The notes beneath the pieces were generated by a model. It made no database searches and had not been told where the DNA came from. It saw only the letters and a list, made by a program, of their open reading frames with translations. A stretch of 64,000 nt of DNA. Origin: Halobaculum gomorrense (GTDB taxonomy: Archaea > Halobacteriota > Halobacteria > Halobacteriales > Haloferacaceae). The stretch's first letter is position 1. Each line of letters starts with the position of its first letter. The translations under genes and the position numbers were made by a program. The stretch lies in assembly GCF_900129775.1 (NCBI RefSeq), contig NZ_FQWV01000003.1, forward strand, positions 248,001 to 312,000, given 5' to 3'. Below, one piece after another: positions 1 through 64,000 of the stretch.

Positions 1-638
1 CTCGCGAGCGGGTCGTCGACGCGGACGTCCGCGCCGCCGACGTTCGGGGTGTACTTCGGGAGGATCGCGTCGCCGACGAACGCCTCGTCGTCGGCGGCGT
101 CGAAGAACGCGGTCAGGCCCGCCGCGTGGCCCGGAAGGTGGACCGCCTCGAGGGTGCGGTCGTTCACCTCGAAGGCGTCGCCGTAGGCGAACGGCTCCAC
201 GTCGCACGGCTCCCCACCGAGGTCGCCGTGGTCGTCGAGGAAATCGACGAGCGTCTCCCGGATTTCGTCGGGCATCCCCCACTCGCGAAACTTCGCTCGC
301 TGGAGCCGTCGCTCCTCCAGGAGGCTGGCCTCGTCGCCGGCGACCAGCGGCGCGTCGGCCTCGTGTGCGTGTACCGTCGCGCCGGACTCGGCTTGGATGG
401 CGCCGGCGAGGCCCGCGTGGTCGGCGTGCCAGTGGGTGAGAAGGACGCGGTCGATGTCGGCCATCTCGTAGCCGAGATCCGCGAGTCCGGACGCCAACTG
501 CCCGTGCACGTCCGGGAGGGCGACGCCGGCGTCGACGAGGACGAGCTCGTCGGGGTCGCCGCCGTCGGCGGGGCCGTCGAGCACGTAGACGTTGTTCAGC
601 CCCTCGAAGACGGTGTTGGTGAGACGGATCCGCTGCAC
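1..638 (-). CDS. MBL-fold metallo-hydrolase, 3' end outside window
   Basis: Reading the minus strand from a GTG at 638 gives an open frame that leaves the window at base 1, so the C-terminus is missing. About 45 residues into a beta-rich N-terminus comes a DAGVA segment, and further on the zinc-binding signature THWHADHAG, followed later by LPGHAAG and FVGDAILP, which match the third and fourth metal-ligand regions of metallo-beta-lactamase-fold hydrolases. Family members include glyoxalase II, beta-lactamase-like and RNase Z-type enzymes; the order of motifs resembles the glyoxalase II/flavin-independent hydrolase group used widely in haloarchaea, but the substrate cannot be named. A plus-strand open frame across the same bases is the antisense shadow. 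The IS6-type element lies just upstream of its start. Confidence 0.8.
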   Translation of the reverse strand, partial: MQRIRLTNTVFEGLNNVYVLDGPADGGDPDELVLVDAGVALPDVHGQLASGLADLGYEMADIDRVLLTHWHADHAGLAGAIQAESGATVHAHEADAPLVAGDEASLLEERRLQRAKFREWGMPDEIRETLVDFLDDHGDLGGEPCDVEPFAYGDAFEVNDRTLEAVHLPGHAAGLTAFFDAADDEAFVGDAILPKYTPNVGGADVRVDDPLA

Positions 639-806
639 ACTGAGCGATGGCTCTCCCGCGGCAAGAACCCTTCCGACTCGGGGCGGGGTCCACGCCGTAG
701 CCCCGTTCGGGCGGGCTCGCCCCGACCGAGGCCATCGGATCCGACCGTGTCGGCCCCGTCCCAGCCGAGCGAACGCGCGTCGGAAGTGTACTCGCCCCGT
801 CATCGG

Positions 807-1503
807 GGCGGTGTTCAGATAAGGATGAAGAGTGAGGCGGTGCGTTTTCTGAGTGATTCATGCCCGAAAACGACCGCCTCAACGGCTGTTTGAGCGAGAT
901 CAAATTAGGTTTTGTGGAGCGGGAAGCAACACCGAAACAGTTTATGAAGCTCGGTATTCAACTTCATTTGCGAGGACTATCACTTTCGACTACCGTCTCG
1001 ATCCTGGATAAGTTTGGTGTTAACCGGGCTCGATCTACCGTTCATAACTGGGTTCACAAGGCTGATTTACAGCCGGAGGAAGGTCGTAATCCGGATCACG
1101 TTGCGGTTGACGAGACCGTGATCCGACTGAATGATGAGCAGTATTGGCTGTACGACGCTGTCGATCCGGCTACAAATAATTTGCTGCACACAAAGCTTGA
1201 ACCTGTCCGAACTAACGCTTGTGCTCACGGATTCTTTGTCGAACTACGCGAGAAACACGACGTCGATGACGCCGTGTTTCTCGTTGATGGCGCCGCACCG
1301 CTTCAAGACGCCTGCTCTCGTCACGGCCTCGATTTCAGATACGAAAAACACGGAAATCGGAACAGCGTCGAACGTGTCTTTCGCGAAGTAAAACGAAGAA
1401 CTACCTGTTTCTCGAACTGTTTCAGCAACGCAAGTCGAGAAACTGCTGATGAGTGGTTACGAGCGTTCGCCTTCGAATGGAATCAGCTTATCTGAACACT
1501 ACC
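807..1503 (+). mobile_element. IS6-family insertion sequence (about 697 bp)
   Basis: Terminal inverted repeats bracket a single transposase gene. The left end (807-823) and the right end (1487-1503, reverse complement) agree at 15 of 17 positions, including a perfect 13-base core GTGTTCAGATAAG. The length and one-gene structure fit compact haloarchaeal IS6-type elements. Interior base composition is clearly lower in GC than the host genes. The eight bases outside each end (GTCATCGG on the left, GTTCGCTG on the right) do not form the 8-base duplication expected for this family, so the copy may have recombined or an adjacent deletion may have occurred. The right end stops only 20 bases from the stop codon of the neighbouring membrane-protein gene. 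Confidence 0.85.
860..1495 (+). CDS. IS6-family transposase
   Basis: A 211-residue DDE recombinase. An N-terminal helix-turn-helix-like region (about residues 35-65, with STTVSILDKFGVNRARSTV) precedes the catalytic core: first Asp at D84 in VAVDET, second at D143 in FLVDGA, and Glu at E171 in NSVERVFREVKRR. Length and motif wording match IS6-type transposases of haloarchaea. The frame is intact from ATG to TGA, and the stop codon lies inside the right inverted repeat, as is usual for these compact elements. Codon use is more AT-rich than in the flanks, consistent with recent arrival. It probably remains active, but this cannot be judged from one copy. Confidence 0.9.
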   Translation: MPENDRLNGCLSEIKLGFVEREATPKQFMKLGIQLHLRGLSLSTTVSILDKFGVNRARSTVHNWVHKADLQPEEGRNPDHVAVDETVIRLNDEQYWLYDAVDPATNNLLHTKLEPVRTNACAHGFFVELREKHDVDDAVFLVDGAAPLQDACSRHGLDFRYEKHGNRNSVERVFREVKRRTTCFSNCFSNASRETADEWLRAFAFEWNQLI

Positions 1504-1522
1504 GTTCGCTGAGGGGTCGCGG

Positions 1523-2521
1523 TCAGCGGTCGACCGAGTTCGTGAACGGGTACATCGCCGCCGTCCGCCGTACGAGCGTCGCGAGCCGGAGGAAGTAGGC
1601 GGTGAGCAGGACGATCGGGGTGAACCCCGCCGTCACGACCGCGGGGATGACGAGGTCGGCCGCCGGGACGGGGAACGGCCCCCCTTCCGGCACGGTGAAC
1701 AAAAGCATCAGGACGACCGAGACGATCTGGACCGGGATGCCGACGTAGAGGAGCCGGCGGGACAGCGACGCGAGCTCCGACTGGATGAAGACGGTCTTGA
1801 AGTAGCGGCGGGCAACGTCGATCTGTTCGACGGTGCGTTCGAGGGTGTTCAGCGACTCCGCGGCCGACGGCGGCAGGTCGTCGTACTCCGCGCGGATCCG
1901 GTACGCGGCGTCGAAGTAGCGCGAGTAGTTCGTGTCCAACACGGCGAGCAGCGCGTACCGCGTGCCCCTGTCGCTCCCCCGGAGGAGCCATAGGACGTGC
2001 TCGGCGTGTGCCTCGAGTTCGTCCGAGAGCATCTTCCCTTCCGACCGCAGGTCGGCGTTCGCCCCCTCCCACTCGATCCCCCGGAGCCGCTCGAGCTCGC
2101 GCTTGACGTTGCCGAACAGCAGCGACATGAACGCCGACGGGGAGACCGGGACAACGGATTCCCCGGTCGCTTCGCTCACGTACCGGCGGTACTCGACCAT
2201 CTCCCGGAGCCCGCTGCGGATCTCGCCCGGCGACTCGAGGTGTCGCGAGAGCACGAACTGGCTGATCGAGACGACGATGGAGATGAGCGTGAAGTTCCCG
2301 CCGATGAGCGCGAACAGGAGGAACAGCACTGGCGTCCGTTCCCGGAGCGGCGCGAGCCCGCTCACCACCGCCCAGGCCAACACCGCCGCGACGAACCCGA
2401 TGAGGAGGCCGCTGACGAGGAGCCGGTTTCCGCTGAGCAACAGCCAATCGACGGGGCGGTACTTGAGGGCACCGAGCTCAACGTCGAATTCGAACTTGGC
2501 GTCGGCGCGGCGCGAGGGCAT
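1523..2521 (-). CDS. Conserved haloarchaeal multi-pass membrane protein, unknown function
   Basis: A 332-residue protein starting at the ATG whose complement ends at 2521. Two hydrophobic segments lie near residues 30-60 and 65-90, and two more near 250-320; the middle is an acidic, helical soluble domain rich in Glu and Arg (containing VEYRRYVSE and LFGNVKRELERLRG). This two-plus-two membrane arrangement with a central cytoplasmic helical domain is seen in uncharacterised haloarchaeal proteins; no enzymatic motif is visible. The stop codon is only 20 bases from the right end of the insertion sequence, so its native terminator region may have been replaced. It is transcribed divergently from the folD paralogue, with 81 bases between starts. 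Confidence 0.75.
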   Translation of the reverse strand: MPSRRADAKFEFDVELGALKYRPVDWLLLSGNRLLVSGLLIGFVAAVLAWAVVSGLAPLRERTPVLFLLFALIGGNFTLISIVVSISQFVLSRHLESPGEIRSGLREMVEYRRYVSEATGESVVPVSPSAFMSLLFGNVKRELERLRGIEWEGANADLRSEGKMLSDELEAHAEHVLWLLRGSDRGTRYALLAVLDTNYSRYFDAAYRIRAEYDDLPPSAAESLNTLERTVEQIDVARRYFKTVFIQSELASLSRRLLYVGIPVQIVSVVLMLLFTVPEGGPFPVPAADLVIPAVVTAGFTPIVLLTAYFLRLATLVRRTAAMYPFTNSVDR

Positions 2522-2602
2522 CGTCCCGTTCGAGTCGCCGGGGCGTCAAAACGTTTGAGGGCCGGGGGTAGACTGAAACCGGCCGCCGCCGACCGTCGAC
2601 AC

Positions 2603-3463
2603 ATGCCGGCCGAGCGACTCCGCGGCGAGCCCGTCGCGAAACGGCTTCGCGAATCCGTTCGCGACCGGGTGGCGCGCCTCGACACGCCGCCGACACTCGG
2701 CACCGTCCTGGCGAGCGACGACCCGAGCGACGCACGGTTCGTCGAACTCAAAGGCGAGGCCGCCGCCGCGGCCGGGATGACCCACCGCGATCGCCGGCTC
2801 GATCCCGAGGCTTCCCCGGACCGCGTGTACGAAGCGGTCGGGGAACTGTCGCGGGACCCGACCGTCGACGCCGTCTTTTTGCAGGTGCCGCTCCCGGACG
2901 GCGTCGCGCTCGAGGCGGTGCGCGAGCGGATCGCGCCCGAGAAGGACGTCGACTGTTTCCATCCCGCGAACCTCGGGCGGCTCGTCGCCGGCACCCCGCG
3001 GTTCCGCCCGGCGACGCCCGCGGCGGTCCTGCGGCTGCTCTCGGCGTACGACGTGGAGCTCGCCGGAGCCGCGGTCGCCGTCGTCGGCCGGTCGGCGGTC
3101 GTCGGTCGGCCGCTCGCGAACCTCCTCGTCGCCGCGGACGCGACGGTGACCGTCTGCCACGACCGGACCGCCGACCTCGGGGCGGTGACGCGCCGGGCGG
3201 ACGTCGTCGTCACGGCACTCGGCGAACCGGGCTGTATCGACGGCTCGATGCTCGCGCCCGGGAGCGTCGTCGTCGACGCGAGTTCGATCCGCCGGGAGAC
3301 CGACGACGGCGTGGAGGTGGTCGGGGATGTCGATCAGTCGAGCGCCCGATCGGTCGCGGGGGCGCTCACGCCCGTCCCGGGCGGCGTCGGGCCGGTTACG
3401 CTGGCGGCGCTGCTCGAGAACACGGTCACGGCCGCCGAACGACGGCGCGGAGGCCCCGGGTGA
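2603..3463 (+). CDS. Divergent FolD paralogue (methylene-tetrahydrofolate dehydrogenase/cyclohydrolase family)
   Basis: From the ATG at 2603 this is 286 residues, the usual FolD length. It keeps the catalytic Lys region (FVELK), the QVPLP motif, KDVD, the NAD(P)-binding GRSAVVGRP and the C-terminal TPVPGGVGPVT. It departs from canonical FolD at sites that the second copy in this window retains: Tyr of YVxxK is Phe, KDVDGFH is KDVDCFH, and PCTPHG is PATPAA. The family oxidises methylene-tetrahydrofolate and hydrolyses methenyl-tetrahydrofolate; the Tyr-to-Phe change might shift the balance of the two activities, which is inference. It converges on the TrpG/PabA gene with a 15-base gap. Confidence 0.8.
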   Translation: MPAERLRGEPVAKRLRESVRDRVARLDTPPTLGTVLASDDPSDARFVELKGEAAAAAGMTHRDRRLDPEASPDRVYEAVGELSRDPTVDAVFLQVPLPDGVALEAVRERIAPEKDVDCFHPANLGRLVAGTPRFRPATPAAVLRLLSAYDVELAGAAVAVVGRSAVVGRPLANLLVAADATVTVCHDRTADLGAVTRRADVVVTALGEPGCIDGSMLAPGSVVVDASSIRRETDDGVEVVGDVDQSSARSVAGALTPVPGGVGPVTLAALLENTVTAAERRRGGPG

Positions 3464-3478
3464 CGGGGCGGGAGCGGG

Positions 3479-4081
3479 TCAGGCGCGGCCGCCGGAACAC
3501 GACCGGACGAACGACTCGACCAGCTGCATTCCGACGTCGGTGAGGATGCTCTCGGGGTGGAACTGGACGCCCTCGTGTGGCTTCGTCGTGTGGCGCACGC
3601 CCATCACGACCTCGCGCTCGTCCTCGGTGCGTGCGGTCTCGACGAGCGCGTCCGTGAGGTCGTCGCGCTCGACCGCGAGCGAGTGGTAGCGGCCGGCCGA
3701 GAACTCCGCCGGGAGCCCGGCGAAGACGCCCCGCCCGTCGTGGCTGATGGTCGATGGCTTCCCGTGGACCACGTCGGGGGCGTGCCCAACGGCGGCGCCG
3801 TTGGCCGCACACAGCGCCTGATGACCGAGACAGACGCCCAGCGTCGGGTAGGAGAGGTCGCGGAACACCGGCACCGAGACGCCGGCCGCCGTCGGCGTGC
3901 CGGGGCCCGGCGAGACGACGATGCCGTCCGGGTCGAGCTCGCGGATGCCGTCGACGTCGATGGCGTCGTTGCGTCGTACCTTCACCGTCCCCTCGTCCGG
4001 CGCGCCGACCGCTTCCCCGACGTACTGGACGAGGTTGTAGACGAACGAGTCGTAGTTGTCGATGACGAGGACGCGCACCAT
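3479..4081 (-). CDS. Glutamine amidotransferase subunit of anthranilate or aminodeoxychorismate synthase (TrpG/PabA)
   Basis: A 200-residue class I glutamine amidotransferase. The oxyanion loop SPGPGTP is at about 57-63, the nucleophile C84 sits in LGVCLGHQAL, and H175 and E177 in QFHPES complete the triad. It supplies ammonia to the chorismate-binding partner encoded immediately upstream; the partner's stop and this start overlap by one base (TGATG), implying translational coupling and a 1:1 complex. Whether the product is anthranilate (tryptophan) or 4-amino-4-deoxychorismate (folate) is not decided by this subunit, which often serves both. The neighbouring folD paralogue and the folate genes farther along favour a folate role. 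Confidence 0.88.
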   Translation of the reverse strand: MVRVLVIDNYDSFVYNLVQYVGEAVGAPDEGTVKVRRNDAIDVDGIRELDPDGIVVSPGPGTPTAAGVSVPVFRDLSYPTLGVCLGHQALCAANGAAVGHAPDVVHGKPSTISHDGRGVFAGLPAEFSAGRYHSLAVERDDLTDALVETARTEDEREVVMGVRHTTKPHEGVQFHPESILTDVGMQLVESFVRSCSGGRA

Positions 4082-5607
4082 CAGTCAGCGGCCCCCTCGT
4101 CGACGGCGCCCAGTTCCATGTCCGTCCGTTCCCCGAGCGCCTCGTCGAGCGCGGTGATGAGCGCGCGGCCCTTGTCGAGCGTCTCCTCGTACTCGGCGTC
4201 CGGGTCGGAGTCGTGGACGATGCCCGCGCCGACGCGGAGGGAGTACTCGTCGCCGTGGCGGACGAGCGTCCGGATGGTCATGTTCAGCGTCGCCCTGCCG
4301 TCAAAGCCGAAGACGCCGATCGACCCAGTGTAGGGGCCGCGGCGGCTCGACTCCACCTCGTCGATGATCTCCATCGTCCGCGGCTTGGGGGCACCGGTGA
4401 TGGTTCCGCCCGGGAACGTCGCGGCGATGGCGTCCGCCAGGTCGTACGGTTCGGCGAGGTCCCCCTCGACTAGCGAGACGAGGTGCATCACCTCGGAGTA
4501 CCGGTCGACGCGGCGATACTCGGTCACTTCGACGCTCCCGTACTGACACACCTTCCCGAGGTCGTTCCGTTCGAGGTCGACGAGCATCGCGTGCTCGGCG
4601 CGTTCCTTCTCGTCGCCCAGCAGGTCACGCTCCAGCGCGGCGTCCTCCTCGGGAGTCGCGCCGCGCGGGCGCGTCCCGGCGATCGGCTCGGTCCGGAGCC
4701 GGTCGCCGTCCCGCTCGAGGAGCAGTTCCGGCGATGCGCTCACCAGATCGACCCCGGGGAACTCCAGCAGCGCCGAGTAGGGCGCCGGGTTCACCCGTCG
4801 GAGCGCGTCGTACGCCGCGACGGGATGGACGGCCGCCGGCGCGGTGAGCCGCTGGGAGACGTTCGCCTGGAACGTGTCGCCGTCGCGGATGTACGCCTTG
4901 ACGCGGCGGACCCGGTCGGCGAAGGCCGCCCGCGAACAGTCGCTCTCGAACGTCACGTCGTCGCCCTCGGCGGGCGGCGGGCCCACGGACGGATCCCCGG
5001 CCAGGGCGGTCCGTGCGAGGTCGAGCGCCCGCTCGCGCCCCCGCTCGTACGCCGCGACCGGGTCGTCGCCGACCCGGGGACAGGCGGTCACGCGCATCGT
5101 CGTCGTCTCGCCCGACCTGGGTTCCTCCCACGCGGCCACGCGGTCGAAGACGCCGACCTGCAGGCGCGGGAGCCCGCGGTCGTCGACGGTCGTGTCGGGG
5201 AGCCGTTCGAGTTCGCGGGCCACGTCGTAGGAGAGCCAGCCGAACGCGCCGCAGGGGTAGGGAACGTCGCAGTCACCGCAGACGAGCGTCTCACCGTCCA
5301 GCAGGTCGGTGAGCGCGGCTAGCGTCGGCGAGGGGTCCGTCCCGTCGCGATCGACGAGGTCGCTCCCCACCTGCAGCCGCTCGACCGGGTCGACGGCGAA
5401 GTAACTCCAGCCGGACTGGCCGCCGGTGGTCTCGAGGTAGACGCCGTTGCCCGGCGACTTCCCTTCCTCGCGTCGGGCGCGTCGGTACGCGACGAACGGG
5501 TCGGCGACCTCGACACGGACCTCCACGGGGACGCGCACACCGGCGGCGCTCGCGGCCTCGCGGAACGCGGCCTCGGTCGTGACGACGCGTGGTGACTCGT
5601 TCGACAT
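4081..5607 (-). CDS. Chorismate-binding synthase component I (PabB/TrpE type)
   Basis: The start is taken as the ATG whose complement ends at 5607 (MSNESPRVV), giving 508 residues; longer upstream readings lack haloarchaeal character. The N-terminal half is TrpE-like, and the C-terminal half is the chorismate-utilising domain with [39 protein letters not shown] and the terminal [12 protein letters not shown]-type metal site. The PIAGT motif carries Ala where classical PabB has a catalytic Lys (PIKGT), which is the TrpE pattern; however, Ala-containing PabB variants exist and the gene is not in a trp cluster. It is therefore called PabB/TrpE without choosing. It overlaps the amidotransferase gene by one base. 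Confidence 0.85.
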
Positions 5608-5734
5608 GATACTCCGGTCCGGCAGCCGGTTGCTGATGGGGGAAATCGGATTGATGGCGACTAAAGCGTTTCGCGTGGCGGAACCGTCCGTTCGGCGGCC
5701 TCTCCGGTGAAGACGGCCTCGGCCGATCGAGAGG

Positions 5735-5743
5735 GGTATTATA
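5735..5743. promoter_or_regulatory. AT-rich TATA-like box between divergent genes
   Basis: TATTATAAA stands out in the 202-base GC-rich gap between the divergent chorismate synthase gene and the HTH protein gene. It could serve either direction. On the plus strand it would place transcription start near 5765, some 45 bases ahead of the ATG at 5810. Confidence 0.45.
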
Positions 5744-5791
5744 AACATAGCCACTATTCAGCACGCACCTTGATACGCCGTTCATCCCCCA

Positions 5792-5808
5792 TTAGTGGTA
5801 ACGACTAA
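5792..5808. promoter_or_regulatory. Imperfect palindrome abutting a start codon, candidate operator
   Basis: TTAGTGGTAACGACTAA is a near-perfect 17-base dyad (outer five bases on each side match exactly, 14 of 17 positions symmetric). It ends one base before the ATG at 5810 of a protein with helix-turn-helix character, an arrangement typical of autoregulation. No binding data; inference from symmetry and position. Confidence 0.4.
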
Positions 5809-5809
5809 C

Positions 5810-6763
5810 ATGCTCGTATCGAAGGCGTTTCGAGAACTGGGCGGGTTCCTCGAGGAGTGTGAATCGTACGGCCGGGTGACGGACGTGAAGTTCGCGGACG
5901 GTCCGGACGGCGACGGGTCCCTCGCCGCCGACGTGACCCTCACGCTCCCGCTCACCGCGAACGACGGGGAGCCCACGACCCTGCGGGCGGTGGACGTCGC
6001 CGGCGACGGGTCGCTCCGACTCACGCTCGAATCCGACGAACCCGTGGTCCCCGTCGGGGAGGGGCCGGTCTCGGTCGAGACCACGGGGACCGAGATCGCG
6101 GACGGCACGGTGACGGTCTCGCTGACGGCGTCCGTACCGACGGCCGCAGAACCCGCCGCGACCGACAGCACAGGGGGGACGGACGGTGGGCGGCAATCCC
6201 CGGCCCCGGACCCGGGGACGACGGCGGCGATCGACGACGGCGGGTCCAAATCGGAGCCGGAGGTGCCGCCGTTCCGGAACCCGGAGCTGCTCGCGGACGT
6301 GTACGACCGCTGTGATACGTTCGCGGAGATGGCCGAGACGCTCGATATGGACGTCACGGCCGAGACCGTCCGCCGCTACATGATCGACTACGACATCCAC
6401 CAGCCGAACAGCTACGATACGGGGGACGACGCGCCGGCAGGCGACAAGCGGGCAAGCGCCGACCGGACGGGCGAGGAACCGACCGCGGGTGCGGGCGACG
6501 GGACGGAGACCCCGGTGATCCTGGCGGACGGGGTCGGGCTTCCGGAGGACATCACCGTCGAGACGCTCATCGAGACGGTCCGTCGCTCGAACACGATCTA
6601 CGAGGTGAAACAGGACATGGGGCTCGAACGCGACGACGCCCTGGAGGTCCTCCGCGAGCTCAACCTCCTCGACATCGTGGTGGGGCGGCTCGCGACCGAG
6701 GCGGAGCGTGACATCAGCCGCGACGAGATAATCGGCCGGCTGCAGCAGCTGCCGCAGGGGTGA
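5810..6763 (+). CDS. Haloarchaeal protein with C-terminal helix-turn-helix-like repeats, unknown role
   Basis: The chosen ATG at 5810 gives 317 residues; an in-frame GTG at 5795 would add five. Residues 1-110 form a beta-rich domain (DVKFADG, SLAADVTLTLP, SLRLTLES) followed by an acidic Gly/Ser/Asp-rich linker. Two helical segments come after it: about 165-205 (ELLADVYDRCDTFAEMAETL then TVRRYMIDY) and about 245-300 (TVETLIETVRRSNTIYEV, then an Ile-rich end). Both have the three-helix spacing of small winged or HTH domains, suggesting DNA binding. I know similar haloarchaeal proteins only as hypothetical. A dyad next to the start may be its own operator. Confidence 0.7.
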   Translation: MLVSKAFRELGGFLEECESYGRVTDVKFADGPDGDGSLAADVTLTLPLTANDGEPTTLRAVDVAGDGSLRLTLESDEPVVPVGEGPVSVETTGTEIADGTVTVSLTASVPTAAEPAATDSTGGTDGGRQSPAPDPGTTAAIDDGGSKSEPEVPPFRNPELLADVYDRCDTFAEMAETLDMDVTAETVRRYMIDYDIHQPNSYDTGDDAPAGDKRASADRTGEEPTAGAGDGTETPVILADGVGLPEDITVETLIETVRRSNTIYEVKQDMGLERDDALEVLRELNLLDIVVGRLATEAERDISRDEIIGRLQQLPQG

Positions 6764-6809
6764 CGAGGGCGGCGCTCCGGGATACCGTCCGGTAGCTGGA
6801 GGGATTGAG

Positions 6810-6836
6810 TTATACCACGGCCTACCCATAGGGTAG
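6810..6836 (+). promoter_or_regulatory. TATA-like box followed by perfect palindrome before HTH-10 regulator
   Basis: TTATAC at 6810-6815 is followed by CTACCC-ATA-GGGTAG at 6822-6836, a perfect six-base inverted repeat with a three-base spacer. The palindrome covers the expected transcription start, 15 bases before the ATG at 6852, where a bound repressor would block initiation. Candidate operator for the downstream regulator. Confidence 0.5.
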
Positions 6837-6851
6837 TCGACTGGGCAATCC

Positions 6852-7529
6852 ATGCCACTCATCGCAGAGGTCCGGTTCGTCCACCCGGACGGCGCGCTCA
6901 CGGACACCTTCCAGCGGCTCTCCGGTTGCCGGATCTCCGTCGTTCGGGAGGCCAGCACCACGCCGGAGCGGAGCATCTACGTCTTCCAGTTCGCGGGGGT
7001 CGACCCCGAGACGGCTCGCGACGCCCTCGAGACGGACCACTCGGTGGCCGCGGTCGAGCCGATGCCGGGGTTCGGCGACGAACAGCTTGTCGGCGTCGAG
7101 TTCACCGACGACACGCGCCTGCTCGCCCCGGAAGTGACCGGGCGGGACGGGTTCGTCGTCGAGGCCCGGAGTTCCGGCGACGGGGAGACGACGCGGATGT
7201 GGCACGAGCGCTGGCTCCTCCCGGACGGCGACGCGCTCCACGAGATCTGGCAGTACGCGAGCGAGGCCGGGTTCACGTTCGACATCCTCAACATCCGCCA
7301 ACGGGGTCCCTCTGAGGGCGAGTACGACCGCCCGGTGTCCGTCTCCGACGAACAGCGCGAAGCGCTTGTCATCGCCTACGGTGAGGGGTACTTCGCCGAG
7401 CCGCGCGAAGTCTCGCTCGAGGAGCTTGCGACGACGCTCGAGCTCTCTCCGACGGCAGTGGCCGGGCGACTGCGGCGGGGGATGTACGCGCTGGTCGCGG
7501 CGAGCATCGGCGCGGAGGACCGGCGGTGA
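6852..7529 (+). CDS. HTH-10 (bacterio-opsin activator type) transcriptional regulator
   Basis: A 225-residue protein with the two-part architecture of haloarchaeal Bat-type regulators: an N-terminal sensor-like domain (about 1-155) of mixed alpha/beta character beginning MPLIAEVRF, and a C-terminal HTH-10 domain (about 165-222) marked by VSDEQREALVIAYGEGYF, EVSLEELATTLELSPTAV and GRLRRGM. In this family the C-terminal domain binds DNA while the N-terminal part resembles an altered GAF-type module. The ligand and targets are not known. A homologous gene follows 121 bases downstream on the same strand, so the two may form a regulator pair acting together or on each other. Confidence 0.85.
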   Translation: MPLIAEVRFVHPDGALTDTFQRLSGCRISVVREASTTPERSIYVFQFAGVDPETARDALETDHSVAAVEPMPGFGDEQLVGVEFTDDTRLLAPEVTGRDGFVVEARSSGDGETTRMWHERWLLPDGDALHEIWQYASEAGFTFDILNIRQRGPSEGEYDRPVSVSDEQREALVIAYGEGYFAEPREVSLEELATTLELSPTAVAGRLRRGMYALVAASIGAEDRR

Positions 7530-7650
7530 GCGCTCGTGCGTGGACGCGCCACACGAACCGAACCGTTAGGGCGGTGGCTGGCCAGCAGTCGAACGGAACC
7601 GGTCGACACCGGTCCGTAGGGCCCACCGAAGAGCTGAGAGGGAACCGCCA

Positions 7651-8301
7651 GTGATCTCGACGCAGATCTACGCCGAACACGAGAACCTCGCGCTCACGCC
7701 GACGATCAGGTCCGACGCCGACACCGAGATCTCCGTGGTCACGGACGCGAGCACCGACCCGGACAACGACGTCTACTTCTTCCAAGTCGAGACCGGCGAC
7801 CTCGATCGACTCGAGACGCTGCTGGAGGCGGACCACACCGTCGCCTCGTTCTCACTGGTGTTCGAACAGCAGGAGACGGGGACGTATCGCATCGAGTACA
7901 GCGAGGAGACGGAGCTCCTCTCGCCCCCGCTCGCTGACGTCGGCGGGCTGACGATGGGTGCGTCGAGCCACCTCAACGGGTGGGTGCTCGACCTCCAGTT
8001 CAAGGATCACGACGGGCTGTACGCGCTCAACGAGTACGCCGAGGGGCGCGGGATCCACCTCGATATCATGGAGCTCAACCACGTCGACGGGTACGAGCGG
8101 GACACCGACTTCGGGCTGACCGAACCCCAGCGGGAGGCGCTGTTGGCCGCGTTCGACCGCGGCTACTTCGACGAGCCGCGGGAGAGCTCGCTCGAGGACC
8201 TGGCGGCCGTGATGGACATCTCGCCGACCGCGGTCAGCGGCCGGCTCCGACGCGGCTCGAAGCGACTCATCGAGGCGCTCCTCCTCGACGAAGAGCACTG
8301 A
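7651..8301 (+). CDS. Second HTH-10 regulator, paralogue of the preceding gene
   Basis: A GTG at 7651 opens a 216-residue frame with the same layout as the upstream neighbour: an N-terminal domain starting MISTQIYAEHENLALTPT, a central segment with LSPPLADVGGL, and a C-terminal HTH-10 domain (LTEPQREALLAAFDRGYF, ESSLEDLAAVMDISPTAV, GRLRRGSKRL). The C-terminal halves are close relatives while the sensor halves differ strongly, as expected after tandem duplication and divergence of input. It probably acts as a transcription factor; the regulated genes are unknown, although the serine acetyltransferase gene and small cytosolic protein gene lie directly downstream. Confidence 0.82.
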   Translation: MISTQIYAEHENLALTPTIRSDADTEISVVTDASTDPDNDVYFFQVETGDLDRLETLLEADHTVASFSLVFEQQETGTYRIEYSEETELLSPPLADVGGLTMGASSHLNGWVLDLQFKDHDGLYALNEYAEGRGIHLDIMELNHVDGYERDTDFGLTEPQREALLAAFDRGYFDEPRESSLEDLAAVMDISPTAVSGRLRRGSKRLIEALLLDEEH

Positions 8302-8348
8302 CCGGTGGCGCCGATACCCTTTTTCCCCGGTCGGTCCTCGATACGACG

Positions 8349-8669
8349 ATGAGTACCGGGGGAGACGAGAGCCCGATCCTCAGCTGTGACCTGCAGGGCG
8401 GAACGCTGTCGGTGTATGAGACGGAGGTGCGGATCGACCGATCTGGGGCGTCGATGTTCGAGGACAAGACGCTCCCGATGGCCGACATCCGCGATGTCGT
8501 CTACGACCCGGGGTTCCTGAGCGGCCACCTCCAGCTTGTCGAAGCCGGCGTCGAGCCCGCCGAGGGCGGCCTGTTGAGTCACCCCGTCGACGAGAACACC
8601 CTCTACTTCCCCCGGACGGGGCGGAAGTGTGCGCGGCGCGCCCGCGACGCGATCCTCGAACGGATCTGA
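8349..8669 (+). CDS. Small cytosolic protein of unknown function (106 residues)
   Basis: The ATG at 8349 gives 106 residues; a longer reading begins inside the previous gene in another frame and is not credible. The sequence alternates short beta strands (ILSCDLQGGTLSVYETEVRI, SMFEDKTLPMADIRDVVY, HLQLVEAGV) and ends with a helix rich in Arg (RKCARRARDAILERI). This seven-strand-plus-helix pattern resembles small PH-like domains found in archaeal proteins, but the assignment is only structural intuition. There is no signal peptide, membrane segment or catalytic motif. It lies 47 bases after the HTH-10 regulator on the same strand and may be cotranscribed with it. Confidence 0.65.
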   Translation: MSTGGDESPILSCDLQGGTLSVYETEVRIDRSGASMFEDKTLPMADIRDVVYDPGFLSGHLQLVEAGVEPAEGGLLSHPVDENTLYFPRTGRKCARRARDAILERI

Positions 8670-8763
8670 TCCCGCACCACCGCTGTAGACCTCGCACGCG
8701 CTCGAGCCGCGGGCGTGGCTGCCGCCGACGCCCTTTATTCCCCGAGGAGGGAACGTTCGGAAC

Positions 8764-9627
8764 ATGCAGTACAGCTACGACGGGACGGCGAGCACCGAAC
8801 TGTTCGAGGCATACGGGGCCGACGAGGACCCGTTCCCGACGCCGTCCGGGACCACCTTCCCCCCGCGGACGAACCGGTGTGAAGAGGTGAACGTGCTCAA
8901 ACGGCTGCTGTTTCCCGCCTGCTGGAACGCCGGGCCCCTGACCGAGGACCCGGCCGAGGTGCGGGCGCAGCTGAACGAGCTCGGCGGGCTGTTCGCCGCC
9001 GGGATCGAACCGTACACCGGAGCGGACCCGACGGAGATCGTCGACGGCGTCTTCGACCAGCTCCCGCGGATCCGCGACCAACTCAAGAAGGACATCACGG
9101 CCGCCTACAAGGGCGATCCCGCGGCCAAGACCTACCTCGAGATCATCCGCTCGTACCCCGGCTTCCACGCCGTGATGATCCAGCGGGTCGCACACGCCCT
9201 CTACGAGGCGGACGCGCCCGAGTACGCCCGCGAACTCACGGAGTACGCGAAGGCCGTGACGGGCATCGACATCCACCCCGGCGCGGAGCTCGGGGAGTAC
9301 TGCTTCATCGATCACGGGACCGGCGTCGTCATCGGCGAGACCGCGACGGTCGGCGACTGGGTCCGGATCTATCAGGACGTCACCCTCGGCGCGCTCCACT
9401 TCGAGGAGGACGAGACCGACGGGAAGGCGCTGAAGAAGGGATACAAGCGCCACCCGGACGTCGGCGACAACGTCGTCATCGGGGCCGGAACGAAGGTACT
9501 CGGCCCGATCACGGTCGGCGATCACGTGAGCATCGGCGCGAACTCGTGGGTGACCCAGGACGTCCCCGACCACACGAGCGTCTACGTCGCCGACCACCCG
9601 AAACAGGAGCGGAAGCCGACGGACTGA
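8764..9627 (+). CDS. epsC: Serine O-acetyltransferase
   Basis: A 287-residue enzyme of the EpsC/CysE branch that transfers acetyl from acetyl-CoA to L-serine, the first step of cysteine synthesis. An all-helical N-terminal domain (about 1-160, with DPAAKTYLEIIRSYPGFHAV and QRVAHALYE) precedes the left-handed beta-helix of hexapeptide repeats (about 170-275: GIDIHPGAELGEYCFIDH, GVVIGETATVGDW, GAGTKVLGPITVGDHVSIGA). The catalytic His-Asp neighbourhood is visible in FIDHGTG. A TATA-like CTTTATT about 30 bases ahead of the ATG supports this start. The gene is separated from the upstream small protein by 94 bases and is likely its own unit. Confidence 0.93.
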   Translation: MQYSYDGTASTELFEAYGADEDPFPTPSGTTFPPRTNRCEEVNVLKRLLFPACWNAGPLTEDPAEVRAQLNELGGLFAAGIEPYTGADPTEIVDGVFDQLPRIRDQLKKDITAAYKGDPAAKTYLEIIRSYPGFHAVMIQRVAHALYEADAPEYARELTEYAKAVTGIDIHPGAELGEYCFIDHGTGVVIGETATVGDWVRIYQDVTLGALHFEEDETDGKALKKGYKRHPDVGDNVVIGAGTKVLGPITVGDHVSIGANSWVTQDVPDHTSVYVADHPKQERKPTD

Positions 9628-9862
9628 GTGGGATCGTGCCGTGAGTCTCCGGGCGTGCGTGTCGTACACTCGTCACCGCCGAGTTGTTTTCTCCCTGTCG
9701 GCGGCGAGTCGACTGTCGGGTAGCCACTACACATTCGGTAATCACGGTCCGTGTAGTGATTTCAGAAAGTGCACTACAGGCCAGTATTTGTTACAGTGGA
9801 GCGTGTTTAATACGGGTATGACAGCGGGTGAAGGTTCGAGGCGACTGGAGCGCTGCTCGAAC

Positions 9863-10276
9863 ATGACGCGCCGTCATCTGTTCGGAGCTGCCGCAGCCGG
9901 AGTCATCGGGGGTCTCTCTGGCTGTGCGTCGGTCTTCACATCTCGCCCTGACATGGATCTCGTTGTCGCCAACTACCGCGACACACCTGTTGACATCGAA
10001 CTCGTGGTGTTGCCCGCTGGTGCCGACGAGGAAAACCGGGCCGTCTACCAGATGCGCGTAACCCTGCCGACAATGGCGGGCGAGGAGGACATGTGGCGTG
10101 CGGATTCGTTTGCTCCCTCGAGGGAGTACGCTGTCCAGGTTTCGTTCATCGATGCCGACCGGGCAGCCCGCTACCGGTACGAACCCACATGTTCGCAGGG
10201 TGAGGTCGATGAAATCGGCGTTCGCATCGACGTCTATGATGACGACGTGCGGTTCCATCAGAGCGACTGTTCCTGA
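9863..10276 (+). CDS. Tat-exported lipoprotein, unknown function
   Basis: The ATG at 9863 starts a textbook haloarchaeal Tat lipoprotein signal: TRRHLFGAAAAG followed by a hydrophobic stretch and the lipobox LSGC, so the mature protein would be anchored through Cys after about 20 residues. Another ATG at 9818 would add 15 residues ahead of the twin arginine and is less likely. The mature part (about 115 residues) is beta-rich, with VVANYRDTPVDIELVVLP and a C-terminal VDEIGVRIDVYDDD, resembling small immunoglobulin-like extracellular domains. The gene sits in a patch of lower GC (about 9640-11100), suggesting later acquisition. A role on the cell surface is likely; nothing more can be said. 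Confidence 0.75.
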   Translation: MTRRHLFGAAAAGVIGGLSGCASVFTSRPDMDLVVANYRDTPVDIELVVLPAGADEENRAVYQMRVTLPTMAGEEDMWRADSFAPSREYAVQVSFIDADRAARYRYEPTCSQGEVDEIGVRIDVYDDDVRFHQSDCS

Positions 10277-10453
10277 TACTGCTGGTTACCGCTGTGCGAG
10301 GAAAGCGGCGTCGTACGTGTGTCTCCCCTTCTTAGCAGTGTCTTCCGGGTGAGTTGGACGACGGCCATCCAGTCCCCGACCTCGTTTCCATCGGGCACAA
10401 CGACTACCGATTGACCGAGACACCCTCCGAATTGACCGCCTCGATGGGCACAT

Positions 10454-10948
10454 CTAAACTGTGGTCGTCCCGACGCGGTCAAGTCTCGAAGCGGCGGAGT
10501 CCAATGCGCCCTCGAGCATTTCCGACCAGTCTCTCCGTTCGAATCCAACGTTATCCCACGAAAATCCTCTCTCGTCGTTGTTCGCGCTCACACTCCGCCC
10601 GTCCCTTGAGGCATTGATTTCGACCCGCTTGTTCCCGGTCAACCCCCGCGTCGAACCTGTCGTTCGGTAGACGCCCTGCTCATCCAGGAACTCGATCCGA
10701 ACGTTTGCGTACCCACCTTCGAAGGCAACGATCCGGAAGGAGAAATCCCTCTCTGTGACGTTCTGCTTGAGGTCTTCGATGGCCGCATCCATCGCCGTAT
10801 CGCCCGACCATCGATTCGTGCCAATCCCCTGCACCTGTCGGCCGTCGTCTGTTACCCCCGTGGCGACCGCGATATTCTTCTTCGTGATCCTCCACATCGG
10901 AGCACTGTACACCACCGAAACGTCCCGGATATCCAACCCCTGAGACAT
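10454..10948 (-). CDS. Hypothetical protein in low-GC patch
   Basis: Reading from the ATG whose complement ends at 10948 gives 164 residues (MSQGLDIRD); in-frame ATGs at 10954 and 10966 would add two or six residues. There are mixed beta strands and helices (WRITKKNIAVATGVTDDGRQ, FSFRIVAFEGGYANVRIEFLDEQGVYRT) and a C-terminal helix with SEMLEGALDSAASRLDRVG. No signal peptide or membrane span is seen. Codon use is less GC-biased than in the neighbourhood. The family is not recognised. It faces the lipoprotein gene tail to tail with about 180 bases between the stops. Confidence 0.6.
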   Translation of the reverse strand: MSQGLDIRDVSVVYSAPMWRITKKNIAVATGVTDDGRQVQGIGTNRWSGDTAMDAAIEDLKQNVTERDFSFRIVAFEGGYANVRIEFLDEQGVYRTTGSTRGLTGNKRVEINASRDGRSVSANNDERGFSWDNVGFERRDWSEMLEGALDSAASRLDRVGTTTV

Positions 10949-10966
10949 TGGCATCCCCCCCATCAA

Positions 10967-11184
10967 CGCTACTGTGGGTAGAGCAATAGGATTTGGAGAT
11001 TTCGGTGGATTTTAACTACGGAGGGACGAAACAGGAGATTCACATATCTTCCTTTACGAATGGTTGACCGAGTATCGAATACATGAAAGGAATAGACGCT
11101 TCGCGTTGAGTTCGGCGTCTGTATCCATCACGTCGGTCGCGTGGAAGAACACGAGTGGCGTTCTCCGAGACGCTCCCGGTGCGG
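10967..11184. other. Low-GC intergenic patch, nothing recognised
   Basis: AT-richer sequence between the hypothetical gene and the MetF-like gene. I see no tRNA, repeat or open frame of convincing composition. It forms the right edge of the lower-GC patch that begins near 9640. Confidence 0.5.
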
Positions 11185-12042
11185 CTACTCGTCCAGCCGG
11201 CCGTAGCGCCAGTCCTCGGTGTCGGCCGACTGGTTGAACGTGTAGACGTGGACGTTCCGGAGGCCGTACTCGGGGTCGCCGACGTACGGCGCGAGCCCGT
11301 CGATCAGCCGGTCGGGGGTGTACATCCCCCGTGAGCCGATGAGCTGTTTGACGAAGCCGAGCACCCCGGTCGTCTTCCGGAGGAACTTCACCGAGTCGCC
11401 GACGCCGACCTTCTTCGAGATGTTCAACAGTTTCTGGTATTTCATCACACCGGGGATCCCCACGTCGACCGGGAGGTCGACCCCGCGCTCGCGGATCTCC
11501 TCGATCCACGCGATCACCGCGTCGGGATCGTAGCAGAGCTGCGTGACGATGTAGGTAGCGTACGGTTCCTTCTTCTCCATTGCCTCGGCGAGCGTCTCGT
11601 CGGAGAGGAACTCGTGGCCCTCCGGGTAGCCCGTGATGCCGACGTCCTCGAACTCGTAGTCGAGGTCGTCGAGCGCCACCAGCAGTTCCTGGGCGGAGGT
11701 GAACTCGCCGGCCGGCTCCTCGCGGTCCCCGCCGGGGACGAAGATGTCGGTGACGCCGGCCTCGGTGAGCCGGCGCGCGATCTCCTCGAGGTGGTCCGTG
11801 TCCTCCACGTACCGGGCCGCGATGTGGGGGACCATCTCGTACCCCTGTTCGGCCGCCGTCTCCGTCCACTCGACGGTCGCGCCGATCCCCAGCGTCGGCG
11901 ACGTGGTGACCGCGATGGTCGCGCCGTCGGGCAGCTGGTCGAGCTGCTCGGCCATGCTGTCGAACGGCATCAGTTCGAACTTCGGCTCCGCGAGCAGCTG
12001 CTGTACCCCCTCGTCGGTCGTCGGTGGTGATTCCAGTGACAT
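11185..12042 (-). CDS. Methylenetetrahydrofolate reductase-family protein (MetF-like)
   Basis: A 285-residue single-domain TIM-barrel protein of MetF length. The N-terminus has FELMPF, matching the FEFFPP segment that carries the catalytic Glu of MetF. Farther on, VPHIAARYV, DIFVPGGD, GITGYPEGH, YIVTQLCYD, GIPGVMKY and HVYTFNQ follow the order of the flavin- and folate-binding elements (the TQFFFD and HFYTLNR positions of E. coli MetF). MetF interconverts methylene- and methyl-tetrahydrofolate. The gene follows the DmdA-like gene by 88 bases with no visible TATA box, so the two are probably one transcript; in that setting oxidation of methyl-tetrahydrofolate released by the demethylase is the expected direction. 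Divergence from housekeeping MetF is considerable. Confidence 0.8.
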   Translation of the reverse strand: MSLESPPTTDEGVQQLLAEPKFELMPFDSMAEQLDQLPDGATIAVTTSPTLGIGATVEWTETAAEQGYEMVPHIAARYVEDTDHLEEIARRLTEAGVTDIFVPGGDREEPAGEFTSAQELLVALDDLDYEFEDVGITGYPEGHEFLSDETLAEAMEKKEPYATYIVTQLCYDPDAVIAWIEEIRERGVDLPVDVGIPGVMKYQKLLNISKKVGVGDSVKFLRKTTGVLGFVKQLIGSRGMYTPDRLIDGLAPYVGDPEYGLRNVHVYTFNQSADTEDWRYGRLDE

Positions 12043-12130
12043 TCGTTCGGTGTTCCTGTCGGCGGCCGGGTGGGTCCCCGCCGGGGCGTCGTCCCGCGGA
12101 CGCGGCCCAGGCGCGGCGTTCGGGCGTCGG

Positions 12131-13516
12131 TTACTCCTCTGCTTCCTTGCGGGCGTTCAACTTCGCCTGCTCGCGTGCGCTCGGGTTGACGGACTCTTTG
12201 AACGGTACCTTCGCGACCGTGGCGAACGTCGGTTCGCCGGGCTCCTCGGAGTACTCGTCGGGGAGGTGGACCTGGAACTCCAGATCGGGGGCCTCGTCGT
12301 AGATCTCGTCGTTGAGCGGCGTGTCGGTGACCTCCTGGAGCTTCTCGGCCGGGACGAACCCCATGCCGATGTTGGTCTCGAGGTCCGGGTTCCACCACGG
12401 CGAGGTGAGGTAGCCGCACTCCTCGCCCGTCTCGGGGTCGGAGATGAGCCAGAAGTCCGGCGCGTAGTCGCGGATCGGCTCGCCGGCCATCTTCAGCCCG
12501 ACGAGCTTGTGCTCGAACGGGTAGTTGCCGTTCTCGATCTGCTCCTTCTGCGTCTCCAGCGTCTCCTTGCCGATGTAGTCGGCGTCCTTGTCGTCCGGGA
12601 CGTGGTAGCCCAGGTTCACCTGGAACGGGGAGGTCTCGTGGTCGAGGTCCTGGCCCCAGGACATGATGCCGGCGGCGATGCGGCGGTGGTGGCCCGGCGC
12701 GATCTGGCGGCCGCCGTGATCCTTGACGCTCACCAGGACGGGATCCCAGACGCGCTCGGCGTACTTCGAGGCCTCCTTGACGTAGATCTCGAAGCCCTCC
12801 TCGCCGGAGAAGCCGGTCTGGCTGATAAGCACGTCGACCCCGTCGATCTCGGCCTCCATGAGGCCGTAGTACGGGATCTCCTTGACCTCGTCGCCGACGA
12901 CGTCGACCATCACATCGAGGGCTTTCGGCCCCTGAATCTGCATCGGCGCGACGTCGATCTCGTCGATCTCGACGTCGAAGTCGTTGTCGACGTTGACGCC
13001 CTGGAGCCACTGCATCAGCGTCGAGTCCGAGATGGAGAACCAGAACTCGTCCTCCTCGGGACGGAGCAACACCGGGTCGTTGAGCACGCCGCCGTCCTCG
13101 TTACAGAGGATGACGTACTTGCCGTCCATCGCGTCCATGCCCGTCACGTCACGCGTGACGACGTAGTTCGTGAGCGCTTCCGCGTCCGGCCCCTTCACGC
13201 GGATCTGCCGCTCGACGGCCACGTCCCACAGCGTCACGTCGTTGGTCAGCGCGTCGTACTCCTTCATCACGCCGCCGTCCTCGGGTTCGATGAGGCCGCG
13301 CGGGTGGTAGAGGCGGTTGTAAACGGTGGCCCGCCAGGCGCCCTCCTCGTTGAACGACTTGTGGAAGAACGGTGACTTCCGCACGCGGGTCGACACCAGC
13401 ATCTCGATGCCGGGGTCGCCCGTCTGCCGCAGGTTCCTCGGGACTGTCCGGTCCGACTGGTCGACTTGTGGATGGTTCGGGTGGTCCATCGCCTGTTGTG
13501 ACGGGTCGTCTGCCAT
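12131..13516 (-). CDS. DmdA/GcvT-family tetrahydrofolate-dependent demethylase
   Basis: A 461-residue aminomethyltransferase-fold protein. Alignment by eye to the DMSP demethylase DmdA of SAR11 is extensive: RVRKSPFF (RLRRTPF in DmdA), ATVYNRLYHP, VTLWDVAVERQI (VQIWDVSAERQV), NYVVTRDVTG, GGVLNDPVLL (KGFMLNDPVVL), FWFSISDS (WWISIADS), MQIQGPKA and SQTGFSGEEGFEIYV. DmdA moves a methyl from dimethylsulfoniopropionate to tetrahydrofolate. The protein is some 90 residues longer, with N- and C-terminal extensions, so another methylated substrate is possible. It is divergent from folD and upstream of the MetF-like gene. A TATA-like box lies about 30 bases before the start. Confidence 0.82.
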   Translation of the reverse strand: MADDPSQQAMDHPNHPQVDQSDRTVPRNLRQTGDPGIEMLVSTRVRKSPFFHKSFNEEGAWRATVYNRLYHPRGLIEPEDGGVMKEYDALTNDVTLWDVAVERQIRVKGPDAEALTNYVVTRDVTGMDAMDGKYVILCNEDGGVLNDPVLLRPEEDEFWFSISDSTLMQWLQGVNVDNDFDVEIDEIDVAPMQIQGPKALDVMVDVVGDEVKEIPYYGLMEAEIDGVDVLISQTGFSGEEGFEIYVKEASKYAERVWDPVLVSVKDHGGRQIAPGHHRRIAAGIMSWGQDLDHETSPFQVNLGYHVPDDKDADYIGKETLETQKEQIENGNYPFEHKLVGLKMAGEPIRDYAPDFWLISDPETGEECGYLTSPWWNPDLETNIGMGFVPAEKLQEVTDTPLNDEIYDEAPDLEFQVHLPDEYSEEPGEPTFATVAKVPFKESVNPSAREQAKLNARKEAEE

Positions 13517-13854
13517 CCTTTACCCGTGGAAACCGGTCCTACATAAATAACGGGGAGAAACGAGACGGATACCGGCGCGCTGACGGCCCGAGAGTGTCGA
13601 AAACGGGAGTAAGAGCCGTTTTTCGACTGCCCGCCGAGCGTGCCGGTCACGACGGCCGCGCAACTATACGTGCTAGCGCGCTGGTACGTTATGGAATCGG
13701 CGGTACGGTGGCCGCTCACGGGGCCGTCGACCCGACCATTCTTATCGGTCGCACCGGGACGGTCGGACGACGCGCTTCGGGCGCCGGACGGCGGCCACCG
13801 GGTGACACCAATGAACGACGAACACACGACGACGAGCGGACGGGTGAGAGGATC
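13517..13854. other. 338-base divergent promoter region between the DmdA-like gene and folD
   Basis: It holds a TATA-like box for the minus-strand demethylase gene (13541-13550, reading TTATTTATGT on that strand) and a weaker TTCTTATC near 13737-13744 that could start the folD transcript. A 15-codon frame from the ATG at 13811 ends in a GTGA overlap with the folD start. No other gene is seen. Confidence 0.5.
13541..13550 (-). promoter_or_regulatory. TATA-like box for the DmdA-like gene
   Basis: On the minus strand TTATTTATGT is centred about 30 bases before the ATG at 13516, the spacing expected for a leaderless or nearly leaderless haloarchaeal transcript. Confidence 0.5.
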
Positions 13855-14748
13855 GTGACGCACGTACTGGACGGGAACGCGGTCGGCGACCGCATCCGGG
13901 ACGGCCTCCGCGAGGGGATCGACGACCTGGCGGACGCGGGGGTGACGCCGGGGCTCGCGACGGTGTTGATGAGCGACGACCCCGCCAGCGAGACGTACGT
14001 CTCCATGAAGATGAAGGCCTGTGAGGAGGTCGGCATCGACAGCATCCACCGCGAGCTCGACCCCGACGCACCGGCCGAGGAGCTGTTCGGGACGGTCGAG
14101 GAGCTGAACGACGACCCCGCAGTCAACGGGATCCTCGTGCAGATGCCGGTCCCGGATCACGTCGACGACCGCGAGGTGTTGCGCAGCATCGACCCGCTGA
14201 AGGACGTGGACGGGTTCCACCCGGAGAACGTCGGGCGGCTCGTCGCCGGGAACCCGCGGTTCAAACCCTGTACACCCCACGGCGTCCAGAAGCTCCTCGA
14301 CGCCGCGGACGTGGAGACGGAGGGGGCCGACGCGGTCGTCGTCGGCCGGTCGGACATCGTCGGGAAGCCGATGGCGAACCTGCTGATCCAGAAGGCGGAC
14401 GGCGGCAACGCCACGACGACGGTGTGTCACTCCCGGACCGGCGACCTCGCGGCGAAGACCCGCGAGGCCGACATCGTCATCGCGGCCGCGGGCGTCCCCG
14501 AGATGATCGACGGCTCGATGCTGAAGGAGGGCGCGACGGTCATCGACGTCGGCGTGAACCGGGTCGACGCAGACACGGAGAAGGGGTACGAACTCGTCGG
14601 CGACGTCGAGTTCGAGAGCGCAGAGGAGGTCGCCGACGTGATCACGCCCGTCCCGGGCGGCGTCGGGCCGATGACGATCACGATGCTCCTGTACAACACG
14701 GTGAAAGCCGCGAGCCTGCAGCACGATCACCCGGTCGACCTCCCCTGA
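13855..14748 (+). CDS. folD: Bifunctional methylene-tetrahydrofolate dehydrogenase / methenyl-tetrahydrofolate cyclohydrolase
   Basis: The GTG at 13855 gives 297 residues beginning MTHVLDGNAVGDRI, the usual FolD N-terminus. All signature elements are intact: ETYVSMKMKACEEVGI with catalytic Tyr and Lys, VQMPVP with Gln, KDVDGFHPENVGRL with Asp, PCTPHGV, the Rossmann segment VVGRSDIVGKP, and TPVPGGVGPMTITML. The enzyme oxidises 5,10-methylene-tetrahydrofolate to 10-formyl-tetrahydrofolate in the cytosol. It is transcribed away from the DmdA-like and MetF-like genes, whose product it would use if methyl groups are oxidised. It is the canonical partner to the altered copy near 2.6 kb. Confidence 0.93.
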   Translation: MTHVLDGNAVGDRIRDGLREGIDDLADAGVTPGLATVLMSDDPASETYVSMKMKACEEVGIDSIHRELDPDAPAEELFGTVEELNDDPAVNGILVQMPVPDHVDDREVLRSIDPLKDVDGFHPENVGRLVAGNPRFKPCTPHGVQKLLDAADVETEGADAVVVGRSDIVGKPMANLLIQKADGGNATTTVCHSRTGDLAAKTREADIVIAAAGVPEMIDGSMLKEGATVIDVGVNRVDADTEKGYELVGDVEFESAEEVADVITPVPGGVGPMTITMLLYNTVKAASLQHDHPVDLP

Positions 14749-14909
14749 GGCCGGCGAGACGTCTCCGTGATGTGAGACGTCTTGTTCTCGTCGAACGTCC
14801 TGTCCGTGCGGGATGAAACCGACAGACTGCGGAGTGGTATCCGTGAAGCTTATATGGCGGTCGGAGCGAGTGGGCGACCAGTCGGGCCGTTACCACGAAC
14901 CGACTACGC

Positions 14910-16163
14910 ATGGACCGGAACACCACCGACACAGTCGAATTCGCCGACATCGAGGCCGCCCAGCGACGGCTCGACGACCCGAGGGTCGTGAAGCAGACGC
15001 CGGTCGAGCGGAGCACGTCGCTGGAGGAGATGACCGGCGCCGAGGAGATACAGCTGAAGCTCGAACACCTCCAGTGGACGGGCTCGTTCAAGACGCGGGG
15101 CGCGTACAACAAGATCAAACACTGCGTGGGCGAGGGTGGCGTCGAGCACGTCGTCGCGGCGAGCGCCGGCAACCACGCGCAGGGGGTCGCGCTCGCGGCG
15201 ACGACGCTCGGCGTCGACGCGACGATCGTCATGCCGGAGAACGCCCCCCAGACGAAGGTGGACGCGACCCGCGGGTACGGCGCGACCGTCGAGCTCGTCG
15301 GGGACGACTTCCAGGCTGCGATGGAGTACGCGCAGCGACAGGCGGACGGCGACGGCGTCGAGTTCGTCCACGCCTATGATGACCCGCTGACCGTCGCGGG
15401 ACAGGGGACCCTCGGGGTCGAGATGCACGACGACGTCCCCGCGGCGGACACGGTCGTCGTCCCGATCGGCGGGGGTGGGCTCATCAGCGGCATCGCGACC
15501 GCCTTCGCCGAACGCAACCCGGAGACGCGGATCGTCGGGGTCCAAGCGACGGGCGCGGCGACGGTCCCCGAGAGCCTCGAGAAGGGGATCCCGCAGACCC
15601 TCGATTCGGTCGACACGATCGCCGACGGGATCGCGACCGGCGGTATCTCCGAACTCACCCTCTCGATCATCGAGGAGCACGTCGACGAGGTCGTGACGGT
15701 GACGAACAGCGAGATCGCCGAGGCGGTGTTGCTGTTGATGGAGCGGGCGAAGCAGGTCGTCGAGGGCGCGGGGGCGGCCTCGGTCGCGGCCGTCATCGGC
15801 GACGACCTCGACGTCGAAGGGGAGGTCGTCGTCCCGCTGTTGTGCGGCGGAAACCTCGACATGACGATGCTGCGGGCGGTGCTCATCCACGCGTTGACCC
15901 AGCGCGAACAGATGCTTCGGCTCCGCGTCCACATCGACGATCGGCCGGGCCGGATGGCGGAGATCTCCTCGGTGATCGCGGAGCACGACGCGAACATCCA
16001 CACCGTCCGCCACGACCGCGCCGTGGAGGACCTCGACATCGGGGAGGCGTATCTCGTCTTCGAGGTCGAGACGACCGGCTCCGGCCACGCGCGGTCGGTG
16101 ATCGACGCTATTACGGACCACGGCTACCCCGTCGACGTTGTGAACCGCGTCGACGCTAGTTGA
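14910..16163 (+). CDS. ilvA: Threonine ammonia-lyase with C-terminal ACT domain
   Basis: A 417-residue PLP enzyme of fold type II that deaminates threonine to 2-oxobutanoate, feeding isoleucine synthesis. The PLP lysine is K61 in GSFKTRGA; ASAGNHAQGVA and the glycine loop PIGGGGLISG hold the cofactor phosphate. Residues about 335-415 form an ACT-type regulatory domain (LRLRVHIDDRPGRMAEISSVIAEH), which in relatives binds amino acids for feedback control. Length is that of the catabolic/biosynthetic short form with one ACT unit. It follows folD by 161 bases on the same strand; with demethylated products such as glycine or serine nearby, a role in the same pathway is possible but not shown. Confidence 0.92.
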   Translation: MDRNTTDTVEFADIEAAQRRLDDPRVVKQTPVERSTSLEEMTGAEEIQLKLEHLQWTGSFKTRGAYNKIKHCVGEGGVEHVVAASAGNHAQGVALAATTLGVDATIVMPENAPQTKVDATRGYGATVELVGDDFQAAMEYAQRQADGDGVEFVHAYDDPLTVAGQGTLGVEMHDDVPAADTVVVPIGGGGLISGIATAFAERNPETRIVGVQATGAATVPESLEKGIPQTLDSVDTIADGIATGGISELTLSIIEEHVDEVVTVTNSEIAEAVLLLMERAKQVVEGAGAASVAAVIGDDLDVEGEVVVPLLCGGNLDMTMLRAVLIHALTQREQMLRLRVHIDDRPGRMAEISSVIAEHDANIHTVRHDRAVEDLDIGEAYLVFEVETTGSGHARSVIDAITDHGYPVDVVNRVDAS

Positions 16164-16206
16164 ATCCGTGACCGACTCGGGGAGACGAACGACGGCTGCC
16201 ACAAAG

Positions 16207-16348
16207 TACTTAAACACCCCAACTATTCCACCCGGGTGCTTATCCTCGAAAGCTCGTAGAACCCTATGAGGCAAAGTCACATGATAATCGGTGACAGTCG
16301 ACATTGGGGGAACCGGCCACCGTGGCGCGGTGCCCGGATACTGTCACC
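16207..16348 (+). promoter_or_regulatory. Promoter and structured 5' leader of BCCT transporter gene
   Basis: A TATA-like ACTTAAAC lies near 16207-16214, which would give a leader of roughly 200 bases, long for a haloarchaeon. Within it a perfect nine-base inverted repeat (16290-16298 and 16340-16348, GGTGACAGT and ACTGTCACC) can enclose a 41-base loop that has its own small CACC/GGTG pairing. Candidate regulatory stem or attenuator. Confidence 0.4.
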
Positions 16349-16442
16349 CCACGACGGAACCGACGGCAACCGACGGACGCGAAACGCGAACGGAGGGACG
16401 AAATGATACGGAACAACGGAACCGACGACGGAGGGGTACAGT

Positions 16443-18227
16443 ATGGCTGACGGTGAGAAAGAAACCACGGGCGAGATGTCTGACGGGTTGCAGGTGGAAC
16501 TGTTCCACCCGGAATCCGACCGCGAGCCGGGGGACACCAACTACCAAGGGTACGGGTTCGACGTTCACCCAGTGGTGTTCCCGGTCGCGCTAGTCCTCAT
16601 CGCGGCGTTCATCGCACTCACGATCCTCGGGCCGGAGTTCGGGCTCGACGTGGCGGCCGGCTACACCTGGCTGTTCAACTTCATCGGGAACACGTTCGGC
16701 TGGTTCTACCTGCTGGTGGTGAACATCTTCATCGTCGTGTTGCTGTACTTCGCGTTCAGCAAGTACGGGAACATCAGGATCGGCGGCGTGGAAGCCGAAA
16801 AGGAGTTCAGCGACTTCTCCTGGATGGCGATGCTGTTCAGCGCCGGCATGGGGATCGGCCTCATGTTCTTCAGCGTCCTGGAGCCGGTGTTCTACTTCAC
16901 GAGCCCCCCGGGCTACTGGGGAGTTGAAGCCGGGACCGGCGCGGCCGCGACGGCGGCGATGGCCCAGACGTTCTTCCACTGGGGCTTCCACCCGTGGGCG
17001 ATCTACGGGCTGGTCGGTCTGGGCCTCGCGTTCTTCTCGTTCAATCGGGGGTTACCGCTCACGTTCCGGTCGATCTTCTGGCCACTGCTCGGCGAGCGGA
17101 TCTACGGCTGGGCGGGCCACATCATCGACCTCGTGACGGTGTTCGCGACGCTGTTCGGGCTCGCGACCTCGCTCGGGCTCGGCGTCGCACAGGTGAACTC
17201 CGGGATCCAGTACGTCTCGGTCGAGATCCTCGGCGTCCTGGGGAGCTTCCCGAACAACACCCTGGTCCAAGTGGTGCTCATCGCGGGCATCACCGGTATC
17301 GCGACGCTGTCGGTCGCGGCCGGGCTCGACGGCGGGGTCAAGCGGCTGAGCACGCTGAACCTCTACCTGATGTTCGTGCTGCTCGCCTTCCTCCTCCTCG
17401 TCGGGCCGACCATCTTCGTGCTCGGGGCCTGGATCGAGGGCCTCGGCGCGTACTTCGGTAACGTGGTCGAGCTCGGCTTCTTCCGCGGCGCGATGGCTGC
17501 CGGTGGCGGCACCGTCACCGCGTGGACGGTGTTCTACTGGGGCTGGTGGATCGCGTGGTCGCCGTTCGTCGGGATGTTCATCGCACGCATCTCGAAGGGG
17601 CGGACAGTCCGCGAGTTCGTCATCGGGGTGCTGTTCCTCCCGTCGCTGTTCTCGACGATCTGGCTCGCGACGTTCGGCGGCAGTGCGCTGGCCGACTCCG
17701 TCACCAGCGAGGGTGCCGGAGCGGTCGTCGGCGCGTACAACGAGATGGGGTACGCCGCTTTCGAGACGCTGGGGATGTTCGTGATGCTCGAACAGTACCC
17801 GCTCGGCGCCATCTCGGCGTCGCTCGCGACGCTGCTCGTCATCACGTTCTTCGTCACCTCCTCGGACTCGGGGTCGCTGGTCGTCGACCACCTGACCTCG
17901 GGTGGGAAGCACGACGTGCCGAAGACCCAGCGCGTCTTCTGGGCGGTCACCGAGGGTGCTGTCGCCGCCCTGCTGCTCATCGGCGGCGGGCTGACCGCGC
18001 TCCAGACGGCAGCCATCACGACGGGGTTACCGTTCGCGGTCATCCTGACGTTGATGTGTTACACCGTCTATCTCGGACTCGACAATGAGTACGAGATCCT
18101 CGAATCGGAGGCGTTTGCTGATCGCATCGAGGACATGACCGCCGCGGACGACGTGGACGTCGTCACCTCCGGAAAGGAGACCGTCACGGACATCTCCGAA
18201 CGGGACGACTCCGTGAGCAGCGACTGA
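16443..18227 (+). CDS. BCCT-family betaine/choline/carnitine transporter
   Basis: A 594-residue, roughly 12-span carrier for quaternary ammonium compounds. The first span starts near residue 40 after a short acidic tail. Conserved BCCT elements are seen: MLFSAGMGIGLMFFSVLEPVFYF, FFHWGFHPWAIYGLVGL, and the diagnostic Trp-rich segment FYWGWWIAWSPFVGMFIARISKGR, then SSDSGSLVVDHLTSGG. The C-terminal tail is acidic and could be an osmosensing or regulatory domain. In haloarchaea these carriers import glycine betaine, choline or related osmolytes; the exact substrate cannot be read. The position beside demethylation genes suggests the substrate can also be catabolised. Confidence 0.92.
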   Translation: MADGEKETTGEMSDGLQVELFHPESDREPGDTNYQGYGFDVHPVVFPVALVLIAAFIALTILGPEFGLDVAAGYTWLFNFIGNTFGWFYLLVVNIFIVVLLYFAFSKYGNIRIGGVEAEKEFSDFSWMAMLFSAGMGIGLMFFSVLEPVFYFTSPPGYWGVEAGTGAAATAAMAQTFFHWGFHPWAIYGLVGLGLAFFSFNRGLPLTFRSIFWPLLGERIYGWAGHIIDLVTVFATLFGLATSLGLGVAQVNSGIQYVSVEILGVLGSFPNNTLVQVVLIAGITGIATLSVAAGLDGGVKRLSTLNLYLMFVLLAFLLLVGPTIFVLGAWIEGLGAYFGNVVELGFFRGAMAAGGGTVTAWTVFYWGWWIAWSPFVGMFIARISKGRTVREFVIGVLFLPSLFSTIWLATFGGSALADSVTSEGAGAVVGAYNEMGYAAFETLGMFVMLEQYPLGAISASLATLLVITFFVTSSDSGSLVVDHLTSGGKHDVPKTQRVFWAVTEGAVAALLLIGGGLTALQTAAITTGLPFAVILTLMCYTVYLGLDNEYEILESEAFADRIEDMTAADDVDVVTSGKETVTDISERDDSVSSD

Positions 18228-18312
18228 GCGGCCGTCGACGCGGACCTTTCTTTCGGTGACCCCACCGGCCGGCCAGCGACGCCGCTCCCGCCAGCCCGGC
18301 ACCGTCACCGCC

Positions 18313-18537
18313 TCAGTAGTACTTCCACTCGTCGTCGCTGTCGCCGTGTCTGACCTCCCCGTCGTCGGGCTCTTCGTCGGGCCACTCCACGCCGCCGCCG
18401 CGGAGCTGCTTGTACGCGTACGTGCCGAGCGCGACGACCATGAGGACGAGCACGAGGCTCGCGGCGATCGCGGCGGCCTGGGCGACCGACTCGAGCAGTC
18501 CGCCCCCGAACTGGAGCGGTACGGGACGCATACGCAT
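18313..18537 (-). CDS. Small single-span membrane protein (74 residues)
   Basis: Starting at the ATG whose complement ends at 18537, it encodes a hydrophobic helix (about residues 17-42, SVAQAAAIAASLVLVLMVVALGTYAY) followed by an acidic tail ending DDEWKYY. Small proteins of this form are common beside haloarchaeal transporters but have no assigned role. It converges on the BCCT gene (85 bases between stops). A second ATG six bases downstream is an alternative start. Confidence 0.65.
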   Translation of the reverse strand: MRMRPVPLQFGGGLLESVAQAAAIAASLVLVLMVVALGTYAYKQLRGGGVEWPDEEPDDGEVRHGDSDDEWKYY

Positions 18538-18574
18538 TCTAACGGCCGCTGTGGCGAAGAAGCTTGCCGCCGAC

Positions 18575-19117
18575 TCAGCCGACGGTTCGATCAGTTACCT
18601 CCCGGTCAGCGTGAATCCACCGTCGCGTGAGCCCGCCGAGTCCGACCGCGGCGAGTACGAGCCAGACGCCGGCGGCCGGGAGCGGCGGCAGCACGAGCCA
18701 CGGGAGGGCGCCGAGAACCGCCCCGACCACCGCGCCGACCCACGGGCGACGCGCCCCCTCGACGCCGGTGAGCCACGTTCCGACGACGACGTAGCCGAGC
18801 GCCGCCACGAGGAGCACCGCCACGAGGAGCGCCGCGACGGCGAGCCACGCGATCACCCCGATACGCACGCGGGCGGCCAGCAGGGCGGCGTACACCCCGA
18901 TGAACGCGACCAGCCCGAACGCGACCAGCCCGTAGCCGACCACGAGAAGGGATTCCTCGACGGCGAGATCGACTCCCCGGTCGACGATGGCTGGCCGCCA
19001 GGCGACGAACGCGGTCCCGCCGAGCAAGACCGCCACGAACGAGACGACGGCCCTGACGATCCCGGGCCCGTCGGCGACGATCGAGGGGTCGACGGCCGCA
19101 GGGCCGAACGGAGTCAT
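18575..19117 (-). CDS. Conserved integral membrane protein, unknown function
   Basis: The ATG whose complement ends at 19117 gives 180 residues (MTPFGPAAVDPSIV); a GTG 48 bases upstream is possible but would add an unusual charged extension. Five hydrophobic segments alternate with short loops: about 22-42, 55-80, 85-112, 125-142 and 146-165. It ends with charged RRWIHADREVTD. There is no transport, protease or redox motif. Haloarchaeal paralogues are annotated as hypothetical membrane proteins. It is followed 37 bases downstream by the 74-residue membrane protein on the same strand, and the pair may be cotranscribed. Confidence 0.68.
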   Translation of the reverse strand: MTPFGPAAVDPSIVADGPGIVRAVVSFVAVLLGGTAFVAWRPAIVDRGVDLAVEESLLVVGYGLVAFGLVAFIGVYAALLAARVRIGVIAWLAVAALLVAVLLVAALGYVVVGTWLTGVEGARRPWVGAVVGAVLGALPWLVLPPLPAAGVWLVLAAVGLGGLTRRWIHADREVTDRTVG

Positions 19118-19265
19118 ACCCCACACGTGGGCGAAGCGCCGTGAAAAGGTGTCGGGTGTGGCCACCCGCCGCGACCGGACACCGCCTCGTTCGCGTCGCT
19201 GTCGTGTGTGACGCGGACGATACGGCGAGCCACTTATCCTTCCGGCTCCCCTATCTTACCACGTC

Positions 19266-19694
19266 GTGTCAAGCGCCTTGCGGGCCCTGTTCCGGACGCT
19301 GAAAACCGCCGGGCAGCGGGTCGCGAAACCGCTCCAGCGCGGGGACGGCCCGAACAAGTTCGACCTCTCCTCGGTCGATACGGCGACGACGACGTACGAG
19401 GGGGACGACGGGTGGGCGAAGCGACCGCCGGCGACGCTTGAGTGTCCCCGATGCGGGAGCGACATCCTCCAGCACAACGCACGCGACAGCATCGACTGTC
19501 CGCGCTGCGTCGCGGAGTTCGAATACGAGGAGTTCACCGACCTGGAGCTGCTTCACCTCACCTGTCCGATCTGTGGCAGCCGGATGCTCCACGGCCAGCG
19601 GCATCCCGAGCAGTTCGACATTCCGGAGTGGGCCACCTGTAACGCCTGCCGGTATCACTGGGAGTTCAAACACTCCTACGTCGGCGACAGGTAG
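19266..19694 (+). CDS. Small protein with two zinc-ribbon modules
   Basis: The GTG at 19266 opens a 142-residue frame. A basic N-terminal helix is followed by two zinc-ribbon-like units: CPRCGS with DCPRC (about residues 60-82), and CPICGS with CNAC (about 99-127). Each has paired CxxC knuckles. Proteins of this shape in haloarchaea are unassigned; roles in nucleic-acid or protein contact are common for zinc ribbons. No membrane span. It stands between divergent and convergent small genes and is probably monocistronic. Confidence 0.7.
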   Translation: MSSALRALFRTLKTAGQRVAKPLQRGDGPNKFDLSSVDTATTTYEGDDGWAKRPPATLECPRCGSDILQHNARDSIDCPRCVAEFEYEEFTDLELLHLTCPICGSRMLHGQRHPEQFDIPEWATCNACRYHWEFKHSYVGDR

Positions 19695-19741
19695 CCGCTA
19701 CGCGGGGGAACTATACGTGGGGGCCACGCCTCTCCGGGGTG

Positions 19742-19903
19742 ATGGCCGAGATCCTCCCTGCGGTGCTCGTGGTCGTTGCGATCGGACTGTTCGCGCTCGC
19801 GCTGTGGCTGATGACTGCGGGCCGGTTCGGGTTCGCTGGTGCCGCGTTCCTCTGTGCGAGCATCGCCATCTACGTCCGGGAAACCCTCGCTCAGGAGGGG
19901 TGA
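19742..19903 (+). CDS. Very small membrane protein (53 residues)
   Basis: An ATG-to-TGA frame of 54 codons with strongly haloarchaeal codon use: MAEILPAVLVVVAIGLFALALWLMT then AGRFGFAGAAFLCASIAIYV and a short polar tail. It would form two closely packed membrane helices. It lies 47 bases after the zinc-ribbon gene on the same strand. The function is unknown. The alternating G/C third positions make it unlikely to be chance. Confidence 0.6.
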   Translation: MAEILPAVLVVVAIGLFALALWLMTAGRFGFAGAAFLCASIAIYVRETLAQEG

Positions 19904-19912
19904 TCCGGCGAC

Positions 19913-20353
19913 CTAGTCGTCGACCTGCATCCGGTGGGTGATGACGGGAACCGTCGACGTGCGGACGACCTTGTCGGTCGTTCCGCCGAGGATCCCCCCG
20001 AGTTTCCCCCGGTAGGCGGACCCCATGACGATGGCGTCCATCCCCGAACCTTCCGCGTAGTCGACGATCTCCTCGGAGATCGTGCCGGTGCGGAACGCCG
20101 TCTCACAGTCGACCCCCCGTTCGGTGGCGTACTCGCAGATGTTCCCGAGCACCTCCTCGCCGTACTCCCGGTACTCCTCGCGCATCTCCTCCTCGTCGTC
20201 GCGCAGTGCCAGCGCCCGGGGCGCCCCCGGAAGATCGATGACGTACAGCGCGTGTACCGACGCGCCCAGCGCGGCCGCGAGTTCGATACCGTGTTTAGCC
20301 CCCTTCTGCGCTTCGTCCGTCCCGTCGTACGGGATCAGTATGCTCTCGTACAT
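19913..20353 (-). CDS. Universal stress protein (UspA family)
   Basis: A 146-residue single USP domain. The N-terminus MYESILIPYDGT is the family's first strand and loop, and the C-terminal nucleotide-binding segment GSAYRGKLGGILGGTTDKVVRTSTVPV fits the G-x2-G-x9-G(S/T) pattern of ATP-binding members. Such proteins often neighbour and modulate membrane transporters in haloarchaea; here the next gene upstream is a BCCT carrier on the same strand, 193 bases away, so they may share regulation. The cytosolic role is stress or transport control; the specific partner is inferred. Confidence 0.9.
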   Translation of the reverse strand: MYESILIPYDGTDEAQKGAKHGIELAAALGASVHALYVIDLPGAPRALALRDDEEEMREEYREYGEEVLGNICEYATERGVDCETAFRTGTISEEIVDYAEGSGMDAIVMGSAYRGKLGGILGGTTDKVVRTSTVPVITHRMQVDD

Positions 20354-20545
20354 TTCCCTCGCCTCAACTGGAGTTTTCGAATCAGGAAGAAATAGCTTCC
20401 GGCGACGACGGTGGATCGGGACGGAGGCGCCGGTTGAGCCGCCTCAGGTGCGTTCGCAGGCTCGAAGCACGACATATAATTTTCTTTATGTGATTGCCTG
20501 TAGCCGCGGTCCTGTCCGCTGACCGTCCTCGTGTGACCGGCGCGA

Positions 20546-22396
20546 TCAGTCCTCCTTCGACGGGTCGACGTCGTGGTGGCCGTGGATCGTGGGCAGTTTG
20601 TTCCAGAGCCGCACGACCGGCGAGGTGTGACCACCCTCCTCCCGCCGGAACGTGAGCGTGAGCCCGGCGAGTGCGACCACCGACAGCACGGCGAACGGGC
20701 CGCCGGTGAGCACCGCCATCGCCTGCAGCGTCTCCCCGCCGCCCAGCAGAAGCACCGAGACGGCCACCACGCCCTGGAACCCACCCCAGAAGGCGATGCT
20801 GCCGGGGGTCGGAGCGAGCCCCCGTTCCGAGGAGAGCACGGCGACGACCAGCGTCGAGGTGTCCGCCGAGCTCGTGATGAAGACGACGATCAACGCGAGG
20901 AAAGCGAACACGAGCAGTTCGCCGAGCGGAAGCGCGGCGAGCACGGGGAAGCCGGCGACGGCCTCTGCACCCTCGCTGGCGGCCATCCGTCCGAGCACGT
21001 CCACCGCCCCGCGCCGCTGGACGAACAGCGAGGTGCCACCCATCAGGAGGAACCAGCCCATCGTCGCGGCCGCCGTCGCGACGACACCGGTGAACACGAC
21101 CGTCCTGATCTTCATTCCCCGCGATAGCGCGGCGAGGAAGAGGCCGGCGAAGGGGGCCCACGAGAACCACCACGACCAGTTCCACACGGTCCAGGAAGCG
21201 ACCCACTCATCCCCGAGAAAGAGGCTCATGGGGACGAAGTTCCCGAGGTACGAGCCCAGCGCGGCCGTCCCCTGAGCGGCGACGAACGACCGGGGGCCGA
21301 CCGCGAGGAGGAGGAGCCCGAACAGCCCGAACAGCGCGACGTTGAGGCCGGCGATCCGGCGGATGCCGCGGTTGACGCCGGTCGTCGCCGAGAGCACGTA
21401 GATCAGCGTGAGCCCCCCGACGAACAGCAGCGGCCCGGAGCTCCCGGTTTCGACCCCCCACGTGAAACCGACGCCCGTGAGGAACTGCTGGCCGACCAGC
21501 GCGACGGAGGTGGCGATCCCGCCGATGGTGGCGAAGACCGCCAGCGTGTCCACGAGCCGGGCGGCGGGGGAGTCGAGCCCGTCCACGCCCAGGAACGGCG
21601 CCAGAATCGTCGAGACGCGCAGCGGGGCCCCCCGCTGGAAGACGAAGTAGGCGATGGGAACGCCGATGACGGCGTAGGCGCTCCACGCGGAGACCCCCCA
21701 GTGGAACAGCGCGTACGTCAGCGCCGGCCCGACCGCCCCCGCGGATTCGTGCGTCGCGCCGAAGTACGGGGGTGGCGTCCCGTAGTGGAACAGTGCCTCC
21801 GCGGGCCCCCAGAAGACGATGCCGGCGGCGATACCGGCGGTGAAGACCAGCGTGAAATAGGTCGGGTAGGTGTAGGCCGGCTCGGCGTCGGGCCCGCCCA
21901 ACCTGATCTCCCCCCACGGGCCGACGAGCAGGACGGCACAGTAACAGACGGCGAGTAGCATCGCCCCGAGGAACAGCGGCCCGGTGTCCCGCAGGAGGAC
22001 GTCGCGGACGGCGTTGACCGCGCCGACGGTCGCCGACGGGGCGACGAACTGGAGCGCGAAGAACAGCGTGAACGTCGCCACCGGAACCCCGAGGATGACC
22101 GGATCGTGGCGGGCGAGGAACTCGCCGACGGCCTCGCGCAGCGTCGCCCGGCGGACGCGCAACAGGTAGGCCGCCGCGTTCGACTCCTCCTCGGTCCCGC
22201 CTGGGAGCACGGCGAGGTAACCGAGCCCGGAACCGAAGAACAGCAGCGAGATCACGAGCCACCCCCGGCCGTCCACCGTCGACCCGACGAACGACGGGAA
22301 AAAGAAGCCGGCCGCGACCACCGCGCCCGAAAGGGCACACGTCGGCGCGAGGAGCTGCCGAAGGGTCCGTTCGGCCCCGCCGGTGCCGGTACTCAT
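20546..22396 (-). CDS. Second BCCT-family transporter with N-terminal extension
   Basis: A 616-residue carrier. The core (from about residue 95) keeps BCCT landmarks: FTAGIAAGIVFWGPAEALFHYG, ALFHWGVSAWSAYAVIGVP, the Trp-rich YWNWSWWFSWAPFAGLF region written here as WNWSWWFSWAPFAGLFLAALSRGM, and TSSADTSTLVV. About 90 residues with two predicted spans (around 15-35 and 40-62) precede the core and are not usual for the family. It differs much from the first copy, so a different substrate or coupling ion is likely. It lies beside a universal stress protein gene and an RCK potassium channel gene, all on the minus strand, which suggests an osmotic-adaptation cluster. Confidence 0.88.
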   Translation of the reverse strand: MSTGTGGAERTLRQLLAPTCALSGAVVAAGFFFPSFVGSTVDGRGWLVISLLFFGSGLGYLAVLPGGTEEESNAAAYLLRVRRATLREAVGEFLARHDPVILGVPVATFTLFFALQFVAPSATVGAVNAVRDVLLRDTGPLFLGAMLLAVCYCAVLLVGPWGEIRLGGPDAEPAYTYPTYFTLVFTAGIAAGIVFWGPAEALFHYGTPPPYFGATHESAGAVGPALTYALFHWGVSAWSAYAVIGVPIAYFVFQRGAPLRVSTILAPFLGVDGLDSPAARLVDTLAVFATIGGIATSVALVGQQFLTGVGFTWGVETGSSGPLLFVGGLTLIYVLSATTGVNRGIRRIAGLNVALFGLFGLLLLAVGPRSFVAAQGTAALGSYLGNFVPMSLFLGDEWVASWTVWNWSWWFSWAPFAGLFLAALSRGMKIRTVVFTGVVATAAATMGWFLLMGGTSLFVQRRGAVDVLGRMAASEGAEAVAGFPVLAALPLGELLVFAFLALIVVFITSSADTSTLVVAVLSSERGLAPTPGSIAFWGGFQGVVAVSVLLLGGGETLQAMAVLTGGPFAVLSVVALAGLTLTFRREEGGHTSPVVRLWNKLPTIHGHHDVDPSKED

Positions 22397-22450
22397 CGTT
22401 CGCTACTCGGTACCGAGGGGCAAAGGCGTACCGCCGATGAGGGTCACAGC

Positions 22451-23677
22451 TCAGGTCGCGTCGTCGTCCTGATCGTCCCCGTCGAACAGCGCCGACGCGC
22501 CGAGGACGGTTCGCCCGAGGAGCCGCCCGCCGATCCGGGTCGGGCTGATGACCTCGTCGGCGCCGACGTGACGGAGCTTGTCCGCCTGCTGGCGGTCGCT
22601 CGCGGCGGTGACGATCCGGATGTCCGGGTTCGCCTTCCGAGCGGTGACGACGGCCAGCACGGCTTCCGAGTCGTCGGTCAGCGCGACGACGACACCCCGT
22701 GCCGTGCCGACGTTCGCGTCGTGTAACGCCGCGTCGTCCGTCGGGTCCGCGGTCAGGACGTTCACCCCCTCGGCTTCGAGGTGGCTCGCGGCGTCGCCGT
22801 CGTCGGTGATGACGGCCACGTCCGTCCCGTCGCCCAGTTCCTCGAGGAGCGGTTCCGTCAGGTCGTTGTAGCCGAGCACCAGCACGTGGTCCTCGAGCAG
22901 TGTGAGTTCCGATGCGCTCATGTTTCCGAATGCGGCCGCCATCCGCGACTCGATCGCCGGCGCGACGAGCGAACTCACCGCAATGGTGAACGCGCCCGTG
23001 CCGAAGAGGATCACCGAGAGGGAGAACCACTTGGCCCTGGCTGACAGGGGCGTGATGTCGCCGTAGCCGACCGTCCCGATGGTGACGATCACGTAGTACA
23101 CCGCGTCGCTCCACGACGAGAGGTTCGTGAACTCCGATTGGAGCCCGTAGCTGCCGACGCTGCCGTAGACGACGACGCCGAGGACCGCGGCCAGCGCGGC
23201 GATCTGCAGCGAGGAGAGGTCGAGCGACTCGTCGAACCGCTCCCGGTTCCACACCAACAGCGGGAGCGCGAGGCCGACCGTGGCGAGCAGCGGCACGTCG
23301 GTCGGCTGGAGCGTCACCAGCGGCAAGACGCCGACCGCCGGCAACACGGCGAGCGCGGCGTACCACGCCAGCGCCTTCCCGCGGTTCAACCCGAGCGTGA
23401 TCGGCCCGAGCGCGAACGCACAGAGCACCCCAGCGAACTGAGCGTAGGTCCCGGCCGCGGGCACGACCGCCGCGAGCGGTCCGTCGAGCGGAACGCTCGG
23501 CTGGCTGAGGTTCGAGAGCCCGGCGACGAACGCCAGCACGGTCGCGACGCCGGTGGCGAGGACGGCGGGCTTCGCGCCGGAGACCCGCCGCCAGTCGACG
23601 AGGCGAACCCGGTCGGCGTCGTAGAACAGTCGCTCGAGGGCCGAATCCGGCAGCTCCTCCGGCGGCTCCCCGGCCAT
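22451..23677 (-). CDS. Potassium channel with RCK (TrkA-N) domain
   Basis: A 408-residue protein from the ATG at 23677; an ATG at 23704 would add nine residues, but a TATA-like TTTTATG sits exactly where a leaderless transcript from 23677 needs it. Six to eight N-terminal spans lead into the pore with the selectivity filter TIGTVGYGD (about residue 215). After residue 260 comes a Rossmann RCK domain (DHVLVLGYNDLTEPLLEEL, VAVITDDG, GVVVALTDDSEAVLAVVTARK) that binds nucleotides and gates the pore. It is probably a K+ channel used in ion balance of a salt-in organism. The gene lies 54 bases upstream of the BCCT gene and may be cotranscribed with it. Confidence 0.88.
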   Translation of the reverse strand: MAGEPPEELPDSALERLFYDADRVRLVDWRRVSGAKPAVLATGVATVLAFVAGLSNLSQPSVPLDGPLAAVVPAAGTYAQFAGVLCAFALGPITLGLNRGKALAWYAALAVLPAVGVLPLVTLQPTDVPLLATVGLALPLLVWNRERFDESLDLSSLQIAALAAVLGVVVYGSVGSYGLQSEFTNLSSWSDAVYYVIVTIGTVGYGDITPLSARAKWFSLSVILFGTGAFTIAVSSLVAPAIESRMAAAFGNMSASELTLLEDHVLVLGYNDLTEPLLEELGDGTDVAVITDDGDAASHLEAEGVNVLTADPTDDAALHDANVGTARGVVVALTDDSEAVLAVVTARKANPDIRIVTAASDRQQADKLRHVGADEVISPTRIGGRLLGRTVLGASALFDGDDQDDDAT

Positions 23678-23701
23678 GCTGTCCCTTCTCGGGAGTCGGG
23701 G

Positions 23702-23708
23702 CATAAAA
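23702..23708 (-). promoter_or_regulatory. TATA-like box for the potassium channel gene
   Basis: TTTTATG on the minus strand is centred 28 bases before the ATG at 23677 and decides that start over the ATG embedded in the box itself. Confidence 0.5.
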
Positions 23709-23809
23709 CTTCCACCGCGGGGGGACCCCCGGGGTCGAGACGCGACCACATCGTATAATCTGTCTTATATTTCGTGTTTGCCCCGATCTCGCCGGTCGCT
23801 GTCGGTACG

Positions 23810-23815
23810 TATATT
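23810..23815 (+). promoter_or_regulatory. TATA-like box for ridA
   Basis: TATATT is centred about 27 bases before the GTG at 23840, supporting a leaderless transcript and that GTG as the start. Confidence 0.5.
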
Positions 23816-23839
23816 CCGCTCCCGACGGACAGGCCGACC

Positions 23840-24220
23840 GTGAAACGGATCATCAGTACCGACGACGCCCCCGCGGCCGTCGGCGCGTATAGTCAGGCGA
23901 CGACGAACGGCGACCTCCTCTTCACCGCCGGCCAGCTCCCGCTCACGACCGACGGCGAGCTGCTCGACGACGAGTCGGTCGCCGTCCAGACCGAACAGTG
24001 TCTCGACAACGTGGCCGCCATCCTCGAATCCGAGGGGCTCGACCTCGGCGATGCACTGAAACTGACCATCTTCCTCGACGACATCGAGGACTTCGACGAG
24101 ATGAACGAGACGTACGGCGGCTACTTCGACGACGAGCCGCCGGCGCGCAGCGCCGTCGAGGTCGGGAACGTTCCGAAGGGCGCCGCCCTGGAGATCGAGG
24201 CCATCGCCGACGCATCCTGA
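23840..24220 (+). CDS. ridA: RidA-family enamine/imine deaminase
   Basis: The GTG at 23840 gives 126 residues (MKRIISTDDAPAAVGAYSQA), the usual RidA length; a longer reading has an atypical N-terminus and is placed upstream of the TATA box. Conserved RidA elements are GAYSQA, FTAGQLPL and the C-terminal PARSAVEVGNVPKGAALEIEAIA, where the Arg of the PARSAVEV motif binds the substrate carboxylate. RidA hydrolyses reactive enamines and imines released by PLP enzymes such as threonine ammonia-lyase, which is encoded in this window at 14.9 kb. It converges on the formate dehydrogenase gene. Confidence 0.9.
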   Translation: MKRIISTDDAPAAVGAYSQATTNGDLLFTAGQLPLTTDGELLDDESVAVQTEQCLDNVAAILESEGLDLGDALKLTIFLDDIEDFDEMNETYGGYFDDEPPARSAVEVGNVPKGAALEIEAIADAS

Positions 24221-24301
24221 CGCCCTCGGCGACTTTCGTATCAATAAGCATCGGTCACGCAGTCGCGGCGATCCCGGACGGGTCGGCGCGGACGACCGCG
24301 G

Positions 24302-26434
24302 TCAGTCGTCCGCCGGCGTGTCGTCCGTCGACGCCTCGTCCGCGGGGTCGATGTCGACCTCGATCTCCGCGGCTGCGGCCTTGTACTCGGGGATCTTCGC
24401 GCGCTCGTCGAGCACGTCGTTCGTCAGCCGGTTGGCCGAGGCGGCGGCGAAGTGCGGCGTCGTCCAGATGGACCCCTCCTTGATCGCCTCCGTCACCTGT
24501 ACCTTCACCTCGATCTCGCCGCGTCGCGACCGGAGTTTCACCGTGTCACCGTCCTCGATGCCGTACCGGTCGGCGTCGTTCGGGTGGATGTCGACGAAGT
24601 TCTCCGGGTGCTGGCGCTTCAGCGTGGGGGAACGTCTGCTCATCGTCCCCGTGTTGTAGTGCTCCTCGAGCCGGCCGGTCGTGAGGATGAGCGGATACTC
24701 CTCGTCCGGGACTTCCGCCGGCGACTGATGGCGGACGCCCTCGATCTGGCCGTAGCCGCTGTCCGTCGTGAAGCCGTCCTCGTAGAGGAACGAGTCGCCC
24801 TCGTCGCCCGGCTCCTTGCACGGCCAGTGGATCCCCGTCTCACCCAGCGCGTCGTAGGTCATGCCGTGGTAGTCGGGACACACCTGTCGGAGTTCCTCGA
24901 AGACGTCCTCCGGGCCGTCGAAGTCGAATCCCTCCCCGAACAGTCGGGTGCCGACCTCACAGAGGATGTCGAGGTCGTGTTTCGTGGTCTCGTGGACCTT
25001 CCCGGCGCCGCGCATCCGCTGGACCCGCCGGTCGGTGTTGGTGACCGTCCCGCCGCGCTCTGCCCACGTCGTCGCCGGCAGGATCACGTCGGCGTACTTG
25101 GCGGTCTCGGTCATGAAGATGTCCTGGACACAGAGGAACTCGAGGTCCTTGATGCGCTCCTCGACGCGGTTGCCGTCCGGCTCCGACATCACGGGGTTCT
25201 CGCCCATGATGTAGAGCCCGTGGACGGTGTCGCCGGCGGCGTGTGAGATCTCGACGTTCGTCAACCCCGGCTCCGGCGGGATCTCGAACCCCCAGACGTC
25301 CTCGACCGATTCGCGGGCCTCGTCGTCGTCGACGAGCTGGTAGCCGGGAAGGACGTTCGGCATCGCGCCGACGTCACAGGCTCCCTGGACGTTGTTCTGG
25401 CCGCGCAGCGGGTTGACACCGGTCCCCGGTCGGCCGAGGTTGCCCGTGATCAGCGCGAGGTTGATCTCGTTTTGCACGTTGTCGACGCCGCAGGTGTGCT
25501 GGCTCATCCCCATCCCGGTGAAGATGGCGGAGTTGTTCGCCATGGCGTACTTCTCGGCGGCGCGTTCGATGTCCTCGAGGGGGACGCCGCACTGCTCTGC
25601 AGCCTCCGCCTTGACGAAGTCCGAGAGCGTCTCCTTCAGGTGGTCGAATCCCTGCGTCCGCTCCTCGATGAACGCCTCGTCGATCCACCCCTCATCGGGG
25701 TTCTCCTCGTGCTTCTCGAGGATGGTCTTGATGACGACGTTGAGCAGCGGGATGTCCGTCCCCGGCTCGTTCTGGAGGTGCATGTGTCGCTCCGTCCCCT
25801 CGATGTCGAACGAGCGCGTGGTCTTGTTCGCGTGCGGGTCGACCTGGATGACCGTCGCCCCCTCGAGGACGGCCTGCCGGAAGTACTGGCTGTTGGCGAT
25901 CGGGTGTTGCTCGCCCGGGTTCGCCCCCTGGATCCAGAACACGTCGGCCTTCTCCTCGAGGTCCGCCATGCTGTTGGTCATCGCCCCGGCGCCGAGGCTC
26001 GTCCGCAGCGCCCACACCGTCGACGCGTGACACATCCGCGTGCAGTTGTCGATTTGATTGGTGCCGTAGCGGCGGGCGAGCTTCTGGAGGAGGTAGTTCT
26101 CCTCGTTCATCGTCTTCGAGGAACTGAAGAAGCCCATCCCGTCCGGGCCGTAGTCGTCGTGGATGCGCTCCATCTCCTCGACGATGTACGAGTACGCCTC
26201 GTCCCAGGACGCTTCACGGAACTCCCCGTCCTCCTTGATGAGCGGGTCGGTCAGTCGGTCCTCGTGTTCAACGACCTCCGTGGCGGCACCGCCTTTGATG
26301 CAGATGCTCCCTTCGTTGACCGGCGCGTCGGCCCACGGCATGAATCGCATGTCGCCGGGCCGTACTTTGATGCCACAGCCGACACCGCAGTACGGACAGA
26401 TCGTCTTGATCGGTTCGTTATTTTCTGTTGACAT
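24302..26434 (-). CDS. fdhA: Molybdopterin formate dehydrogenase catalytic subunit
   Basis: A 710-residue oxidoreductase of the FdhF/FdhA type that oxidises formate to CO2. An N-terminal 4Fe-4S site uses C13, C16, C20 and C45 (CPYCGVGC then CIKG). The active-site Mo ligand is Cys in TRMCHAST (selenocysteine in some homologues), followed by the conserved His. Bis-MGD-binding segments include DVFWIQGANPGEQHP, GMGMSQHTCG, RGQNNVQGACD and DVILPATTWAERGGT. The C-terminal domain has RSPTLKRQHPENFVDIHP. No accessory subunit or FdhD gene is adjacent, so electrons must go to a carrier encoded elsewhere. It could finish methyl oxidation after formate-tetrahydrofolate ligase. Confidence 0.9.
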   Translation of the reverse strand: MSTENNEPIKTICPYCGVGCGIKVRPGDMRFMPWADAPVNEGSICIKGGAATEVVEHEDRLTDPLIKEDGEFREASWDEAYSYIVEEMERIHDDYGPDGMGFFSSSKTMNEENYLLQKLARRYGTNQIDNCTRMCHASTVWALRTSLGAGAMTNSMADLEEKADVFWIQGANPGEQHPIANSQYFRQAVLEGATVIQVDPHANKTTRSFDIEGTERHMHLQNEPGTDIPLLNVVIKTILEKHEENPDEGWIDEAFIEERTQGFDHLKETLSDFVKAEAAEQCGVPLEDIERAAEKYAMANNSAIFTGMGMSQHTCGVDNVQNEINLALITGNLGRPGTGVNPLRGQNNVQGACDVGAMPNVLPGYQLVDDDEARESVEDVWGFEIPPEPGLTNVEISHAAGDTVHGLYIMGENPVMSEPDGNRVEERIKDLEFLCVQDIFMTETAKYADVILPATTWAERGGTVTNTDRRVQRMRGAGKVHETTKHDLDILCEVGTRLFGEGFDFDGPEDVFEELRQVCPDYHGMTYDALGETGIHWPCKEPGDEGDSFLYEDGFTTDSGYGQIEGVRHQSPAEVPDEEYPLILTTGRLEEHYNTGTMSRRSPTLKRQHPENFVDIHPNDADRYGIEDGDTVKLRSRRGEIEVKVQVTEAIKEGSIWTTPHFAAASANRLTNDVLDERAKIPEYKAAAAEIEVDIDPADEASTDDTPADD

Positions 26435-26599
26435 TATTGGTGAACCCCGGGCTTGCTGCCCACCTCTCGGAGTCTTACCTCTGATATGACCGCCCCACTT
26501 GTATGAAGCTTTCCGCGACCACCCGTTCAGTCGCCAGCGTACCGCGCTCAGCCCGGCTCGGGGAAACGTTGACCCCGGTCGTCCTCGAAGCGACGTGAT

Positions 26600-27166
26600 A
26601 TGGAACTCACGCGCTCGCTCGTCGAGCGGAATGCCCGGGAATACGCCGAGCTCGAGCCGCTAGCCACCGTCGAGGCGGAACACGTCGAGCTGCTCCCGGG
26701 GACGTTCGAAAGCGGCGAGTTCGGCCGTCGCGACGCCCAATGGGTCGTTCAGTGGTACTTCAGGCGGTTCCTCGGTGCGTACCCCGACAAGGAGCGTCGA
26801 GCGACCGAAGAGGCGTTCCGCGACAACGAGTTCACGACGGTGCGAGACGCGCTGACAACGGTCCGCTCGTCGGGGGGAACGGCCGAGAAACTCGACCGTC
26901 TGACGACGCTCGACGGGGTGGACGTCCCGGTCGCCTCGGCGTTCCTCCTATTCATATTTCCGTCTCGATACGTCGTGCTTGGCGAGCGGGAGTGGACGGT
27001 CCTGCACGCGGCCGGCGAACTCGACGCGCCCTACCCTGAGGTCCCGTCGATCGACGACTACCAGACGTACGACGCACGCTGTCGGGAGCTCCGCGAGCGG
27101 TTCGACGTGGACGCGTGGACCCTCTACCGGGCGCTGTGGCGACTCGGCGCCGACCGCGAGGATTGA
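26600..27166 (+). CDS. Haloarchaeal protein of unknown function, helical with HhH-like segment
   Basis: A 188-residue acidic protein from the ATG at 26600. The central part (about 80-125), with LTTVRSSGGTAEKLDRLTTLDGVDVPVASAFLLF and then FPSRYVVL, resembles the helix-hairpin-helix stretch of DNA glycosylase-like proteins (L-x2-L-x-G-V-x-V-A-S-A), but catalytic Lys/Asp residues cannot be identified with confidence. It ends with an aromatic helix (WTLYRALWRLGA). No signal peptide. The neighbours give no hint: formate dehydrogenase diverges upstream and a membrane protein follows. Annotated in related genomes as hypothetical. Confidence 0.62.
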   Translation: MELTRSLVERNAREYAELEPLATVEAEHVELLPGTFESGEFGRRDAQWVVQWYFRRFLGAYPDKERRATEEAFRDNEFTTVRDALTTVRSSGGTAEKLDRLTTLDGVDVPVASAFLLFIFPSRYVVLGEREWTVLHAAGELDAPYPEVPSIDDYQTYDARCRELRERFDVDAWTLYRALWRLGADRED

Positions 27167-27284
27167 TCCCGGGCCGCCCGAAGGTTCTTTCGCGTGCTGT
27201 GCCTCGTGGGGAGCGATGGGAGACGCCCTCCAACGAACCCCACCCGCTCGACCGCCGGCAGCGACGACCCCGAGGTGACCGCCG

Positions 27285-28025
27285 GTGCGAGCGCTCGAGT
27301 CCCGGCTACCGGACGCGGTGCCGGCCAGCCTGCTGCTCGTCGTCGAGATCGCCCTGCTCGTCAACCCCGCCGTCCCCGGCGTTCACGTCGGCGAGGGCGA
27401 GGTCACCAGATACGAGGCGGCGCGCGTGAGCTACGACGACGCCGACGGGCTCCGGATCGTCGACGTGTCGAGCGGCGAGCCGCGCGAGCTCGTCGACGTC
27501 GACGACGACATCGGGTGTGAGGAGCTGGGTGGGCGCGTCTGCCAGTTCGAGCGTGCGGTGCTCGACGGAACCGACATCGGGGGGCCCGACCCCTTCCTGA
27601 CCGAGGCGCAGTACACGTACGTCTACTTCAACGACACGCTCTACGGGCAGACGGCCACCGACGGGCCGAACGGGACGACCGCAGCGCTCGAACCGGTGAC
27701 CGACGACGACCCGCTCGGCCGCATCGCCCTGACGGGTGACTACTCCCCGTCCGTCCGTCGCGCCATCGACGGCGAGACGGTGCTCGTCTACGGCGAGCTG
27801 TCGGTCGAGAACCAGCTGATCGAGCACGAGGGCGCGTACTACACGGTCCTGCCGACCGCCGGCAAGCGGTACGGTGGCGGCGGGAGCTTCTGTGCGTCGA
27901 GCGGCGAGGGGTTCTGCGAGGCCGCCGACGCCAAGCGGACGACCGACACCCTGCTCACCCTCGGCTCGCGGCTGCTGGGCGGGCTGCTGCTGCTCGCGGG
28001 ATACACGCGCCGTGGACCGGACTGA
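27285..28025 (+). CDS. Membrane-anchored protein with extracytoplasmic beta domain, unknown function
   Basis: The GTG at 27285 gives 246 residues. A hydrophobic segment at about 10-30 (PASLLLVVEIALLVNPA) and another near the C-terminus (about 215-240, LLTLGSRLLGGLLLLAGY) enclose an acidic, beta-rich middle of about 180 residues that contains Cys pairs (GCEELGGRVC, FCASSGEGFC), suggesting an exported domain fixed by two helices. Length and layout match haloarchaeal hypothetical surface proteins. No catalytic motif. It converges on the flavoprotein gene with an 11-base gap. Confidence 0.65.
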   Translation: MRALESRLPDAVPASLLLVVEIALLVNPAVPGVHVGEGEVTRYEAARVSYDDADGLRIVDVSSGEPRELVDVDDDIGCEELGGRVCQFERAVLDGTDIGGPDPFLTEAQYTYVYFNDTLYGQTATDGPNGTTAALEPVTDDDPLGRIALTGDYSPSVRRAIDGETVLVYGELSVENQLIEHEGAYYTVLPTAGKRYGGGGSFCASSGEGFCEAADAKRTTDTLLTLGSRLLGGLLLLAGYTRRGPD

Positions 28026-28036
28026 CGCGCCCTTGG

Positions 28037-29416
28037 TCAGTCGGGGAACGCGACCGTCGAGAACAGCCCCTCGGGATCCCACCGGCGCTTCACCGCCGCG
28101 AGCCGGTCGTAGTTCCCGCCGTAGGCTGCTCGGCGCCGTGTATCGCCCTCGTCGGCGGTGAGGAAGTTCGCGGCCGCCGCCCCGGTCGTGTACGGCGCCA
28201 GCGCCTCGTAGCCGGTCTCGACCCACTCGACGTGAGCCGCGTCGGCGGCCGGGTCCTCCCACCGGGCTTCGAGGAGCAGGTGGTGGGCCGCGTCGCGGTG
28301 CGGGTAGGCGGTCTCGTCCGGGGGTGGCGCCGTCTCCGCGCCGCCGCGCGGCGAGACGAACAGCGTCGCCTCCCCGTCGGGCACGTCGGTTGCGTACTCG
28401 ACCGCCGTCTCGATGGCTGGCTCGGGGAGCGCGTCGAGATACTGGCTCCGCAGGTGCGTTCGCTTTGCCCCGCCGCTGTCGCCCGCTCGCTGGAACGTCT
28501 CGTAGGCTCGCCCCTGGAGCGTGTCCGCGAGCGGGTCGCCGAAGGTACGGAGCGGCGCGAGCACCTCCCGTCCCTCGGCGGGCGGGCCGGCGTGGAAGGC
28601 GATCAAGATGGCGACACGGGTCCCGTGTGCGTGTTCGGGGAACGTCGGCGAGGCCGGCAGCTCCATCACGCCGAACAGCAGCCTGACCTCCGGCGGCGCG
28701 TCCGCGGTGAACGACGCGTAGCGGCGTAGCAACGCCGGGGCGTCCTCCAGCCGGTGGACGAGCGAGCCGGCGAACACCTCCCCGATCTCGTGGAGGTCGA
28801 ACTCGAAGCTCGTCACGACGCCGAAAGCCCCGCCGCCGCCCCGCAGCGCCCAGAACAGCTCCGGGTTCTCGGTCGCGCTCGCCCGGACTAGCTCCCCGTC
28901 GGCGGTGACGAGATCTACCGAGCGGAGGTTGTCGCTGGTGAGCCCGTGTTTCCGCGAGAGCCACCCCACACCGCCGCCGAGCGTCAGCCCGGCGACCCCG
29001 ATGTTCGGGTCCTGTCCGCCCGGCACGGCGAGATCGAACGCCGTCGTCTCGTGGTCGACGTCGCCCCACGTCGCCCCGGGTCCGACCCGCGCCGTCCGCG
29101 CCTCGGGGTCGACCCGGATGCCGTCCATGGCGCCGAGGTCGAGCGTCAGCCCACCGTCGGTGAGCGCGCTCCCGGAGACGTGGTGGCCGCCGCCCTTGAC
29201 CGAGAGGTCGAGACCGTGTTCGCGGGCGGCGTTCACCCCCGCCACGACGTCGGCGACGCCGCGACAGCTAAGGATCGCTGCCGGCTCGCGGTCGATCCGC
29301 GCGTTCCAGATCGTCCGGGCCGACTCGTAGTCGGGGCTGCCGGGTTCGAGCACGGTGCCGCGCGTCCGCTCGGCGAGCGAGGCGGCGAAATCGGGGACCT
29401 CGGTCGGGTCGGTCAC
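28037..29416 (-). CDS. FAD-dependent oxidoreductase of the berberine-bridge (BBE) type
   Basis: A 459-residue flavoprotein: a PCMH FAD-binding domain (about 40-215) with VKGGGHHVSG, whose His is the usual covalent flavin link, then VGPGATWGDV, GLTLGGGVGWLSRKHGLTSDN and LFWALRGGGGAFGVV. The C-terminal BBE signature NYDRLAAVKRRWDPEGLF is present. The second, cysteinyl, attachment site of plant BBE is not evident, so monocovalent FAD is likely. The family oxidises alcohols, sugars or amines; the substrate is unknown. It lies downstream of formate-tetrahydrofolate ligase and the MttB-like gene on the same strand, 63 bases after the former, so participation in methylamine metabolism is conceivable. 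Confidence 0.85.
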   Translation of the reverse strand: MTDPTEVPDFAASLAERTRGTVLEPGSPDYESARTIWNARIDREPAAILSCRGVADVVAGVNAAREHGLDLSVKGGGHHVSGSALTDGGLTLDLGAMDGIRVDPEARTARVGPGATWGDVDHETTAFDLAVPGGQDPNIGVAGLTLGGGVGWLSRKHGLTSDNLRSVDLVTADGELVRASATENPELFWALRGGGGAFGVVTSFEFDLHEIGEVFAGSLVHRLEDAPALLRRYASFTADAPPEVRLLFGVMELPASPTFPEHAHGTRVAILIAFHAGPPAEGREVLAPLRTFGDPLADTLQGRAYETFQRAGDSGGAKRTHLRSQYLDALPEPAIETAVEYATDVPDGEATLFVSPRGGAETAPPPDETAYPHRDAAHHLLLEARWEDPAADAAHVEWVETGYEALAPYTTGAAAANFLTADEGDTRRRAAYGGNYDRLAAVKRRWDPEGLFSTVAFPD

Positions 29417-29479
29417 GGGAGCCGGCCCGTCGATCGGTGTCGTTCGGTCATCGTGTCGACGGCGGGTGCAGCGGGGCCC

Positions 29480-31189
29480 TCAGAACAGCCCGCTGATGTT
29501 CTCGTCGGCGTCGATGTCCATGCCGGCGGCGGCCGGCTCCTCCGGCAGGCCGGGCAGCGTCAACACGTCGCCGGTAAGCACGACGAGGAAGCCCGCGCCG
29601 GCCGACGGGTACACCTCGGTCACCTCGAGCGTCCACCCCTCGGGGGCACCCTTCTTGCTGGCGTCGTCGCTGAACGAGTGGAACGTCTTCGACATGCAGA
29701 CTGGAACGTCATCGAAGTCGAGGTCGGTCAGCCGCTCGATGTCGTCCTCGGCGGAGCCGTGGTACTCGACGCCCTCGGCGCCGTAGATCTCGGTGGCGAC
29801 GGTCTCGATCTTCTCCTTGATCGAGGCGTCGACGTCGTACAGCGGGGCGAAGTCGGAGTCCGCCTCGATCGCGTCGGTGAGCTTCTCGGCGAGCTCGACG
29901 CCCCCTTCGCCGCCGTCGCTGAACACGTTCGACTCCGCGGCCGCGACGCCCAGCTCGTCCTCGCAGTGGTCGATGACGGTCTGGACTTCCTCGTCGGAGT
30001 CCTCGGGGAACCGGTTGATCGCGACGACGACCTCGACCCCGAACTTCCGGAGGTTCGAGACGTGCCTGTCGAGGTTCTCGAAGCCGCGTTCCAGCGCCTC
30101 GACGTTCTCGGATTCGAGCTCGTCAACGTCCGGCGGCCACATGTCGTAGCCGTGGTACTTCAGCGCGCGGACCGACGCGACGAGCGTCACCGCATCCGGC
30201 TCCATGTCGCCGAACCGGCAGACGATGTTCATGAACTTCTCCGCGCCGAGATCGGAGCCGAAGCCCGCCTCCGTGACGAGCACGTCGGCGAGGCTCGAGG
30301 CCACGTCGTCGGCGATCAGCGAGTTCGTCCCGTGGGCGATGTTGGCGAACGGGCCGCCGTGGACGAACGCGGGCGTCCCCTCGATGGTCTGGACCACGTT
30401 CGGCTTCAGCGCGTCCTTCAGCAGGATGGTGACCGCGCCGGTCGCGTCGATGTCGTCGACGGTGACCACGTCCCCGTCGCGGTCGTAGGCGACGATGATG
30501 CGGCCGATCCGCTCCTTGAGGTCCTGGATGCTGTCGGCGAGACACAGCACGGCCATGAGCTCGGACGCAGCGGTGAGGATGAACCCGTCCTCGCGGGGGA
30601 CGCCCGTCACGTCGCCGCCGAGCCCGATGACGATCTCGCGGAGCACGCGATCGTTCATGTCGATGGCACGCGGCCAGTTCACCCAGTTGACCGCGATATC
30701 GAGTTCGTTGTGCTGTTTGATGTGGTTGTCCAGCATCGTCGAGATGAGGTTGTGCGCCGACGTGAGCGCGTGCAGGTCGCCGGTGAAGTGGAGGTTGATG
30801 TCCTCCATCGGGAGCACCTGCGAGTAGCCGCCGCCCGCGGCGCCGCCCTTCACGCCGAACACGGGGCCGAGCGAGGGTTCACGGATGGCGATGAGCGCGT
30901 CCTGGCCGATCCGGTTGAACGCCTGCCCGAGGCCGACGGTGGTCACCGTCTTCCCCTCGCCGAGGGGCGTCGGTGTCATCCCGGTGACGAGGACGAGGTC
31001 GCTGTCGGCGTCCGACTCCTCGGTGATCCGCTCGATGGCGTCGAGTTTCACCTTCGCCTTCTCCTCGCCGTGGAGCTCGAGGTCGTCGCGGGCGAGCCCG
31101 AACGGCTCGACCACGTCGGCGATGTGCTCCGTCTGTACTGATTGTGCGATCTCGTAGTCGGTCGGGAACCCTCCGTCGTCTGGTGACAT
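29480..31189 (-). CDS. fhs: Formate-tetrahydrofolate ligase
   Basis: A 569-residue enzyme of usual Fhs length that links formate, ATP and tetrahydrofolate to 10-formyl-tetrahydrofolate, and can run in reverse to make ATP. The P-loop TPTPLGEGKT is at 72-81; further signatures are REPSLGPVFGVKGGAAGGGYSQV, LHFTGDLHAL, NWPRAIDMNDR, FVHGGPFANIAHGTNS and TEAGFGSDLGAEKF, all intact. In this neighbourhood (MttB-like gene upstream, two FolD copies, formate dehydrogenase) the reverse direction during methyl oxidation is plausible. Its own promoter is suggested by AT-rich sequence 20-60 bases before the start. Confidence 0.95.
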   Translation of the reverse strand: MSPDDGGFPTDYEIAQSVQTEHIADVVEPFGLARDDLELHGEEKAKVKLDAIERITEESDADSDLVLVTGMTPTPLGEGKTVTTVGLGQAFNRIGQDALIAIREPSLGPVFGVKGGAAGGGYSQVLPMEDINLHFTGDLHALTSAHNLISTMLDNHIKQHNELDIAVNWVNWPRAIDMNDRVLREIVIGLGGDVTGVPREDGFILTAASELMAVLCLADSIQDLKERIGRIIVAYDRDGDVVTVDDIDATGAVTILLKDALKPNVVQTIEGTPAFVHGGPFANIAHGTNSLIADDVASSLADVLVTEAGFGSDLGAEKFMNIVCRFGDMEPDAVTLVASVRALKYHGYDMWPPDVDELESENVEALERGFENLDRHVSNLRKFGVEVVVAINRFPEDSDEEVQTVIDHCEDELGVAAAESNVFSDGGEGGVELAEKLTDAIEADSDFAPLYDVDASIKEKIETVATEIYGAEGVEYHGSAEDDIERLTDLDFDDVPVCMSKTFHSFSDDASKKGAPEGWTLEVTEVYPSAGAGFLVVLTGDVLTLPGLPEEPAAAGMDIDADENISGLF

Positions 31190-31305
31190 TCTACAGGGAA
31201 GATTCGGAGCCTCCGTATGAATGTTCGCGTAGATATAACTGGATGGAGATGTCGAGTTTCGCGGCGCACGCCCAACGGGTCGTGTCTCGCGGCGCGTGCC
31301 GGCTC

Positions 31306-32733
31306 CTAGGTGTGGCGCTCGACGTAGGCGGCCAGATCCCGTTCGATGTCGGCGTCCATGGGGGGTCGCTCGTACGCCGCGAGACGCGCCTCGACCCGCT
31401 CGTGGGCGAGTTCCATCGCCGACTTCCCGCCGCTGGCCGACCAGTCGCCGTGCGTTCGCTTGTCGACGAACGCGGGCGAGAAGAACGCCGACTCGTCGGG
31501 CGCCCCCTCGTCGAGGAAGTGGCCGGCGGGGTCCGTCGCGGCCATCGCGTCGAGCGCGAACGTCCCCTCGTCGATCCGATAGCCGGCCCGGAACCGATCG
31601 AGATACCGGATTGCGTCACAGTCCAGCACGAACTTCTCCGGGGAGACCGTCGAGTACGACTCCATCACCCCGACGGCGTTGAGCACGTAATCGATGCCGC
31701 TGAAGGCCGTCACCGTCTGGAGCAGCATCGACTCGAACCCGCCGTGGTAGTCGACGGCCTTCGCGTCGGAGAGCCCGCCGCCGCCCCGCGACGGGAGCCC
31801 GTAGTATCGCCCCATGCGGGCCGCGAAGGAGACGAACAGCGCCGACTCCGGGCTCCCGATCGACAGCGACCCGTGGCGCGGGTCGATGTTCGAGGAGGGG
31901 ACGCCGTAGACGACCGGTGTCCCGGGGTTGACGAGCTGTGTCAGCGTGATCGCCACGAGGTTCTCCGCGTTCGCCTGCGCCATCGCCGCGGGGAGCGACG
32001 CCGGGCCGGACGCCCCGGCCATCGTGAACGAGGAGACGATCGGCGGCTGCCCGTGTTCGGCGTACGTCATCAGGCCGCCGAGATGTGCCTCGTCGATGCT
32101 GCGCGGGGGCGTCGTGTTGACGAGCCCCGCGACGTACGGCTTGCTGAGGTCCGGGTCGTCGACCGCTATCGCGACCAGCTCCAGACAGTCGCGGGCCCGG
32201 TCGGCCCCGTACGTCGACCCCATGACCGGCTTGTCGGTGTGGGTGAGCGCCCGCCACAACATCTCGTAGTGACCCGTGCCCGGCGGCACGTCGTCGAGTT
32301 CACACAGTCGGTAGCCCGTACAGGAGATCACGTCCTCGGTCTGGGCGAGCTTCAACAGCGTCTCGTAGTCGTCGCGCGTCCCCCGTCGACGCTCCGCCCC
32401 GTAGCGAACCACGTTCGCCGGGCCGTGGCCGGGCGCGCGGACCGGCTCGCCGTCGCCGCCGACGGTCACGTCGTTGTCGGGGTTGCGCGCGTGAAGCGTG
32501 AACTCCGCGGGGGCCGACGCGACGCACTCCTCGACGAGGTCCCGGGGGACCCGGACGAGGTCCCCGTCGACGGTCGCGCCGTTGGCGTCGAGCAGCGCTC
32601 GAGCACGGTCGTGGTTCAGCTGGACGCCGAGCTCCTCGACGATCCGCATCGACGCCTCGTGGACCGCGGCGGCCCCGTCGGCGTCCAGCCGCTCGAGGGA
32701 TGGGAAGTCCAGCGTTCCCCGGTCGTCGGTCAC
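31306..32733 (-). CDS. MttB-family (COG5598) methyltransferase without pyrrolysine
   Basis: The GTG whose complement ends at 32733 gives 475 residues (V/MTDDRGTLDFPSLERL), close to family length, and has a TATA-like box at the leaderless distance; a TTG start 54 bases upstream is less likely. The TIM-barrel motif order matches trimethylamine methyltransferase homologues: VPRDLVEECVASAP, GTRDDYETLLKLAQTED, MGSTYGAD, VNTTPPRSIDEAHLGGLM, and the late PAGHFLDEGAPDESAFFSP. No in-frame amber codon occurs, so it belongs to the Pyl-less branch that includes glycine-betaine methyltransferase MtgB. Those enzymes pass methyl groups to a corrinoid protein; none is encoded in this window. The substrate is inferred. 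Confidence 0.85.
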   Translation of the reverse strand: MTDDRGTLDFPSLERLDADGAAAVHEASMRIVEELGVQLNHDRARALLDANGATVDGDLVRVPRDLVEECVASAPAEFTLHARNPDNDVTVGGDGEPVRAPGHGPANVVRYGAERRRGTRDDYETLLKLAQTEDVISCTGYRLCELDDVPPGTGHYEMLWRALTHTDKPVMGSTYGADRARDCLELVAIAVDDPDLSKPYVAGLVNTTPPRSIDEAHLGGLMTYAEHGQPPIVSSFTMAGASGPASLPAAMAQANAENLVAITLTQLVNPGTPVVYGVPSSNIDPRHGSLSIGSPESALFVSFAARMGRYYGLPSRGGGGLSDAKAVDYHGGFESMLLQTVTAFSGIDYVLNAVGVMESYSTVSPEKFVLDCDAIRYLDRFRAGYRIDEGTFALDAMAATDPAGHFLDEGAPDESAFFSPAFVDKRTHGDWSASGGKSAMELAHERVEARLAAYERPPMDADIERDLAAYVERHT

Positions 32734-32754
32734 GACCGTCGTATCCGGGTCGAC

Positions 32755-32763
32755 GGTTAATGC
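32755..32763 (-). promoter_or_regulatory. TATA-like box for the MttB-like gene
   Basis: GCATTAACC on the minus strand is centred about 26 bases before the GTG at 32733. It supports that start over the TTG at 32787. Confidence 0.4.
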
Positions 32764-32827
32764 GTTGTGCCTCCCCTCGACATGCAAGCGACGCGACCGG
32801 TCGAGGTTCGGCGCGGCTGGCCTACCG

Positions 32828-32834
32828 TTTTATT
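32828..32834 (+). promoter_or_regulatory. TATA-like box for the folC-folP fusion gene
   Basis: TTTTATT is centred 29 bases before the ATG at 32860, as for a leaderless transcript, and decides that start against longer upstream readings. Confidence 0.55.
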
Positions 32835-32859
32835 CCATTACCGGGGAACCACGTCCGAC

Positions 32860-35289
32860 ATGGAGTATCACGAAGCGGTGAACGACCTCGAGCGGCTCCG
32901 GCGGCTGCGCCCGAAACTCGGGACGGAGACGACCGCCGCCCTCCTCGAGACGGTTGGTGACCCTCACGAGGGGATGGCCACCGTCCAGGTCGCGGGGTCG
33001 AACGGGAAGGGGAGCACCGCCCGGACCCTCGAGCGCGTGCTGCGGGAGGCCGGCGTCGACGTGGGGCTGTACACCTCGCCGGACCTGAACGACCTCCGCG
33101 AGCGGATCCGCGTCGGCGGGCAGAAGATCCCGAAACGGACGGTCGCCAGGTTCGTCGACGTGGTGTGGCCCTCGATCGTCGACCGCGCGGTCGACGGGGA
33201 CGAACCGACGTTCTTCGAGGCGTTCACCGTGCTCGCGCTCTGGCACTTCGACCGTGAGGACGTGGACGTGGCGATCCTCGAGGTCGGGATCGGCGGCCGC
33301 TACGACGCGACGAGCGTCGTCGACCCCGTCGCCAGCGCCGTCACGAGCGTCAGCCTCGAACACACGGACATCATCGGGTCCACCGTCGAAGAGATCGCCC
33401 GCGACAAAGCGCAGGTCGCGCCGGCGGACGGTCCGCTCGTGACCGGCGCGACCGGGGCGGCGCTGGACGCGATCCGCGGGGAGACGGCAGTCGTCACGGT
33501 CGGCGGCGAGGACGCGGACGTGACCGCCACCGAGACGCCGAACGACCCGCCGACGACCGCGACCGTCTCCGTGGCCGGCCCGGACTGGGCGGTGGCGGCG
33601 GAGACGACTCTCCTCGGGGCCCACCAGGCGACCAACGCGGGGGTCGCCGCCACGCTCGCCCGACAGCTCGACGCCCGAACCGAGTTCGAGGTGTCCGACG
33701 AGGCGATCGCCGCCGGGATCAGGAACGTCACCGCCCCCGGGCGGTTCGAGCTCATGGAGACGGCGCCGCTCGTCGTGCTCGACGGGGCGCACAACCCGGG
33801 GGCCTGTGAGACGCTCGCCGCGACGCTCGACCGCTTCGCGTACGACGACTGCCATCTCGTCTTCGGGGCGATGCGCGACAAGGACCACGCGGCGATGTGC
33901 GAAGCGCTCCCGGCGGCCGATGCAGCCTATCTCGCGGAGCCGGAGACCGACCGGGCGCGGCGGACGGACGCGCTCGCGGCCGTTTTCGAGCGGGCGACTG
34001 GAACCACTCCCGAGACGTTCGGCTCGGTCGCCGGGGCGCTCGACCGGGCGCTGCGCGCCGCGGACCCCGGCGACTGCGTGCTCGCCACGGGGTCGCTGTA
34101 CGTCGTCGCGGAGGCGCGGGACCGCTGGACGCGGATCCCCCGGACGTTCCAGCCCTCGACGCCGCGGGCGGCGCGGGCCGTGATGGAGCGGGCCGACGCG
34201 TCCCGGCGGACCCGGCGGGAGCGCGCCGACGAGACGGTGGGGCGGACGGTGCGGTTCCACGCCCGCCGCGGGATGGCCGACCGGCTCGCCACGGAGTTGC
34301 GGTCGCTCGGCGGGACCGCGGCCGTCTCGGCGATCACCGACGCCGACCAGCACGTCGAGGCCGTCCTCTCGGGGACCCACGCCGAGCTCAAGCGGCTCGT
34401 GGGACGGGTCCGGGGGTGGGAGGGCCGCAGCAGCGTCGTCGCGGCGTTGACCGACGCGCTCGACATCGGCGTCGACGCCGGCGGCGACCACCCGTGGGCG
34501 AACGGCACCGCGGTCATGGGGATCCTCAACGCGACGCCGGACTCCTTTCACGACGGCGGCGAGTACGACACCGTCGAGCGGGCGGTCGCGCGGGCCGAGA
34601 CGATGGTCGCCGAGGGCGCCGACATCGTCGACGTGGGCGGCGAGTCGACCCGACCGGGCGCCGACCCGGTTCCCGTCGAGACGGAGATCGACCGCGTCGT
34701 GCCCGTCATCGAGGCGGTCGCGGGGCTGGACGCGCAGGTCTCCGTCGACACGCGCAAACCCCCGGTTGCGCGGGCGGCGCTCGAGGCCGGCGCGGACATC
34801 GTCAACGACGTGACCGGGCTCTCCGACGCGGCGATGCGCCGGACCGTCGCCGAGTACGACGTGCCGGCGGTGTGTATGCACAGCCTCGCCGCGCCGGTGG
34901 ACCCGAACCGGTCGTACGCCTACGACGACGTGGTCGACGACGTGCTCGAAGCGCTCTCAGAGCGGCTGCTGCTCGCCGAGCGCGCGGGGATCGACCGCTC
35001 ACAGCTCGTCGTCGACCCGGGGCTCGGATTCGGGAAGCGGAGCGGTGAGAGCTTCGCGCTGCTCGACCGGCTCGACGAGTTCCACGCGCTCGGCTGTCCG
35101 GTGATGGTCGGCCACTCGCACAAGTCGATGTTCGCGGACGTGGCGACCGACCCCGACGACCGGCTCGCCGCCACCGTCGCCGCCACCGCCCTCGCCGCCG
35201 AACGAGGTGCCGACGTGGTCCGCGTCCACGACGTGGCGCCGAACGCCGACGCCGTCCGGACGGCGGCCCGGACGATCGGCGAGGAGTGA
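32860..35289 (+). CDS. folCP: Fused dihydrofolate/folylpolyglutamate synthase and dihydropteroate synthase
   Basis: An 809-residue, two-enzyme fusion known from haloarchaea. Residues about 1-430 are FolC: P-loop AGSNGKGSTARTLE, EVGIGGRYDATSVV, SLEHTDIIGSTVEEIA and LDGAHNPGACE. About 430-545 is a linker domain with Arg-rich helices and a beta segment (GRTVRFHARRGMADRLATEL, then HAELKRLVGRV) that I cannot place. About 546-809 is FolP: MGILNATPDSFHDGGEYD, DIVDVGGESTRPGADPV, VSVDTRKPPVARAALEAG, DIVNDVTG, DPGLGFGKR and GHSHKSMF. It makes dihydropteroate from pABA and the pterin pyrophosphate, then adds glutamate. It would supply the tetrahydrofolate used by the demethylation enzymes on both sides. 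Confidence 0.93.
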   Translation: MEYHEAVNDLERLRRLRPKLGTETTAALLETVGDPHEGMATVQVAGSNGKGSTARTLERVLREAGVDVGLYTSPDLNDLRERIRVGGQKIPKRTVARFVDVVWPSIVDRAVDGDEPTFFEAFTVLALWHFDREDVDVAILEVGIGGRYDATSVVDPVASAVTSVSLEHTDIIGSTVEEIARDKAQVAPADGPLVTGATGAALDAIRGETAVVTVGGEDADVTATETPNDPPTTATVSVAGPDWAVAAETTLLGAHQATNAGVAATLARQLDARTEFEVSDEAIAAGIRNVTAPGRFELMETAPLVVLDGAHNPGACETLAATLDRFAYDDCHLVFGAMRDKDHAAMCEALPAADAAYLAEPETDRARRTDALAAVFERATGTTPETFGSVAGALDRALRAADPGDCVLATGSLYVVAEARDRWTRIPRTFQPSTPRAARAVMERADASRRTRRERADETVGRTVRFHARRGMADRLATELRSLGGTAAVSAITDADQHVEAVLSGTHAELKRLVGRVRGWEGRSSVVAALTDALDIGVDAGGDHPWANGTAVMGILNATPDSFHDGGEYDTVERAVARAETMVAEGADIVDVGGESTRPGADPVPVETEIDRVVPVIEAVAGLDAQVSVDTRKPPVARAALEAGADIVNDVTGLSDAAMRRTVAEYDVPAVCMHSLAAPVDPNRSYAYDDVVDDVLEALSERLLLAERAGIDRSQLVVDPGLGFGKRSGESFALLDRLDEFHALGCPVMVGHSHKSMFADVATDPDDRLAATVAATALAAERGADVVRVHDVAPNADAVRTAARTIGEE

Positions 35290-35446
35290 CCGGCCGGGGA
35301 GTCGAACCGTCGGTCCCGGCGCACGTGGACGTCCGACTCCGCAGGCCGCTTCCTCCGTAGGTGACCGGGCAGGTCGACGCTGGACCGGTCGCAGTCGTGA
35401 GAGCCGAAAGCGTCATTCCGCCGGGGAACGCGTACGTGGCCCACCG

Positions 35447-35696
35447 ATGCGATTCCCGCCGCTACAGTTCAGCCTTCCCGCTGGCCCGTTCCTGGTCATC
35501 GGTCTGGTCACCCTCCTCTCGATCGCGCTGCCGGCGTACTACGTGTACAACGACGCGGGGAAGCGGAACAATGAGGATAGGCGGTTGTGGACGGTGGCGA
35601 CCGTCCTCGGTGGCATCGCGGGGGGGTGGTTCCGTGGGAACGGTCTCCGGAGCGCTCCTCGTCGTCGTCCTCTACCTGATCGTCGGGCGCGACTGA
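35447..35696 (+). pseudogene. Small membrane protein gene with apparent frameshift in a G7 run
   Basis: From the ATG at 35447 (MRFPPLQFSLPAGPFLVIGL) a hydrophobic segment, a polar loop (YYVYNDAGKRNNEDRRLW) and the start of a second glycine-rich helix (TVLGGIAGG) are read in one frame. After a run of seven Gs (35620-35626) the coherent continuation, GGSVGTVSGALLVVVLYLIVGRD, is in the +1 frame and ends at the TGA at 35696. Removing one G restores a two-span protein of about 82 residues. Either the copy is inactivated, or the extra base is a sequencing error, or frameshifting occurs. No function is known. Confidence 0.55.
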
Positions 35697-35773
35697 CCCG
35701 CGCCGCAGGAGCCACGCGTGGGGGCCGGTCGGATGGTGAGGCGGACGGCGGGAGACGTGAAGCGAGGGCGCCG

Positions 35774-38329
35774 TTACCGCAGGATCTTCTCGCGGCCGGC
35801 GTCGAACAGGGGCTCGTCGCGGGTCGTCGCCGCGTACGTCTCCCCCTCACACCGGATGGTCACGTCGGTTCCGGCCTCGGCGTACTCGCTCGGCAGGTAG
35901 GCGTACGCGATGGACTCGCCGATCGAGTAGCCGTAATCGCCCGCGAGCACGTAGCCGAGCGCCGTCTCACCGTCGGCGTCGAGCACCGGCCGGCCGCTCG
36001 ACACGATGTCGGTCGAGTCGTCGAGCGTGATTGCAGTCGCCCGTGAGTCGATCCCGTCGGCCTTCGCGGCCTCCAGCGGTTCCTTCCCGATGAAGTCGGT
36101 GTCGAAGTCGACGGCGAACGGGAGCCCGGCCTCCAGCGGGTTCACGTCGGTGTCGATGTCGGTCCCCCACAGCCGGAACCCCTTCTCGAGGCGCATGCTC
36201 TCCATGGCGCCGCCGCCCATCGGCCGCACGTCGAGGTCCTGGCCGGCCTCCCACAGCGTCTCCCAGAGCCGGGCGCCGTACTCCGTGGGCGCCCACAGCT
36301 CCCAGCCGAGTTCGCCGACGTAGGAGACGCGCAGCGCCACGACGGGGATCTCGCCGACGTAGAGCTGTTTGCAGCCGAAGTAGGGGAACCCGCCCTTCGA
36401 GACGTCCGCGTCGGTGACGCGCTGGAGGAGGAGCCGCGACTTCGGCCCCCAGACGCCGACCGTACACGTCCCAGACTCGTTGATGTTCACGTCGACGGTC
36501 TCGGGGGCGTGCCGCTGGAGCCAGCCGCCGTGGATGCCGGGCGAGTTGCCGCCGCCGGTCGTCACCATGTACTCGCCGGGCGCGTGGTGGGCGACGGTGA
36601 GGTCCGCGAGGACGTTGCCGCCCTCGTTAAGGATCGTCGTGTAGCGCACGTCGCCCACCTCGATATCGATGTCGTTGGTGCAGACCCGCTGGAGGAACGC
36701 TTCGGCCCCCTCGCCGGAGACGTCGATGGCGGTGAAGGAGGTCATGTCGAACATGGAGACGTGCTCGCGGGTGTGGAGGTGTTCTGCGGCCTCGATCTGT
36801 GAGCGGTTGATCGCCTGCCAGCCGTCCTGTTCGGGAATCCGCTCCTCGTAGCGGTCGACGAGGTCAGCGTTCGACTCGTACCACTGGGGGCTCTCCCAGC
36901 CGCCCGCCTGGTAGAACTCCGCACCCAACTGCTCCTGATACGGGTAGAAGGGGCTGCGGCGGAGCCCGCGGTGGTCGTCGGGTTGCCAGCGCGGCTCGAC
37001 GATGCTGTACACCTGCTCGTAGCGTTTCGCCCCGCGGTCGACGAAGTAGTCCGTCTCGCCGGTGTGGGGCGCAAAGCGGTTCACGTCGATGCCGCTGGTG
37101 TCGACGGGGCCGGAGGGGAGCCGCGGCACGCCGTTCTCCATCCACTCGGCGATGATGCGGCCGTACCCCCCCGAGTGCGTCCACCAGACGGCGAGCGCCG
37201 ACCAGAGGTCCGTGATCTCGGTCTCGCCGACCGCCGGCATCCCGTCGGGCGTGAACACGAAGATGCCGTTCTCGGTGACGGCGTACTCCTCGTCGGCCGT
37301 GGCGGGGAGCAACTCGTCGAACGCCTGCTTCGCGGATTTATCGCGGTTGCGATGGGTCGGGCGCGTCCAGTGTTTTTCGGAGAAGTCCCGGACGGAGGCC
37401 TGCTGGCGCTCCGTGTTGTCACCCATCGCGCTCGGGTCGACCGACAGCGTCTCGTGGTTGTACGAGCCCATCCCGACGGCGTCACCGTGCGTGCGGAAGT
37501 ACAGCGAGTGGTCCTGATCGCGGCCGACCGGGCGGTGTGGCCCCTCGCTCATGTACTCCTGGATGTCGCGGTTCCCCGGCACGTCGAGCCCGTCGGTGTG
37601 GCTTCCGACGCCGGTGCCCGCGTCCGCGAGTTCCGCCATCGGCTCCGTGACGACGTACTGGTGTTCGACGGGCGCGATCGGGAGGTCGAGGCCCGCGAGT
37701 TGCCCCGTCTGGTAGCCCCAGTTGTTCGTCGCGATGACACAGCGGTCACACTCGATCCGGCCGTCGCCGGTCTCGACGGCGGTCACCTCGCCGCCCGCGA
37801 CATCGAGGTCGGTCACCGTGACGTTCCCGTGGAAGTCGGCCGCCGACTCGCTCATGTACCACTGGAGCGCGCCGATCCCGTCGACTCGGCCGTCGGTCGG
37901 CGAGTAGTAACCGCCGAGGATCTCCTCTTCGTTCACCAGCGGCAGGTGGTCGGTCACCTCCGACGGCGAGAGGAGGTCCGGCTCGGGTAAGCCGTAGGAG
38001 GTGGCCCACTCGACGCGCCGCCGCAGGAAGTCCATCCGTGCCTCGCTGCGCGCGAGCTCGATCCCGCCGACCTCGTCGTAGACGCCGGCCTCCTCGAACA
38101 GTCGACTGCTGTAGTACGCCGCCTTCGTCTGGACCTTCGACGGGGACGTCTGGAACATGATCCCCGGCGCGTGGACCGACGATCCGCCGGTCACCGGTAG
38201 CGGTCCCTTGTCGAGGACGACCACGTCCTCCGCGCCGAGTTCGGTCAGGTGATACGCGACGCTGCAGCCGACCGCGCCGGCGCCGACGATCACCGTCTCC
38301 GCCCGCGAGGGTAGCTCCCGTGTGCTCAT
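35774..38329 (-). CDS. Dimethylglycine/sarcosine dehydrogenase-like FAD protein with GcvT domains
   Basis: From the ATG at 38329 it has 851 residues, the length of eukaryotic and bacterial dimethylglycine or sarcosine dehydrogenases. The N-terminal DAO domain has GAGAVG at 16-21 and GGSSVHAPG with H53, the position of the covalent flavin histidine in the family. Residues about 430-850 are the tetrahydrofolate-binding aminomethyltransferase domains, with EHVSMFDMTSFTAIDVSG, ALRVSYVGELGWELWAP and MRLEKGFRLWGTDI. The reaction class is oxidative N-demethylation with transfer of the one-carbon unit to tetrahydrofolate. A close paralogue lies immediately upstream. A TATA-like box stands 27 bases before the start. 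The substrate (dimethylglycine, sarcosine or other) is not proven. Confidence 0.88.
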   Translation of the reverse strand: MSTRELPSRAETVIVGAGAVGCSVAYHLTELGAEDVVVLDKGPLPVTGGSSVHAPGIMFQTSPSKVQTKAAYYSSRLFEEAGVYDEVGGIELARSEARMDFLRRRVEWATSYGLPEPDLLSPSEVTDHLPLVNEEEILGGYYSPTDGRVDGIGALQWYMSESAADFHGNVTVTDLDVAGGEVTAVETGDGRIECDRCVIATNNWGYQTGQLAGLDLPIAPVEHQYVVTEPMAELADAGTGVGSHTDGLDVPGNRDIQEYMSEGPHRPVGRDQDHSLYFRTHGDAVGMGSYNHETLSVDPSAMGDNTERQQASVRDFSEKHWTRPTHRNRDKSAKQAFDELLPATADEEYAVTENGIFVFTPDGMPAVGETEITDLWSALAVWWTHSGGYGRIIAEWMENGVPRLPSGPVDTSGIDVNRFAPHTGETDYFVDRGAKRYEQVYSIVEPRWQPDDHRGLRRSPFYPYQEQLGAEFYQAGGWESPQWYESNADLVDRYEERIPEQDGWQAINRSQIEAAEHLHTREHVSMFDMTSFTAIDVSGEGAEAFLQRVCTNDIDIEVGDVRYTTILNEGGNVLADLTVAHHAPGEYMVTTGGGNSPGIHGGWLQRHAPETVDVNINESGTCTVGVWGPKSRLLLQRVTDADVSKGGFPYFGCKQLYVGEIPVVALRVSYVGELGWELWAPTEYGARLWETLWEAGQDLDVRPMGGGAMESMRLEKGFRLWGTDIDTDVNPLEAGLPFAVDFDTDFIGKEPLEAAKADGIDSRATAITLDDSTDIVSSGRPVLDADGETALGYVLAGDYGYSIGESIAYAYLPSEYAEAGTDVTIRCEGETYAATTRDEPLFDAGREKILR

Positions 38330-38352
38330 ACCCCTACACCGGTTGAACCCGG

Positions 38353-38360
38353 GATAAATT
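38353..38360 (-). promoter_or_regulatory. TATA-like box for first dehydrogenase-like gene
   Basis: AATTTATC on the minus strand is centred 27 bases before the ATG at 38329, indicating a separate leaderless promoter in the 168-base gap between the two paralogues. Confidence 0.5.
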
Positions 38361-38497
38361 CGGTGGTCACTGCTGAGAACCGCCGGAGGGCGAGCCCCTG
38401 TGGGTGGAGCACGTCGCTGAACCGCAGGGGGAACCACAACACGTCAGAATTGTGAATACAATCGGGACGCGTCCCGAGGGACCGGTGCCCGGGGAGG

Positions 38498-41098
38498 TTA
38501 CCCGCCGTGAATCGGTTCCTCGCGCACCGTCGCGGCGTAGCGGTCGCCCTCGAAGAGGACCTCCACGTCGGTCCCCGGTTCGGCGTACTCCGGTGGCAGG
38601 TACGTGTACGCGATGCAGGCGCCCACGGAGTAGCCGTACTCGGCGCTGTGGACGTAGCCGAGCGTCTCGTCCTCGCCCGGCGCGAACACCGGCCGGTCGT
38701 CGAGGATCGTCGCGTCCGGATCGTCAAGCGTGAGCGGGGCGACCTCGTGGCGCCGCTCGCCGCCGTCCGCGGCAGCCGCGGTCGACTCCGCGAGCGCCTC
38801 CTTCCCGATGAAGTCGGTGTCCATGTCGACCGCCCAGCCGAGCCCCGCCTCGTAGGGCGTGTGCTCGGTGTGGAGGTCCTTCCCCCACAGTCGGAACCCC
38901 TTCTCGATGCGCAGCGAGTCGAGCGCGCCGTTGCCGTACGGTCGGATGTCGTACTCCGCGCCCGCCTCAAGGACGTGTTCCCAGAGCCGCTCGCCGTACT
39001 CGGACGGGGTGTACAGCTCCCAGCCGAGCTCGCCGGCATAGGAGACGCGCAACGCGGTGACGGGGACGTTCTTCACGAAGAACTGCTGGCTCGTGAAGAA
39101 CGGGAACGCCTCGTCGGAGAGGTCGACGTCCGTCACCTTCGAGAGCACCTTGCGGGCGTCCGGCCCGGTACACACCATCGCGGCGAGGTTGGAGGTCACG
39201 TCGTTGACGAGGACCCCCTCGGGCGACTGCTCGCGCACCCACGCGACGTGGTTGTTCCCGACCTCCCGTCCCGTCGTCAAGAGGAGATACCGGTCGTCGT
39301 CCACCCTCGTGACGGTGATGTCGGCGCGCACGCCGCCGCCCTCGTTGCACATCAGCGTGTACTTCACGTCGCCCACGTCGAGGTCCATGTCGTTCGTACA
39401 GAGCCGCTGGACGAACGCGCCGGCCTCGGCCCCGACGACCTCCATCTTGTTGAACGAGGTCATGTCGTGGAGCCCGACGTGTTCGCGCACGTGGAGCGTC
39501 TCGGCGCCCTCGATGGGCGACCAGTAGATCCCCTCCCAGCCGTCGCGGTCGGGGATCTGATCCTCGTAACGGTCGACGAGGTCGGCGTTCGACTCGAACC
39601 ACTGGGGTTCCTCCCAGCCGGCCTCCGCCCACAGCTCCGCGCCGTACTCCTTGTGGGTGTGGTACATCGGCGTCCGCCGGATGTCCCGCTGGCTGTCGGT
39701 CCACACCCACTTCGGGTGCATGATGTTGTAGACGATGCGGTACTCCTCGGCGCCGATGTCGCGGGCGAAGTCCCAGCTCCCCTCGTGGTCGTCGAACCGG
39801 TTCACGTCGGAGTGGGCGAGGTCGATCGGCCCGTCGTCGAGCTTGGGGACCCCGGTCTCCATCCACTCCGCGAGCGCCTTCCCCGCGCCGCCCGCGTGCG
39901 TGACCCAGATCGCCGCCGCGGTCCAGAGCCCGTCGTACTCCTGCACCGGACCCATGACCGGCAGCCCGTTGGGCGACTCGGCGAACATCCCGTTGTACTT
40001 GAACTCCAGTTCCTTGCCGGCCGTCGCCGGGAGCAGCTCGTCGCTGGCCTGCCGCGGCGCCTTGTGCGGGCGATCTGGGTGGGTCGCGTTCTCCATGTGG
40101 TAGTCGGTGAACTCGTGGACCGACCCCTGCTCGCCGTCCGGGTCGTTCCCGCCCAGCTCCTGCGGATCGGGGACGATTGGCTCGTGGTTGTACGAGCCGA
40201 TACCGTAGGAGTCCCCGTGCGTTCGGAAGTACATCGCGTTGTCCTGATCGCGCAGGATGGGCCGGTCCGGCCCGACGAGCAGCCGCTTGGCCTTCTCCCC
40301 GGAGACGTTCTCGTAGTTCTCGAACAGCGGGTGGTCGGTCACGTCGACCGCGCTCTCGGAGAGCTCCTCGAGCGACTCGGTCATCGTGTACTGGTGTTCG
40401 ACCGGCGTCACCGGCAGGTGGACGCCGAGCTTCTCGCCGAGCTGGCGCGCCCAGATGTTCGTCGCGACGACGACCTCGTCGCAGTCGATGGTCCCGTTCT
40501 CCGTGACGACCGCTTGCACCGCGCCGTCGGCCGTCTCGACGTCCTCCGTGCGGGTGTGCGGGACGAACGTCGCGCCGCGGTCCATCGCCTCGCGGGCCAA
40601 GGCGTCACACGCGACCACGCCGGACACCTGCCCGTCCGTCGGCGAGTAGTAGCCGCCGAGGATCTGGCTCTCGTCGACGAGCGGCAGGTGGTCGGTCACC
40701 TCCGACGGGGAGAGTAGCTGTGGGTCATCGATCCCCCACGCCTTGGCGTGTTCGACCCGCCGCTGGAGGAACGCCATCCGCTCCTCGGAGCGCGCCACCT
40801 CGATGCCGCCCGTCTCGTTGTACGCCTGGGTCCCGTCCGCGCCTTCGAGCTCGGAGTAGAGCGTCCGGCTGTAGTTCGCGAACTGACTGAGCGTCTTCGG
40901 CTCGGCCGTCTGGAACATGATCCCTGGCGCGTGCGTCGAGGAGCCACCGGTCGTCGGCATCGGCCCCTGATCGACAACGACCACGTCGTCACGGCCCATC
41001 TCAGTTAGCTGGTAGGCGATATTGCAGCCGACGATGCCGGCTCCTACGATGACGGTACCCGCCCGCTCCGGGAGCGTCTCGGTCGGATTCATAGCCAT
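38498..41098 (-). CDS. Second dimethylglycine/sarcosine dehydrogenase-like FAD protein with GcvT domains
   Basis: An 866-residue paralogue of the preceding gene. GAGIVG at 19-24 and GGSSTHAPG with H56 mark the FAD domain; GWEGIYWSPIEG, EHVGLHDMTSFNKMEVVG, LRVSYAGELGWELYTPSEYGE and LRIEKGFRLWGKDL mark the C-terminal folate-binding part. The ATG at 41098 (MAMN) is favoured over the one six bases later by a TATATCC box at minus 28. The two copies are alike over their whole lengths yet differ in many loop residues around the DAO domain, suggesting different methylated substrates, for example dimethylglycine and sarcosine. The expected product is methylene-tetrahydrofolate, which FolD can oxidise. 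Confidence 0.88.
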   Translation of the reverse strand: MAMNPTETLPERAGTVIVGAGIVGCNIAYQLTEMGRDDVVVVDQGPMPTTGGSSTHAPGIMFQTAEPKTLSQFANYSRTLYSELEGADGTQAYNETGGIEVARSEERMAFLQRRVEHAKAWGIDDPQLLSPSEVTDHLPLVDESQILGGYYSPTDGQVSGVVACDALAREAMDRGATFVPHTRTEDVETADGAVQAVVTENGTIDCDEVVVATNIWARQLGEKLGVHLPVTPVEHQYTMTESLEELSESAVDVTDHPLFENYENVSGEKAKRLLVGPDRPILRDQDNAMYFRTHGDSYGIGSYNHEPIVPDPQELGGNDPDGEQGSVHEFTDYHMENATHPDRPHKAPRQASDELLPATAGKELEFKYNGMFAESPNGLPVMGPVQEYDGLWTAAAIWVTHAGGAGKALAEWMETGVPKLDDGPIDLAHSDVNRFDDHEGSWDFARDIGAEEYRIVYNIMHPKWVWTDSQRDIRRTPMYHTHKEYGAELWAEAGWEEPQWFESNADLVDRYEDQIPDRDGWEGIYWSPIEGAETLHVREHVGLHDMTSFNKMEVVGAEAGAFVQRLCTNDMDLDVGDVKYTLMCNEGGGVRADITVTRVDDDRYLLLTTGREVGNNHVAWVREQSPEGVLVNDVTSNLAAMVCTGPDARKVLSKVTDVDLSDEAFPFFTSQQFFVKNVPVTALRVSYAGELGWELYTPSEYGERLWEHVLEAGAEYDIRPYGNGALDSLRIEKGFRLWGKDLHTEHTPYEAGLGWAVDMDTDFIGKEALAESTAAAADGGERRHEVAPLTLDDPDATILDDRPVFAPGEDETLGYVHSAEYGYSVGACIAYTYLPPEYAEPGTDVEVLFEGDRYAATVREEPIHGG

Positions 41099-41122
41099 TA
41101 GCGATAGCTGACGGTGGTATCC

Positions 41123-41129
41123 GGATATA
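41123..41129 (-). promoter_or_regulatory. TATA-like box for second dehydrogenase-like gene
   Basis: TATATCC on the minus strand is centred 28 bases before the ATG at 41098, pointing to a leaderless transcript from that ATG. Confidence 0.5.
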
Positions 41130-41299
41130 CCTACCGCCGGGGCCGATATTCCACGACGTGTCGGGAAGAAATCATGTCGTGTGTGGCCGTTGAGGCGGCG
41201 GCGTTCGTCCCGGCCGCGACGTCGCGATCGCTCGCGGCCGTCGCGCGGGTCATCTCTCGGTCGTTTCAGTCACTCTGGGCGTCGCTTGCGGCGCGTCGC

Positions 41300-41458
41300 T
41301 CAGTACTTCGGGCGGACGACCCGGCGAAGCGCGCCGCGGCGGCGCAGCAGCCGGCGGAGCACGGCTTCGACCCGAGCGGCGCTCTCGAGGTTCGGCGTCG
41401 CGGGCAGGTAGAGGTCCATATCGGTTTCGTCCGAAGACTCTGCGGTCGTTCGGTTCAT
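41300..41458 (-). CDS. Possible small basic protein (52 residues)
   Basis: An ATG-to-TGA frame reading MNRTTAESSDETDMDLYLPA, then PNLESAARVEAVLRRLLRRRG and a short basic end RRVVRPKY. Third positions are strongly G/C biased in this frame and not in the longer overlapping frames, which favours it. An acidic N-terminus and basic helical C-terminus might bind nucleic acid. AT-rich sequence lies upstream of the start. The family is not recognised and the evidence is codon bias alone. Confidence 0.4.
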   Translation of the reverse strand: MNRTTAESSDETDMDLYLPATPNLESAARVEAVLRRLLRRRGALRRVVRPKY

Positions 41459-41572
41459 ACCATAGTTCGGTGCTGCGGGGATTTAACGCTTCTGAACTTA
41501 TTTTGCCGAATAGAGAAATAAACATGATATTGTGACAAACTTGCACGGGTCGCGTTCACATTCTGCCAGCGC

Positions 41573-41885
41573 TCACTCCTCGGCGTCGGGCGGCGCTGGG
41601 GCCTCCGGGACCGCCTCGCGGCCGTCGGTTTGGACGAGCACCACCTCCGCGAGGACGAGGCCGCCGCCGCCGATCACGGCCGGCGTCACCGGCTCCGCCA
41701 ACAGCAGCGCCCCGAGCGTCACCGTCACCACCGGCTCGACGGTACTGACGACGCCGACCCGGCTCGCCGCCAGCCGCGAGACGCCCTCGTAGAAGAGCAG
41801 ATGCGGCACCACCGTCGAGACGAGCGTGATTCCCAGAACGATCCCCCACTCGGCCCGCCCGGCCGGGAGCGCGTCTCCATCCCCG
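41573..41885 (-). pseudogene. Truncated DMT/EamA transporter, C-terminal part only
   Basis: The frame ending at 41573 encodes about 100 residues that match the last three spans of a haloarchaeal EamA transporter: EWGIVLGITLVSTVVPHLLF, YEGVSRLAASRVGVVSTVEP, VVTVTLGALLLAEPVTPAVI and GGGLVLAEVVLVQTDGRE. The N-terminal seven spans are absent. Upstream of about 41885 the sequence switches to lower-GC accessory DNA in other frames, so this is the left boundary of an insertion or rearrangement. High GC and codon bias show it belongs to the host backbone. Confidence 0.75.
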
Positions 41886-43945
41886 GTCGGTCGCCGAAGA
41901 AGTCGAACGAGGTGTCGAACTCGTCGGTTTGTACCACCGACCACCGTTCGAGTCGTCGTCGAGCACCTGATCGTCATTGAAGCGGAACGCGAGCGAAAGC
42001 GCGTCGGTGTTGATGCCCTCCCGATCTGCCTCGTCGTGAGCCGCAGTCCGGTCTGCGCTGAGTGCTTCCTCGTAGGTGTCCGTCTCGTCAGCAGGATCTC
42101 GATCGAGCACCTCAGCGTGTGCCGGCTCGGGATCGGCTGCGGATTCCGATCCGACCCCAGAGGAGGTACTCGTGGTTGGAGACGTGCCTTCGGATTGCTC
42201 ATGGTCGGAGTCGCGGTCCTCGTGAGAGTCAGTCGTTTCTCCAGATGAGCAGTCGTTACGAGGAGCGCCGCTGGTGTCGAAGTCCCTGATGGTCGACTGT
42301 TGTGCGGTATCAGAGCCGCCATCCATCTCGTCGCCACTGGAGGCACGTTCACCGTACGAGGACTCGGGTTCTGCGTCCGGGCGCTCGATGGAGCGAGCGA
42401 GTGCCCGCGCTCTGGAGTCGAGAGGCTTCGAGGTCGGGGACGATTGGTCTTCATCGCTGCCTACCGATGGCGATGAACCGTCGGAGTCTGATCCGGGGGT
42501 ATCGGCAGTGTGGGGATTCGGATCGTCAAGGCCGGGTGTCTCGTCGAGGTCCCCAGCAAGCCGATCCGGTATGATTGTAGGCTGGTCGAGGACGTCCTGG
42601 AACGGATCGTCCGTTGCGCTCCGTTCGAACTGCGGGTGCTCGTCACCCTCTCCGGTAGTCCCTTGGTCGCTCGATGGGTCAGTTTCGGTCTCAGGACTAG
42701 CTGTTTCCGAGCCGTCCGAGTCCGGCGACGAGATGGAGTCCGCAGCGGTCTCTTGTTCATCGCCCTCCGTTGGTGACTCGGCGGAGGCTTCGGAATGGTC
42801 CTCGAGGAGCGGGAGGATCGCCGACTGCCAGGTCTTGACGACGAGTCGAGCTCGCCGTACAGATGCGGTCTTGTCGTGGCTGTGGGTGATGTCCTCGCGT
42901 TCGGCGCTCCGGATCGCGAGGCCATCCCTTGCCAAGCCCTGGAGCGCTTTCTGAACAACATCGAAGCTCGGGGCATCCGCCTCCGATGCGAATACGATCC
43001 GCTCGTCATCTTCATCGAGGAGGACCTCCGTGATGCCCGTCGGATAGATCGTCCATTCGTAGAGCGCACTCGTCACGGCGTCCCAGAAGGAGAACCGAAC
43101 CTGCTCACCGTCGGGAATATCGTCGGGCACTTGCGAATGGATCCGGCGGGTGAGTTCGAGGCGAATCTCGGCGTTGTCACTGAAGTTCGCCCCTTCAACG
43201 GCTTCCTGTTCGATGGCCCCATCCTCGATGATGTTGGTGAGATCGTGGACCTGCTGGCGATAATCGGGATCGATCTCGGTTTCGAGGAGTTCTGCGATGG
43301 GGCCGATAGCCGTCTTGAGGATATGGAGCAGTTCGTGACGGGCTCGGTGGCGGCGGTGATATCGACTACCTGAGCCGTCCCTCGACTCGTCGTCTCATCC
43401 ACGCGTCGACCGTATCGGACATCGGCACTCCGGGCAAGCCACACGCCAACGGGGACGTGCCGGGGTGCCGTTTGGATGATCGCCTCAGCGCGACTCTCGG
43501 TTAGCGTCCCGGTAAACCCAGCGAGATCACCGACATCGGCGTCCGCGAGATCGGTGAACGTCGCGTAGCCAGCGTCACGGAGTGCGGTCGCGATACTCTC
43601 GGTGACGACCTCAAGGGCTTGAAAATCGGCAGTCTCAGTAGCGCAAGCAGGGCCGCCGAAGGCCTCCGTGATCACGGCCGGCTCCTCATCCTGCGGCGAG
43701 ACCCCGACGATGGTCGTACTTCCACTGGCCCCCCGGTCGAGAGTGAAAACCCCCTCGGCAGCACCAGCATCGATGAGGTCCGCGGCCTCCTGATCGCCGA
43801 TATCGACGTAGTCGCTGACCCGGAGGGTGACCCGTTCAAGCGGGACACTCCCTCTCTCGTGCTTGAGCAGACGATGGACGAGGTGTGAGAGGACGACAAG
43901 CGGTTCCGGCCGGTCGACAGCTGAATCTGACTCAGATGAGGACAT
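41886..43945 (-). pseudogene. Uncharacterised accessory-element protein gene, frameshifted
   Basis: The ATG whose complement ends at 43945 starts a coherent protein (MSSSESDSAVDRPEPLVVLS) with a winged-helix-like N-terminus (LLKHERGSVPLERVTLRVSD) and a helix-hairpin-helix-like segment (AGYATFTDLADADVGDLAGF). Near 43350 the reading shifts: one missing base joins it to a frame with HELLHILKTAIGPIAELLE, SFWDAVTSALYEW and, later, a winged-helix-like segment (FDVVQKALQGLARDGLAIRS). A long acidic Ser/Thr-rich tail (about 250 residues) follows and a further shift is likely near 41940, where FDTSFDFFGD is in the third frame. The end merges with the DMT transporter junction. Function unknown; DNA contact is suggested by the domains. 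Confidence 0.55.
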
Positions 43946-44110
43946 GGGTAGGGGACGGAATCCACGTGGGAATCCCGCCACCCGATTGTGGGTCGATAAA
44001 ACAGCGGCGGATCGAGATCCCGGACAGACCACTCGGTAGAGATCACCCGGTCGACCTGGGTGGTTATGACGCGAGACGCGCTAGTAGCGCACAGAGGACA
44101 CCAACGAATC

Positions 44111-44425
44111 ATGGCTGGAACTGGGCCACAATCGAGCTCCGACGAGACGACGCCGGAGATCGTGACGACGGACGACATCCTCGACGGAGACCCTCGAATC
44201 GAAGGGCACCGCATCGGCGTGTATCACGTCTACCAGCGCTACGTCGACGGAGACGACACCCCGGAAGAGATTGCCACGAGTTACGATATCTCCGTCGCTG
44301 AGGTCCACGCCGCACTCGCGTATGCGTTCAGCCATCCCGAGAAGATGCGCGCCATTGAGGCTCGAAACCAGTCGGTGTACGAGGAACAGGTGGCGAACCG
44401 GCTCGTTCCTGACGAGACAGACTGA
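44111..44425 (+). CDS. DUF433-family protein (antitoxin-like)
   Basis: From the ATG at 44111, 104 residues. The DUF433 signature is clear: DDILDGDPRIEGHRIGVYHV, then YVDGDDTPEEIATSYDISVAEVHAALAYAF. This small domain is often the antitoxin partner of a DUF5615 PIN-like toxin in prokaryotes. No such toxin is next to it; the neighbour on the right is a TumE-like gene on the opposite strand. In haloarchaea solitary DUF433 genes are frequent on mobile DNA. An ATG 45 bases upstream is a less likely start. Confidence 0.8.
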   Translation: MAGTGPQSSSDETTPEIVTTDDILDGDPRIEGHRIGVYHVYQRYVDGDDTPEEIATSYDISVAEVHAALAYAFSHPEKMRAIEARNQSVYEEQVANRLVPDETD

Positions 44426-44455
44426 GAGTTCTCAATGAGAACGGTAACTCAGCCC

Positions 44456-44938
44456 TCAAGGGGGGTTCCTTCCCAAGTTGAGCGGCTTGAGCGTGTCCGC
44501 ATGATAGGCAGTCCGCCACAGTTTGAGCACCGCACGAGCCACTAGAAGGTCGGGTGACTGTTGTATGCAGGAGCCCTCGACATCGTTTGGGTCGGACGGC
44601 GCATCTGGTGGGGGATGGTAGTGTTCTAGTCCGGTGACGTGAATGTAGTCGCCACCGTGAGGGTGTTTCCCCCAACGGAGGTTGACGTTCAGTGTGTCCG
44701 TGTAGTGGATTTTGTAGTCACCTTGAACTGTCCACTGGATGTCGAGGCGACAGGAATCGGCATCGCAGAGGCCGTCTTCGAACCGTACTTCGAGAGCGGT
44801 GGGATTGAGGAAATCGTCTAACGTCGCCGCTGCAAGGGGTTCCTCATCGTTGAAGACGTCACGGATAGCGAGGAGTGCGGGTCGATCGATGGCACCTCTA
44901 AGCGAGTGGCGTTCAGCCGAGCCACGGGTTCCGTTCAT
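44456..44938 (-). CDS. TumE-like (DUF6516-type) putative toxin component
   Basis: 160 residues beginning MNGTRGSAERHSLRG. The middle part alternates strands rich in His, Tyr and Asp (YKIHYTDTLNVNLRWGKHPH then YIHVTGLEHYHPPPDAP), a pattern I associate with DUF6516/TumE-type proteins that are candidate RNases in toxin-antitoxin pairs. Only three bases separate it from the preceding regulator gene on the same strand, so the two are surely cotranscribed. Toxicity is inference; the family call is moderate. Confidence 0.55.
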   Translation of the reverse strand: MNGTRGSAERHSLRGAIDRPALLAIRDVFNDEEPLAAATLDDFLNPTALEVRFEDGLCDADSCRLDIQWTVQGDYKIHYTDTLNVNLRWGKHPHGGDYIHVTGLEHYHPPPDAPSDPNDVEGSCIQQSPDLLVARAVLKLWRTAYHADTLKPLNLGRNPP

Positions 44939-44941
44939 ACG

Positions 44942-45535
44942 CTACGGTGCAGAGGTGTTCTCTTCGGGACCGGACGAGTCTCCGCCGACGAACCGTTCTG
45001 CGTTGGCGATAGAGAGCGCAGCGTTAGCGAAGGCGAGATTTCGACGCGTAGTCTGCCATTCTTGGAGTGCGTCAGGATCAATCCCGTCCGCGTTGTCCGA
45101 CGCGTCAGAGAGTGTTTGGTTCGTGTGCTCAACCATCAGTTCATCAGGTGATTCGACGCCGTACGCCGTCTGGAACTCACTGATCGTTTCACGCATGGCA
45201 GAGATACGGTTCACGAGTTCGTCGACAGAGACGTGAGAGAGAATGTCCGTCGCCTGTTCCATGACGATCGACTCCGGCGATCGACGATAGTACGTCCCGC
45301 CATGGTCTCCCGTCGACGTGGCGACGAACCCCTCCTCGGCGAGTGCCATGAGATGTTTCCGAGCAGTCTTCGGTGACGTCCGTGCATCCGCTGCGACCGT
45401 CTCAGCAGAGCGTGGGGTATATTCGCGGCTAATGACTTCACGGACACGTTCATACGGCGTCGTCTCAGCCTCCCATTCCTCGCCGACTGCCTCGTTAACC
45501 TCGTCGAATTTTCCGGGAGCGGCGGAGTCTGTCAT
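44942..45535 (-). CDS. Winged-helix regulator paired with TumE-like protein
   Basis: 197 residues with an N-terminal winged-helix domain (about 25-90): YERVREVISREYTPRSAETV, AADARTSPKTARKHLMALAE, and a wing with STGDHGGTYYRR. The rest is helical, with VSVDELVNRISAMRETISEF. This architecture is that of haloarchaeal DUF7342-type regulators, found repeatedly upstream of small partner genes. Here the partner starts three bases after the stop, an arrangement typical of antitoxin-toxin operons in which the regulator neutralises the partner and represses the promoter. Confidence 0.7.
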   Translation of the reverse strand: MTDSAAPGKFDEVNEAVGEEWEAETTPYERVREVISREYTPRSAETVAADARTSPKTARKHLMALAEEGFVATSTGDHGGTYYRRSPESIVMEQATDILSHVSVDELVNRISAMRETISEFQTAYGVESPDELMVEHTNQTLSDASDNADGIDPDALQEWQTTRRNLAFANAALSIANAERFVGGDSSGPEENTSAP

Positions 45536-45669
45536 GTATCAAACCACGATTTGGAGTAGTATAGGTCTTTGGTTCAGTAGTATACTACTTTATCTCCCGG
45601 GATAGTTCTCGGAGTGGTTGAACTGAACGCAGATGCGTGTGAGGAGCTACAGAAATCGAACCACATGGC

Positions 45670-47096
45670 TCAATCGAGGTCATCCAAGGAGTGTTGGATC
45701 CGGGTGTGCAAATGCTGGGCTTGTCTGTCGGAGAGATCTGCCTCGGTGTCGACCTCGATACCGGGAACGTCGACGATATCCTCAAGCGCATCGGACAACG
45801 TCTGTTGGTCATCCGGGAGGACACGCTCGTCTGGTTCCTCGACCTGCCGGTCATGTTCTTTCAGTGCGAGTTGAATCATCATCGCTGGTTTACGAAGGAG
45901 TTCCCAAGCGGTCTCAATATACTCCTGATATGTATCTGAAGCCCACGACCCTTCGTACGAATCGAGTAGCGAGATCAACAGGGAGAGTTGCAAATTGAAC
46001 ACCGTCGGTCGGGACGCTGGCGAGGCGAGAGTCGTCGCCCGATCGGCAGTGGCCTCGGCGTACTTCGCGGCCACGCCCCAATACTGGTAGCACGTGGCCG
46101 CGTCGAACGGGAGTGTCTCGAAGTCGTAGGCGATAGCCCGGGTGCGGCGAATGGCGTGGTCCACGTCAACGAGTCGGTCGGCGACGTCGTCGTAGATCGC
46201 TTTCCACCACTCGTTGATCGGCACCCGGTCGTTCGCCCGTAGTGCCGGCGCGTGTAGCGCTTCCCCGTATCTGCAACGACGGCACCAGTCTCGGGGAAGT
46301 AGAGGATGGGCTTCGCCCACAGCGTCTGCGTCCCGCGGAAGTCGTACCCGGTCTCGAAGCCGCCGTATACGACCAAGTCTGCCTCGTCCGAGTCACCAAC
46401 GCTCGTCACGCCGTCGGGGTCGTCATCGAACTCTGTGTCCCCACTCCCGGAGACGGTGTGTTCGAGACCGGGACAGACGACGAACATCTTGGGGAGGCCA
46501 CCCCAGTCCCGGTAACTCGCCCAGCCGAACGCCGCAGTCTCACCGCGCTGCTGGAGCGCTCCGATGATGGGGAGATACGCCCCCTGTGGATTGATGATCG
46601 AATACCTGTCTGAGGCGATCTGCCAGCGGAACTTGACATCGTAGCCGAGGGCATACAGCGCCTTCCGGCGCTCGTCGACGATGTCCTGGTGGTCGCGGAT
46701 GCGAACCAACGGGTCCGACGACGCTCTCGTCGCAAGCTCGTCGAGTGAACACCCCGCAGCGTCCTTGAGCGCGTCGACATCCAATCCGTGAACGTCGCGG
46801 ATCGCCTCGGTATCGACGGTTCCGTCCACGCCGACGAACTCGTTGGTCGCCCAGAGTTCGCCGGAACCGGCCTGCGGAAGCATCGCGATGACATCCTTCA
46901 GCGGCCGGGGATCGGGATCGAGACACCGAGCTTCCGATGAAACCGCATCGGGGTAGTCGCCCTGGTCGGCAGGAGTGAGGCCAGCAAAGGAGAGGGTCGT
47001 CTCACGGGCGAGCAGGTCTGCGACCGGAACAGTCGCCGCCATCGAGCGTGGCGCGTCGTCAGCGGTGGCTGTGTCTGGTTGTGTTGGTGTGGACAT
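45670..47096 (-). pseudogene. Uncharacterised accessory-element protein, frameshifted by one G
   Basis: The first part, from the ATG at 47096, reads MSTPTQPDTATADDAPRSM, LKDVIAMLPQAGSGELWATN, DIVDERRKALYALGYDVKF, and GGFETGYDFRGTQTLWAKP to PETGAVVADTG. At a run of four Gs (46263-46266 on the plus strand as Cs) the meaningful continuation, EALHAPALRANDRVPINEW, YQYWGVAAKYAEATADRA and so on to SLDDLD, is in another frame. One added G restores a protein of about 475 residues. Whether this is decay or a sequencing error is open. The family is known to me only as a hypothetical from haloarchaeal plasmids and islands. Confidence 0.6.
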
Positions 47097-47209
47097 GATG
47101 AGCGAAGGCGAACCGCCGCTCTCGGTGGTTGGAGAACGTAGCTATTCCGCCCCTCATCCGATTCGGGACGGTAAATTGTCAGAGAGGGCCCAATCGTGGG
47201 TATCCAGAG

Positions 47210-47410
47210 ACGGTGGCAGGAGAATTGGCCGCATCTGATGCCTCGCCCATCACCCCGACGACGGCTGGATAGATTTCTTCGTCGGTGTCAGTCCCACTGG
47301 AAATCACTTCGATATTAGTTCGATTACGGATCTGTACCTGGGTTTCAGCGATGGCGGAAGCAATCTGGCTCCGACCCGCGTTTTCGACGCAGACGAAGCG
47401 AGCCAGAGTG
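47210..47410 (-). pseudogene. ArsC-like (low-molecular-weight phosphatase) remnant
   Basis: About 60 residues (RFVCVENAGRSQIASAIAE, then NIEVISSGTD) match the N-terminal active-site loop of ArsC-type arsenate reductases and low-molecular-weight tyrosine phosphatases, where the usual text is FVCVQNAGRSQMA with the Cys as nucleophile. A start codon at the right position and the remaining two-thirds of the protein are missing. It is a decayed fragment inside the low-GC segment. Confidence 0.6.
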
Positions 47411-47434
47411 AGTCGAGGATGTCTATCTGTAATA

Positions 47435-47800
47435 TCAGTTGAGAGCCTTGTTGTCAGTCGTCTTCGATGGATGGTCCTGGAGTGGCTGTGTTGGACCGCC
47501 CGACTGTGGACCCATCCCGGTCCACAAGATCCCGTTCCCGCGTCGAATTGCCCGTTGCAACCCCCGTTCTGCGATATTGCCGCCATGTTCGGCTGTCCGC
47601 TGAATGCTATCGAGAATGCGTGCGAGTCGGTAGTCTGCTGTCACATCCCCGAACAAGCGGCGATCTAACTCTGCCACTTCCTCACGAACGTGTGTACGGT
47701 GCTCGAGTGCCTCGCATACCGTGTCCGTTCCCTTATTATCAACAATACCCCTAACGGCGTAGTCGACGATGTCAAGCCCACGACTGAACTTTCCGGACAT
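47435..47800 (-). pseudogene. PhoU-domain fragment
   Basis: A 121-residue reading whose first 90 residues form helices with HRTHVREEVAELDRRLFG, YRLARILDSIQRTAEHGGNI and AERGLQRAIRR, the pattern of the C-terminal PhoU-type domain in haloarchaeal AbrB-PhoU regulators. The N-terminal DNA-binding part is absent, and the last 30 residues (WTGMGPQSGGPT and on) do not fit, so both ends are broken or shifted. A full small gene is possible but unlikely. Confidence 0.5.
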
Positions 47801-47870
47801 ACGGCAGTATCGTTACTGATTCGTGATAAGTAATCGTCTACCGCTTGATGTGGGGTTCGGACACTGGTTG

Positions 47871-48278
47871 TTACCGATAGATCGACAGCTCGGTCCGGTA
47901 CATGACAAGATACGCAGTCACATAGGCAGCACCCCAAACGATCGCTTGTGGCATACGGTTACTCCCAGAGATGGTCACGTCCAGTGCGAGGACACTCACC
48001 ATTCCGACAATGCCCAATCCGATCGCCGACGCGGTCAGGACGAACGCAAAATCACCTAACTGACCGAGCGACCAGTCACCGGCAACAACAGGATACGCAC
48101 CGCCGAACGCCAGAATACCGACGAACAAATTCACTGTTGTATCTGCAATCGGGGTGCCGAGGACAGTATTGCTCACCGACAGTACTGGATACCAGACGAT
48201 CGTAAAGCCCAGAATGCCAACAATAGGTCGTAGATTGCTGAGAGCCAGGAGCCGATCCCCCTGTTCAGCAGTCGCCAT
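47871..48278 (-). CDS. Four-span membrane protein of the accessory segment
   Basis: The ATG whose complement ends at 48278 gives 135 residues (MATAEQGDRLLALSNLRPIV). Four hydrophobic segments are visible: about 15-35 (GILGFTIVWYPVLSV), 45-65 (NLFVGILAFGGAYPVVAG), 73-97 (DFAFVLTASAIGLGIVGMVS) and 110-130. Codon use is much less GC-rich than in the backbone. The function is unknown; a longer reading upstream begins with an atypical Arg-rich stretch. Confidence 0.6.
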   Translation of the reverse strand: MATAEQGDRLLALSNLRPIVGILGFTIVWYPVLSVSNTVLGTPIADTTVNLFVGILAFGGAYPVVAGDWSLGQLGDFAFVLTASAIGLGIVGMVSVLALDVTISGSNRMPQAIVWGAAYVTAYLVMYRTELSIYR

Positions 48279-48473
48279 ATCCGTTCGTCGCAGTGACCGT
48301 ATGAGACGTTTGTGGTCAGGACAGCACCGTGGAACCGAATTCAAGTGACACGATTCTTTGGGGAGGGTCCGCTGTCACACGAGTGGTGGCACCAGCTACT
48401 TGACGGCGAGGCGACTGCCGGCCAGCTCCAGTTGGTCCACCAGTCCCGACGGTCGCGGTGGGAACTCCACATC

Positions 48474-48563
48474 CGCGACATCGAGTTCGTCGACGATCTG
48501 CCGATGACGTCCTCGGGGAAGATCCGGCGGGTCGAGTTGCGCGAGCGGGAGGAGTTGGGCTAG
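48474..48563 (+). pseudogene. Acyl-CoA synthetase remnant, last ~30 residues
   Basis: IRDIEFVDDLPMTSSGKIRR followed by VELREREELG and a TAG is the hallmark C-terminus of AMP-forming acyl/acetyl-CoA synthetases, including the catalytic Lys of SSGK. Nothing upstream in this frame belongs to the family, so the gene is cut near 48474. It defines the right boundary of the low-GC accessory segment and returns to backbone composition. Confidence 0.75.
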
Positions 48564-48640
48564 GGGCGAGGCGTCACGAGAGTTCCAGGGCATCGTATCG
48601 GGGACCGTGGACCGACCCGACCGACGCGGCGTGGTCGGGC

Positions 48641-51145
48641 TCAGTAGGACTCCCGGAGGACGAGAGCGCCGTCCGCGTCGAAGACGGAGATCGTGTCTCC
48701 GGTGTCGTTCCAGATGGGCGCACCCGACTCCCAGTAGAGATCGGTGTCCGTGTCAGTCCCCTGACCGGTGCGCAGCCGCAGGCGCCCGCCGGCCGGCAGC
48801 GTGGTGCCCTCGGGGACCGTGTAGTTGTGACCCGCCGCATCTTCGACGCGCCAGCCCGAGAGGTCGAGGTCCCCGTCGCCGGCGTTGGCGAAGGTGAGGA
48901 ACTCCTCTGTGAGGTTCGCCCGCTCGGGTCCGGGCGAGTTCTCGCTGATCGCCGCGATTCGGATCGACCCGGTGCTCACATCTGGCGGTCGCGTCGGGTA
49001 GACCTGCTCGAGGACGATGGATCCCTCGGCGTCGGTCACGGTGACGGTGTCCCCCTCGTCGTTCCAGACATGGCCGTCGCGGTTCCAGTAGTAGTCGCCA
49101 CCACCGTCCGTGCCGTGGCCGGTCCGGAGCGTCACGCGCTGCCCGGGGGCGATCTCCGCGTCGGCCGGGAAGGTGTAGTCGTGGCCGGCCGCGTCGGCGA
49201 CCTGCCAGCCGCCGATCTGGAGCCGGTCCCCGCCGGCGTTCTCGAAGACGACGCGCTCCCGGGTCAGGTTCTCCCTAGGTTCGCCCGGGGTGTCGGCGAC
49301 CACATCGGCCAGCACGAGTCGGCCGGTCGGCGGGACGGGATCTCCCGTCGGGTAGGGTTCGGGCTCGTCGACCGGCGACTCCTCGCCGACGACGCGGGGG
49401 TCGACGAGCTGATCGAAGGCCAGACCGCTGTCGGTGGTGACGCGCCCGGCGTCGGCGTCTCGGCCGCTCCAGAGGTGCGCACGGCCGTCGGTCCAGCGCG
49501 TGTACTCGTACCGCCGCGACACGCGCTTGCCCCCCCGGGGGACCTCGTCCTCGGGGATCGCCTGGTCGTCGGTCAGAACCTCGCCGAGGGGGTCGGCCGC
49601 GGCACCGTCGCCGTCGAACAGCCGCCCGCGGTCCAGCGTCACGTCGCCAAGTGACACCCGCCGGGGCAGCAGCGGGAACCAGTTGGCCGGCACGTCCGTC
49701 GAGAGCTGGTAGGCGACGTCGGCGGCGTCGCTGGTCGCGACCGGCGTCGACTGGCCGTCGCCGATGGCGGTCTCAGTCTGGCGATCCCGGGCCTGGCCGA
49801 CGGTGCCCTCGACCGTCTCCTCGACGGCCCAGCCGACGTTTGCCACCTCGTCCCGGCCGAAGGCGACGGACTCGACCTCGTCGCCGGCCAGGGACTCGTC
49901 GACGACCGGTGGAAGGAACAGGCCGCGGCGGTTGCCGGCGGCGTCCAGGGCCATCGAGAAGCAGTTCCAGTTCGTGGTCGGGTCGTCGCCGGCGGTCACG
50001 GCGTCGTCGACGGTGACGGTCTCGTCGAACGTCGTCTCCAGTTCCAGGGACGTCACCTCGGCCATCGAACCAGTCGGCAGGTCGAGCGGTACGGTGAACC
50101 AGTCGTTGCCGTAGACGAGCCCAAACTCCAGAGTGAGCAGCCGCGAGAGGTCCTCCGGCGCGGCCTCGACGGCCGAGAAGTCGACCCCGCCGTCCTCGAT
50201 TTCCCACCAGCGAAACGCCGGCATGCCCTCGAACCGCGAGGGGGTGGGGACGCGACGTTTCGAGCGCGTTCGGCTCGCGGGGCCGGACGCTCCACCGGGC
50301 TCCAGCGAGCCGTCGTGATCGACGTCGAAGGCCCACCAGTCGAGCCGGCCGCCCTCGTATTCGCTGGCCGAGAGCACCGTTTCCTGGGCTCCGCCGCCCG
50401 TCGAGATGTCGAAGGAGTACTCGAGGCGGTTGTCGTCCCAGGTCGCGCCGTCGGCTTCGGGTTCCGCGTAGGTCTCGTCGTACCACTCGCGGTACGCCGC
50501 GACCGCGTCCCAGAAGTCGCCGAGTGCGTTCGCGTCGCTCGGATCGACGCCGTCCGGAAGCGGGACCGAGACGGCGTCGTCGGCGACGGCATTTCGGAAG
50601 GCCCGCTCGTCGGCGAATTCGTACGCGGCGTATACTTCGTCACCGTCGAGGACCCGGCCAGCCACGACCGAGGAGTAGCGCCGCCCCTCGTCGTCGGCGT
50701 CGGTCGACTCACAGTGCAGGCTCGCCGGGAAGTCGGCGGCCGCCAGGCCGAAGTCGTCGGCCAGCAGTCGGAGGAAGTGCGCGCCGGTCTCCGCGGCGAG
50801 CCGGACGTTCTTACCGGACTTGTCGGGAGCGTCCGGTCGAACTCGCTCGCGCTCAACGAGCGTCTCCAGGGGTGGCGTCGCCGTCGGATCGCTCTCGTCG
50901 TAGACGGTGTCGTGGGTGCCGTCGGAGCCGCCGCCGGGTCGGAACCGTGCCATCGGGTCGATCCGGACGTCGAGGCTGGCGTCGACGAGCGATCCGCCGT
51001 CCTCGCCGGTCAGCTCGCCGGTCTGCCACTGGCGACCCAGGAGCCAGAGGGGGTCCTGCACGGTGGCCCGGAGGCCGTCCCGAAGCTCTCGGTCCCGGGT
51101 CCGCGGTTCCAAGCGCGACCACGTGGTCACGGAGCGCTTTCCCAT
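48641..51145 (-). CDS. Large protein with two C-terminal lamin-tail domains, last gene of giant-protein operon
   Basis: An 834-residue acidic protein. The N-terminus (KRSVTTWSRLEPRTRDREL, then DPLWLLGRQWQTGELTGEDG) is a conserved opening I associate with uncharacterised bacterial proteins from similar multi-gene sets. The middle 500 residues are a beta/alpha domain with no known motif. At about 610-725 and 730-834 lie two lamin-tail (LTD) repeats, each with an asparagine-rich turn, GGWQVADAAGHDYTFP or SGWRVEDAAGHNYTVP, and a closing YYWNRDGHVWNDEGDTV or LYWESGAPIWNDTGDTI. There is no signal peptide. Its ATG overlaps the stop of the 2162-residue gene by one base (TGATG), so translation is coupled. 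Confidence 0.75.
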   Translation of the reverse strand: MGKRSVTTWSRLEPRTRDRELRDGLRATVQDPLWLLGRQWQTGELTGEDGGSLVDASLDVRIDPMARFRPGGGSDGTHDTVYDESDPTATPPLETLVERERVRPDAPDKSGKNVRLAAETGAHFLRLLADDFGLAAADFPASLHCESTDADDEGRRYSSVVAGRVLDGDEVYAAYEFADERAFRNAVADDAVSVPLPDGVDPSDANALGDFWDAVAAYREWYDETYAEPEADGATWDDNRLEYSFDISTGGGAQETVLSASEYEGGRLDWWAFDVDHDGSLEPGGASGPASRTRSKRRVPTPSRFEGMPAFRWWEIEDGGVDFSAVEAAPEDLSRLLTLEFGLVYGNDWFTVPLDLPTGSMAEVTSLELETTFDETVTVDDAVTAGDDPTTNWNCFSMALDAAGNRRGLFLPPVVDESLAGDEVESVAFGRDEVANVGWAVEETVEGTVGQARDRQTETAIGDGQSTPVATSDAADVAYQLSTDVPANWFPLLPRRVSLGDVTLDRGRLFDGDGAAADPLGEVLTDDQAIPEDEVPRGGKRVSRRYEYTRWTDGRAHLWSGRDADAGRVTTDSGLAFDQLVDPRVVGEESPVDEPEPYPTGDPVPPTGRLVLADVVADTPGEPRENLTRERVVFENAGGDRLQIGGWQVADAAGHDYTFPADAEIAPGQRVTLRTGHGTDGGGDYYWNRDGHVWNDEGDTVTVTDAEGSIVLEQVYPTRPPDVSTGSIRIAAISENSPGPERANLTEEFLTFANAGDGDLDLSGWRVEDAAGHNYTVPEGTTLPAGGRLRLRTGQGTDTDTDLYWESGAPIWNDTGDTISVFDADGALVLRESY

Positions 51146-54100
51146 CAGTCACCACCTCCGAAGCCCGCCACCTGCCACCAGTCGGGCATCAGGTCCGCCG
51201 GGTCGATGGAGGCCGTGTCGGGCCCCGCCGGGTCAGCACTCTCGTTGGTCGCGAACGCCAGCGCGGGCAGGAGCTGCCCGCCCGCGTCGAGCGCGTCCCG
51301 GTCGACCGTCCGGAGCTTCGCGAGGTCGACGCTCTCGCGAACCACGTCTGCTAGCGTCGAGACGCTCCAGTCCGCGTCCGTCGGCGGCACGGCGAGCAGC
51401 ATCGACTGGGGCGCCTGCTGGGACGGGCGGTCGTAGTGGAAGGTCAGCCCGGTGGTCTCCGTCTCCGTCGGCACCGTCTCGACGAACTCGTCGACGAACA
51501 GGCCCACGTACCGGGGACCGGACTGGCCCCCGCGCACGTCGGCGGCCACCGAGAGCCGCCCCGAAGGGTGCTCGCCGTCCCAGGCGTCGGGCAGCCCGAC
51601 CCACGGGTCCCCGGCGCCGTAGGGGAACTGGCCCACGCGGAACCGGGGTCCGTCGGCGGGCGAACGCGCTCCGAGGGTCTCGCCGTAGGTCAGGGCCCGG
51701 CCGAAGGTCGCAAGTTCGTCGCGGACCCGCGAGACACGGTCGAACCACCGCTCGACGGCCAGCGGATCTCCACCCTGGAGGGACTCGCTATGGGCCGGTG
51801 CGAGTGACTTCCTCACCTCGCCGGGGTTCGTCGGCTCAAAGGGAACGAGGACGGTGAAGGCCTCGCCGAACAGCGTCTCCAGGCAGTCGACGTAGGCTGC
51901 GGGTTCGGTCTCGGCGTCGCCCCGGTCGCGGTGGTCCGTCGCGGTCGCGAGCGTGTCGGCGACCTCCTCGTACACCGAGTCGGCCTGTCGCGCGAGGTCC
52001 GCCAGGTCGCTCTCGTCGCTTCCCGTCGCGGTCACCGGGACGCAGCCCTGGACCCCGAAGTCCGCACAGGTCAGCAGCGCCTCGCGGACCGCCTCCAGCG
52101 CCGCGGCGACGTAGGCCCGCTGTGGTTCCCGGCCGGCGGCGTCGATTCCGAGGTCCACGACGTCCAGACCGTCGGCCAGCGCGTCGAGCAGCGACTCCAG
52201 CGCCGACTCCGTCGGCACGCTCGACGTGAGCTTGGCGTTCGTGACGTGGTCGGCGGTGACGGGCTCCTCGCCGACCGCCGCGAGAACGGGCGCGACCCGC
52301 TGCCAGCCGCCGGGATCCTGGAGCCCGGGCAGGGAGGCTCCGGGCACTTCGCGGACCGCCGCGAGGTCCGCTTCGGCCTGAGCGGTCCAGGGCGGCGTCT
52401 CGAAGTCGGCAATTGCGGCGTCGACGACGCCGTCGGCCAGCGCGTCGCCGGCCGCAGCCGCCAACGCGGCGGCGTCGGCCACGGTTACGAGCGCGTCATC
52501 GGCCGCCCCGAGCGCCAGCAGGGCCGGCCCGGCGACGCTGTGGCGCTCGGGGTCGGTCGCCACCGTCGCGGCGACAGTTTCCGACCAGCCGCGACCGTCG
52601 CTGACCTCGATTTCCAGACGGTCGCCGGGGGAGAGTTGCTCGACGTCCAGCCCCGCCCGGACGCGTCCGTTCCCGGCGATCCTGCCGGTCGTGGCCTGGA
52701 GGCGTCGGCCGTTCGCCCGCGTGACGACTTCGATCTTCTCGAGGTCGGGATCCGCCAGCCCGCGAAGCACCGGCCGTTCGGGATCGAGCCGGATCTCGCC
52801 ACGCTCGGTGCGGGCAAACCGGACGTGGTCGCCCGCGACGGCCCCGGCGAGGGCGTCCAGCTCCGTCCGGAGGTCGTCGGACTCGACCTCAGCCACGCGC
52901 TCGCTTGCAGTCCGTACCGGCGCCGTCGGAATCGCCTCGATCGCCTCCGTCAGGGCCAGCAGGTCGCCGACGGCGCGGTCGCCAGTACCCTCGTCGACGG
53001 CGAGCACCGCGGACTGGACACCGAGCGTCTCGACGGCTCCCTCGAAGGTCGAGACGGCGGCGTCGGCCCGCTCGTCGAGGTCACCGACGACCTGCCCCTC
53101 GGCCGTCGCCTGGCCCGGCGGTGCGAGGTCCTGGGCGTCCAGCGGGCGACCGCCGCTAACGACCGACCCCACCGTCTTGGCGACCTCGAGCAGTTCGTCG
53201 AAGCCAACGTCCTGGTCGGGGTCGGCACCCAGCGCGGCCGCGTCGGGCCACGCTGCGGGTGCCTCGAAGGAGAGGCGAATCTCGCCGTCCGCCGGCACGT
53301 CCTCGCGGCTCTGCCGGAGATAGTGGGCAATGCGACCCTCGAGTTCGGAGGCCCACGCTCCCTCGTCGCCCTCGACGAGCGAGACGACGTCGAGCGCGGC
53401 GAGGTCGAGCTGCGAAAGCCGCACCGCCACTACGCGCCAGGTCGGCTCTGATTCCTCACCGTTGCCGGTGGTCGAGCCACCGCCGCCGGACGCCGTTCCG
53501 CTGTCGCTGGCGCCAGACTCGTCCGTGTCGTCGGTGTCCGGCCGGTAGGCGGCCCGGCAGACGACCCGCGCGGGATCGCCGAGGAACGTGCCGACCCAGT
53601 CCTCCAGGGCCGGCTCGGCTGCGGCGCGAGGCGACTGTCCCGGCGCCCAGGCGCTCTCGTCGGCCTCGGCGTCGAGCAACGCGGCGACTCGGTGGGTGCA
53701 ACTGGTTCCCGTCCGCGGCGTCCGGGCGACCTCGACCTCGTCGACGCTGCCGCCCCGCGAGAGCGCGTCCAGCGCCGATCCGGCCCGCTCCGGGTTGTTC
53801 TGGACGAGCTGGTAGACGCTCTCTACGGCGAGGAGGTCGCTGACCGAATCGAGCGCCGTCCCTATGGCGTCGAGCTCTGCCGTGATGGCGTCGTATGCTG
53901 CCTGGTCGGCGGCGGTGCTCGGATCCGGTAACGGGTCCATCTCGCTCCTGCCGACCTGCTGCCCCCAGGGGATGGCGTCCTCGCGCCACAGGTCGTGGAG
54001 CGTCACGCCGTCGACGGTCTCGCGCTCGGCGACGGCGTCGGACTCGCTCATCCCCTGTCGGTCGATGCTCCCCTCAACCAGCGGCGCAAGCGCGCGAAAG

Positions 54101-57100
54101 GCGTAGACGTACTGATCGAGTTCCACGTCGGGATGGTCCTCGTGAAGCGCCCTTTCGAAGCGCGTCCCTAGCAGCTCGCCGAGGGAGTGCCCGGCGCGGA
54201 CCCCTTCCAGGAGGTCCAGGGCGTCGCGGACGCGGTCGGAAGAGAGGTCGACGGCGAAGAGATCGCCGTACTCGTCGGTCTCGGCGTCGTGGACGCTCCG
54301 GAGGACCGCGGCGGCCGTCGCCTGGTCGATGGAGGGCGCGTGGACGTAGCCCGTCGAGCGGTCGCCGGACTCGGGCCGGAGGTCCTCGACGTAGCCGTAC
54401 GCGCCGACGTAGACGCCCTCGCTGCCGGCGTTGCGCATCCCCTCCAGGCGCCGCGTCGCCAGCGAGGTCTGCCAGGCGTCGAACCGGTGGCTCGCGAGGT
54501 CCAGCGTCTCGCTGACCGCCTGCTCGGCGACGGCCGGGTCGGCGTCCTCGAGCGTCCGGAAGCCGTCGATCAGCTCGGCGAAGGGGCGGTCGACTGCGGG
54601 AATTTCCCGCAGAATGTCGCCGATTCGCCAGTCCGACTCGGCGTCGGGGTGGCCGGCCAGCGGCTTCGGTACCTGGTCCTCCAGAGCGTCCCACATCGTC
54701 AGGTCGCCGTCGTCGTAGGTCTGGGGTTCTGGGACGAGCGACCACGGCCCGTCCGTCCAGGCCGCCCCGGCCTCGTACCGCTGGGCCCAGTTCTCGTAGT
54801 GGTCGGCGAGACGGACCCGTGCCAGGCGGTACTCCTGCAGGATCGCGTCGTAACAGAGCGTCGCCGCCACCGAGTCGTCGTCGTTATCGAACAGCGTCAG
54901 CAGCCAGGCCCCGAGGCCGTCGCCGATGTCGAGGTCGAGCCCCTCGTCGACGCCGGGCGGGCCCGCGCGAAGGCCATCGTGGCGGGTCGTCCGGAGCGCG
55001 TGCAACACCTCGGAGAGGTCGTCGTCCACGGTCGGGACCTCGACGACGTCGGCGTCTTGCCTGGCCAGCAGGTCCCCGATACGCGGGACGTGTCCCCAGG
55101 AACTGGCCGACTGGAGCTGTGCGGCGGTCGCGGCCCGGGCGTCGCCGACGGCGGACTCGACCGCCGAGCCCTCGTGAATCGTCGCCATTGCGTCGCTCCC
55201 CAGGAACTCGCGGAGCCGGTAGCCGTAGCTCGTGCCGGCCATCGAGAGGAGGTCCGAGGCGATGAGGTTCGGATCGCCCGCGTCCCCCGCCGTCGGGACC
55301 TGCCCAAGGGCGCTCTCGAAGTGTGGCCGCACGGCGTCGAGGAGGCCGTCAAGGTGCGCGGACACGTCGTCGTCGGCATAGCGTTCGTACTGGAAGTCCC
55401 CGGCATTCGTCGGCACGTCGGTCTCGGGCGTCGCGGCGAGCGCGGAAACGGGCTGCCAGTCGTCGTACGCCGTCGTGGGCAAAACACCGTACGGCTGGTC
55501 ACCGACACGGAGCGGGGGTGCCGGTCCACCGGCGCGGACGTAGGACACGAAGTGCCGGCGGTAGTCCTCCAGCCACTGGAGGAGCTGTCGGCGCTGGTAG
55601 ACGTTCTCCGCCCAGTTTCGCGGCGCCAGCAGGTGGGGGACGTAGTAGCCCCAGGTCGCAGACCAGAGCGCGGCGTTGGCGGCCCCGGCGGTGGCCGCCG
55701 TCCGGCCGTCGGCTCCCGGCACGCGGTCCAGGACGAAGGCCCGGTCGGTGCCGACGACGGCGGGGTCGAGGCCCAGCAGGTCGGCGAGTCGGGCGGCGTC
55801 CGCGTCGGCGTCCGACGCCGCGACGGGCTCCTGGACGCACTGGCGCTCGAACGGCGTCAGCCCCCCGGATGGGGTGGTGCCCGCCGGGTCGTCGCGTGTG
55901 TCGTTCGTGGGCGTCCCGCGCTCGAGCAGTTCGAGCCCGTCGGTGTAGCGGTGCCCCTCCAGCAGGTCGGCGAGGGCGATCGCCCCAGCGGTGGCGTCAC
56001 GTGCCGTCGAAACGCCCAGCACGGTCAGCCGGTCGACGCCGGCGTCGCGCTGGGCTTGGGTTAGCGGGATGCGCAGTACCATCCCGACGTCCTCGGCGGT
56101 CTCGTAGTCGAAGACCCACTCGATCTCGCCGGACCGCATCGCGTCGTGGTCGTCGGCGGTCTCGACGCTGCTCTGGAGGGCACCCGGGTCGGGGCCGATC
56201 GACAGCGGTCGCTGGACGGGGCCGCTCGTCGCCGTCACCTCGTCGCCGTCGGTCTCGGCGAACGCGATCCACTGGTCGGGGAGCAGGCGCGCTCGCGGTG
56301 GCCGCGTCCACGAGCCCGGTCGCCGGTCGACCGCCTCCCGGCGGTCCGCCTGGGCGGCCTCGAAGGCCGCGGGGTCCGCGTCGGCGACGTGGCCGTTCTC
56401 GGGCGGCCCCGCGAGCAGCGTCGCGGCGTCGTCCGGGGCCATCGCCCGCTTGACCCAGGCAGCCCGTTCGGCGCCGAACCGCTCTTCGAGCCGCGTCCAG
56501 GCCCGCTCAAGGACGGCGGCGTGGCGCTCGGCCGGATCGGTCGGGAAGTCCGACAGGTCGACGGTCTCCAGGCGGTCCGCCGGCAGGTTCGCCTGCAGTT
56601 CGTCGGCGCTGCCGGTGTGGCTCGCCCACCAGACCTGCGCCCAGAAGCGGGTGCCACCGTCGACTTCGGCCGCTGTCAGTGCCCGCTCGTGGGTGTCGAC
56701 GTGGAGGTCGTCGGGATAGACCCGCACGAGCAACTCGTACCGCGGCGGTTCCGAGACGGGGTCGCCGTTCCCGTCGGTCCGCCTGCTGAATCTGGTTTCC
56801 AGGCGAGTGGGCGTCAACAGGACGGGGTTCTCGTGGTCGAGCGCCGGGTGCTCGTCGTCGTGGCCGCTCGGGTACGTTGCGACGAGGTCGGCGGTCACGT
56901 CGCCGAGGTCGGCCCGCCGGCGTCGAGCAAACGCGTCGAGGGCGCGGCCGGCGCGGTCGAATGGCAAACGGGCCGACGCGTACGCGGCGGAATCCGCGTC
57001 CACGATGGCCTTCGTGAGGGCGTCGAGTTCGCTCTCCAGCGCGTCCCGGTCGGTTCCAAGCCGGAGAAGGGCTTCGCCGACGAACGGGCCGCGTTCGGCC

Positions 57101-57633
57101 TCAAGGAGCTTGAGCAGGTCGGCCCGCGTCTCGACGCCGCGTTTCTCGAACCCCTCGACCAGGGCTGCTGTCGCCGCCTCGAAGGCCGCCCGGTCCCGGT
57201 CCTCAAAGGCCCGTTCCAAGTCGGCGACGACCGTCTCCAGCGGTTCGAAGTCGTCCCCGCCGCCCGCGACGGCGTCTTCGATTGGGCTCATGACGTCCTC
57301 GAACCGCTGACCGGCGCCCGCGTCGAAGGCTTCCTGGAGCGGCCCGGGGAGCTCCTGGGGGGTCTCCACGCCGAACTTCCGGAAACGCGGCTCCTCTGCG
57401 GTCAGGCCGACGGCCGCGAGCTCGGAGCGTTCGTGCCTCCAGCCGGCGGCCAGTGTTTCGAGTTCCGAGACGACCTCGTCGGTCCCGTCCAGTGGCTCGC
57501 CGCGCCTCGCCGCGTCGAAGTGGCGCTGGACCGCTTCGAGGCTCGTCAGCAGCTGCGACCGGTCGGTCGAGGCCCGCCGTGCGTCCTCACTCGCCGCCGC
57601 GTAGCGCTCGCGGAGCGTCCCGATGTCGGTCAC
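51145..57633 (-). CDS. Giant protein (2162 residues) of uncharacterised operon
   Basis: A GTG at 57633 begins one uninterrupted frame of 6.5 kb. The first 270 residues are helical (DARRASTDRSQLLTSLEAVQ). From about 275 comes a conserved-looking section with LLTPTRLETRFSRRTDG, YELLVRVYPDDLHVDTHERA and FWAQVWWASHTG, wording I recall from bacterial hypothetical proteins in comparable clusters. Further parts are long helical and beta stretches (RNWAENVYQRRQLLQWLEDY, PLRVGDQPYGVLP, GVYVGAYGYVEDLR). Near the C-terminus FRVGQFPYGAGDPWVGLPDA and RYVGLFVDEFVETVP occur. No transmembrane span, signal peptide or catalytic motif was found. The size and coupling suggest a scaffold of a large assembly. Confidence 0.75.
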   Translation of the reverse strand: MTDIGTLRERYAAASEDARRASTDRSQLLTSLEAVQRHFDAARRGEPLDGTDEVVSELETLAAGWRHERSELAAVGLTAEEPRFRKFGVETPQELPGPLQEAFDAGAGQRFEDVMSPIEDAVAGGGDDFEPLETVVADLERAFEDRDRAAFEAATAALVEGFEKRGVETRADLLKLLEAERGPFVGEALLRLGTDRDALESELDALTKAIVDADSAAYASARLPFDRAGRALDAFARRRRADLGDVTADLVATYPSGHDDEHPALDHENPVLLTPTRLETRFSRRTDGNGDPVSEPPRYELLVRVYPDDLHVDTHERALTAAEVDGGTRFWAQVWWASHTGSADELQANLPADRLETVDLSDFPTDPAERHAAVLERAWTRLEERFGAERAAWVKRAMAPDDAATLLAGPPENGHVADADPAAFEAAQADRREAVDRRPGSWTRPPRARLLPDQWIAFAETDGDEVTATSGPVQRPLSIGPDPGALQSSVETADDHDAMRSGEIEWVFDYETAEDVGMVLRIPLTQAQRDAGVDRLTVLGVSTARDATAGAIALADLLEGHRYTDGLELLERGTPTNDTRDDPAGTTPSGGLTPFERQCVQEPVAASDADADAARLADLLGLDPAVVGTDRAFVLDRVPGADGRTAATAGAANAALWSATWGYYVPHLLAPRNWAENVYQRRQLLQWLEDYRRHFVSYVRAGGPAPPLRVGDQPYGVLPTTAYDDWQPVSALAATPETDVPTNAGDFQYERYADDDVSAHLDGLLDAVRPHFESALGQVPTAGDAGDPNLIASDLLSMAGTSYGYRLREFLGSDAMATIHEGSAVESAVGDARAATAAQLQSASSWGHVPRIGDLLARQDADVVEVPTVDDDLSEVLHALRTTRHDGLRAGPPGVDEGLDLDIGDGLGAWLLTLFDNDDDSVAATLCYDAILQEYRLARVRLADHYENWAQRYEAGAAWTDGPWSLVPEPQTYDDGDLTMWDALEDQVPKPLAGHPDAESDWRIGDILREIPAVDRPFAELIDGFRTLEDADPAVAEQAVSETLDLASHRFDAWQTSLATRRLEGMRNAGSEGVYVGAYGYVEDLRPESGDRSTGYVHAPSIDQATAAAVLRSVHDAETDEYGDLFAVDLSSDRVRDALDLLEGVRAGHSLGELLGTRFERALHEDHPDVELDQYVYAFRALAPLVEGSIDRQGMSESDAVAERETVDGVTLHDLWREDAIPWGQQVGRSEMDPLPDPSTAADQAAYDAITAELDAIGTALDSVSDLLAVESVYQLVQNNPERAGSALDALSRGGSVDEVEVARTPRTGTSCTHRVAALLDAEADESAWAPGQSPRAAAEPALEDWVGTFLGDPARVVCRAAYRPDTDDTDESGASDSGTASGGGGSTTGNGEESEPTWRVVAVRLSQLDLAALDVVSLVEGDEGAWASELEGRIAHYLRQSREDVPADGEIRLSFEAPAAWPDAAALGADPDQDVGFDELLEVAKTVGSVVSGGRPLDAQDLAPPGQATAEGQVVGDLDERADAAVSTFEGAVETLGVQSAVLAVDEGTGDRAVGDLLALTEAIEAIPTAPVRTASERVAEVESDDLRTELDALAGAVAGDHVRFARTERGEIRLDPERPVLRGLADPDLEKIEVVTRANGRRLQATTGRIAGNGRVRAGLDVEQLSPGDRLEIEVSDGRGWSETVAATVATDPERHSVAGPALLALGAADDALVTVADAAALAAAAGDALADGVVDAAIADFETPPWTAQAEADLAAVREVPGASLPGLQDPGGWQRVAPVLAAVGEEPVTADHVTNAKLTSSVPTESALESLLDALADGLDVVDLGIDAAGREPQRAYVAAALEAVREALLTCADFGVQGCVPVTATGSDESDLADLARQADSVYEEVADTLATATDHRDRGDAETEPAAYVDCLETLFGEAFTVLVPFEPTNPGEVRKSLAPAHSESLQGGDPLAVERWFDRVSRVRDELATFGRALTYGETLGARSPADGPRFRVGQFPYGAGDPWVGLPDAWDGEHPSGRLSVAADVRGGQSGPRYVGLFVDEFVETVPTETETTGLTFHYDRPSQQAPQSMLLAVPPTDADWSVSTLADVVRESVDLAKLRTVDRDALDAGGQLLPALAFATNESADPAGPDTASIDPADLMPDWWQVAGFGGGD

Positions 57634-57691
57634 GCGACCACCCCGTTGACGGCGGTGATCCGGCGATGCGGCGCTCGTCGTGGGTTAGTCC

Positions 57692-60600
57692 TCATTGTGA
57701 TCCTCCGTTCGTCGGCAGCATGTCGTCGGCGTGGATCGCGGCCCGAAACGGCCTGATCCAGGTTATCTCGGCCATGTGGGCGCCGTTCTTGCTCCAGGCC
57801 GGATTGGTCGGCAGGTCCCCGGGGGCCGGCGCGGCGTCAGTCAGGGAGTCCCGGCCCGCCGAGACGTAGCCGTTCGCCGTCACGTCGTCCCAGGTCAGGT
57901 CCTCCCAGGTCCAGTCGGCGTCGGGAACGTCGTTGCTCCCGCCGACGTCGAGGCCGAAGCTCGGGCCGCTCGGGGGCTCCTCGATGACGAAGAACCAGCC
58001 CGGATCCGCCTTCGCCTCCTCCTCCGTCAGGTCGAAACCGAAGAAGGTGACGTCTGGGTCGAGCCTCCCCCGGAAGATCGGGTGTTTCACGGTCCCGCCC
58101 CCGTCGTCCATGTTCGGCAGGTCCGGTTTCCGCTCGAGTTCGGCGTCCTCGGCGGCGTCGACGCCCTTCGCGGCGTAGACGTGGGTGTTGGGGTACCGGT
58201 CGAACACCGCCCCGCGGACCACCAGGACCACTCTGGCGCCGGCGTCGCCGCTGGGGCCACCGTCCGTCTTGGCGGCCATCTTCGCCAGGTAGTTGCCGCC
58301 GAGGTCCGCGGCGTCGTCCCAGCGGTGGACGTAGCCGATGTCCTTTTTCGCCTCCGGTGACAGGGGCGGATCCCGGCCTTCCGGGTTCCAGAACTGCCGG
58401 AAGTAGGTCCCTCGAAGGTCCGTGGGATACTCCCGCCAGCGGAGTTCGCGGGCGAACTCGTGGCTCAGGCCGAGCATGTACGACTCGACGAAGGCCGGGT
58501 TCGTCTCGAGGACGCCCACGCTGTCGAGGGGAATCTCCCCGACGCCGGGTACGAGCTTGTCCTGGCTCAGGTCCCGGAGCGGGCCGTACATCGGCTCGTC
58601 AAACTCGGGATGGGCCAAGATCTGGGCCAGCGGTTCGTCTCGTCCGTCGAGGGGCAGGCCGTCGAGTCGCCCGCCGATTCGGTCCGGTATCGTAACCGCC
58701 GGATCCGTGGCGTTCTGGACGGCGTCGGCCGTGGTCTGGAAGTCGAGCGGGGGCGAATCTGTCGGCGAGTCCCGGGGGCAGACACGCGGGCCGACGGCGT
58801 CGGCTGCCGGGTCCCATGGGGCGTCGGCCAGTCGGCGCTCGAACAGGTCCAGGTACCACTCGACATCCTCGCAGGCATCCCCGAGGGTCGCCAGCGGTCC
58901 CTCCTCGGGGTCGCGGAGCCGTGCGAGGCGTGCCTCGGCCATCGCGAGGACCTGCTGCATCGTGGCGACGACCCGGCGAACACGGCGGACGTCACCCGTC
59001 CAGACGGCGGCCGAAAGCGCCCGGCGGAGTTTCCCACAGAGGAGCGAGCACAGCGAGGACAACTCGGCGAGGACTGCGGGCGGGTCCTCGTCGCCGCCGA
59101 GGTGTTTGTCGAGGGCGGTGCGACCGCGGGTGCAGGCGTGCGCGAACAGTCCGTCGAGGATCAGGCGAACCCAGAGAGTCGTGACGGCCGAGTCGAGGGT
59201 CCCGACGGCCGGCGTCACGCCCGGGGACTCCTCGAGTACCTCCTCGAGTTCGCTCCCGGGAGTTGCCATCTCCTGAAGGGTCTCGTGGCTCGCCCTGGCG
59301 TCGGTCAGCCACCGCTCGACGCCGTCGATGGCCGACCGGATGGCCGCTTGATCTTCCGATTCGACGGCCGCCTGGAGCGCGTCGAGTTCGCTCTCCCAGT
59401 CACCCGTTCCGCAGATGGGGAACAGGACCTCCCGGAGGACGCCTAGTTCGGCTGTCGCCTGCTCGTCGACTTTCTGCGTAGCCGTCTCGGTCCGCTCGCG
59501 CGCCTCCCGACACGCCTTCCTGACCGCGTCGATGGCCTCTGTGATCGGCTGATCAGCGGTCGGGCCGAGCAGTCGCCAGTCAGCGACCGCGTCCTCGCGT
59601 TCCCGGGCGGCCGAGCAGAGCTGCCCGGCCAGTTCGTCGCCGATCACTTGCGTCCCGCTCGGCGCGTCGCCGTCGTCGCCCGGCGTGATCGACCCGTCGT
59701 TGATCCCTTCAACGATCCGCTCGCGGCGGACGCCGCCGAGTCGGCTCGACAGTGGGCCACCGGGTCTGGTTGCGCGCCGGAACGCCGGCGAGAGGACGGC
59801 CGACGGGAGGGCGCTGCCCTCGACGGCGGCGGCGATCGTTTCGCTCGTCGCGTCGTTGAGGAGACGGCCGTGAGCGGGTTCGGTGAGCGTGAGGCGCGCC
59901 GCGGGCGAGAGATCACCCATCGCGTTGTGGATGGACTGGCTCGCGGTCCGTGCGAGGCGAGCGTGGCGGAGCAGGCGGTTGGCCTCGCGGATGTCCCCGA
60001 CCTGGTTCCAGGCCTCGGCCATCAGCGCCTCCTGGCGCTCTTGGACGACCTCGGTCCCGTAGGCGGCGGGGACGCGATAGCGCGGGTCGACGTTGCAGTC
60101 CCGCAGCCACGCCGGCGGGTCGCCCTCGGCGGGAACGTCTTCGGTGGCGGGCGGCCACTGGCCGTAAATCGGCGGGCCGAGGATTCGGTCGTCGCCGCTG
60201 TCGCCGGGAACCGCCGACTCAGGGGCCAGTGCGCTGGCCTGATCGAGGATGTTCGTCAGCGCCGGTTTCAGGGAGTCGCTGTAGGTGTCCGTCGAGATGG
60301 TCGTCGACGTCAGCGCCCCCTCGACGGTGACGACCTCTCCCGGGCTCTCCAATTCGCTCGGGCCCGGGTCGCCGGCGTCGACCTGCCGGACGCCCACACC
60401 GTCGAGGACCGAGGGCTCCAGCCGCCGGACGAGCGATTCGAAGTCCCCGGCCTTGCCCGTCGAGAACTCCCAGTGGTAGTAGACTGGCAGTCGGAGCTGT
60501 GCCGGGGGACTGCTCGCGTCCCAGGCGTCCCCGTGGGACCTGACGACGGTGCCGTCATCGTCGCGCTCGTAGGGTTGCTTCCCGAGCCCCGCCAGCCGCC

Positions 60601-61234
60601 CCGGCTCGAAGGTCGGCACGACGCAGGCGTAGTAGTCGGTGTCCGGTTCGAGCTGTCGGGGCGAGAGAAGCCGTGCCAGCGTCTTGGTCGACCGGTCGGT
60701 CGTCAGGGCGTCGCGGGCCGACGCACCCTCGTCGAGGCCGACCACCTGCGCGTGGGCCCAGGCCCAGGATTGCGAAAGGTCCGGCAGGTGCTCGCCCGGC
60801 GACGCAGGGTCACGCACGTCCAGTATCGCCGCCGGCGCGTCGGTGCCGGTCTGGAGCGAGACGCCCTCCGTCTTCTCGACGGTCAGGAGGCAGCACCAGG
60901 GCCGGAGCTTCCCCTGTTCGTCCGGCGTCTCGGGGGTGAACAGCCACGGCAGGGTCGGATCGTCAAGTTCGACGAGCGGGAAGTGGTTCGGCGGGAAGTC
61001 ACTGGTCCCGGACGTGGGTTCGGTCCGGACCACCTGCTGGAGGTCGATGCCGGTCACCTCGCCCGGGCCGTACAGCGACAGGTCGACCGAGGCTTCGCGG
61101 GTCTCGGTGCCCTTCGACCCGGTCCCCTCGACCGGGAGCGTCACGCCCACGGACCAGTCGTCGCCGCTGCCGTCGCTCGGCTGGTAGCCCTCACGGACCC
61201 AGGGAACGAACCTGTACCTGGCGTCGCTGCTCAT
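57692..61234 (-). CDS. Large protein (1180 residues) of uncharacterised operon
   Basis: From the ATG at 61234. The N-terminal 250 residues have DARYRFVPWVREGYQP, then GIDLQQVVRT and NHFPLVELDDPTLPWLFTPE, and LRPWCCLLTVEKTEGV, a pattern shared with bacterial hypothetical proteins that accompany DUF6603 proteins. The middle is helical (QEALMAEAWNQVGDIREANRLL) with many Glu/Arg. The C-terminus has YMLGLSHEFARELRWREYPT, WFFVIEEPPSGPSFGLDV and TAAPAPGD-like turns. No known catalytic residues, membrane spans or export signal. Its start overlaps the stop of the DUF6603 gene by four bases (ATGA), and the giant gene starts 58 bases after its stop. Confidence 0.75.
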   Translation of the reverse strand: MSSDARYRFVPWVREGYQPSDGSGDDWSVGVTLPVEGTGSKGTETREASVDLSLYGPGEVTGIDLQQVVRTEPTSGTSDFPPNHFPLVELDDPTLPWLFTPETPDEQGKLRPWCCLLTVEKTEGVSLQTGTDAPAAILDVRDPASPGEHLPDLSQSWAWAHAQVVGLDEGASARDALTTDRSTKTLARLLSPRQLEPDTDYYACVVPTFEPGRLAGLGKQPYERDDDGTVVRSHGDAWDASSPPAQLRLPVYYHWEFSTGKAGDFESLVRRLEPSVLDGVGVRQVDAGDPGPSELESPGEVVTVEGALTSTTISTDTYSDSLKPALTNILDQASALAPESAVPGDSGDDRILGPPIYGQWPPATEDVPAEGDPPAWLRDCNVDPRYRVPAAYGTEVVQERQEALMAEAWNQVGDIREANRLLRHARLARTASQSIHNAMGDLSPAARLTLTEPAHGRLLNDATSETIAAAVEGSALPSAVLSPAFRRATRPGGPLSSRLGGVRRERIVEGINDGSITPGDDGDAPSGTQVIGDELAGQLCSAAREREDAVADWRLLGPTADQPITEAIDAVRKACREARERTETATQKVDEQATAELGVLREVLFPICGTGDWESELDALQAAVESEDQAAIRSAIDGVERWLTDARASHETLQEMATPGSELEEVLEESPGVTPAVGTLDSAVTTLWVRLILDGLFAHACTRGRTALDKHLGGDEDPPAVLAELSSLCSLLCGKLRRALSAAVWTGDVRRVRRVVATMQQVLAMAEARLARLRDPEEGPLATLGDACEDVEWYLDLFERRLADAPWDPAADAVGPRVCPRDSPTDSPPLDFQTTADAVQNATDPAVTIPDRIGGRLDGLPLDGRDEPLAQILAHPEFDEPMYGPLRDLSQDKLVPGVGEIPLDSVGVLETNPAFVESYMLGLSHEFARELRWREYPTDLRGTYFRQFWNPEGRDPPLSPEAKKDIGYVHRWDDAADLGGNYLAKMAAKTDGGPSGDAGARVVLVVRGAVFDRYPNTHVYAAKGVDAAEDAELERKPDLPNMDDGGGTVKHPIFRGRLDPDVTFFGFDLTEEEAKADPGWFFVIEEPPSGPSFGLDVGGSNDVPDADWTWEDLTWDDVTANGYVSAGRDSLTDAAPAPGDLPTNPAWSKNGAHMAEITWIRPFRAAIHADDMLPTNGGSQ

Positions 61235-64000
61235 GGCTGGCCCCCCTGGGCCGCTTCGTGTGTGGCGACGACGCGGTAGTCCTCCGGACTCCCTCCGGAC
61301 TCGGCGAGATACGCGTCCAGGGCCTCCTGTGCTTCGCGCCTCGTCGCTCCGTCCGCCGGCACCCCGTCGACGTCGAGTCGTGTCATGTCTGAAGCGGTCA
61401 CCACCACGTACTGCGCATCACCGACCGACAGGCTCGTCTCGACGCCCGTCGGCTTGGTCTCGTCGTCGGCTGCGAAGCGCGCCTCGCCGGTCGTCCGGAG
61501 GTCCCCCCGTGCCACTGCGCTCACGGAGGCAAGTGCCCTCGCCGTCGACGCGGGCATCGCGATTCGACCGACGCCGACCGGAAAGAGGGAGGCCTGTTCG
61601 TCGATCACGGCCGTCTCGTAGTCCAGAACGCCGTCTGCGGTCTGGTCCCCGAACGAAAGTGCCGTGTTGCCCAGCCGCCAGCCCGCGGCGTAGCGTTCGA
61701 ACTCCGGCCCTTCCAGCTTCTCGGCGTTGCTCAGCTGGAAGTACTCGGCCGGTGCGAACCGCTCGCGAGTGGTTTCGCCCTCCTCGTCAATCCCGCCGAC
61801 GGTCGCGCCCGTGATCTCGTAGCGGTCGTAGTTAGCGGGCGTACCGTTGCCGAACTTCTCGATGCGCACCTGCATCGGCGCGACCTGCTGGCGGACGGCG
61901 ATCTGCCCGAGCGGGTGGGCTAGCACCTTGTCGCCCTCGCGTTTCAGCTCCCGGACCGTGACGATCGACTCGCCGCCGGCCGGGCGCTGGGCCGTCCAGT
62001 TGCGCGAGTCCGACAGCCCGCTCACGACCTGGCCGAAGATGTCCGCCGGCGAGAGCTGGTCGGCGGACTTCGAGGGTCCGAACTCCGCGTCGACCGACAC
62101 CGAGAACGATATCGGCCAGATCTTGAAGGAGGCCTTGCCGTGCAGGTTCCACGGTCCCGGCCCCTTCAGCGTCCCGTCGAGGTCGACGCTCATGAGCGTC
62201 GACCCGCCACGCTTCAGGGCGAAGCCCGCGTAGAAGTCCGCGACTAACTCGAACGGCTGGAACCGGAACAGCGTGTCGAACCCGAGCTTGCCCTCGAAGG
62301 AGAAGCCGGCCGCAGCGGCGTACGCGTCGACGCGTGCGCCGACCTGGACCGTGTTGGACGTGACCGCGAAGTAGCCCGAAAGCCGGACCTCCGGGTTACC
62401 CGGCCCGATCGAGAGTGCGATCCGGTCGAGCGAGGGAAAGTTCGAGGGGGGCTCGAACCGGGGGTTGAAGCCGCCCACCGAGAGGACGAACGTCGCGTCG
62501 TCACCCCAGCCGGTCTTGACGGCCATGTCGCCCGTGAGGACGTAGGCGACGATTCGGGAGTCGTAGAGGCTCGCCGCGCCGTTGGCCTGCTGGGCCTCGA
62601 CGTCGACGGCACCGAGCAGGTCCATGTTGAAGACGACGATGCCGATCTCCTCGTGGGGCAGGCCGACGTGAATCCGGCCGAGGAGGACGATTCGAACCGG
62701 GCTGGGGACGTCCAGCAGCACGCCGAGGCTCGCCGAGAGCATCGACGGCGTGCCCCAGCCGAGTTTGGCCATCGGGCCGACGATGTGGTTCCCCGCCGCG
62801 ACCGGGAAACCGTTCCGGAGGTCGCTGATGATCTGCGGAGCGTTCCGGACGGGATCCTCCGGGAACATGATGGAGCGGACGGTCCCGTCGCTCAGCCCAG
62901 CCGTCAGGTAGTCCACGTCGATCGAGCGGTTGGCGCCGACCAGCCCGCCTAGGCCGTCGAGCGTGAAGCCGAAGCCGAGCTGGAAGGCCGGGAACTGCCC
63001 GGAGATGATCAAGAGCAGCGAGAACCCGTCCCTGCCGTTGGGGAGCTCGGTGGTCAGCAGGCCGACGGCGGTGATTGTCAGCTCGCCGATCTTGAGCTGG
63101 AGGACGCCGCTGTAGCGTTTCTTCTCGTGGTCGAAGGTGAGGAAGCCACCGCCGGTGACGACGCCCGCGTCCAGTGACATACCCGCTCCCGTCGGCGGCT
63201 TGAAGCCGAGGTCGACGTGGACCGGTCCGAGGTTCCCCGAGTTGTCCTGGGGGAAAGAGAGTTTGGCCTCGAGGCCGATGCCCTTGACGACGGCGTCGAA
63301 CGGCCCGAGGGAGACCTGTGGGTTGGCGGCGATCTGGACCGGGACGGTGACGCTGCCACCGGAGGGGTTGGCCTCCATCGCGAGACGGAGGGTTTCGACC
63401 TTCACGACGCCGGCGATGTCGAGGTTGACCGGTATATCCGTCGTGATGCCGGCCCCGCCCATAAAGTAGAGCCCGCGCTCGGTGTGGTAACCGATCCCGG
63501 CGTCGAAGTCAATCGCGATACCTTCCTCGGGAAGGATCTTCTGAATGAACGAGTCGGCGTTGCCGGCGTCGACGACGAACGAGGAGTTCCCCGCGCCGCC
63601 TTGGAATCCGCCCTCCAGACCCGCGTCGGTAGCTGTCAAACCCCCCTCGACGCCGACTTCACCGAGTTCGAGGCGGGTCCCCTCCCCTGGGCCGAGGACG
63701 AAGGCATTGCCTGTCTGCGGGTCGGGCGGCTTGGTAAGCGAGAACTCGGCGGTGAGCTCAGACATCCCGGACGGATCCAGCGGCTCGATTCCCGATGGGG
63801 AAAGCAGCATCGGCTCCGTCTGCCCACTCATACCCACGACGAGGGTCCACTCGCCGAGCGACTCGTCGAGCGTGGTTTGCCCGGTGGGGAAAAAGAACAG
63901 CTTGACGCCATCGGGAGTGCCCGCTAACGCGATGGTGAGGCTGAAAGCCACCGAGTCGGAGACGGCGAGCGTGAGCTGTAGCTGTCGCGAGTAGTGAACG
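61231..64000 (-). CDS. DUF6603 protein, 5' end outside window
   Basis: The frame is open at the right edge: codons for VHYSRQLQLTLAVSDSVAFS precede the GTG at 63951 without a stop, so that GTG is not the start and the N-terminus lies outside. At least 922 residues. The wording GGGFLTFDHEKKRYSGVLQL, NGRDGFSLLLIISGQFPAFQ, LGFGFTLDGLGGLVGANR, MLSASLGVLLDVPSPVRIVL and LYDSRIVAYVLTGDMAV is the DUF6603 family as I know it from bacteria. The whole is rich in amphipathic beta strands that would suit a beta-barrel or beta-helix, with no signal in view. It is the first gene of the operon visible here. Confidence 0.78.
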   Translation of the reverse strand, partial: VHYSRQLQLTLAVSDSVAFSLTIALAGTPDGVKLFFFPTGQTTLDESLGEWTLVVGMSGQTEPMLLSPSGIEPLDPSGMSELTAEFSLTKPPDPQTGNAFVLGPGEGTRLELGEVGVEGGLTATDAGLEGGFQGGAGNSSFVVDAGNADSFIQKILPEEGIAIDFDAGIGYHTERGLYFMGGAGITTDIPVNLDIAGVVKVETLRLAMEANPSGGSVTVPVQIAANPQVSLGPFDAVVKGIGLEAKLSFPQDNSGNLGPVHVDLGFKPPTGAGMSLDAGVVTGGGFLTFDHEKKRYSGVLQLKIGELTITAVGLLTTELPNGRDGFSLLLIISGQFPAFQLGFGFTLDGLGGLVGANRSIDVDYLTAGLSDGTVRSIMFPEDPVRNAPQIISDLRNGFPVAAGNHIVGPMAKLGWGTPSMLSASLGVLLDVPSPVRIVLLGRIHVGLPHEEIGIVVFNMDLLGAVDVEAQQANGAASLYDSRIVAYVLTGDMAVKTGWGDDATFVLSVGGFNPRFEPPSNFPSLDRIALSIGPGNPEVRLSGYFAVTSNTVQVGARVDAYAAAAGFSFEGKLGFDTLFRFQPFELVADFYAGFALKRGGSTLMSVDLDGTLKGPGPWNLHGKASFKIWPISFSVSVDAEFGPSKSADQLSPADIFGQVVSGLSDSRNWTAQRPAGGESIVTVRELKREGDKVLAHPLGQIAVRQQVAPMQVRIEKFGNGTPANYDRYEITGATVGGIDEEGETTRERFAPAEYFQLSNAEKLEGPEFERYAAGWRLGNTALSFGDQTADGVLDYETAVIDEQASLFPVGVGRIAMPASTARALASVSAVARGDLRTTGEARFAADDETKPTGVETSLSVGDAQYVVVTASDMTRLDVDGVPADGATRREAQEALDAYLAESGGSPEDYRVVATHEAAQGGQP

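What the first reader, a model, noticed from the sequence alone, without database searches (positions are those of the whole stretch)
48641..64000. Tightly coupled operon of four giant proteins including DUF6603, function unknown
Over 15 kb of one strand is occupied by four genes whose stops and starts overlap or nearly so (four-base, 58-base and one-base junctions). Proteins are 834, 2162, 1180 and more than 922 residues, acidic, without membrane spans or export signals in view. One has a DUF6603 match from memory, two others have wording I recall from bacterial hypothetical clusters. The coupling suggests fixed stoichiometry in a large complex, such as a surface or intracellular particle. 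Not described in haloarchaea to my knowledge.
Basis: partly seen in the sequence, partly recalled or inferred. Interest (0 to 1): 0.8.

Follow-up and report, generated by a model that had tools for sequence, protein, structure and literature searches.

The report
Swappable-enzyme giant protein cassette
Four giant genes of unknown fold sit in the same order in archaea and in a dozen or so bacterial phyla, nearly always preceded by an interchangeable enzyme or pore-former gene, and the first giant protein changes its front half when the enzyme changes, which points to an undescribed machine that loads and probably delivers enzymes.

Summary
The four coupled genes are DUF6603 (really 1159 aa), 'P3' (1180), 'P2' (2162) and 'P1' (834, two lamin-tail domains). 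A fifth gene just outside the window, upstream of DUF6603, encodes a putative cysteine peptidase. DUF6603-P3-P2-P1 occurs in the same order and on one strand in 17 of 17 haloarchaeal genomes with a strong hit (392 scanned), and in the 79 bacterial and archaeal loci fetched with P3, apart from genes cut off by contig ends. The gene immediately upstream is a swapped cargo: PhoD-like phosphatase, M64, S8 or trypsin-like peptidase, phospholipase D, patatin, galactose oxidase-like, VasX/Tke5-type pore-former, or the Cys peptidase here. Cargo class changes at least 20 times on the P3 tree. Decisively, the N-terminal half of the DUF6603 protein follows the cargo while its C-terminal half follows P3-P2-P1, in Nitrospira and again in haloarchaea. 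DUF6603 is best read as a two-faced adaptor tying an exchangeable enzyme to a fixed three-protein complex. The cassette encodes no sheath or recognisable ATPase and does not depend on contractile injection systems. Delivery outside the cell is inferred, not shown. No held paper names DUF6603; no solved relative of the core was found.

The parts
61231..64000 (-). DUF6603 protein, proposed adaptor (C-terminal 922 of 1159 residues; the gene runs on to window-equivalent 64710)
   Evidence: Pfam PF20248, E 5.6e-134, residues 433-996; AlphaFold model pLDDT 79; first of the four core genes in all loci
61723..63414 (-). DUF6603 domain (residues 433-996), the part whose identity follows P3-P2-P1
63511..64000 (-). 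part of the N-terminal region (about residues 1-400) whose identity follows the upstream cargo gene; it continues beyond the window
57692..61234 (-). P3, 1180 aa core protein; conserved N-terminal 500 and C-terminal 350 residues, long helical middle in haloarchaea
   Evidence: 48-row alignment A3; AlphaFold pLDDT 77, pTM 0.65; no PDB fold match at E <= 0.001
51145..57633 (-). P2, 2162 aa core protein (about 1350-2060 aa in most bacteria)
   Evidence: 36-row alignment A5; no Pfam, NCBIfam or PDB relative
48641..51145 (-). P1, 834 aa core protein; a core of about 580 residues shared with bacteria, then two Lamin Tail Domains here
   Evidence: 40-row alignment A4; Pfam LTD
48653..48976 (-). second Lamin Tail Domain of P1 (residues 724-831)
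   Evidence: Pfam PF00932, two stretches in the protein, this is the best
49001..49333 (-). first Lamin Tail Domain of P1 (about residues 605-715; boundaries approximate)
   Evidence: internal repeat seen (residues 598-720 match the second copy); LTD model matched at 629-711

Best explanation
A cargo-loading and probably cargo-delivery cassette. The first gene encodes an exchangeable enzyme or toxin (here the putative cysteine peptidase just outside the window). The second, DUF6603, is a two-faced adaptor: its N-terminal half (helical bundle plus beta region) recognises that particular cargo, and its C-terminal half (long beta meander) docks onto a fixed complex of P3, P2 and P1. The assembled particle carries the enzyme out of the producing cell, by release or by contact, to act on other cells or on external substrate. 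Shown by sequence: the cassette, its order, cargo swapping, and linkage of the DUF6603 N-half to cargo and of the C-half to the core. Inferred: physical complex, loading, and export. Not known: energy source and exit route.
For: Four-gene order kept in 17/17 haloarchaeal genomes and 79 loci of many phyla. The upstream gene is same-strand and within 100 bases of DUF6603 in 57 of 62 cases, 24 with a 4-base overlap. Its families differ: PhoD, M64, PLD, patatin, S8, galactose oxidase-like, pore-former-like, Cys peptidase-like. Cargo class changes at least 20 times on the P3 tree. In Nitrospira, N-half identity follows cargo similarity (rho 0.85) and not P3 (0.16), while C-half identity follows P3 (0.82). 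Example: L080 and L076 have P3 94% identical, different cargo, DUF6603 N-half about 20% and C-half up to 97%. Replicated in haloarchaea: L062 and G216 have P3 58%, C-part 73%, N-half 23% with different cargo. Two cargo+DUF6603 pairs share one P3-P2-P1 in several Nitrospira. Eight upstream proteases of two fold classes share a C-terminal domain of about 125 aa.
Against: No direct evidence of a complex or of export. No translocon, ATPase, sheath or membrane protein is in the core. No constant immunity gene was found. The signal-peptide check was only a hydropathy scan, and some PhoD-type cargo have mildly hydrophobic N-termini. The pore-former match is below the curated NCBIfam cut-off. P1 and P2 were not folded. 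Cargo pairs used in the statistics are related to each other.
Confidence: 0.5

Rival explanations
1. An intracellular defence or suicide system: the giant proteins sense infection or damage and release the attached protease, lipase or pore-former inside the producing cell.
For: Patatin, PLD, trypsin/subtilase and pore-forming proteins are also known effectors of abortive defence (general knowledge). Core and cargo look cytosolic. Distribution is patchy, with some copies on plasmids.
Against: No PADLOC model matches the core apart from the generic lamin-tail domain. No recognisable sensor or NTPase domain. Galactose oxidase-like, M64 and PhoD-like cargo are enzymes usually found outside the cytoplasm.
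Confidence: 0.2
2. A nutritional or surface scaffold: the cassette displays one extracellular hydrolase or oxidase at a time on a large surface-bound complex, without killing.
For: Most cargo are hydrolases or oxidases. P1 ends in lamin-tail domains. In about half of the haloarchaeal loci a PKD-repeat protein with a predicted membrane span is encoded next to the cassette. One Bacteroidetes cassette contains a gene with a signal peptide and FG-GAP-like repeats.
Against: The pore-former-like cargo class does not fit nutrition. The core has no signal peptides.
Confidence: 0.15
3. Cargo adaptor of contractile injection systems: DUF6603 and the giant proteins load effectors onto an eCIS or T6SS encoded elsewhere in the genome.
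For: 19 of 22 hand-picked non-haloarchaeal carrier genomes have a phage-sheath family gene. Pore-former-like cargo resemble T6SS effectors.
Against: 3 of 17 haloarchaeal carriers have a sheath against 50 of 392 overall, and the window's genome has none. In Actinomycetes it is 3 of 10 against 39 of 247. No sheath, tube or baseplate genes in the cassette.
Confidence: 0.07

Closest known systems
T6SS effector-adaptor pairs (for example Tap3-Tke5, PMC12909789)
   Same: An adaptor encoded next to an effector binds that effector and ties it to a shared machine; the haloarchaeal cargo resemble the pore-forming region of the BTH_I2691 family.
   Different: DUF6603 is no relative of the DUF4123 adaptors by any search run here; there is no sheath, tube or spike in the cassette and mostly none in the haloarchaeal genomes.
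Polymorphic toxin systems (PMC3482391)
   Same: Variable toxin or enzyme parts exchanged against a constant trafficking part.
   Different: Here the variable part is mostly a whole upstream gene plus half of the adaptor gene, not a C-terminal tip; no downstream immunity gene is constant.
Tc (ABC) toxins
   Same: Several giant proteins that together carry an enzyme; a loose analogy of what it may work like.
   Different: No Pfam Tc or Rhs domain in any core protein; the P3 model's best PDB hit is a Tc chain but at E 0.03, probability 0.23, TM 0.08, which is not significant.
DUF6603 (Pfam PF20248)
   Same: The window protein is a full member (448 bits).
   Different: The family is wider than the cassette: 24 of 247 Actinomycetes have it, about 10 of them with P3.

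Membership tests
DUF6603 (PF20248) | Match to the Pfam model above its gathering score | tested here: met
   448 bits against 27, residues 433-996
Contractile injection systems (T6SS, eCIS) | Sheath protein encoded in the cluster or genome | tested here: not met
   PF04984 absent from the window's genome and from 14 of 17 haloarchaeal carriers
Contractile injection systems (T6SS, eCIS) | Tube, baseplate or spike domains in the core genes | tested here: not met
   No such Pfam or NCBIfam match; the PHROGs tail-protein match covers only the lamin-tail end of P1, and a fibritin match of DUF6603 is E 0.007
Tc toxins | TcA, TcB or Rhs domains | tested here: not met
   No Pfam match and no PDB profile match; P2 and P1 folds not tested
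BTH_I2691 / VasX-type effectors (haloarchaeal cargo, not the window's own cargo) | Score above the curated NCBIfam cut-off of 150 bits | tested here: not met
   Best 43 bits, C-terminal region only; a distant resemblance
Cysteine peptidase, papain-like (window-side cargo P0006) | Catalytic Cys-His pair with a third polar residue in a papain-like fold | tested here: inconclusive
   Invariant DQ-x5-C214, H372, H392-x-[WY]-G395 in three relatives; no Pfam or PDB match; not folded
Known anti-phage defence systems | Match to a defence-system model | tested here: not met
   PADLOC: only a lamin-tail match
Outer-membrane beta-barrels (LptD, FimD) | Superposable barrel fold and an exported protein | tested here: not met
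   Foldseek E 7e-5 but TM 0.15/0.26, rmsd 18.8 A; no signal peptide in the hydropathy scan; hosts include archaea and Actinomycetes

The most novel reading that the evidence does not exclude
A new kind of protein-delivery machine, shared by archaea and bacteria and unrelated to phage tails or any known secretion system, in which a two-faced adaptor (DUF6603) couples one exchangeable enzyme or toxin to a universal three-protein particle (P3-P2-P1).
Probability: 0.4. Interest if true: 0.95.

Novelty: categorically new. Interest (0 to 1): 0.8.

Why it matters
A five-gene unit whose three core proteins have no recognised relatives, kept in strict order in Halobacteria, Nitrososphaerales and a dozen or so bacterial phyla, and carrying a swappable set of proteases, phospholipases, phosphatases and pore-formers, is unlikely to be a curiosity. 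If it delivers them, it would be a new route for enzymes between microbes, active in hosts that lack contractile injection systems. The half-and-half co-variation of DUF6603 gives a directly testable adaptor model and a role for a Pfam domain of unknown function. The cargo position lets new effectors be found by gene order alone.

Tried and rejected
Sequence search of the core proteins against Pfam, NCBIfam, PHROGs, PADLOC and PDB (single sequences and 36-48-row profiles) gave only DUF6603 and LTD as significant. The DUF6603 N-terminal hits to designed helical bundles were judged compositional. LptD/FimD Foldseek hits were rejected as membership because of low TM-score. A first look suggested linkage to contractile systems (19 of 22 genomes); class-wide samples removed it. 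A viral origin was not supported: no relative in the viral contigs scan; one unverified 40-kb 'phage' contig carries the cassette at its edge. The single-protein scan of genome contigs with DUF6603 found nothing, so the P3 alignment was used. 'DUF6603' is in no paper of the held library; other literature searches gave background only. Preprints are not held, so a description there cannot be excluded. One Pfam call failed on wrong coordinates and was not repeated for the 269-aa gene between P3 and P2 in Nitrospira.

Full report
OBSERVATION. The four ORFs exist at the stated places on the minus strand: 48641-51145 (834 aa, 'P1'), 51145-57633 (2162 aa, 'P2'), 57692-61234 (1180 aa, 'P3') and 61231 to beyond the window. 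The window is contig G000:C10:248001-312000. The flanking sequence completes the last gene to 1159 aa, and it matches Pfam DUF6603 over residues 433-996 with 448 bits. A further gene of 419 aa overlaps its start by one base. Upstream of that come genes I recognise from memory as cobalamin-type. P1 carries two Lamin Tail Domains. No signal peptide is seen in a crude hydropathy scan. One Leu/Ala-rich segment in DUF6603 passes the transmembrane threshold but is modelled inside a helical bundle.

CONSERVATION. Of 392 haloarchaeal genomes, 17 have a strong DUF6603 relative, and all 17 have DUF6603-P3-P2-P1 in this order on one strand. A profile of P3 found 149 relatives in genome contigs. Of these, 79 distinct loci were fetched, from Nitrospirota, Acidobacteriota, Actinomycetota, Pseudomonadota, Bacteroidota, Cyanobacteria, Planctomycetota, Verrucomicrobiota, Chloroflexota, Myxococcota, Gemmatimonadota, Halobacteria and Nitrososphaerales archaea. 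Profile searches of their open frames recovered the same order in all of them, except for genes missing where the contig or the fetched stretch ends. Median spacing between neighbours is -1 to 4.5 bases, with many 4-base overlaps. The reverse does not hold: DUF6603 alone is wider (24 of 247 Actinomycetes, about 10 of them with P3).

CARGO. The gene immediately upstream of DUF6603 is mostly same-strand and coupled, but it differs between loci. It is a PhoD-like phosphatase, M64 peptidase, PLD-like phospholipase, patatin, subtilase or galactose oxidase-like protein. In haloarchaea it is mostly a protein whose C-terminal region resembles the BTH_I2691/Tke5 pore-forming effectors (E 1.9e-11 to 1e-4, below the curated cut-off; Tke5's toxic helical region is described in PMC12909789), once a PhoD-like enzyme. 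In the window's genome it is a protein that shares with two relatives an invariant DQ-x5-C, a His, and H-x-[WY]-G. I read this as a cysteine-peptidase active site; that is an inference, since no Pfam or PDB match supports it. Eight upstream proteins, subtilases and two trypsin-like ones (by GDSG motif), share a C-terminal domain of about 125 aa despite different catalytic domains. On the P3 tree the cargo class changes at least 20-21 times among about 61 labelled loci.

ADAPTOR. In Nitrospira, L080 (M64 cargo) and L076 (S8 cargo) have P3 94% and P2 93% identical. Yet the first 500 alignment columns of their DUF6603 proteins are only 21-30% identical, while the last 300-400 columns are 81-97%. 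L072 shares the M64 cargo type with L080 but only 72% of P3; there the first half is 35-66% identical. Over 73 Nitrospira pairs, N-half identity follows cargo similarity (rho 0.85) and not P3 (0.16), while C-half identity follows P3 (0.82) (the pairs are not independent). Over all pairs with P3 at 65-99% identity, the N-half averages 69% with the same cargo class and 20% with a different one. Permuting cargo labels never reached the observed effect in 500 trials, but that test ignores relatedness. Haloarchaea repeat it: L062 (Cys cargo) and G216 (pore-former cargo) have P3 58%, DUF6603 C-terminal part 73% and N-half 23%, whereas the window's protein and L062, both with a Cys cargo, have P3 45% and N-half 36%. 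Some Nitrospira loci hold two cargo+DUF6603 pairs ahead of a single P3-P2-P1, and there the DUF6603 copies group by cargo and not by species. I therefore read DUF6603 as the adaptor: N-half to cargo, C-half to core.

STRUCTURE. AlphaFold of DUF6603 (pLDDT 79, pTM 0.50) gives an N-terminal helical bundle and then a long antiparallel beta meander. Foldseek finds LptD and FimD barrels at E 7e-5, but with TM-scores of only 0.15-0.27, so this is shared local texture, not a shared fold. P3 (pLDDT 77, pTM 0.65) has no PDB match at E 1e-3 or better. P1 and P2 were not folded.

RELATION TO CONTRACTILE SYSTEMS. Phage-sheath genes are in 3 of 17 haloarchaeal cassette genomes against 50 of 392 overall, and are absent from the window's genome. 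In Actinomycetes it is 3 of 10 against 39 of 247. The 19 of 22 among hand-picked non-haloarchaeal carriers is probably a bias of large environmental genomes, but some association in particular phyla cannot be ruled out. Haloarchaea do have T6SS-like machines (PMC11566945); this cassette does not need one.

MECHANISM. Shown by sequence: the cassette, cargo swapping, and split co-variation. Inferred: cargo binds the DUF6603 N-half, DUF6603 binds P3-P2-P1, and the particle leaves the cell. The export step rests on cargo types that normally act outside the maker yet mostly show no signal peptide, plus lamin-tail domains, which one haloarchaeal paper links to membrane-associated hydrolases (PMC5118699). 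An internal defence role (0.2) and an enzyme scaffold (0.15) remain open.

NOVELTY. No held paper mentions DUF6603, and no core protein other than the DUF itself (and the lamin tails) has a family or a solved relative. The concepts, adaptors and polymorphic cargo, are known; the machine is not, as far as these libraries reach. Preprints are not covered.

Noticed in passing
L003:4711-5970 (window-equivalent 64710-65969): The putative cysteine-peptidase cargo gene of this operon lies just outside the window; only two relatives were seen (Natrarchaeobius L060, Natrinema plasmid L062).
   Followed up: partly
L148-L163: A divergent second DUF6603 clade in Actinomycetes (1361-3575 aa frames); in four genomes a weak P3-like frame (E 5e-5 to 1e-7) lies directly downstream, with no P2 or P1 found. 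Possibly a second type of the system.
   Followed up: partly
L125:12985-14808: A Bacteroidetes cassette has an extra 607-aa gene between P3 and P2 with a signal-peptide-like start, FG-GAP-like and PKD-like repeats and a C-terminal tail resembling a type IX sorting domain (by eye).
   Followed up: no
L072:12632-13441 and other Nitrospira loci: A constant 269-aa gene sits between P3 and P2 in 12 Nitrospira-type loci, whatever the cargo.
   Followed up: no
L035:4356-9014 and similar haloarchaeal loci: PKD-repeat proteins with one predicted transmembrane span and a large C-terminal domain are encoded next to the cassette in about 8 of 17 haloarchaea; a possible membrane tether.
   Followed up: partly
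window 48346-48563 (+): A short frame reading ...FVDDLPMTSSGKIRRVELRERE, resembling the C-terminal end of an acyl-CoA synthetase, ends 77 bases from the end of the cassette on the opposite strand; Pfam gave no match. Probably a gene remnant.
   Followed up: partly
window 42000-48000: A stretch of lower GC (0.57-0.62 against about 0.70) with few confident genes lies between the metabolic genes and the cassette; it may mark an insertion region.
   Followed up: no
window 35774-41098 (-): Two tandem 850-866 aa proteins, each an FAD-dependent oxidoreductase fused to a GCV_T domain, dimethylglycine dehydrogenase-like.
   Followed up: no
L147 (MT835531.1): An unverified 40-kb 'Bacteriophage sp.' contig from human faeces carries the end of a cassette (DUF6603 end, P3, P2, P1) at its edge; probably a bacterial contig.
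   Followed up: partly
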